Positions 1 to 27,263 of a stretch of DNA of 27,263 nt are shown here, piece by piece. The notes under the pieces were generated by a model. The model did no database searches. It was not told the DNA's origin and worked only from the letters and a program-made list of their open reading frames with translations. This DNA is from a virus. Location of the stretch: the IMG/VR virus record IMGVR_UViG_3300047471_000594, positions 1-27,263 of that record; one strand, written 5' to 3'. How positions within the stretch are numbered: position 1 is the first letter of the stretch; the number at the start of each line of letters is the position of its first letter. The position numbers were made by a program, and so were the translations under genes.

Positions 1-3
1 AAT

Positions 4-120
4 TCATCGTGACCTCCGGGCCACCACGCGGTGGGCGTGGACGTTCATGTCGAACGATTCGACTTCTTCACCCTGCAGAACGCACACGGAGACGAGGAGG
101 AGAGCGAACAAATGCTTCAT
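4..120 (-). CDS. Possible small signal-peptide protein (38 aa)
   Basis: This short leftward ORF starts with MKHLFALLLVSVCVLQG, a charged start and a hydrophobic core like a secretion signal, followed by a short polar tail. Third codon positions are mostly G or C, as in neighbouring genes. Its TGA overlaps an ATG at 7..5 in the ATGA manner used throughout this genome, so the leftward gene series probably continues beyond the window edge. Against it: the ribosome-binding site is weak and the same bases are open on the other strand. A small secreted or lysis-related (spanin-like) protein is possible, but nothing proves it. Confidence 0.4.
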   Translation of the reverse strand: MKHLFALLLVSVCVLQGEEVESFDMNVHAHRVVARRSR

Positions 121-290
121 TGGATGGAACCATCATCAGGCCAGTTAATTCTGGCGACGGGCTTGTGGCCCGTTTCGTATGCCATGTCGTTGCTGGAATC
201 CAACCAGCGGCCCAGCGGGCTGCAAGAGCACGACGTTGCGAGAGCACGCCACCACCCGGTCGATTGGGCGGTGGCGGCGGGTCGGTTTTG

Positions 291-315
291 GTCTTCGGGG
301 TTTGTCTTCGGGGTT
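291..315. repeat. Short tandem duplication
   Basis: GTCTTCGGGGTT occurs at 291-302 and again at 304-315, a 13-base period. It lies in non-coding DNA; no role is evident. Confidence 0.6.
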
Positions 316-621
316 CCTCGGAGAGAGTCGCCTGGGCCTGGGCTGAACGTGCTCCCTAGACTCTCTCCGTCTTACTTCGTGACCGCGTCCATCTCGACGT
401 TCGGGGGTGCTGACCTCGTCTCTCGACGATTCATCCCGGCGCATCGCGCTGGTCGTTTCCGTTCTGGCGCCTTTGGCTCCGGTCTTCTGGACAGTAAGGG
501 CAACCCGTTCCCGGTCACGGTCCGCTTAACACGACAGCGAACTCCTCCAAATATACGCGGAGGGCAGCAACCGCGCAAGTGGAAAACGCACCATTTGAGC
601 AGAAAGTTGATAAACTGCCTA

Positions 622-650
622 ATTACAGCAGTTTACGGGCACCAAATAAA
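622..650 (-). promoter_or_regulatory. Candidate leftward promoter overlapped by a palindromic operator
   Basis: Read leftward, TTTATT (650-645) and TGTAAT (627-622) are separated by 17 bases, resembling sigma70 -35 and -10 boxes (3/6 and 5/6 matches). The -10 lies in the centre of a perfect 8-bp inverted repeat, TAAACTGC-N9-GCAGTTTA (611-635), which has the geometry of a repressor site. It sits in an A+T-rich island of otherwise G+C-rich DNA. It would drive leftward genes beginning near 120 and beyond the window. Prediction by eye only. Confidence 0.35.
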
Positions 651-756
651 TGCGTTCTGCTGCCCTCCAGACGGCTGCGCGCCCCACGAGGGCGCATTCC
701 TAGCTCCAGAAAACGGAGCCGATTTTGCCCGGTTTTCTGCTGCCCAAATGCGCGAA

Positions 757-792
757 ATGCCGCCCCAGAGCATCTCGGCTCCGAGGCGGCAT
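757..792 (-). terminator. Hairpin after the last gene of the leftward series
   Basis: ATGCCGCC (757-764) is perfectly complementary to GGCGGCAT (785-792). On the leftward transcript this 8-bp stem lies about 30 bases past the stop codon at 823 and is followed by only a short TTT. A second inverted repeat, CAGAAAAC/GTTTTCTG (707-739), and a third, GCGCCC/GGGCGC (679-695), follow. The cluster could end the long leftward transcript or protect its 3' end. Confidence 0.4.
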
Positions 793-822
793 CCGGTTGC
801 GAGCGTTTGCGAGGTCGATGCG

Positions 823-1725
823 TTAGAACGGAGCCTTGCCGCCGCGCGGCGTGGATGCTCCGGCATCCACCTCGTCATCGTCTGACCCAGCTTCACGGTC
901 GATGACGATGGTCTTGTCGGACAGGTCCTGCGCGTATTCCATCGCCTTGCGATACCAGGTCGGTCCAGGCTCATTGGTCGGGACATAGCCCACCTGGTCG
1001 ATGACCGGCACGCCGTACACGCCACCCTCCTTGCCCGGCACCGGACGGGTGCGGATCGAGTAGATGACGCCGTAGATGGGCACCGACTGGTCGCCCTGGC
1101 TCGCGTGCATCTTGATGAAGCCGTTCAGGTCCGTGACGGCACGGCGATTGTCCTTGTTCGAGTGCTTGATACTGATGGCCACCGGCACCGCGTCACCGTT
1201 GCCGAAGAGGAGCAACGAGATGTACTCATCGAACATCGTCGCCTTCGGCGCCAGCCGCGTTCCGTCCGGACCCGCCGTCCAGTTCAGCCGTTCGTCCACG
1301 AACTTCCCACCACGATACGCGGTCGGCACGTTCATGTCGATGATGCCACCACCTTCCTTGCGCGGTCGGAACTCAATGGCCTTCACATCACGACGGACGG
1401 GAATGAAGAACAACGGCCCATTGCCGTAGATCTGCTTGGTCGAGTCGTTGAACATCTGGGTGACTTCCAGCCCAGGGATGCGCTTCTCACCGGGCAGGAC
1501 CTCATCCGAGGTGCCCTGGGCGATGACCAGCCTGGGCAGTCGAATCTCGTGCGCGCCGATATCCTCGGTGCCGCTCTTGTCTCCCGAGGGAATGAAGTCA
1601 GGCCGGTTGTGGAAGCCGAGTTCACCTGCGTCGATGATGAGCGACATCGCATCGGTCTGGTCGATGACGGCGAGGGCTTGCTTGACGGGTTCTGGTTGTG
1701 TTGGTTTCTTTGCCACTGTTTCCAC
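823..1725 (-). CDS. Conserved phage protein, possible ssDNA-binding protein
   Basis: This 300-aa protein has no motif that I recognise with certainty. Its central part (about residues 45-110) contains LPRLVIAQGTSDEVLPGEKR and a following segment ending in GNGPLFFIPV, a layout seen in conserved phage proteins encoded beside replication genes. The C-terminus has an acidic patch (SDDDEVD) and ends in Ala-Pro-Phe. Bacterial SSB proteins also end in an acidic tail closing with Pro-Phe, which binds partner proteins. That tail and the position after the helicase and polymerase suggest a single-strand DNA-binding role, as inference only. It is the last gene of the leftward series and is followed by hairpins. 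Confidence 0.75.
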   Translation of the reverse strand: METVAKKPTQPEPVKQALAVIDQTDAMSLIIDAGELGFHNRPDFIPSGDKSGTEDIGAHEIRLPRLVIAQGTSDEVLPGEKRIPGLEVTQMFNDSTKQIYGNGPLFFIPVRRDVKAIEFRPRKEGGGIIDMNVPTAYRGGKFVDERLNWTAGPDGTRLAPKATMFDEYISLLLFGNGDAVPVAISIKHSNKDNRRAVTDLNGFIKMHASQGDQSVPIYGVIYSIRTRPVPGKEGGVYGVPVIDQVGYVPTNEPGPTWYRKAMEYAQDLSDKTIVIDREAGSDDDEVDAGASTPRGGKAPF

Positions 1726-1762
1726 CTTCTCTGTTCGGTTGTCTATCGTCAGTTTGTGATTG

Positions 1763-1781
1763 GTCCCGACACCCTCGGGAC
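1763..1781 (-). other. Intercistronic hairpin
   Basis: GTCCCGA (1763-1769) pairs perfectly with TCGGGAC (1775-1781) around a 5-base loop. It lies in the 62-base gap between two leftward genes. No T-run follows, so mRNA processing or stabilisation is as likely as termination. One arm contains a copy of the CCCGAGGGT motif that recurs across the window. Confidence 0.45.
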
Positions 1782-1787
1782 AACGGG

Positions 1788-2336
1788 TCAGTCGTCGTCG
1801 TCCTTGCCTTTGCTCCCTGCGCGGCGTGGGACGACCTTCTCAATCAGCTGCGCGGCTGTACCCTCGGGCACCGTCGCACCAGCCAGGAGCCGTTCCTTCA
1901 CGATGGCGTTCATCCGAGTGGGCCACAACTGGAGTTCGTGACCCAGCCCATTCTTGATACACCAGAGACGGAACTGTTCCTTGTCCACCACCTTCCCTTT
2001 CGGCTCGGATCGCACAAACACCGAGTCACCCGTGGACAGCTTGACCTGGTTCGGCTTCGCGCCGTACAAGCCCCATCCGGCTTCCGCCCGGTTGGCGGAT
2101 TCGATGAGCAGCTGTTCGATGGCGTTCAACGTGATTTGGTTCGCATAGCGTTCTTCCTCGATGCGGTCATCCACGTCGCGTGCCGCGAAGTACAGCGCAG
2201 CGAGGGCTTCTGGATTGATGTCCGTGGCCGCGCTGAGCCGTGTCTTCTCTTCGACAACCTTCAGTTGGTATGCGGTATCCTCCGGTTCTGCCTTCTTGAG
2301 TGTCTTCTTGACCTCGTCATACTTGCCTTTGGCCAT
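1788..2336 (-). CDS. Conserved phage hypothetical protein beside helicase
   Basis: The 182-aa product begins MAKGKYDEVKKTLKKAEPED and is rich in predicted helix in its first half. Residues about 110-160 resemble a segment common in phage proteins encoded next to helicases: a Val-Arg-Ser-Glu-Pro-Lys-Gly-Lys-Val-Val-Asp stretch, then FRLWCIKNGL, then a Lys-Glu-Arg-Leu-Leu-Ala-Gly turn. It ends in a lysine/aspartate-rich tail (GKDDDD). GAGAAGG precedes the start at good spacing. Position points to DNA replication; the biochemical role is unknown. Confidence 0.8.
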   Translation of the reverse strand: MAKGKYDEVKKTLKKAEPEDTAYQLKVVEEKTRLSAATDINPEALAALYFAARDVDDRIEEERYANQITLNAIEQLLIESANRAEAGWGLYGAKPNQVKLSTGDSVFVRSEPKGKVVDKEQFRLWCIKNGLGHELQLWPTRMNAIVKERLLAGATVPEGTAAQLIEKVVPRRAGSKGKDDDD

Positions 2337-2349
2337 CCCACGTCCTTCT

Positions 2350-2365
2350 CTCGGAGCGTTCCGAG
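2350..2365 (-). other. Small hairpin upstream of a start codon
   Basis: CTCGGA-GCGT-TCCGAG forms a perfect 6-bp stem in the 72-base gap between the helicase stop and the next leftward start. On the transcript it lies immediately 5' of the ribosome-binding site of the 1788-2336 gene. It might affect translation or processing. Confidence 0.35.
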
Positions 2366-2408
2366 GAGCCGAGTCTACTAAAATCGAGGGTGAATAGCGA
2401 CCGTAAAA

Positions 2409-4034
2409 TTACTCATCCATCAGCAGTTCGCGCCACGCGCTAGTGGTCATATCCGCCAGACTCTCTTTGGCCATCAGTGTCGCGAGGACCTTATGGTCAA
2501 TGGTCTTCTGGCCCTTGGGTCCCGTCGCAATCAGGTCGAAATAGCTCACCGGTTGCGTCTGGCCTGGACGGTGTACGCGGTCTTCGCTCTGGAGCCGCGT
2601 GCCATAGCGGTAGCTGTTCGACATGTACAGCACCGTATGCGTCGCGACGAGGGTGAGCCCACGACCACCCGCCGCTGGATTGCCCACGACCACCACTGGA
2701 CCCGAGGGTGCCGTGTCTGGGCTGAGCAATCGTTTTGCGGCTTCGCGCTCCTCCTCGGGTTGTCCACCGTAGATGCCACCCACGTGGATCGTTCCATTGC
2801 GGAACGTCTTCAGCTCAGCGATGGCTCGCAACAGTTCCGGACGGAACGTACACCATACCAACAGCTTGAAGTTCGGCTCCTCTTCCAGCCGGTCGGTGAG
2901 CCATCCGAGGAAGTGGTCCAGCTTCTCCCGCCCCACTTCCTGGACACGGTAGTCTTTCTGCGGGATGACGATGGCGTCCGCAGCCTGTTCCCATGACTCG
3001 CCATCGATGTCGTGGGTCACGCCTGGAATCATCGCGTCCTGTTGTACGAGGTCGATGTCCTCGACACCGCCCACGAAGCCGTTGGTGATTTGCGCGAGCC
3101 GCATGATCTTCGTGATGACCTGGGGAGACGTGGACATCGAGGAGTCGCTCAACCAGACCATCATCTCATCGCGCATCTTCTTGTAGACCGTCCACGTCTC
3201 GGTGGTCAATGGAACGGTCATCACGACACTCGGCAGTTTGGCCGGAAGGTCCTTGAGACAATCGGTCTTGAGCCGTCGAAGGACGTAGGGTGCGAGGCGT
3301 TTCTGGAGGTCTGGGATGTTCACCCAGCTGCCTACGGTGCGAATGGGGAAGCCTCGTGGACTGGTGAGCGGTCTCCCGCTCTGGCTCAGCACCGGCTTCA
3401 TGATCGCGTAGCGGAGACAGAACTGGGTGTACGACTTGCACACCAGGATGTTCTGGCTCATCAGGTTCGCCTGGCTGAACAGGTCGCCCACCGAGTTCTC
3501 GATGGGTGTTCCATTGAGCAGCACGACACGTCCGCACTTCGCTCGCAGCTGGACGCACGCTGCCGTCTGTTTCGACTTGTGGCCTTTCACCGCGCTGGAC
3601 TCGTCCAAGACGAGGAGCGTGCGCGCCGTCGCATAGGGCATCAACGTCGCGAGCCGTTGAGAACTCCGCCCGATGAACTCATAGTTCGTGATGATCCACT
3701 GGAGCCGTTTGTCCGTCTCTGGGCCCCACATCCACCCTCGGAGTCGCTGGTGGTATTCGAGAATCTCTGCCGAGACACTGGACCATAGGTGCTTCGACAG
3801 TTCTCCGAACTCCGGTTCATACCAGACGCCTCGCACCGCTGCCGGCGCAATGACGATGGCGCGGTCGATGAGCCCTCGCATCCACAGGACCATCGCCGCG
3901 TCGATGACCTGTTTCGTCTTCCCCACGCCCATCTCGTCTGCGAGGAAGAAGAACGGCTTGGCCACCAGGCGCTCAATGCCCATCAGCTGATGTTCGTAGG
4001 GTGGGAGTCTGGCGTGTTCGAGTTCGGGAATCAC
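2409..4034 (-). CDS. SNF2/DEAD-type superfamily 2 helicase
   Basis: This 541-aa ATPase has the SF2 helicase motifs in order. They are a Q-like PPYEHQ near residue 11, Walker A DEMGVGKT (33-40), a DExx box DESS (about 144), and LNGTPIEN (about 173). Near the C-terminus are GGRGLTL and a final EDRVHRPGQTQPV, the SNF2 motif VI pattern. Such phage enzymes remodel or unwind DNA during replication or recombination. The frame is open further upstream, but that part lies antisense-free over a neighbouring real gene. I chose the GTG at 4034 because AAGGAG precedes it by 8 bases and the GTG shares its first G with the TAG of the upstream 54-aa gene. Confidence 0.93.
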   Translation of the reverse strand: MIPELEHARLPPYEHQLMGIERLVAKPFFFLADEMGVGKTKQVIDAAMVLWMRGLIDRAIVIAPAAVRGVWYEPEFGELSKHLWSSVSAEILEYHQRLRGWMWGPETDKRLQWIITNYEFIGRSSQRLATLMPYATARTLLVLDESSAVKGHKSKQTAACVQLRAKCGRVVLLNGTPIENSVGDLFSQANLMSQNILVCKSYTQFCLRYAIMKPVLSQSGRPLTSPRGFPIRTVGSWVNIPDLQKRLAPYVLRRLKTDCLKDLPAKLPSVVMTVPLTTETWTVYKKMRDEMMVWLSDSSMSTSPQVITKIMRLAQITNGFVGGVEDIDLVQQDAMIPGVTHDIDGESWEQAADAIVIPQKDYRVQEVGREKLDHFLGWLTDRLEEEPNFKLLVWCTFRPELLRAIAELKTFRNGTIHVGGIYGGQPEEEREAAKRLLSPDTAPSGPVVVVGNPAAGGRGLTLVATHTVLYMSNSYRYGTRLQSEDRVHRPGQTQPVSYFDLIATGPKGQKTIDHKVLATLMAKESLADMTTSAWRELLMDE

Positions 4035-4198
4035 TAGGTTTTCTCCTTCTGCGCCTTCTTCACGGGCCACTCCCACGACACGCCGTCGAAGGTGTTGCGC
4101 CCGTCGTGGGTTCGGTCGTATTGCTTGAGCCACTCCTCGGAGATCTGAGTGCGTGATCGGACCAAGGATTTCAACAACGAGATCCATTTCTTCAACAT
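4034..4198 (-). CDS. Small hypothetical protein (54 aa)
   Basis: A short ORF fills the gap between the 200-aa gene and the helicase. It starts MLKKWISLLKSLVRSRTQIS and ends KKAQKEKT, giving a basic, tryptophan-containing peptide with an amphipathic N-terminal helix. GAGGAGG lies just before the ATG, a strong ribosome-binding site. Its TAG shares one base with the helicase GTG, so the two genes are probably translationally coupled. I recognise no family. Confidence 0.72.
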   Translation of the reverse strand: MLKKWISLLKSLVRSRTQISEEWLKQYDRTHDGRNTFDGVSWEWPVKKAQKEKT

Positions 4199-4219
4199 GG
4201 TCTCCTCCTCTTGCCATAG

Positions 4220-4822
4220 CTAATAATCCCTGACCTCCCATATGATCGTGTTCCGTCTCGGAAGCACGCCCACTGGGCATGAGAACGCTGCCAGCTCTAT
4301 GGCCGCCTCGGGATACCACTGGAGTAGTAGCATCACGTCTTCGAAGGAGGCAGGATCCAGACATCGTCGCAGCGCCATCATCGTCTGGAGATAGCCCATC
4401 GGCTGGTGGTAGCCTGCCGCCATCGTCCACCGCATCGGCGGAAGCCCAGTGGGATACCCGTTCTTGGCGAGGGTCTCCAGGTCTGCCACGGTCATCGTGG
4501 CGCGTTCACAGAAATACCCTTCCAGCCCCTTCTCCGTCCGCACCATCTCGCCCTGGAGGATGGCGCTCAGGTTCGGCACCGCGCCGTCCATCATGAACGT
4601 GTACCCTCGGGCACTCCATTCCTGCGCGGTGGCGTGTGCTTGGTCCCGAGGGACAAGACACCATGCGCCCTTTGCACCCTTCGCCGTGTTGAGTTGGCGG
4701 AAGCCGATCATGGGAACGCCTGACGCATAAGCGTCATCGACACTATGCCATAAGAGGGTGCGGTTGCCGAGTCGTTCTTGTTCCCAGAGGGTGAAGAACT
4801 CCCGTTTGTTCTGAATCTTCAT
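4220..4822 (-). CDS. Hypothetical phage protein downstream of TS homologue
   Basis: The product is 200 aa from MKIQNKREFFTLWEQERLGN. The open frame extends upstream, but only by overlapping the thymidylate synthase homologue. The start at 4822 forms an ATGA overlap with that gene's stop and is clearly preferable. The protein is mixed alpha/beta with a C-terminal segment ending in NTIIWEVRDY. No catalytic motif is evident. Tight coupling to the TS homologue suggests a part in nucleotide or base modification, but that rests on position alone. Confidence 0.8.
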   Translation of the reverse strand: MKIQNKREFFTLWEQERLGNRTLLWHSVDDAYASGVPMIGFRQLNTAKGAKGAWCLVPRDQAHATAQEWSARGYTFMMDGAVPNLSAILQGEMVRTEKGLEGYFCERATMTVADLETLAKNGYPTGLPPMRWTMAAGYHQPMGYLQTMMALRRCLDPASFEDVMLLLQWYPEAAIELAAFSCPVGVLPRRNTIIWEVRDY

Positions 4823-5874
4823 CTCATCCAACGCCGTTCCAGCCACTCGATGCCGGCACAGGTCCAATCGTAGTGGTTGGTGGAGGACCGTTCCAACATC
4901 TCGATGGCGTCTCGGGTCTCCCCATCTTTGTGGAGCCGGTGCGCCATGAACATCTGCATGATCGTCTTCGCCCACGGCTCGTCATACTCCCGGTAGTTGC
5001 CCATATCGGCACTCTCCAGGAGTTGCCGGACGGCTTCCACGTGGTCGTATCCGAAGAGGGTGGGCTGGAACAGCTTGACCGGAAACAACAACGGCTTCAC
5101 GGCATCCATCGTCGTGTAATAGTCGCCATGGTCTGCCGGCTTGTGTCTCAGGTCCTTCACCTTCTCCAGCGTGGTGAGATACCCGTGCCAGTTCACGCTG
5201 ATCTGGGTGTAGGTTCCAACCGGCACGCCGATCCAGAGCGCCATGTATTCGAGGAGCATACTGAAGTGGACCGCGTTTGCGCCGTAGGCACCCCAGACGA
5301 TGTCGTTGGACCGACAGAAGACGACGAGGTGGAGCCGTCCGTCCGGACCGATCTGGAAGGTGGCCGTGTCGTTACAGGGCAGGTCCTTCCCTTGCCGGCC
5401 CAGGTCGAGTTCGGCAGACCACATCTGGAGGACGCATCGACGGTCGGTGGGATCGTGGGTGAGCTGTTGCGCGATGATCGCCAGCTGGTCAAAGGGCTTC
5501 CGGAACTCATACGCGCTGGCGCCTTGCGCGGACCGAGCCTTGAACGCCTTCCGCCAGCGGTAACCATACGCCCCATGCAGCGTCTTCCCGTCGTCGCTGA
5601 AGTTGTTCATGTTCGAGGAGTAGCGTGCCGGCCCAGCCACGTCATTCCGGCCAGCTAGCATCCACAGCGCTTCGTACAGATGGAAGAACGGATTGGCGTC
5701 ACGCTCCGGCCAGAACATGACCCGCTCGCATGGATGGGTGTAGATGGTCGCCACCGGCACCGGAGCCTGGAGGACTGGGCCGTTGCGCGAGTCGCGTTTG
5801 ATGCCGACCTCGTACAGCAGCCGAACGGCTTGAGGGAGTGCCTGGTGGACGTTACGCACGTGGAGTGTGATCAT
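4819..5874 (-). CDS. Thymidylate synthase homologue, probable dUMP hydroxymethylase
   Basis: This 351-aa protein belongs to the thymidylate synthase fold family. It shows HGAYGYRWR (about 100-108), DPTDRRCVLQMW (about 141-152), the nucleophile region KDLPCNDTATFQ with Cys167, and the phosphate/substrate loop CRSNDIVWGAYGAN (187-200). In classical TS the nucleophile sits in Pro-Cys-His; here it is Pro-Cys-Asn. The dUMP-sugar motif usually written His-x-Tyr-x-Asn-His reads QISVNWH. Asn200 aligns with the Asn that selects uracil over cytosine, favouring dUMP as substrate. Phage homologues of this type make either dTMP or 5-hydroxymethyl-dUMP. The surrounding hypermodification genes favour the hydroxymethylase, by inference. 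Confidence 0.9.
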   Translation of the reverse strand: MITLHVRNVHQALPQAVRLLYEVGIKRDSRNGPVLQAPVPVATIYTHPCERVMFWPERDANPFFHLYEALWMLAGRNDVAGPARYSSNMNNFSDDGKTLHGAYGYRWRKAFKARSAQGASAYEFRKPFDQLAIIAQQLTHDPTDRRCVLQMWSAELDLGRQGKDLPCNDTATFQIGPDGRLHLVVFCRSNDIVWGAYGANAVHFSMLLEYMALWIGVPVGTYTQISVNWHGYLTTLEKVKDLRHKPADHGDYYTTMDAVKPLLFPVKLFQPTLFGYDHVEAVRQLLESADMGNYREYDEPWAKTIMQMFMAHRLHKDGETRDAIEMLERSSTNHYDWTCAGIEWLERRWMR

Positions 5875-6256
5875 CGCTAGTTACCCTTTTCCGTCTACCC
5901 ATATTGAACTTCGGATTCTTCCATGCATTGATGGTGCCTTCGCGTTGTTTCTCCCTTGCCAGTCTGGCCCTTTCAGGGTCATTGGGCGGAAAGAATTTGA
6001 GGGGCAGTGTCGGGTCTCTCAGATAGTCAGCGGCTCGGATTAACAGCCGTGGGTTGTCTCTGAACCCACCAAGACCAATGTTACACCCGTTGCACAGAAG
6101 ACCTCGAACCATTCCTGTCTCATGGTCATGGTCTATACAGAGTCCAATTCCTGTTGGTACACCACCGCAGATATCGCAAAGACCTCCGGTCTCCCTTTTG
6201 TACTCATCGATGAACTCCCGTTGGAAGGGAGCCAGCTTCTGCCTCCTAGACATCAT
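5852..6256 (-). CDS. HNH / endonuclease VII-like nuclease
   Basis: The 134-aa product carries the recombination endonuclease VII/HNH signature: CDICGG near residue 27, then IDHDHETGMVRGLLCNGCN (about 45-63), which combines the His-Asp-His catalytic site with two Cys-x2-Cys zinc ligands. Such enzymes cut branched DNA or act as nicking endonucleases; small ones are often mobile. The start is one of two adjacent ATGs (6256 or 6253). The gene overlaps its upstream neighbour by ATGA and the TS homologue by 23 bases, so it behaves as a settled operon member and not a recent insertion. Confidence 0.88.
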   Translation of the reverse strand: MMSRRQKLAPFQREFIDEYKRETGGLCDICGGVPTGIGLCIDHDHETGMVRGLLCNGCNIGLGGFRDNPRLLIRAADYLRDPTLPLKFFPPNDPERARLAREKQREGTINAWKNPKFNMGRRKRVTSDDHTPRA

Positions 6257-6795
6257 CTACCCTTCCATTGGACTTGGCTTCCGGCTTTACGCCATAACAA
6301 CTCGACGATGCCGTAAGGTTGTGTACCAGATACGTCTACCATATCATTCCAATCCAGTGCTGCTTCTATAGTTGCCCAACTAGTCCAATAATCGAAGAAG
6401 CCTGCACCTTCATAGATCCCTCCTCCATGGCCATGACAAAACTCTGAGTGAGCGCTGCGAGGGTGAAGTCCAAGAAACAAAATGGGCAATCCATATCTCT
6501 CACTAGAGTCGTCTTTGCTTGCTGGGTGACCTGATAGCTCAAACTCCTTGTGAACCTCTAACGGCTTCACTTCAACAAAGAAGGAATGACCGCCCCCGCA
6601 TTCACTATGCCCGCATCCAAATGTCATGCGAAAATCAGGAACCCAATCTCTGAAATCTACGGGTTCGTATTCCCATTGCCACCCACAAAGATCGAACATA
6701 GCTGCCCATCGTGCTTCGAGACGGGAACGAAATTGTACTCCAGCATATATCGTTGGATTCGCCTTAATCAAACCTTGTGTAATCACCACTATCAT
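6253..6795 (-). CDS. PD-(D/E)XK nuclease-like protein
   Basis: This 180-aa protein begins with an N-terminal helix containing YAGVQFRSRLEARWAAMFD, followed by WEYEP, WVPDF (about 51-55) and FFVEVKP (about 72-78). Glu27, Asp54 and Glu75-x-Lys77 give the spacing of a restriction-endonuclease-like core (E...PD...ExK). Similar proteins are common in phage genomes, annotated as PD-(D/E)XK nucleases of unknown target. A Cys/His-rich insert, CGHSECGGGH, lies between the PD and ExK motifs and may bind zinc. It is coupled by ATGA to both neighbours. Cleavage of unmodified host DNA is an attractive guess. Confidence 0.8.
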   Translation of the reverse strand: MIVVITQGLIKANPTIYAGVQFRSRLEARWAAMFDLCGWQWEYEPVDFRDWVPDFRMTFGCGHSECGGGHSFFVEVKPLEVHKEFELSGHPASKDDSSERYGLPILFLGLHPRSAHSEFCHGHGGGIYEGAGFFDYWTSWATIEAALDWNDMVDVSGTQPYGIVELLWRKAGSQVQWKGR

Positions 6796-7085
6796 CCTTG
6801 GTGAACAGAACTCGGAAGCCGTGCCGGACTGGACACGACCACCAACGCTTCAAACTCGATGTTCCGCTGCCCGGTTCGACGTTCGGTGAACGCCAGCGGG
6901 AACCGAACCAACGCCATACCCTCGCATCCCTCCCATCCTGGGGCAACCTCGACCACGAGACCGACGTGCCCCACGAGGCTGCGCCGGTCTTCTTCCGACT
7001 CGCCCGAACCCTCCCAGGCGTCCGGTACACTGTCTACTCGCACGTAGTCACCCAGATGTGGATCCACACGCATTGGATAGCCCAT
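6792..7085 (-). CDS. Small hypothetical protein, probably beta-barrel
   Basis: The 97-aa product from MGYPMRVDPHLGDYVRVDSV alternates hydrophobic and charged residues in short strands (GDYVRV, VGHVGLVVEV, MALVRFP, FEALVVVS), the look of an SH3-like small barrel. The start at 7085 overlaps the previous gene's TAA by one base (TAATG), favouring it over upstream codons. No enzyme motif is visible. Being within the base-modification cassette, it might be an accessory or DNA-binding subunit. Confidence 0.7.
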   Translation of the reverse strand: MGYPMRVDPHLGDYVRVDSVPDAWEGSGESEEDRRSLVGHVGLVVEVAPGWEGCEGMALVRFPLAFTERRTGQRNIEFEALVVVSSPARLPSSVHQG

Positions 7086-7963
7086 TACGCTCCTCCGTTG
7101 TACTTCGCTCTGGGTGTGCCCTCGTTGAACTTGACGCGGCAATACTTGTCGAACTCGCACAACGAGTGCTCGATGTCCCGCATCTCGAAATGGGGAAACT
7201 GAAGAGGTTCCCCGGAGCTAACTGGATGGATGAAATCGGTCTCCAACTCGATTCCATGGCGCAACAGATGGCGCATCGAGTCGATGGCCTTCGCGTCTGG
7301 CTTGGACGCCATCCTCAGTCGCTGGAGTCCACGCTTGGCGCCGGGCCCAGGGTTCGCCCACGTCATGATATCCGAGGCGTCTTCCAGGAGCCGTGTGTGG
7401 CGGTAGTCCGTCACGATCTCATAGGCCATGAAGCCACCGATGCTGTCCACGGTCCGAAGGACGTTGAACACCTCCTCCAGCCGGTTCGATGTCCGTGCGG
7501 TCACGGCAAGAGTCTCCCGGAGGTTCCACAGGTCCGTACAGACGTCCACGATGGCGTCGATCTTCGGCAGGCCTGGTCGAGAGTAGACGATGTGTGCGCC
7601 TGTGAATACCTGTTCACCCTCGTCCAGCGCCGCAGTCAACATCTCGATGACCGCCTGCGGGTTCCAGTCGTCCTGCCAGCCGAGCCGCTCACCGGTGCCC
7701 CACCAGTTGAACATCCTGAACCAACCGCAATTGAACGCGAGGAGGGCTGGATCATCCCAACGATGCGGCGTGAGGAAGTTCTCACGCAGCCAGACCGTGC
7801 CCGTATCGTTCTCCCGGAACGGATTGGTGAATTTGTACGACTGGAGGATGGGATCGTCCGTCCACGGCTTCGGATGACCCGCCTGTCGCTTCAAGTAGAT
7901 GCGATGGCGCTCTGCAACCCAATACCAGAACAACGATTCAGGAGCCGTCGTCAAGTCACGCAA
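7085..7963 (-). CDS. 5-hmdU DNA kinase helical-domain protein (aGPT-PPlase-like)
   Basis: The 292-aa product matches, from memory, the helical domain of phage 5-hydroxymethyl-dU DNA kinases, first described as alpha-glutamyl/putrescinyl-thymine pyrophosphorylase-like. Key segments are FWYWVAERHRIYLKRQAG (12-29), PWTDDPILQSYKFTN (33-47), a central ANPGPGAKRGL, and the C-terminal MRDIEHSLCEFDKYCR. The fold is thought to be a helix-hairpin-helix glycosylase-like base-flipping domain that presents the base to the kinase. In studied phages it is often fused to the P-loop kinase; here the kinase is two genes upstream. Translation appears to start at TTG 7963, eight bases inside the methyltransferase gene, with GAGGTG upstream. 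Confidence 0.85.
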   Translation of the reverse strand: MRDLTTAPESLFWYWVAERHRIYLKRQAGHPKPWTDDPILQSYKFTNPFRENDTGTVWLRENFLTPHRWDDPALLAFNCGWFRMFNWWGTGERLGWQDDWNPQAVIEMLTAALDEGEQVFTGAHIVYSRPGLPKIDAIVDVCTDLWNLRETLAVTARTSNRLEEVFNVLRTVDSIGGFMAYEIVTDYRHTRLLEDASDIMTWANPGPGAKRGLQRLRMASKPDAKAIDSMRHLLRHGIELETDFIHPVSSGEPLQFPHFEMRDIEHSLCEFDKYCRVKFNEGTPRAKYNGGA

Positions 7964-8468
7964 CGCTCACCTCATTCCCAAGACATGTCCAGCCCTCACG
8001 CGTCTTGCGCGAGAACAACTCAGCATACGGTCCTGCTCGCAGTGTCTCCACAATGGTGTAGAACTCCTCGGGCTTCTCCGAGTGCCGGCCCACGACGGCT
8101 TCAAACGTGGACCGCACCGATTTGTCCAGCGTCTCTGGCTTCCCTCGGACGCCAATGAGACACGTCTCGTGCTCTGCGCGAACGGTGCGCCCCATCCCAA
8201 ACCAACGCTTCCCTCCCGAGGTGCGTTTCAACCAGACCAGTTCCGTCTTGAGCGTGAAGCCCCACGCGTCCATCACGCTCAAGGCTTCCTGCTGCATCGA
8301 GGAGACCCGCCACAAGAACAACGTCGCGTTTGGCGTCATGGGTGGGATCGAGAACCGCATGATCTCCTCGACACTCATCGTCAAGTAGTGCTTCGCGGCA
8401 CCTCTCGCTGGGCCCGGCAGCGAGTCTCCGAATTGCCACGGTGGGTCCGCCACGAGCACGCTATACAT
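7956..8468 (-). CDS. MT-A70 family adenine-N6 DNA methyltransferase
   Basis: This 170-aa protein starts MYSVLVADPPWQFGD. The DPPW at residues 8-11 is the catalytic motif IV of the MT-A70 branch of SAM-dependent N6-adenine methyltransferases. Further family features are a helix after YLTMSVEEI, TLFLWRVSS, an ELVWLKRT strand and the ETCLIGVRGKP segment. The length is typical of phage single-domain members. It probably methylates adenine in phage DNA against host restriction. It overlaps the kinase gene by 8 bases and the helical-domain gene by 8, so it is embedded in the thymidine cassette. Confidence 0.93.
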   Translation of the reverse strand: MYSVLVADPPWQFGDSLPGPARGAAKHYLTMSVEEIMRFSIPPMTPNATLFLWRVSSMQQEALSVMDAWGFTLKTELVWLKRTSGGKRWFGMGRTVRAEHETCLIGVRGKPETLDKSVRSTFEAVVGRHSEKPEEFYTIVETLRAGPYAELFSRKTREGWTCLGNEVSVA

Positions 8469-9027
8469 CGTCCAACCCGAGGGCGGAGAGGACCGCGACC
8501 AACGCCTGTTCGCGGCTGAGCCACTTGCAGTCTACGCCCGCATCCTTCAATCGCGGGATCATCGACTTCTTCAACCGGTCCAGACGGCTGATGGTGTTCT
8601 TGGGATTCAGTTCCCGGTCATCCCCACGTGTGTCGCGACGGGACTGGATCCCTTTGAGACACTCCTCGATGGGTGTCGAGAGGGCGATGACCTTGAGCGG
8701 TGGATGCGCCTTCGAGAGTTCGACGCATCGCCGCACGTCGTCACCGATCATGATACCCTCGTACAGAACATCGCAGCCGTTCTGGGCCGCTGCCGTGACC
8801 AATTCGTACACCATGTCCGGCTTCTGGATCGTATCGCAACCGCCGGTCGGTGTTTCGTAGTGGCCTGGGACGTACAGCGGGGGCTTGAACTCTCGGGTAC
8901 AGAGATACGCGAGTGGTTGCTTGCGCCCGTCGATGAAATGTGGCGTCCGTCCAGGATACTTGGACATCACCGTTCGCACCAGCGTGCTCTTGCCACTCCC
9001 GCCCGTTCCTCGGAGATTGATAATCAT
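8461..9027 (-). CDS. P-loop kinase, probable 5-hmdU DNA kinase catalytic subunit
   Basis: The 188-aa product opens MIINLRGTGGSGKSTLVRTV with Walker A at 7-15. It then has the subgroup-typical GHYETPTGGCDTIQKPD (about 56-72), a Walker B-like CDVLYEG, and an arginine-rich lid QSRRDTRGDDR. This pattern matches the kinases predicted by comparative genomics, and later shown for phage ViI, to phosphorylate 5-hmdU already in DNA, giving a pyrophosphorylated leaving group. The open frame extends 27 codons upstream, but ATG 9027 gives an ATGA overlap with the radical SAM gene. A free 5-hmdUMP kinase is the alternative. Confidence 0.88.
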   Translation of the reverse strand: MIINLRGTGGSGKSTLVRTVMSKYPGRTPHFIDGRKQPLAYLCTREFKPPLYVPGHYETPTGGCDTIQKPDMVYELVTAAAQNGCDVLYEGIMIGDDVRRCVELSKAHPPLKVIALSTPIEECLKGIQSRRDTRGDDRELNPKNTISRLDRLKKSMIPRLKDAGVDCKWLSREQALVAVLSALGLDDV

Positions 9028-10391
9028 CGCACCACCTTCAGGTTCCACGGCTTCCGGAGCATTGGGAGTCTCAACGCCGGAGCCGAGGTCAAAATGTCCG
9101 AACCACACAACGACTCCTCGTGCCCATCACCGCACCGCAGACAGCCCGAGGGTGGACAGACCTCCATGGGCTCAAACCGTCCTGGTTCGACACGACGGTG
9201 CATCGGGACGCGATGCCCGTGACACTGGTCAGCGGTCAAGAACTCCGGACCCATCGAGGTCCACCGCCCGGTCTCCGGATGCTTCGTGTATTCATAGCAC
9301 AAGGAATACGTCATGCCCAGCTGGGTGGCCTTCTTCTGGTAGCGGGCATGGCCTTCGCGTCGATACTCCTCTTGGATGGACTTCTGCCCGCCGCACTGGT
9401 TCTCGGTGAACAGTTCCGCGAACCTGTCGCCGCGTGGCCCTGGGAACTTCGCCTGGATGCGCTGGACCATCGCTCGCGCCCACGCGTGTCCGGCTTCGAC
9501 GAACTTGATGATGACGTGATTGTTCCCCACCGCTGCCAGCCGCTCGAACAGCCGCTCCACGTCCTCATGGTCCACCACTCCGGGCACAATCGGATTGCAC
9601 TGGATGGACGTGTAGATGCCCGCCTGGCGGAGCACTCGAATCTCTTCCAGGTGCTCGTTGAGGCTGATCGCTCCGGGAGAGAGTCGATGCCACGTGTCTT
9701 CGTCCGAGGTGTTGAGCGACTTCTGCGCATAGCTGTACTTGTTCTGGCGCAGAAGGTCGATGGCCCACCCAGGGTAGTGGAGACGGCTGAGGAAGAAGAC
9801 CGGCAAACCGGCATCCACGAACGCCTGCGCGCCCTGCTGGGTGTTATGGTAGTAGTCTTCAATCGAGAGGAACGGATCGATGAATGAGCTGAAGTAGCCT
9901 GCCGCGCTGACTTCCATCGACCTGAGTTGCTTCGCGACGTGCGCGCCGTAGTCCGTGGGGACGGTGATGAGCCCACTTCCCCGATACCCTCGGGTGCCGC
10001 TATTGATGTAGCAGAACTGGCATCCCACCGTGCAATACCCGCCGTAGGGTTGCGTCAGGATGGCGTCCGTCTCGCATGGCCGGTCACGGCTTCCCGCGTT
10101 CGCGCCGTCGTCCTTCCCGCTGTACCAGCCTTGCAGGTCCTTGCCCTTCGCCTGGCGGATGTGAGGCGTGGGATCAAGGTACACCGTGGTCTCGTGGCGC
10201 TCGGTGGCTCCACGAATCATGGCAATACGCGCCCACCGCTGCTTCATTACCCGTCCAGTCACCTCGTCGTGTTTCTCCTCGATAGGTCCGAGGAACTCAC
10301 GCATGTCAGGATCGACGCGCATGAAGTAGGCGTAGGTCTCCTGGAAGTCTTCTTGCTCTTTGTCCGGGTTGTAATCCGTTTCCGCTTGCAT
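9024..10391 (-). CDS. Radical SAM enzyme of thymidine hypermodification
   Basis: The 455-aa protein has the radical SAM cluster motif YCTVGCQFCYIN, with Cys120, Cys124 and Cys127 in the C-x3-C-x2-C spacing that binds [4Fe-4S] and splits S-adenosylmethionine. The barrel region that follows resembles the spore-photoproduct-lyase-like group. A C-terminal cysteine-rich stretch (CPPSGCLRCGDGHEESLC) could hold an extra cluster or zinc. In phage M6 a radical SAM isomerase rearranges the amino acid attached to the thymine methyl group; by context this is its likely counterpart. AGAAGGAG precedes the ATG. A 79-base gap separates it from the PLP gene upstream. Confidence 0.93.
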   Translation of the reverse strand: MQAETDYNPDKEQEDFQETYAYFMRVDPDMREFLGPIEEKHDEVTGRVMKQRWARIAMIRGATERHETTVYLDPTPHIRQAKGKDLQGWYSGKDDGANAGSRDRPCETDAILTQPYGGYCTVGCQFCYINSGTRGYRGSGLITVPTDYGAHVAKQLRSMEVSAAGYFSSFIDPFLSIEDYYHNTQQGAQAFVDAGLPVFFLSRLHYPGWAIDLLRQNKYSYAQKSLNTSDEDTWHRLSPGAISLNEHLEEIRVLRQAGIYTSIQCNPIVPGVVDHEDVERLFERLAAVGNNHVIIKFVEAGHAWARAMVQRIQAKFPGPRGDRFAELFTENQCGGQKSIQEEYRREGHARYQKKATQLGMTYSLCYEYTKHPETGRWTSMGPEFLTADQCHGHRVPMHRRVEPGRFEPMEVCPPSGCLRCGDGHEESLCGSDILTSAPALRLPMLRKPWNLKVVR

Positions 10392-10470
10392 GGTGACTCC
10401 TTCTGTGTCCGAATATCCAGAACATCGTGTCGTGGTCGATGAGGTCCCAATGGTCGAATGTAATCATGCC

Positions 10471-11274
10471 CTACGATCCCACGTTCCAGAAGAGAATCGG
10501 TTGTTCCAACGACTCGATGACGCCTGGGACGTTGAGCCATGCCCAGGCCGGTGTCTCATAGTGGAGATGGGCTGGGAAGGGTGGCAACATCCCGGCACGC
10601 ACTTCGAAGTAGGCACGCTTTTGATCCACCACGCGGAGCCGGTCCAGGTTTGCGTTCGGTTTGCCCCACGCCATGCGCGCCACATCACGCCTGAATCGGG
10701 TCTCCTCGCGTGCATAGCCTTGGACGGCCACGACGGAGCCGGGGAAGCCCCGGAGGACCCCAGCCAGGTGCGTCCCGGTCCCCGTAGGAATGACGATTGT
10801 CCCCGGAGCCAGGGGAAGCCCCAGGACCTCCGCCTCAACCGCCTCTACGGTCTCCGGAAGCCGCAGCCCGGTCGGAAACAAGAACCACTCTTCACCCTCC
10901 AGCGCATCGAGGTGCTGCTGCATCGCATAGCGCATCACGAACTGACGATTGGCCGCGAGTGGAATCAACTCCACACCCAAGGATTGCACGGCCATTGCCG
11001 GTCCAGGGATCGCATTCGGTGTTTTTGCATACCTCGGGTAGCCCACCTTGACGGTGCGTCCGAGGGTGAGACCAATAGTGGCGACCAACTGGCCGTTCAA
11101 ACTCCGTCCGGTATCCACCACGGCGAGGGATGCGGTAGGACGGCGCTCAATGGCGGCCCAGACGCCACGCGCCTTGGACAACGGTGGGAACGGCCAGCAC
11201 AGGTCCTCCCGCTTGACGTGGACCGTGATTCCACGAATGGGATAGGGTTCAATGGGCGTGGGCCGGAGTCTCAT
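10471..11274 (-). CDS. PLP-dependent fold-type II enzyme
   Basis: This 267-aa protein resembles the tryptophan synthase beta/ACC deaminase group. VKREDLCWPFPPLSKARG (20-37) supplies the probable Schiff-base lysine, Lys34. VDTGRSLNGQ (53-62) resembles the substrate-carboxylate loop, and IPTGTGTHLAG (162-172) the glycine-rich loop that holds the PLP phosphate. At 267 aa it is shorter than typical family members of about 320-400 aa. Described hypermodification pathways use PLP enzymes to decarboxylate or otherwise trim the amino acid on the base. It overlaps the upstream gene by ATGA. Confidence 0.88.
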   Translation of the reverse strand: MRLRPTPIEPYPIRGITVHVKREDLCWPFPPLSKARGVWAAIERRPTASLAVVDTGRSLNGQLVATIGLTLGRTVKVGYPRYAKTPNAIPGPAMAVQSLGVELIPLAANRQFVMRYAMQQHLDALEGEEWFLFPTGLRLPETVEAVEAEVLGLPLAPGTIVIPTGTGTHLAGVLRGFPGSVVAVQGYAREETRFRRDVARMAWGKPNANLDRLRVVDQKRAYFEVRAGMLPPFPAHLHYETPAWAWLNVPGVIESLEQPILFWNVGS

Positions 11275-12164
11275 ACGGCCTCAGTCGGCGCAAGCACGCG
11301 CCCAGTATCGCGATAGACGGTCAACCGGTCCATCCGCCGTCCATTCCAGCCAGACATCTCTCCGAGGAGTTCAGCTGGGAAGACGGCACGACGTGCGGCC
11401 CAGAACACCGAGTCAGGCGGCAGCTTCTCAGTCATCATGTCGATGTCATGGCCCACGTAGTAGGTGCCCTTCGCGAGACTGTTGAAATCGCACAGCGCCG
11501 TCTCGAATTGGTCCAGCCCAGTGAATGGGACGCCTGCGCGCAACGCTCGCTGATACCAGGCTTCCTGGAGTTCGCGATTGGTCGCGCATTGTTCGAGTGT
11601 TTCCCCAGTCAACAACGCGAGACCGGGCACCGGCCCAGCGGTCACGCTTCCGCCACCGAGACCGATATCGTTGGCGGTGATCTTGTAGTCCATGACGTTC
11701 TTCAAGAGGTCAGCCCACTTGTAGCTGGACCACGAACCTGCGCCCCATACCTCTTCGAAGTCAGACCGAATCGCCCACCAACCGGTCTGCGGGTCTGGCG
11801 CATCGAGCAACGAGAAGTCTACCCAACCCTTCAACGAGTGATACGGCTTCGCGTTCCGAAATACGCTCTGGATGAACTTGTTCACCGCCTCGGCATTCCC
11901 TCGCATCCCACGGCGTTCCACGCCGGTCGGAAGGGCTGGGAGTAGACGCTCATCAAACGGATGTGGATGATACGTCCAGGCAAACTCCGCGCTGCCAAGG
12001 TGGTAATACGTGACATACAGAATCAGCCGCCACAACTGGAGTTCTTCATCCAAGTGCTCCGTCTGGAAGACAGAGCGCAGGACAGGGTATGCCGGGTCTA
12101 TGTCTTGACTCGTCAGTTGGTATTTCGCGAACGTCGTGAAATCGGTCCATCGGTCTTTCGGCAT
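11271..12164 (-). CDS. Amino acid:DNA transferase-like protein (aGPT-PPlase family)
   Basis: The 297-aa protein is mostly helical and has no P-loop. It contains ILYVTYYHLGSAEFAW (about 48-63), then WSSYKWADLLKNV, and DIGLGGGSVTAGPVPG after it. These match my recollection of the aGPT-PPlase/AADT group, which displaces pyrophosphate from 5-PPmdU in DNA with an amino acid. It is thus the second member of this helical superfamily in the cassette, besides the kinase-associated one at 7085-7963. It is the first gene of the radical SAM/PLP block and ends in an ATGA overlap with the PLP gene. Assignment is from pattern, without a search. Confidence 0.75.
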   Translation of the reverse strand: MPKDRWTDFTTFAKYQLTSQDIDPAYPVLRSVFQTEHLDEELQLWRLILYVTYYHLGSAEFAWTYHPHPFDERLLPALPTGVERRGMRGNAEAVNKFIQSVFRNAKPYHSLKGWVDFSLLDAPDPQTGWWAIRSDFEEVWGAGSWSSYKWADLLKNVMDYKITANDIGLGGGSVTAGPVPGLALLTGETLEQCATNRELQEAWYQRALRAGVPFTGLDQFETALCDFNSLAKGTYYVGHDIDMMTEKLPPDSVFWAARRAVFPAELLGEMSGWNGRRMDRLTVYRDTGRVLAPTEAV

Positions 12165-12205
12165 CCAAGTATCCTAGTGGGAAGGGGTCCCCAAGTAAAG
12201 GGAAA

Positions 12206-12826
12206 TCATATGGCGGAGACGTTCGATCCCAGCAGTTCGCGAAACTGTTGAAGGAACAGTTCCTCCGACTGTCTCCACGTCCATGGAGCCCACGGTCCTA
12301 CGCGGGCCATCTCCTTGATGGTGGGCGGTGGATAGTCTGGCAGGTCAAACATCGCATGGGTCGGTGAGTTCTTGTAGGCTTCGAACCGGACCATGAGCGT
12401 GTCCGCGATGTTCACCAGTGGATGCTGAATCTCTGCACACCCAAACCGGCGATAGATAGTGCGCTGCGTCGTGGCTTCCACCCGACGATACGCGGCAAAC
12501 TCCGGCGAGGCTTTGAGCCACTTCGTCACGTCACCCAGATACGCCTCGGAGGCATCGTGAAGCAACGCTTGGAGCGCCACCTTGCTCGCCCCACACGAAC
12601 ATGTGCCCCGTGACAATCCGCCGAAGGTACAATTCACCTCGTGGAGATCGCACAACCGACTGACGTACACCGAGTGTTGCGCGACGGAGTTGGGCCGCTG
12701 GGTATGCCCACAGAACCGGTTGATGAGCGCGAGGGAGTGAGCGATGTCCTCGATGACAATGTCCGTCTCCTTGACGAAGAGGGGATTGACGCGGAGACCG
12801 GTGAATGTTTCGATGATGGGTGTCAT
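12206..12826 (-). CDS. HD-domain phosphohydrolase (YfbR-like)
   Basis: The 206-aa product starts MTPIIETFTGLRVNPLFVKE. It carries RPNSVAQHSVYV (44-55; His51) and ALLHDASEAYLGDVTKWLK (87-105; His90, Asp91, Glu94, Asp99), the metal-binding pattern of HD-domain 5'-deoxynucleotidases. An insert with CSCG lies between them. Such enzymes dephosphorylate dNMPs or dNTPs. In a phage that replaces part of its thymine with a modified base, a candidate task is removing dTMP or another competing nucleotide; this is inference. The start at 12826 is preferred over a 28-residue extension that would overlap the upstream gene. Confidence 0.88.
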   Translation of the reverse strand: MTPIIETFTGLRVNPLFVKETDIVIEDIAHSLALINRFCGHTQRPNSVAQHSVYVSRLCDLHEVNCTFGGLSRGTCSCGASKVALQALLHDASEAYLGDVTKWLKASPEFAAYRRVEATTQRTIYRRFGCAEIQHPLVNIADTLMVRFEAYKNSPTHAMFDLPDYPPPTIKEMARVGPWAPWTWRQSEELFLQQFRELLGSNVSAI

Positions 12827-12828
12827 GG

Positions 12829-13239
12829 TTAGCGCATGCGCCTGGGCTGATGGTGGAGTTCTCGAAGGAACGCGACGATGAACTTGTGGTTGAATCCGGT
12901 GGTATGGCACATGGGCGTGTATTCCCCAGATGGGTACATATCCCGAGGGTGAACAATCAAAGTGCGCTTGGTTCTTTCAAGCTCCTCGTACACCGCATAC
13001 CAGCAGTCACCCTGGATCGCGAGTCGCTTACACGTGAGGTTCTGAAGGTCGGTCTGGTCGATGTCCGGGTTCGCGTGCTTCACTTCCAGCCAGGACGTTC
13101 GCCCACTCAACGTCATGCTGATATCGGGTCCTCCCGCCGTCGAATCGTTGTGCTTGATGAGCACCGCGTTCTTGAAGAACGGACGGAGGTGATTGTTCAA
13201 CAAGTCATGCAGTAGTGTATGCTCGGTCTCCGTCTTCAT
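12829..13239 (-). CDS. PD-(D/E)XK / VRR-NUC-like nuclease
   Basis: The 136-aa protein begins MKTETEHTLLHDLLNNHL. It contains AGGPDISMTLSGRTSWLEVK (35-54), where Asp39, Glu52 and Lys54 form the PD-(D/E)XK catalytic core, with an N-terminal glutamate on the first helix. Small phage nucleases of this kind resemble VRR-NUC or Holliday-junction resolvases and usually lie next to DNA polymerase, as here. The start at 13239 forms an ATGA overlap with the polymerase stop. Confidence 0.8.
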   Translation of the reverse strand: MKTETEHTLLHDLLNNHLRPFFKNAVLIKHNDSTAGGPDISMTLSGRTSWLEVKHANPDIDQTDLQNLTCKRLAIQGDCWYAVYEELERTKRTLIVHPRDMYPSGEYTPMCHTTGFNHKFIVAFLRELHHQPRRMR

Positions 13240-15272
13240 GCACACTCCTTCCAGTTGCGGCCAGTGGATACATCCCACAAGATGGGGATGCGCAGTTCGG
13301 GAAACGACTGGTGGTTGAGCACGCGGCTGACGCGTCTCGCACTCTCCTGGTCGGGCACGTCCCCATCCGCCTCGTCGTGGACCGTGTAGCGGAGGATGAG
13401 CCCGGTATCCTTGCGCGCCTTGTGCAGCTCAACAATCTTCGTCTTCATGATGTCCGCCGCGCCACCCTGGTCTACCATGTTGAATGCCTTGTGCGCTTCC
13501 CGGTTCTCTTCAGATCGGCTCCGGCGTCCCATGAAAGTAGTGACGTAGCCTCGGTGCTCATATTGGGCGTGGAGTTGGTCGCCTCGATGACAGCGGTCCG
13601 TACACTTCGACATGTACAGATGAGACGCCAGATCCAGAAGCCCTCGGACCTCGGGAAGTTCCTGGTCATAGATGGCGCGCACTTCCTTCGTGGCGGCGAG
13701 GGCGGGATGTTTCCACTGCTTGAGATCCTTGATCTGGTGGTACAGCGCCTCGCTGATATGGCCGAGCATCAGCGCCTGTTTCAGCATCTGGGCTCCGTAC
13801 ACGTAGGCGAAGTTCAGATCCTTCTGCTGACGATAGGTCTGGTCAGGCTTATGCGGCTTGATGCGCGACCACATGTACTTGTGGAAACTGATGGGCTCAT
13901 TCGGGCTTCCCTTCGGCTGGCCCTCCTCCACCCACTTCCAGAATCGTTCCACCTCACCCTCGTATTGCTCGGTGACCCGAGGGTTGTTCGCGTAGTGGGC
14001 GAAGATGCGATACTCCACCTGCATCGCATCGGCGGCCAGCCACAGCCGTCCACGTTCTCCGGGAATGCGTAGCTGGCGGATGAGGAACAAGTCATCGTCG
14101 TGCGAGTCATCGTCCTCATCGACGCCGAAGGCCACGCGTTGCTTCGCCACCTTCATCTCTTGCTGGATGTTAATCCCGACGTAATGGCCGTGTCCATCGT
14201 CCAGCGCCGCGCTGCTGAATCGACCAGTGATGGTTCCGGCTTTCCCGCCATGGTCGCTGAGCGGGTCTTTCGTCGTCCGCAGCTGATGGAGTGCATAGCG
14301 GAGGATGCCACAGCTATCTACGTTCTTGCGATACTTCGTCAGATACTTACTGTTCAGGTTCGACAGCTTCGCCGCGTAGCGCATCAATCGAACGGCGGGC
14401 AAGTGCGCGTGTTGGGCCACCACCTTGTCGGTGAACGAGGGTGCGCCTGACGGGAGGTATTCGAGGGGCAGATGGAGATACTCCCACAGCCGCTGGCGGT
14501 CCGCTGGCGACCGAGGGTTCACCACAAACCCTACCATCTTCGCCAGGTCATACAACGCCTTCTCCGCCCGTCGTTTGACCTCCGGGATCCACTTGTCGAG
14601 CAACTCCACGTCGATGGGCGCGCCATTCCGTTCCATCTCGCAGACCGGGAAGATGACCTGATCCTCGAGCGCCCGCACACGCTGGAGGTTCTGCTCATCG
14701 AGCATCGGCCAGAAGACCTCGCGCAACTGATGGACGGCTTCCACCTGGTACAGTGCGCGGTCTACGGTCTCCGCCGCATGATACTCGACCATCCGGCTTT
14801 CATCCACCCTCGGGATGGTGGCTCCACCTACGTAGTCCGTCAACAGTTGGTCGAGGTTGAATCGGAGCCGGTGGTCATCGAGCAATGCCGCGTAGTGCGA
14901 GACATCGCTGACCGTACAGTTCTGGGCTTCCAGATCAATACCCCAGGCGTACATCTGGTGGATGTCGAACTTCGTATGGATGTTCGTCATGTGGAGGTCG
15001 CGCAGTTCACGCTGGGCCCAGCGTTTGCACGTCGCCTCGTCCAGATTCCCTCCGGCATAGCCCCATGGGAGGAAGTGCTTGGAGCCGTCCGGCAGGCGCA
15101 CCGCGATACTGATGGGCAGGTCTCCATCGTACCACTGCACACCCGTCGTCTCCACGTTCATGACGATGTCTTTGATCCCTCGGGAGGCAATCTGGGGTGG
15201 CTCTGACGGTCGCCAGTCGCTGTGGCGCTCCTCTCGGAGCGTATCAAAGAGGGAAGGCTGGCGTTGTCTCAT
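13236..15272 (-). CDS. Family A DNA polymerase with altered 3'-5' exonuclease motifs
   Basis: The 678-aa polymerase has motif A DAMQVEYR (Asp415, Glu420), motif B RQQKDLNFAYVYG (481-493; Lys484, Phe488) and motif C VHDE (631-634; Asp633), with TGRFSS at 349-354. All polymerase residues are present. In the N-terminal exonuclease domain, Exo I reads MNVETTG, with Asn39 where Asp is expected, and Exo II is NIHTKFD. The best Exo III candidate, YHAAE (164-168), has Glu for Asp. Proofreading may be weak, or my alignment may be wrong. The N-terminal QPSLF (5-9) resembles a beta-clamp-binding peptide. An acidic insert lies at 385-394. Confidence 0.95.
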   Translation of the reverse strand: MRQRQPSLFDTLREERHSDWRPSEPPQIASRGIKDIVMNVETTGVQWYDGDLPISIAVRLPDGSKHFLPWGYAGGNLDEATCKRWAQRELRDLHMTNIHTKFDIHQMYAWGIDLEAQNCTVSDVSHYAALLDDHRLRFNLDQLLTDYVGGATIPRVDESRMVEYHAAETVDRALYQVEAVHQLREVFWPMLDEQNLQRVRALEDQVIFPVCEMERNGAPIDVELLDKWIPEVKRRAEKALYDLAKMVGFVVNPRSPADRQRLWEYLHLPLEYLPSGAPSFTDKVVAQHAHLPAVRLMRYAAKLSNLNSKYLTKYRKNVDSCGILRYALHQLRTTKDPLSDHGGKAGTITGRFSSAALDDGHGHYVGINIQQEMKVAKQRVAFGVDEDDDSHDDDLFLIRQLRIPGERGRLWLAADAMQVEYRIFAHYANNPRVTEQYEGEVERFWKWVEEGQPKGSPNEPISFHKYMWSRIKPHKPDQTYRQQKDLNFAYVYGAQMLKQALMLGHISEALYHQIKDLKQWKHPALAATKEVRAIYDQELPEVRGLLDLASHLYMSKCTDRCHRGDQLHAQYEHRGYVTTFMGRRSRSEENREAHKAFNMVDQGGAADIMKTKIVELHKARKDTGLILRYTVHDEADGDVPDQESARRVSRVLNHQSFPELRIPILWDVSTGRNWKECA

Positions 15273-15460
15273 GCATCCTCGAACAACGATGGTTGCGTTG
15301 GTTGGGTCCGTTGCCCGGTCGTGTAGCGGAGACAGTTCTCACACCGCCAGAGCCGCATGCCCACGAGGAGGAACCGACACGACGTGCAGACCGGACGCGG
15401 TGGGATGGGGTCCGGTTGGTCACGTAGCGTCGCACCTCGGTCCGTCAGAAGCACGCTCAT
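15269..15460 (-). CDS. Zinc-ribbon-like small protein with clamp-like tail
   Basis: This 63-aa protein has two Cys-x2-Cys pairs (CTSC and CENC) about a dozen residues apart, a typical zinc ribbon. Its C-terminus is QPSLFEDA, again a QxxLF-type peptide like that at the start of the DNA polymerase, which follows directly by ATGA overlap. A polymerase accessory or clamp-contacting role is possible. It starts at 15460 in an ATGA overlap with the upstream gene. Confidence 0.8.
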   Translation of the reverse strand: MSVLLTDRGATLRDQPDPIPPRPVCTSCRFLLVGMRLWRCENCLRYTTGQRTQPTQPSLFEDA

Positions 15461-15807
15461 TCCCGGTCATCCTTCACTTCACCTTTCGCCACCTGGACGG
15501 CGTGCGAGTGACCGGCGATGGCCTCTTCCTGCGACGTGTAGCGCCACTGGTCTTGGTCGTGTTCACCATTGAAGACCATTGTCTCCCAGAGCACCGGTGG
15601 CCCATCACCGAAGCTATGGTCCAGGCCGAGGAAGACGGTGGAGACCAGGATCTTCTCGGTCACCACATCGCCATCCAGCACACGCGTGACGCTGAACTCG
15701 TCCTTTGCCACGTGTCTATCTTGCCCCTCGAACCACTCAGCCCATTCGATGATATTTTTACAGAGTTGCGGCTTCCCCTCTTCGTCCAAGATGTAGTTCA
15801 TTCCCAT
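15457..15807 (-). CDS. Conserved phage hypothetical protein
   Basis: The 116-aa product begins MGMNYILDEEGKPQLCKNII. It contains the highly recognisable run VSTVFLGLDHSFGDGPPVLW and an ETMVF that follows, then RYTSQEEAIAGH. This is a widespread phage protein of unknown function, often seen among early genes; the second Met may be the true start. I infer a soluble, host-takeover or accessory role only from its setting. Confidence 0.87.
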   Translation of the reverse strand: MGMNYILDEEGKPQLCKNIIEWAEWFEGQDRHVAKDEFSVTRVLDGDVVTEKILVSTVFLGLDHSFGDGPPVLWETMVFNGEHDQDQWRYTSQEEAIAGHSHAVQVAKGEVKDDRE

Positions 15808-15808
15808 G

Positions 15809-16012
15809 TTATGACTCCTCGTCCAAGTAGTGCGTGTTCATGACCACCTCACCTCGTCGTGGCCGCGCCAGTGAGAGGACCGAGGAGAGGTCTGCCGTGG
15901 TGAGGATGTTCTCGACACGAATGAACCCGTATTCCACGTCATTGATTCGGATGCGCTGTTGGTCTATTTCTGACTTGATGCGCGAGAAGTAGAAGATCCC
16001 GACTCGCCTCAC
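15809..16012 (-). CDS. Small hypothetical protein (67 aa)
   Basis: It begins MRRVGIFYFSRIKSEIDQQR and ends with a short acidic tail. Predicted strands around IRINDVEYGFIRVE are followed by a helix. No family is recognised. It overlaps its upstream neighbour by ATGA, and its TAA lies one base before the next start. Confidence 0.7.
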   Translation of the reverse strand: MRRVGIFYFSRIKSEIDQQRIRINDVEYGFIRVENILTTADLSSVLSLARPRRGEVVMNTHYLDEES

Positions 16013-16254
16013 GGCTGGCCCTCCGGCTGGACTTCAGACGGGAAGGTATCGAGGGCCACGGGAATGATCGTGCTGGGCTCCGGCGTGGCGAGGAGCGCAG
16101 CCGCGTGGGCGTCCTGAAGAGGCTTCCTCCGAGCCGCACGACGAAGCCCACTCGGACCGTTCCGCCGTTTACTGCGCCGAAGGGCCATGCGTTCCGGTGG
16201 CGTGTAGTGCTTTGGCTTCTTGACGTGTTGACGACGGGTCTTTGCTTGTCTCAC
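16009..16254 (-). CDS. Small basic hypothetical protein (81 aa)
   Basis: The first 48 residues are strongly basic (many Arg and Lys, including ALRRSKRRN and GLRRAARRK), and the remainder is proline-rich and neutral to acidic. This composition fits nucleic-acid binding. No known domain is visible. ATGA overlaps link it on both sides. Confidence 0.65.
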   Translation of the reverse strand: MRQAKTRRQHVKKPKHYTPPERMALRRSKRRNGPSGLRRAARRKPLQDAHAAALLATPEPSTIIPVALDTFPSEVQPEGQP

Positions 16255-16511
16255 TGGGTCTCCTTCTTGGGTACAACGTAGAGTTGAAAGATCGAATCGA
16301 TATGCGCGATGTCACCCTGCCGATGCGCTGGGCACTGCGGTAGCGTCACCTCGTGGAGACAGAGATTGCAGAGGTGCCCGCACCGGACGCCTTCCGCATA
16401 CGTCCCATCGCCTCGTGGACGGCTGAAATGAAACACTTCCACCGCGTAGACCGGGTGGACACAAAGCCTATGGCGTGCGAGGAGTTTCAGAAGTGCGCGT
16501 GGGATCGTCAT
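16251..16511 (-). CDS. Small zinc-finger-like protein (86 aa)
   Basis: The 86-aa product contains GVRCGHLCNLCLHEVTLPQC and then PAH, a Cys/His cluster that could hold a zinc ion. It starts with a basic leucine-rich helix (MTIPRALLKLLARHRLC). Function unknown. It overlaps both neighbours by ATGA. Confidence 0.72.
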   Translation of the reverse strand: MTIPRALLKLLARHRLCVHPVYAVEVFHFSRPRGDGTYAEGVRCGHLCNLCLHEVTLPQCPAHRQGDIAHIDSIFQLYVVPKKETQ

Positions 16512-16876
16512 GACGGGTTCTTGGCGGCTTCTTCAGCCATCTGTATGTGATACTCTTGGGCAGAGACCCGTTGCCCGTCGATCCGATACCATCGCGGTCC
16601 TGGGATGAAGACGTGATACAGGTCGGCGGTATATCCAGACGTCACGTGCTCTCTACATACGCGGCATTCGGTGTGACCGAGGGCAAACCCCTCTTCATCT
16701 TCCCCATCCTTGATCCACATCAGCGTGGGTAGGTCATACTGGACTCGATCCTCCTTCTTCTCGATGGACCAACGATGGACATGACCTGCCTTGTCGGCGT
16801 AGCTCCACGAGGGGTCAGGATGATTCATGCTTGTTACCTCAAGCATCTCGCAGCCGGTCTCGAAGGTCTTGGTCAT
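16508..16876 (-). CDS. Conserved phage zinc-binding hypothetical protein
   Basis: The conserved part begins MNHPDPSWSYADKAGHVHRW and has a later CRVC pair, a GYTADLYHVFIPGPRWY run and QRVSAQEYH. Proteins with this tryptophan/histidine N-terminus and a single Cys-x2-Cys knuckle are common in phages, with no known role. Two starts are possible: ATG 16876, in ATGA overlap with the membrane peptide gene, or ATG 16828, preceded by GAGG at good spacing. I report the longer form (122 aa); the shorter is 106 aa. Confidence 0.78.
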   Translation of the reverse strand: MTKTFETGCEMLEVTSMNHPDPSWSYADKAGHVHRWSIEKKEDRVQYDLPTLMWIKDGEDEEGFALGHTECRVCREHVTSGYTADLYHVFIPGPRWYRIDGQRVSAQEYHIQMAEEAAKNPS

Positions 16877-16980
16877 TCGTTCCACCAGTGTCCCCACCAT
16901 TGCCAGAGGATGAACGCGGCCATCGCGAGGAGGAGTCCAGCCAGGAACCACTTCTCAGCTTCACGCTTGAGGTCTGGCAT
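16873..16980 (-). CDS. Single-membrane-segment peptide (35 aa)
   Basis: A short ORF beginning MPDLKREAEKWFLAG and ending WWGHWWNE encodes one hydrophobic segment of about 18 residues flanked by aromatic residues. It would be a small inner-membrane protein with a short charged N-terminus. It overlaps the coiled-coil gene by 20 bases and the next gene by ATGA, the arrangement shared by confirmed genes here. Function unknown. Confidence 0.62.
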   Translation of the reverse strand: MPDLKREAEKWFLAGLLLAMAAFILWQWWGHWWNE

Positions 16981-17380
16981 GGATCGCTTCCCACAGGGCC
17001 TTGAACTTGTCACGCTCATCAGTCACAGCCACGAGCAAGTCAGAGACACGGGCGTTGACTCCGGTCAGTAGGTCGCGCTGCGTGCGTGCCTCATTGCGTT
17101 CAGTCAGTAGCGTATTGGCTTCCACGCCCATTCGGAAGATCAGGTCTTGTGCTCTACTGACCTCGATAGACCGGGCTTCTAGTTGCTTGACGAGGTGTGC
17201 ACGTTCGCCCATTAGCACCTGTTGCCCGTGCTTGAGCGCGGCGACTTCGCCAGTCAGTGCGGCGATCTGCTGCTGTGCCTCTGAGAGTGCTCTAGCCGCG
17301 TCACCTTGTTCAAGGACAAGCTCCTTCGGAACATGGATACGGTTGGCTTCTTTGCTTGGAATCTCACTCTGTTTCGTCAT
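16961..17380 (-). CDS. Coiled-coil hypothetical protein (139 aa)
   Basis: Residues about 25-120 form an almost continuous helix with heptad-like hydrophobic spacing (ALSEAQQQIAALTGEVAALK, then further Leu/Val/Ala heptads), indicating a coiled coil. There is no signal peptide or enzymatic motif. It precedes a 35-aa membrane peptide, an arrangement reminiscent of lysis or membrane-scaffold pairs, but this is weak evidence. Confidence 0.75.
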   Translation of the reverse strand: MTKQSEIPSKEANRIHVPKELVLEQGDAARALSEAQQQIAALTGEVAALKHGQQVLMGERAHLVKQLEARSIEVSRAQDLIFRMGVEANTLLTERNEARTQRDLLTGVNARVSDLLVAVTDERDKFKALWEAIHARPQA

Positions 17381-17613
17381 CGTTCCCTCCGGGTGACCCG
17401 CACGCGCCCATGGAGTTGTTCCCGCGCCACTTGGTCACTTCGACGGTCCACGTATTCCTTGCCGGCGGCATTGAGTCGGAAACACCAGACCATCCCTGTC
17501 CGCGTATCCGCGACAAAGCATCGCATCGTCACATCGATGCCGTTGAGCCAGACAATCGAACGGTGGCACTTGTTCTTGTGTCGCAGCGACCGTCGATGGG
17601 CATCGAGTCTCAT
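17377..17613 (-). CDS. Small basic hypothetical protein (78 aa)
   Basis: It starts MRLDAHRRSLRHKNKCHRSI and ends RVRVTRRER, and is basic throughout. A middle segment, MVWCFRLNAAGKEYVDRR, suggests a compact alpha/beta fold. No family recognised. It is joined to its neighbours by ATGA overlaps, upstream through a nine-residue mini-ORF. Confidence 0.65.
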   Translation of the reverse strand: MRLDAHRRSLRHKNKCHRSIVWLNGIDVTMRCFVADTRTGMVWCFRLNAAGKEYVDRRSDQVAREQLHGRVRVTRRER

Positions 17614-17639
17614 TTGAGCACCGCGTCAATTTTGCTCAT
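17610..17639 (-). CDS. Nine-codon mini-ORF linking two genes
   Basis: MSKIDAVLK is encoded between two genes, and its ATG and TGA form perfect ATGA overlaps with the upstream stop and the downstream start. It may be a reinitiation relay or the remnant of a deleted gene. Translation is unproven. Confidence 0.35.
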   Translation of the reverse strand: MSKIDAVLK

Positions 17640-17950
17640 TTGACCTCCGGCGTCTTCTTCGAAATGGTCTCGCTCAGGATGTACTCCACGTCGATGACGT
17701 CACTCTCGGTGATGACGTCCCACCGTTCACGAATGAACTGGTGGGCTATCTTCATCGTGCGACCCTCGCGAGGGTTCCACTCATAGGGGTCATGCTGCAT
17801 CGTCATCTTCGCGAGATTGAGCAAGAGGATAGACCGCTGCTCCCCAAAGCCGGCACGCCACGCGAGGCGATGGTCATACTTACTGATCTCAATCGCGAGG
17901 GCGGGAATGAGCGTGCCTCGGTCTCGAATCTCTAGGAACTTCGTGATCAC
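17636..17950 (-). CDS. Conserved phage hypothetical protein (104 aa)
   Basis: The start MITKFLEIRDRGTLIPALAI is recognisable from many phage genomes, where such proteins are encoded near replication genes with no known function. The middle (SILLLNLAKM) is helical, and the end (VIDVEYILSETISKK) gives a strand and a helix. It overlaps the P-loop gene by ATGA. Confidence 0.8.
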   Translation of the reverse strand: MITKFLEIRDRGTLIPALAIEISKYDHRLAWRAGFGEQRSILLLNLAKMTMQHDPYEWNPREGRTMKIAHQFIRERWDVITESDVIDVEYILSETISKKTPEVK

Positions 17951-18222
17951 TCGGTGGTCTCCTCGATGATTATCACGTTGATGGTTTTGTAGAGCGTATT
18001 GCCACGCAGATTGATGAATGGGGCGACCGCATGAAGGAACTCTGCGATCTTCGTCTTGCCTGTTCCTTGTGGGCCGGAAATGGTAATACGGACGACAGGC
18101 GTTTCAACAGCCGCCTCAATACCCGCATCGAGGGTGGCTTGGATCCGTTGCAAGTTCCGCTTGGTACGCTTCTTGAGCGCCCTCGTATGTTGCGAGTTGA
18201 GCGCCGACAAATTGCGTTTCAC
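17947..18222 (-). CDS. Small P-loop protein (91 aa)
   Basis: After a basic N-terminal helix, VVRITISGPQGTGKTKIAEF carries a Walker A motif, and the end INVIIIEETTE looks like a strand with acidic residues in the Walker B position. At 91 aa it is too short for a normal ATPase fold, yet similar minimal P-loop proteins occur in phages. GTG 18222 is chosen because it overlaps the previous TGA (GTGA). Confidence 0.75.
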   Translation of the reverse strand: MKRNLSALNSQHTRALKKRTKRNLQRIQATLDAGIEAAVETPVVRITISGPQGTGKTKIAEFLHAVAPFINLRGNTLYKTINVIIIEETTE

Positions 18223-18422
18223 TGAACGGTCTCCTCCGGCGCATGTTCTTGAATCCACTGGGCGCGTGCCTGGGCCACGGCTCCCGCCGCCAACCCGAGG
18301 GCAAATGCTCGTTCGGGTGGGAACTTCGCCGGCAGTTCATGCGCCACCTCTAGGAAGGCACGAACCAACTGCTGGAGTTCCCAGGCGACGGCTCCGGCAT
18401 CCAACTCGACAATAGTGCTCAC
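18219..18422 (-). CDS. Small helical hypothetical protein (67 aa)
   Basis: The 67-aa product (MSTIVELDAGAVAWELQQLV onward) is alanine- and leucine-rich and predicted to be largely helical. No motif is recognised. It is coupled to neighbours by GTGA and ATGA overlaps. Confidence 0.66.
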   Translation of the reverse strand: MSTIVELDAGAVAWELQQLVRAFLEVAHELPAKFPPERAFALGLAAGAVAQARAQWIQEHAPEETVQ

Positions 18423-18655
18423 TGGGGCCGTCCACCGACAACCATCTGAGCCAGCTGTTCCTTCGTGATCTTCCGAACCTCTTCACGCGTTGGCCGTCGC
18501 ACTTCCACCGCACCATAGACCAGCGCGTGGAGCAACAGTTCCTGGATCGGCTCCGGTAGTCCTTCGAGGAGGGCGGAAATGACCCGCCCATCACACTCGT
18601 GGCAGAACCCACAATCCGCACAACGGGGCTTCTTACAGCTGAGACAGTCCTCCAT
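18419..18655 (-). CDS. Small Cys-rich zinc-binding protein (78 aa)
   Basis: MEDCLSCKKPRCADCGFCHE, followed by a further Cys, packs seven cysteines into the first 22 residues, suggesting one or two zinc sites. The rest is a basic/acidic helix ending VVGGRPQ. ATG 18655 lies one base after the previous stop and is preferred over a longer frame that would overlap that gene. Function unknown. Confidence 0.75.
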   Translation of the reverse strand: MEDCLSCKKPRCADCGFCHECDGRVISALLEGLPEPIQELLLHALVYGAVEVRRPTREEVRKITKEQLAQMVVGGRPQ

Positions 18656-18656
18656 C

Positions 18657-18863
18657 TCACTCCTCCTTCTTGATATCCAGCCGTCCCAGGGCGGTCTCGG
18701 AAATCTCAATATGTACACGCAGGTTCGCCGGCAGTCCATTGAGGATCTGTTCGACCTCCCACAACTGCCGCATCTGGGAAATCGTCAGCGACTCCGAGCA
18801 CTCCGCCTCGAACCGCATCGGACGGCGACGACCACGCTGTTGGATCGTAAGGGCCAGTTTCAT
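18657..18863 (-). CDS. Small hypothetical protein (68 aa)
   Basis: It begins MKLALTIQQRGRRRPMRFEA and ends GRLDIKKEE. The pattern is two short strands, a helix (MRQLWEVEQILNGLP) and another strand (LRVHIEISE), a compact alpha/beta fold. No family recognised. Confidence 0.68.
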   Translation of the reverse strand: MKLALTIQQRGRRRPMRFEAECSESLTISQMRQLWEVEQILNGLPANLRVHIEISETALGRLDIKKEE

Positions 18864-19138
18864 TTCCCACCTCGGTTCTCTGACAGGTCCGCGAGGGCGA
18901 GAAGTTCCTGGTGACGCGTTTCCTGGCGTTGCATCAGTCGCTTCATCCGTTCCTGGATCATTACCTCGGCCATATCGTAGGCCAGCTCAGCGATGATCGA
19001 CGGGAGTGGACCACTGAGGTTCTGCACACCTTCCTCCCCATCCAGGAGAAGGGCATGCATCGCGGTCCGCGCAAACGTGTCGCGGAGCGTTTCAGTGTAG
19101 GTGGGAGGGAGGGCGCGTGTGTAGACTTCAGACGACAT
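18860..19138 (-). CDS. Small helical hypothetical protein, first gene of the long series
   Basis: The 92-aa product starts MSSEVYTRALPPTYTETLRD and is mostly helical, with a basic heptad-like C-terminal half (MIQERMKRLMQRQETRHQEL). It is the first gene downstream of the hairpin at 19194-19222, so it probably begins its own transcript or follows read-through. An AAAGG lies about 8 bases before the ATG. Confidence 0.7.
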   Translation of the reverse strand: MSSEVYTRALPPTYTETLRDTFARTAMHALLLDGEEGVQNLSGPLPSIIAELAYDMAEVMIQERMKRLMQRQETRHQELLALADLSENRGGK

Positions 19139-19193
19139 CGTTCAACCTTTCGGGAACCACGCCCATTGCGGGCGATAAAGTAATAGATACGCA

Positions 19194-19222
19194 CCCCACG
19201 GGAGTGGTGGGCTCCCGTGGGG
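19194..19222 (-). terminator. Strong hairpin between leftward genes
   Basis: CCCCACGGGAG (19194-19204) and CTCCCGTGGGG (19212-19222) form a perfect 11-bp, G+C-rich stem with a 7-base loop, directly after the stop at 19239 on the leftward transcript. No U-run follows, so it could be a partial terminator/attenuator or a 3'-end stabiliser that separates the leader gene from the long gene series. A second small palindrome, CGCCC-N5-GGGCG, is at 19160-19174. Confidence 0.5.
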
Positions 19223-19238
19223 CGCGACGGCGACGATC

Positions 19239-19583
19239 TTACTTCTTGCCCTTCGCCTTCTTCCCAGCCGTCTTCTCACCCTTCGCCGGCAGACCCTTCG
19301 CCACGCGTGCCTTCTCGCGGGCTTCCTTCCGCTCTGCGTTGAACGCCTTGAGGACGGCGCGTGCCTGCGCCACTTCCGGCGTCTCATTCGGCTTCGGCAC
19401 CACCAACGACGGCGGAGCAAACGGCGCAGTCATCTCCACCGTCTCCGGCTCACCCGCGAACCAGGTGGCAGGGATACGGCCAGCAGCGCGGTTGTTCTCA
19501 TTCTCGTAGAACAACCTGCCCTTCCCGATCTTCTTCAGCGTGAGCGTGATAGTCGTGGGTTCCACGGTTTCGATGTCAGCCAT
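19239..19583 (-). CDS. Small leader-gene hypothetical protein, Lys-rich tail
   Basis: The 114-aa product has a beta-rich N-terminal half (TITLTLKKIGKGRLFYENEN, then ATWFAGEPETVEM) and a lysine/alanine-rich C-terminal tail ending GKKAKGKK. The N-terminal pattern recalls a family of small phage proteins of unknown function. The tail suggests nucleic-acid binding. ATG 19583 has AAAGGAG at good distance; the frame's further extension lies in the promoter region and is rejected. It is the first leftward gene after the divergent region. Confidence 0.8.
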   Translation of the reverse strand: MADIETVEPTTITLTLKKIGKGRLFYENENNRAAGRIPATWFAGEPETVEMTAPFAPPSLVVPKPNETPEVAQARAVLKAFNAERKEAREKARVAKGLPAKGEKTAGKKAKGKK

Positions 19584-19624
19584 CAAGACTCTCCTTTTGA
19601 GTAACGAAACGAAGTAACGAACGG

Positions 19625-19653
19625 AGTCTAGCGAAGCCGGAGGAGGAGCGCAA
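19625..19653 (-). promoter_or_regulatory. Candidate leftward promoter
   Basis: Reading leftward, TTGCGC (19653-19648) and TAGACT (19630-19625) are spaced by 17 bases, about 40 bases before the leader-gene start. Matches to sigma70 boxes are partial (3/6 and 4/6). Confidence 0.3.
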
Positions 19654-19746
19654 TACTTATTTGGGACGAAACTGAAACGAAATGATGACTGGGACGGTGC
19701 CTCGGTCCGACGACGGAGTGCGCGACGACGATCCTGAAAATGCCCA

Positions 19747-19775
19747 TTGTTTCTGGGGTGAAACTCCGGTATCGT
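19747..19775 (+). promoter_or_regulatory. Candidate rightward promoter for primase-helicase
   Basis: TTGTTT (19747-19752) and TATCGT (19770-19775) are separated by 17 bases and lie about 95 bases before the primase start. The spacer overlaps the GTTTC-N6-GAAAC palindrome. Weak consensus. Confidence 0.28.
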
Positions 19776-19870
19776 AGCGGTCCCGGTCGCGGTCGCTCCG
19801 CCCTCGATTGTTCGGCGCTCATCCCGTTGAATGATGACCGGGTCAAATTTCTCAATCCACACGCGGAAGG

Positions 19871-21937
19871 ATGAGGACCCGTGATGATGAACATGCTGGT
19901 GACATGACGTCACCCAAACAACTCCCGCCCGACAAACTCGTCGCCTACTACCTCAATCAAAACTATCGTTGTGTCTTCTGGCCCACTATTGGCGACCAGA
20001 AGGGTCCGAGGGAGAAGGACTGGCCCACTGCCGCCTATCCGTTAGAAGCCTTCCGACCGGGGATGCGCGTGGGGCTGATGACCGGCGTTGAAATCAGCCC
20101 TGGACGCCATCTGAGCGACATCGATATCGACTGGCCTGGCGGCATCGACATCGCCATCAAGCTTCTTCCCACCACCGAGTTCGTATATGGCCGCGCAGGC
20201 AAACGCGTCAGCCACTGTTTCTATACCACCAATGAGCCACTCGCCTCATTCAAGTTTGAGGATGTGGACAAAACCACCCTCATCGAGATTCGAGGCACGA
20301 AGACGGACGGCTCCATTGGCCTCCAATCGATGGCGCCACCCTCCGTCTGGGAAGACAAAACCGACGCGCACCGTGAGCCGCTGGAGTTCGTGCGCGATGG
20401 AAGCCCAGCCCATATCGCCGCACTGGTGCTCAAGGTGGCCGTCACCCACGCGGCCATCGCCATGCTCTTGGCCCGCCACCTCGGGACCCGAGGGTTCACC
20501 CATGAGGTGCGTCTGGCGTATGCTGGGACGCTGTTGCGCCTGGGCCTGGACGTGGAAGACGTGGTGCGCATCGGCGAGGCCATCCTGGGCTACACGAAGA
20601 ACCAAGACACCCAGGACATCCGCATGACGGTCGAATCGACCGCACGCCGATTGACGGATGTGCGCGAGAAGGTGAAAGGTGGCCCGGCGCTAGCGAAATC
20701 GCTGGGCCCACTGGGCAAGAAGGTCGTGGACCGGATCCACGAATGGCTGGGCCGTGAGCAAGACTTCCTGCGGAATGGGGAAGGCGTCATTCTCCGTGAT
20801 AGCCTGGAGAACGTGCGACGGGCGGTGGAGCTATGCGAAGTGGAATTGAGCTACAACGAATTCAGTGATGTGTTGTTGATTGGTGGCCAGCCCCTCCAGG
20901 ACCGCCAGTTGAGTGACCTCTGGTTTCGTATTGACAGTGAGTTCCACTTCCGTCCCACGGCAGAGTTCTTCGAGAAGAGCATCAAGCACCTCGCGTGGAA
21001 GAATGGATTCCACCCCGTCAAGATATACCTGGATGGTCTGGTGTGGGACGGCATCCCGAGGGTGAACACGTGGTTGCGTGATTATGCCGGGGCAGAGGAT
21101 AGCGAGTATCTGCAAGCGGTGTCGTCGATCTTCTTGATGGCGGCGGTGCGGCGCATTGATGAGCCTGGGTGTAAGTATGATGAGATGCTCGTGCTGGAGT
21201 CGGGCCAGGGCGTGGAGAAGAGCACGACACTCGCGACGTTATGTCCAGACAAGGCGTGGTTCTGTGACGACCTCCCCTTGAATGTCTCCAGCCAGCGGCT
21301 CATCGAGGGTACACTGGGCAAATGGATTGTGGAAGCGGCGGATATGGCGGGCAAACGGAAGGCGGAGATTGAACAGTTGAAGGCGATGTTGAGTCGCCAA
21401 GTGGATGGCCCAGCGCGCATGGCCTACGCACGGTTGCCGGTGGAACGCGCTCGACAATTCGTGCTCGTGGGAACCACGAATAGCCAGACCTACTTGACAG
21501 ACCCGACTGGGAACCGGAGGTTCTGGCCGGTGGAAGTATCTGACTTGAATATCAAAGGGCTGCGCACGGTGCGTGACCAGCTATGGGCCGAAGCCGCGCA
21601 TCGGTCCCGAGGAGGAGAGTCCATCCGGCTTCCGAAGTCATTATGGGCCGAGGCGGGACGGAGGCAAGACGCTCGAAGGGAACGAGACGCGTGGGAAGAA
21701 CCCATTATGCGATTGTTGGCTGCCGCTGGGGCCACGAGTACTGGCAGAGTGCGTGTCATAACCTCCGATATTTGGGACTTTTTACAGATAGAGATACCAA
21801 GAAGGGATAGATATGGGAGCATACGCATCAGCGAAATCATGCAGCGGCTGGGGTACAAATCCAAACGGCTCTGGCACGAAGGCAAAACAGTTGTGGGCTA
21901 CGAAGGACCGCAGGTCAGTTTAGACTTTGAGAAGTGA
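19871..21937 (+). CDS. Prim-Pol / VirE-type primase-helicase
   Basis: This 688-aa protein joins an archaeo-eukaryotic primase-polymerase domain to a VirE-like superfamily 3-type helicase. The N-terminal part has the metal site DIDIDWPG (83-90), the sxH motif VSHCFY (113-118) and an MAPPSVW turn. The C-terminal part has the VirE signatures DGLVWDGIPRV, a P-loop SGQGVEKSTTLATL, WIVEAADMAG and a TGNRRFWPVEV. The P-loop has Glu where Gly usually precedes Lys; some VirE relatives vary here. It probably primes and unwinds phage DNA. Start: 19871 or ATG 19904 (11 codons later, inside an inverted repeat); neither has a strong ribosome-binding site. Confidence 0.93.
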   Translation: MRTRDDEHAGDMTSPKQLPPDKLVAYYLNQNYRCVFWPTIGDQKGPREKDWPTAAYPLEAFRPGMRVGLMTGVEISPGRHLSDIDIDWPGGIDIAIKLLPTTEFVYGRAGKRVSHCFYTTNEPLASFKFEDVDKTTLIEIRGTKTDGSIGLQSMAPPSVWEDKTDAHREPLEFVRDGSPAHIAALVLKVAVTHAAIAMLLARHLGTRGFTHEVRLAYAGTLLRLGLDVEDVVRIGEAILGYTKNQDTQDIRMTVESTARRLTDVREKVKGGPALAKSLGPLGKKVVDRIHEWLGREQDFLRNGEGVILRDSLENVRRAVELCEVELSYNEFSDVLLIGGQPLQDRQLSDLWFRIDSEFHFRPTAEFFEKSIKHLAWKNGFHPVKIYLDGLVWDGIPRVNTWLRDYAGAEDSEYLQAVSSIFLMAAVRRIDEPGCKYDEMLVLESGQGVEKSTTLATLCPDKAWFCDDLPLNVSSQRLIEGTLGKWIVEAADMAGKRKAEIEQLKAMLSRQVDGPARMAYARLPVERARQFVLVGTTNSQTYLTDPTGNRRFWPVEVSDLNIKGLRTVRDQLWAEAAHRSRGGESIRLPKSLWAEAGRRQDARRERDAWEEPIMRLLAAAGATSTGRVRVITSDIWDFLQIEIPRRDRYGSIRISEIMQRLGYKSKRLWHEGKTVVGYEGPQVSLDFEK

Positions 21938-22330
21938 GAGTGGGAGCACTAAAAATGGAGTCTTACTCAGCAGTTTGTGGGAAATCGGGCGACTCTTACT
22001 CGGCACCCTTACTCTTCTTTTGGCTGCGTTTTGCGAAAACGCTAGGGATTTTGCGATCTTACCGTCTTACTGTCCATTACCCAGCAGTGCCCGGAGGGGT
22101 AAGGGGCACGGCTACCGGGGGGGGGTATACCTATTACTACTTATATAAATAAGAGTAAGAAGAGTAAGAAGAGTAATAGTAGGGAAATGCCCCAACAAAC
22201 GCGCACCCATTCCATTACTGATCTCCATTACCCTCGTGATCCAGATCCGTAAGGCGTCAACACCCTCGGGAATCGGGATGGCGCCCACGCTTGCGCTCCG
22301 CCTCGGGTCGAGGTACCGTCTACCTCGCCA
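21938..22330. repeat. Non-coding repeat-rich region between primase and terminase
   Basis: Overlapping open frames here look spurious. The DNA holds CTTAC-type repeats: GAGTCTTACTCAGCA (21958-21972), GACTCTTACTCGGCA (21991-22005), CTTACTCTT (22008-22016) and two more CTTAC copies near 22057-22070. Opposite them are three tandem 9-mers, AAGAGTAAG, AAGAGTAAG, AAGAGTAAT (22151-22177), the exact reverse complement of CTTACTCTT. CCATTAC occurs three times (22074, 22212, 22225), and nine G's run at 22117-22125. An A+T-rich TATATAAAT lies at 22142-22150. Iterons of an origin, or operators for the late genes, are both plausible. Confidence 0.65.
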
Positions 22331-22780
22331 ATGGGTAGCCTCTTCGAAACGCTCAACCCGAGCACGGCCACCACCGAGCAAAAGTTACTGTGTCAGTTCA
22401 TCACCCAGCGTGGTAGTCCATGCATGCGTGCCGCTGTCACAGGCTCCTCGGTTTGCGTCCTTCACGGTGGGAGCATCCCAGCCGCCAAGGAACAGATTGA
22501 GCGCGCGCTCCTCGCTCTCCAGGAGTCGGCTATCGAAGCCCTCCGGGAAGTCTTCGCCACGGCCACGGACCGCGTGCTCGCAGACACGGCGTTCAAACTC
22601 CTCGATAGAACCGGCCACGGTCCACAGACCACGTTGAAGGTCCAAGAGGACACCGACGACTTGTCATCGTTGTCGAATGAAGAGTTGTTGAAGAAGCACC
22701 AGGAACTGGGCAAGTTCTTGGAAGCCACGCGCACTAATGGTACCATCGTCCTTGGACCCAATAGTGGAACAACTCACTGA
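22331..22780 (+). CDS. Terminase small subunit (probable)
   Basis: The 149-aa product has a zinc-knuckle-like N-terminus (Cys21, Cys31, Cys42, His45; motif VCVLHGG), followed by helices beginning PAAKEQIERALLALQESAIE. This Cys...Cys...C-x2-HGG arrangement is seen in small phage proteins encoded immediately before the large terminase, where it is taken as the DNA-recognition subunit. It overlaps the large-subunit gene by 44 bases. Assignment rests on pattern plus position. Confidence 0.8.
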   Translation: MGSLFETLNPSTATTEQKLLCQFITQRGSPCMRAAVTGSSVCVLHGGSIPAAKEQIERALLALQESAIEALREVFATATDRVLADTAFKLLDRTGHGPQTTLKVQEDTDDLSSLSNEELLKKHQELGKFLEATRTNGTIVLGPNSGTTH

Positions 22781-24029
22781 GGTCGTTGTAGACCGTGCGC
22801 AGGTCATTGCGCAACTGCGTGCGATGGAGGAGGAGGTCTCACGACGACAGCGCCTGGCGTCCATCCCTCCGGTCTTCCGTCCGATGTTCCAGCCCTCAAG
22901 GTACAAGGGTCTGTATGGCGGACGTGGCAGCGCCAAGAGTCATACGTTTGCTGAGTTGCTCATTCATCGGTGCCTCCAGAAGTCCACACGCGCCGTCTGC
23001 GTTCGTGAGTATCAAGTCTCCCTCGAGCAGTCGGTCAAACGACTGTTGGAGGACAAGATCAAGTTGTACAAGCTGGAACGAAAGTTCAGGGTGCTCAACA
23101 CCCACATCGAGACACCATTCGATGGAATCATCATCTTCCAGGGCATGAACAACCAGACGGCGGTGTCCATCAAGTCGCTGGAAGGCTATGATGTGGCCTG
23201 GTTCGAGGAAGCCCAGACGGCCAGCGAGACCAGCTTGGACCTCTTGCGCCCCACCATTCGTGTCGAGGGTAGTGAGCTCTGGTTCTCGTGGAACCCTGAC
23301 CAGCCCTCGGACCCGGTGGAACAGTTACTTCGAGGCGCCACACCCACGCCCAACGCCATCGTCATTCGCTCCACGTATCGCGACAACCCCCATTTCCCCG
23401 ACGTGCTGCGCGGTGAGATGGAGTGGGACCGATCACGGGACATCGACAAGTATGACCACATCTGGGAAGGTGGCTATGAGAAGCATAGCGAAGCCCGTGT
23501 GTTCAAGAACTGGACGATTGAGCCGTTCGAGACGCCTGACGATGTGACGTTCTACCAGGGTGCCGACTGGGGCTACTCCATCGATCCCTCGGTCCTGGTG
23601 CGATGTTTCCTGCGTGGCCGAACGCTCCACGTGGATCGCGAGGCGTATCAGATTGGGTGCGAGATCGATAACCTGCCGGCGTTGTTCGATGCCGTCCCAC
23701 GCGCACGCGAGTGGGAGACGATTGCGGACAGCGCCAGGCCGGAGACCATCAGTTACATGACGCGCAATGGCTACCCTCGGATGGTAGCCGCGAAGAAGGG
23801 GAAAGACAGCGTCAAGGAAGGCGTCATCTTCCTCCAGGGCTTCGACATCAAGGTCCACCCGCGTTGTACCCATACGATTGACGAACTCCGGAACTACAGC
23901 TACAAGAAGGACCCGAAGACCGACGTGGTGTCGCCCATCCTGGAAGATAAGAAGAACCACGTCATCGACTCGCTGCGGTATGCGGTCGAGAAGATGCGTG
24001 CGCCTGATGATGGGTGGTTCGTATCGTGA
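22737..24029 (+). CDS. terL: Terminase large subunit
   Basis: The 430-aa motor-nuclease packages DNA into procapsids. The ATPase half has Walker A LYGGRGSAKS (59-68) and Walker B YDVAWFEEAQ (151-160), with SWNPDQPSDPVE (coupling motif region). The nuclease half has GADWGYSIDPSVLV, an IADSARPETI strand and the C-terminal KKNHVIDSLRYAVE; the acidic residues in these form the RNase H-like site. The pattern is of the PBSX/Terminase_3 group. ATG 22737 overlaps the small subunit gene; a later Met (22824) is possible but lacks a ribosome-binding site. It starts the head-gene block. Confidence 0.96.
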   Translation: MVPSSLDPIVEQLTEVVVDRAQVIAQLRAMEEEVSRRQRLASIPPVFRPMFQPSRYKGLYGGRGSAKSHTFAELLIHRCLQKSTRAVCVREYQVSLEQSVKRLLEDKIKLYKLERKFRVLNTHIETPFDGIIIFQGMNNQTAVSIKSLEGYDVAWFEEAQTASETSLDLLRPTIRVEGSELWFSWNPDQPSDPVEQLLRGATPTPNAIVIRSTYRDNPHFPDVLRGEMEWDRSRDIDKYDHIWEGGYEKHSEARVFKNWTIEPFETPDDVTFYQGADWGYSIDPSVLVRCFLRGRTLHVDREAYQIGCEIDNLPALFDAVPRAREWETIADSARPETISYMTRNGYPRMVAAKKGKDSVKEGVIFLQGFDIKVHPRCTHTIDELRNYSYKKDPKTDVVSPILEDKKNHVIDSLRYAVEKMRAPDDGWFVS

Positions 24030-24067
24030 GTGGATGGCCGTTTACTCCCAATCCAAAAGGAGACTCA

Positions 24068-24343
24068 ATGAGCGCAGACAAACCGAAGCCTGACCAGGGA
24101 CTACCCAAGCCGGGCAGTGGATTCAATCCGCCGAAGCCGGGTGGACCGAAGCCCGACCAGGGATTGCCTGGGCGCGGTCCCAGCCAGCGGCCCGGTGCCC
24201 ATCCGGACCACACACTCCCAGGAGACACCGATGGCGAAGAGGGCGAGGGCGAGAACGGCGAAGGCGAAGAGGAAGGCACAGCCCCGAAACCAGACCAAAC
24301 GCTACCTCCGGGCAGCGGCGGTGGAGCGCAGCCGAAACACTGA
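24068..24343 (+). CDS. Proline-rich acidic repeat protein (91 aa)
   Basis: Starting MSADKPKPDQGLPKPG after a strong AAGGAG, this low-complexity protein contains four copies of a heptapeptide: KPDQGLP (7-13), KPDQGLP (28-34), HPDHTLP (45-51) and KPDQTLP (74-80). They are separated by Gly/Pro linkers and a very acidic stretch (about 53-70). It is certainly disordered. Its place between terminase and portal suggests a packaging or head-assembly accessory, but I know no matching family. Confidence 0.78.
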   Translation: MSADKPKPDQGLPKPGSGFNPPKPGGPKPDQGLPGRGPSQRPGAHPDHTLPGDTDGEEGEGENGEGEEEGTAPKPDQTLPPGSGGGAQPKH

Positions 24344-24380
24344 GCGCGACACTGACACTGAGTAACTGAACGAGAGTCCA

Positions 24381-26354
24381 ATGCCTGACATCAACGGAAT
24401 CACGCTGGGTATACCAGACGAACTCCGTGCGGCCACTGAAGCCCTCGGCAGCCCACACGATCAGGAGGTTGTGCTGCGTGCACTCTCCTCATTGCTGGTT
24501 GAGCGGCTGCGGTTCGCACGTCAGGCTGGACTCTCGTTTGGCGACCTCCGCAACATGTACGCGGTGCTGGGATACGACGAGACGCTCACCACGTCTCGTA
24601 TCCGCGCACGCTACAATCGCGGTGGCATCGCTGGGCGTATCGTCGATGCGATGCCGAAGGCGACATGGCGTGAGGGGTTCGAGATTTACGAAGACGAGAA
24701 CCCAGACGTGGAAACGCCGTTTGAACTCGCCATCAAGACTCTCGATGACCGGCTGAGTCTGGCCGCGAAGTTCCACAAGACCGATATCCTGGCGGGACTG
24801 AGCACCTTCTCGGTCCTTCTGATCGGCGTGGGTGACGGCGCACTGGACCAGCCGCTGCCCAAGGGGAATGGCACGCCGGACAATGTCATCTTCCTCCAGC
24901 CCTTCTCGGGCGGTGGCGGGCAAGTCAACACCTCATATCGCCACAAGACGGTAGCGGATGACGCGGATGCACGTGTGGACACGTACATCGAGGACCCAAA
25001 GGACCCTCGGTTTGGCCAGCCAGCGACCTACCAGATCCGTCGCACGTATACGACCGACATCACGCTGGCGCGGACGGTCCACTGGTCGCGTGTCCTCCAC
25101 GTCGCGCACCAGACGCTGGACGACAACGTGTACGGCTCTCCCACCCTCGAACGCGTGTGGAATCTCTTGGACGATCTGGACAAGGTCACGGGTGGCGGTG
25201 CCGAGGCGTTCTGGCTTCGCGCAAACCAGGGCACCGCGTTGAAGGTCGATGCGGATGCGAAACTGAGTCCAGAGGAGAAGACCGAACTGGAACAGAAGGT
25301 CGAAGAGTATGCGAACCAGATGCGCCGCTTCATGGTCATGCGCAAGGCGGAATTGCAGTCCATGGGCTCGGATGTCGCGAACTTCTCCAACCCAGCGGAC
25401 GCCATCCTGACCCAGATCGCGGGCGCCACGGGCATTCCCAAGCGCATTCTGACCGGTAGCGAGATGGGCGAACTCGCCTCATCCCAGGACCGCGAGAACT
25501 GGCGCGACCAGGTGCGTGGGCGACAGACCCGTGAGGCGGGTCCGTACATCGTCAAGCCGTTCATCCAGCGCCTGATTGACTACAACTACCTCCCAGCCGT
25601 CAAGAAGGGGAACATCTGGCAGATTGAGTGGCCCAACATCGAGGCGATGACCGAGACGGAGAAGGCAGACGGCGCGAACAAGTGGGCCACCGCGAACAAG
25701 ACCCAGGGCACCGTCGTCTTCACTGATGATGAAATTCGTGAGCACTGGTATGGGATGGAGCCGTTGACGCCCGACCAGAAGGTCCCGATTGCGGCTCCGG
25801 AGAAGATCACCGCCACGACTGAGCCTGCCCAGGATAACACACCACCTCTGGATGCTGCGCCCGTCTTGTTGAAAGCGGCGGGAGACGTGGCGGGCCACGA
25901 GTTCCACGGCAATCAATACTCCGGCTCGGACGCCATCGTGAAGAAGTCTCCGGATGAGCCTGGCGAGCATCACGTGACGTTCCCGGATGGCCGGCAATAC
26001 GCCATCTACCGTGATGCATCGAGTTCCATCAAGGGCTGGGAGACGGTGGGACTGGAGAATAGCTCGGCAGGCGGTGCCGCGTTCAACAAGAAGGAGATGC
26101 TGGACCACCTCGGGAAACTCAACGAGAACCGACCGTATGTGGACAAGCACTCTGGCTACAAGTCGGGCAAGACGGTCAAGGAACATCTGGACTCGATTCG
26201 GGCGCACACCAAGTATCGCACCGCAGAGACGGCGGAGGATGTGGCCCTTCTCCAAGCCCTGACTGCCGCCATCGAGTCGAACAACGTCGAAGTCATTGAC
26301 CGGATTCTCGGCACCAAGCACCCATTGGACCTTCGTTCCCAGAACGACGTGTGA
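24381..26354 (+). CDS. Portal protein (DUF1073-type) with C-terminal extension
   Basis: The 657-aa protein matches the DUF1073-type phage portal. It has a helical start with YDETLTTSRIRARYNRGGIA (about 70-89), AMPKATWREGFEI, a HWSRVLHVAHQTLDDNVYGS segment and IAGATGIPKRILTGSEMGEL, then DRENWRDQVRGRQ. Portals form the dodecameric ring for DNA entry. After about residue 500 lies an added domain beginning GHEFHGNQYSG, with VTFPDGRQYAIYRD, absent from minimal portals. Its stop overlaps the next gene. The unusual C-terminus may be a fused head-associated module. Confidence 0.93.
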   Translation: MPDINGITLGIPDELRAATEALGSPHDQEVVLRALSSLLVERLRFARQAGLSFGDLRNMYAVLGYDETLTTSRIRARYNRGGIAGRIVDAMPKATWREGFEIYEDENPDVETPFELAIKTLDDRLSLAAKFHKTDILAGLSTFSVLLIGVGDGALDQPLPKGNGTPDNVIFLQPFSGGGGQVNTSYRHKTVADDADARVDTYIEDPKDPRFGQPATYQIRRTYTTDITLARTVHWSRVLHVAHQTLDDNVYGSPTLERVWNLLDDLDKVTGGGAEAFWLRANQGTALKVDADAKLSPEEKTELEQKVEEYANQMRRFMVMRKAELQSMGSDVANFSNPADAILTQIAGATGIPKRILTGSEMGELASSQDRENWRDQVRGRQTREAGPYIVKPFIQRLIDYNYLPAVKKGNIWQIEWPNIEAMTETEKADGANKWATANKTQGTVVFTDDEIREHWYGMEPLTPDQKVPIAAPEKITATTEPAQDNTPPLDAAPVLLKAAGDVAGHEFHGNQYSGSDAIVKKSPDEPGEHHVTFPDGRQYAIYRDASSSIKGWETVGLENSSAGGAAFNKKEMLDHLGKLNENRPYVDKHSGYKSGKTVKEHLDSIRAHTKYRTAETAEDVALLQALTAAIESNNVEVIDRILGTKHPLDLRSQNDV

Positions 26355-27163
26355 TGCTCGACTTCCCATTGCCCTCGGATCGTGCGGCGCGACTCGTGGT
26401 GGCGTATCTCCGCACCCTCGCGGTTACCACCCGGGACAATCGCCCCGTCCACAAGGCCGCAGACTCCCGGTATAAGCCCTTCCTGGTCGCAGTCCAGTAT
26501 GCGTTCAACAAAGGGCGCAAGGCGGTGAAGGGCAAGTCAGTCAAGACGGCTCCGGACGCGGGCGCCACTGCCGTTCGCAAAGCCCTCTTGGACGTGTTAC
26601 CCTCGGAACTGTTGAAGGCAGTGGGTGCCGGTGGGACGGCTGGCGCGGCGGAATTGACCAAGACGTTGCGTCATGCGTCCTTCCGGACGGCAGCGGACCC
26701 GCTGGTCAAGAAGATTGGGCCCATCACCATGCGCTTCGACATCAAGAGTCCAGAGGCGATCAAGTGGGCAAAGGAACACGCCGCAGACCTCGCGAAAGGC
26801 ATCAGTAGCACCACACGGGATGATATCGCAGCGGCCATCGAGCGGTCACTGGAGTCTGGGGACGACCCATTCGAGGATATCGCGGATGCGGTTGGCAGTG
26901 ATGCTCGTGCGCAACTCATAGCTCGCACGGAGACGATGGCCGCTGCGAACGAAGGCCAGCGCCAGTCCTGGGACCAGGCGGTTGAGGATGGACTCCTCCC
27001 GTCTGATGCGCAGGTCGGCTGGATTGCCACCTCGGGTTGTTGCGACGAGTGCGATGACCTCGATGGGGAGACGCGCGATCTGGATGGCGAGTATCCAGAC
27101 CCAGGCGGAGACGGTCCACCACTCCATCCCAATTGCCGTTGTACGGAAGGGATTGTCGCATGA
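26354..27163 (+). CDS. Mu gpF-like head morphogenesis protein
   Basis: The product (269 aa) ends in the Mu F-like domain: ARTETMAAANEGQRQSWDQA, then WIATSGCCDECDDLDGE and GPPLHPNCRCTEG, with the cysteine pairs and the His-Pro-Asn-Cys-Arg-Cys typical of the family. Such proteins are minor head components, often injected or acting in assembly, encoded directly after the portal. ATG 26354 overlaps the portal TGA by one base; GTG 26351 is an alternative. The N-terminal 140 residues are basic and helical. Confidence 0.92.
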   Translation: MLDFPLPSDRAARLVVAYLRTLAVTTRDNRPVHKAADSRYKPFLVAVQYAFNKGRKAVKGKSVKTAPDAGATAVRKALLDVLPSELLKAVGAGGTAGAAELTKTLRHASFRTAADPLVKKIGPITMRFDIKSPEAIKWAKEHAADLAKGISSTTRDDIAAAIERSLESGDDPFEDIADAVGSDARAQLIARTETMAAANEGQRQSWDQAVEDGLLPSDAQVGWIATSGCCDECDDLDGETRDLDGEYPDPGGDGPPLHPNCRCTEGIVA

Positions 27164-27263
27164 GGCACGTTCGCGGCGCATCCAATCCCGAGGGTATCAA
27201 TCAGTACACCGCTGGCGGCTCGGCACGCTTCGACGGGAAGTCAGCGGATGGGAAGGTCGAAGG
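27160..27263 (+). CDS. Partial gene at the right window edge
   Basis: It starts at ATG 27160 in ATGA overlap with the Mu F-like gene and reads MRHVRGASNPEGINQYTAGG onward for 34 codons before the window ends. The NPEGINQYTAGG phrase resembles the GHEFHGNQYSG element in the portal extension. It is presumably another head or capsid-associated gene; the product cannot be named. Confidence 0.7.
   Translation, partial: MRHVRGASNPEGINQYTAGGSARFDGKSADGKVE

Follow-up and report, generated by a model that had tools for sequence, protein, structure and literature searches.

A phage M6-like thymidine hypermodification cassette with an amino acid:DNA transferase of different descent

We found a gene cassette for thymidine hypermodification in an uncultivated phage. 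Its best explanation is a post-replicative, glycine-based pathway of the M6 type that leads to 5-(2-aminoethyl)-dU, and we put the probability of this reading at roughly 0.68. That the phage hypermodifies its thymidines in some way is near certain. The cassette fits the M6 kind by every feature that we tested except the descent of one enzyme, the amino acid:DNA transferase (ADDT). The preliminary description of this DNA had proposed a modified thymidine, possibly 5-(2-aminoethyl)-dU, and the match of gene content and order to M6 gp51 to gp58 supports that proposal. The same description cautioned that the final structure does not follow from the gene set, which is right, and more so since the ADDT belongs to a different clade from M6 gp51.

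The stretch of DNA that we analyzed (here, the window) is a 27,263-nt part of a phage genome, IMG/VR record IMGVR_UViG_3300047471_000594. A second IMG/VR contig (G001; 64,691 bases) carries the window sequence at 99.995 to 100% identity. Because the window runs across the ends of G001, covering 45498-64691 and then 1-8068, the genome is probably closed with a size of about 64.7 kb. Terminase, portal, and Mu F-like genes are on the plus strand at the right end of the window, and the polymerase, the helicase, and the cassette (4819-12826) are on the minus strand in its left part. Seven of the cassette proteins had been seen as one leftward series, and all seven are present on one strand, with Pfam and PHROG matches far beyond chance. 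Three genes in the same stretch, those for the MT-A70, PD-(D/E)XK-like, and endonuclease VII proteins, had gone without mention. From upstream to downstream, starting with the polymerase gene, the order is as follows.

13236..15272, minus strand: family A DNA polymerase, just upstream of the cassette (PF00476, 4.5e-24)
12206..12826, minus strand: HD phosphohydrolase, YfbR-like 5'-deoxynucleotidase (PF12917, 1e-6, passing the cut-off; phrog_318, 7e-44)
11271..12164, minus strand: ADDT (aGPT-PPlase2), actinophage clade (PF18724, 4e-13, passing the cut-off)
10471..11274, minus strand: fold-type II PLP enzyme, predicted decarboxylase (phrog_7093, 2.5e-35; PALP, 1e-6, below the cut-off)
9024..10391, minus strand: radical SAM enzyme, predicted Gly N-to-C isomerase (phrog_9252, 2e-184)
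8461..9027, minus strand: P-loop kinase half of the 5-hmdU DNA kinase (HMUDK) (phrog_800, 1.5e-13; Walker A GTGGSGKST)
7956..8468, minus strand: MT-A70 family DNA adenine methyltransferase, between the kinase halves (PF05063, 6e-24; DPPW motif)
7085..7963, minus strand: HMUDK helical half (aGPT-PPlase1), TTG start (PF18723, 5.5e-52)
6253..6795, minus strand: PD-(D/E)XK-like protein (phrog_21138, 9e-16; PD..ExK pattern by eye)
5852..6256, minus strand: recombination endonuclease VII-like protein (PF02945, 3e-18)
4819..5874, minus strand: thymidylate synthase (TS)-like dUMP hydroxymethylase (PF00303, 4.4e-19; phrog_5131, 3e-111)

All of the cassette genes are open, and most abut or overlap by a few bases in an operon-like manner (ADDT/PLP, radical SAM/kinase, and kinase/MT-A70/helical). 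The two proteins previously described as aGPT-PPlase-like are both there, but their roles differ: aGPT-PPlase1 is the helical half of the kinase, and aGPT-PPlase2 is the transferase. These roles were settled by the gene names in the M6-like phage SN1, which are HMase, Nmad5, aGPT-PPlase1, kinase, rSAM, PLP, and aGPT-PPlase2 (PMC9476957). The profile search suggested as a check matched the two proteins to HMUDK_hel (PF18723) and ADDT (PF18724), respectively, at the values listed above.

M6 DNA contains 5-(2-aminoethyl)-dU (5-NedU) (PMC6449724), and the cassette of M6-like phages is stated to adjoin the polymerase gene (PMC9476957). In M6 (Yuavirus, NC_007809), six core genes have the same order as in the window: gp51 (ADDT), gp52 (PLP), gp53 (radical SAM), gp54 (P-loop), gp55 (helical), and gp58 (TS). 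The window proteins are 21 to 25, 34, 59, 31, 40, and 46% identical to these, respectively. As in the window, the M6 cassette (gp51 to gp59) comes with an HD gene and with a polymerase of family A (gp62); the polymerases are 23% identical, and each adjoins its cassette. The two layouts differ in that the HD gene lies before the ADDT gene in the window and after the TS gene in M6, the MT-A70 gene sits between the kinase halves of the window, and two nuclease genes stand in the place of M6 gp56, whose counterpart in SN1 is Nmad5. No homologues of M6 gp56 (Nmad5), gp65 (dCMP deaminase), or gp46 (RNR) were found in the closed genome G001. This weighs against an M6-type reading, as do the ADDT clade break, the distant PLP enzyme (34%), and a P-loop kinase that falls below Pfam cut-offs. 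A megablast search of the cassette against phage records gave a sole match of 121 bases, within the TS gene. Two contigs filed as one Anaerolinea MAG (L047 and L049) carry a near-identical M6 cassette, with most genes at 93 to 99%, and are likely misbinned phage; an MT-A70-like gene (34%) follows the polymerase gene in the same stretches.

What was observed directly is gene content, gene order, homology, the retention of catalytic residues, and similarity of fold; from these we infer the reactions, substrates, and end product of the pathway. The order of steps is that which Lee et al. are said to have given in 2018 and 2022; the 2022 work reportedly describes how viral metagenomes hold these genes in permuted combinations. 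The TS homologue would produce 5-hydroxymethyl-dUMP while the HD enzyme would lower competing dTMP, and the family A polymerase would incorporate 5-hmdU into DNA. The P-loop and HMUDK_hel kinase would phosphorylate 5-hmdU at chosen sites to give 5-phosphomethyl-dU. The ADDT would then displace the phosphate with an amino acid, glycine being the likeliest, linked through its amino group. Next, the radical SAM enzyme would reattach this amino acid by its alpha carbon instead of its nitrogen, and the PLP enzyme would strip the carboxyl group to yield 5-(2-aminoethyl)-dU, shielding the DNA from restriction. The HMUDK/ADDT logic is common to this pathway and that of Salmonella phage ViI, which makes 5-(2-aminoethoxy)methyl-dU. 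The earlier wording that 5-hmdU is pyrophosphorylated is doubtful. The intermediate is probably phosphomethyl-dU, since the title of PDB entry 8z2m names 5-phosphomethyl-dU as the substrate and the intermediate is called phosphorylated in PMC6449724.

We compared the active site of the TS homologue with those of E. coli ThyA and T4 gp42. Equivalents of ThyA E58, C146, R166, D169, N177, H207, and Y209 are kept. The retention of the uracil-binding Asn177 (N and not D), together with the catalytic Cys and the phosphate Arg, points to dUMP as the substrate. The HD enzyme likely removes a competing dNMP, e.g., dTMP. The 5-hmdU DNA kinase is split over two genes, P-loop and HMUDK_hel, an arrangement that is not new since M6 has it. 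Its P-loop half scored below Pfam cut-offs, including that of HMUDK_HMUD1, and matched phrog_800 and M6 gp54; its helical half had no significant sequence match to any solved structure.

The radical SAM protein, at 59% identity to M6 gp53, belongs to the gp53 family. The C-x3-C-x2-C motif reported in the preliminary description is C120/C124/C127, invariant in the 11 to 12 aligned sequences. There was no significant sequence match to any solved structure, and the AF2 model (mean pLDDT, 73.6) was closest to spore photoproduct lyase (E value, 5.6e-8; probability, 1.00), itself a radical SAM enzyme, whose target is thymine in DNA. Further cysteines are invariant in the gp53 family (C106, C365, C390, C412, C417, C420, and C429) and are mostly C-terminal; C412, C417, C420, and C429 could be the ligands of an additional Fe-S cluster or of a metal. 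The PLP enzyme belongs to fold type II and to the gp52 family, though on a distant branch, and its Schiff-base Lys is probably K34 in SKxRG, near-invariant in the alignment.

The closest kin of the cassette are three uncultivated phages from IMG/VR (L004, L005, and L006), with radical SAM proteins 72 to 82% identical to that of the window. They share kinase, helical, TS, and helicase homologues with it, and L005 and L006 share the polymerase. The radical SAM tree grouped the window with all three, and the PLP tree grouped it with L004 and L005, on a long branch away from the PLP enzymes of M6 and another phage contig, L020. In L005, the radical SAM (74%) and PLP (66%) homologues are paired with an M6-type ADDT; the L004 sequence ends before the ADDT gene. 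At L006:7858-9760 and L012:7973-9803, an aldo/keto reductase and an FAD-dependent (DAO) oxidoreductase stand beside the radical SAM gene and replace the PLP gene, which is a different finishing branch. Another layout is seen at L008:10001-17331 and L014:3-5720 (also in L007 and L013), with two HMUDK-like P-loop kinases, the ADDT gene after the radical SAM gene, and no PLP gene matched.

The ADDT has a different history. Residues E83, R84, R85, R88, G143, W145, K149, E221, T222, C225, and D240 are kept among its relatives. Among solved proteins, the only good match to its AF2 model (mean pLDDT, 76.5) was the 5-PmdU glycinyltransferase gp46 of PaMx11 (PDB 8z2m/8z2n), with which it shares its fold (8z2m; probability, 1.00; TM, 0.52) at 16 to 18% sequence identity. 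By sequence, PaMx11 gp46 is close kin of M6 gp51, and the solved structures of the ADDT family that turned up were of glycine enzymes only. The window ADDT is nearest to that of L020 (47% identical) and then to the ADDTs of actinophages (about 35%). It is about 21 to 25% identical to M6 gp51, the glycine enzyme, and groups in another clade in trees; orthology to gp51 was not found. By tblastn, the ADDTs of L005 and L006 are of the M6 type, at 40 to 42% identity to gp51. The ADDT of ViI matched the family and is about 16% identical to that of the window. It escaped a single HMM based on 20 ADDTs in the stretch searched; Pfam PF18724 found it.

Two ADDT trees placed the window with L020 and the actinophages, apart from the M6 type. 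A long-branch artifact was ruled out as the source of this split, which stayed at 100/100 in the second tree, from which the long-branch rows ViI, phiW-14, and LilMcDreamy were left out. AU tests on the ADDT tree rejected a grouping of the window with L005 (p, 4e-7) and with L005 and L006 (p, 2.5e-12). A placement of the window just outside the M6 clade was not rejected (p, 0.16) because this grouping does no more than shift the position of the window on the long branch in the middle of the tree. The informative test is that with L005 and L006. Set against the shared kin of the radical SAM and PLP enzymes, the trees and AU tests therefore imply that one gene, the ADDT gene, was exchanged in an otherwise coherent cassette.

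The actinophages with an ADDT of the window's clade are Gordonia phage LittleMunchkin, Rhodococcus phage Tonitrus, and Microbacterium phage Kozie. Unlike in the window, their cassettes apparently make 5-hmU in DNA by a TET/JBP oxygenase, and no radical SAM or PLP genes were matched in the fetched stretches of these three phages. We found no member of this ADDT clade with a known substrate. In Kozie, an FAD-dependent DAO-like gene lies directly 3' of the ADDT gene (L023:1826-2692), possibly a glycine-oxidase-like finishing step in actinophages. L020 has a row of ParB-like, TET/JBP oxygenase, ADDT, PLP, radical SAM, and P-loop kinase genes (1938-8507). Its ADDT is thus of the window's type and lies beside PLP and radical SAM genes, but the ParB-like and TET/JBP oxygenase genes and a different P-loop kinase set this row apart from that of the window, and it joins an actinophage-type front end to M6-type finishing enzymes. 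Because of its TET/JBP oxygenase, 5-hmU in L020 is presumably made on DNA and not in the nucleotide pool.

The M6-type pathway is favored by the gene order, the dUMP-type TS site, the invariant Cys and Lys residues, the family and fold matches, and the presence in L020 of a window-clade ADDT beside PLP and radical SAM enzymes. The same kind of cassette could also make a base other than 5-(2-aminoethyl)-dU, if the exchanged ADDT attaches a different amino acid from glycine and the radical SAM and PLP enzymes then reshape it. In other phages, it is at the ADDT step that other amino acids come in, the AU tests separate this ADDT from those of the radical SAM and PLP kin, and the PLP enzyme is itself on a separate branch. 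Still, the radical SAM protein closely resembles those of M6 and of L005, where the ADDT is of the M6 type; L020 combines the same ADDT clade with radical SAM and PLP enzymes; and the closest fold is that of a glycinyltransferase, in a family whose solved members seen here are all glycine enzymes. We therefore consider a non-glycine product unlikely, though it deserves serious attention, and glycine the likeliest substrate. Since L005 pairs such similar radical SAM and PLP enzymes with an M6-type ADDT, the exchange probably kept glycine and the product of that third step. A slightly more tentative proposal is that the exchanged transferase and the diverged PLP enzyme together take a non-glycine amino acid to an undescribed thymidine derivative, with the ADDT slot being exchangeable and product defining around a conserved radical SAM core.

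A pathway that stops early or is partly inactive would leave 5-hmdU, phosphomethyl-dU, or an N-glycyl adduct in the DNA. Several of the proteins are diverged and the kinase halves are separated by the MT-A70 gene, yet the genes are open with operon-like overlaps, catalytic residues are kept, and the sequence recurs essentially unchanged in the second contig of this phage, making this outcome very improbable. Least credible of all is a set of ordinary nucleotide metabolism and unrelated genes without any hypermodified base. TS, HD, and kinase proteins do occur in such metabolism, but the M6 gene order is kept here, and we know of no role for HMUDK_hel or ADDT outside thymidine hypermodification.

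The remaining genes of the stretch may have other functions. The MT-A70 protein has a VADPPW motif at its N terminus in addition to its PF05063 match, and it is plausible that it adds N6-methyladenine as a second, independent mark. In L006, an MT-A70 gene lies in the same place between the P-loop and helical genes (14421-14960; 58% identical); L004 and L005 gave no match to it. In the nuclease pair (5852-6795), GC3 is 0.40 for the PD-(D/E)XK-like gene and 0.52 for the endonuclease VII gene compared to 0.70 to 0.81 for the pathway genes, and the pair was not matched at the corresponding place in relatives. It is thus probably a late insertion of foreign composition. By domain only, PADLOC labeled the MT-A70 protein as a type II methyltransferase and the endonuclease VII protein as an REase. 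A restriction-modification system of these two is not favored, as an MT-A70 gene occupies this position in L006 too, where no endonuclease VII-like gene was matched.

Taken together, part of the thymidines of this phage are very probably converted to an amine-bearing base that blocks restriction enzymes. An uncultivated lineage outside the known M6 relatives would thereby join the phages with radical-SAM-made bases. Its kin amount to a natural experiment, in that radical SAM enzymes 72 to 82% identical are found with an exchanged transferase in the window or with a reductase and oxidase in place of the PLP enzyme in L006. Such enzymes bear on whether the choice of transferase is enough to determine the final base.
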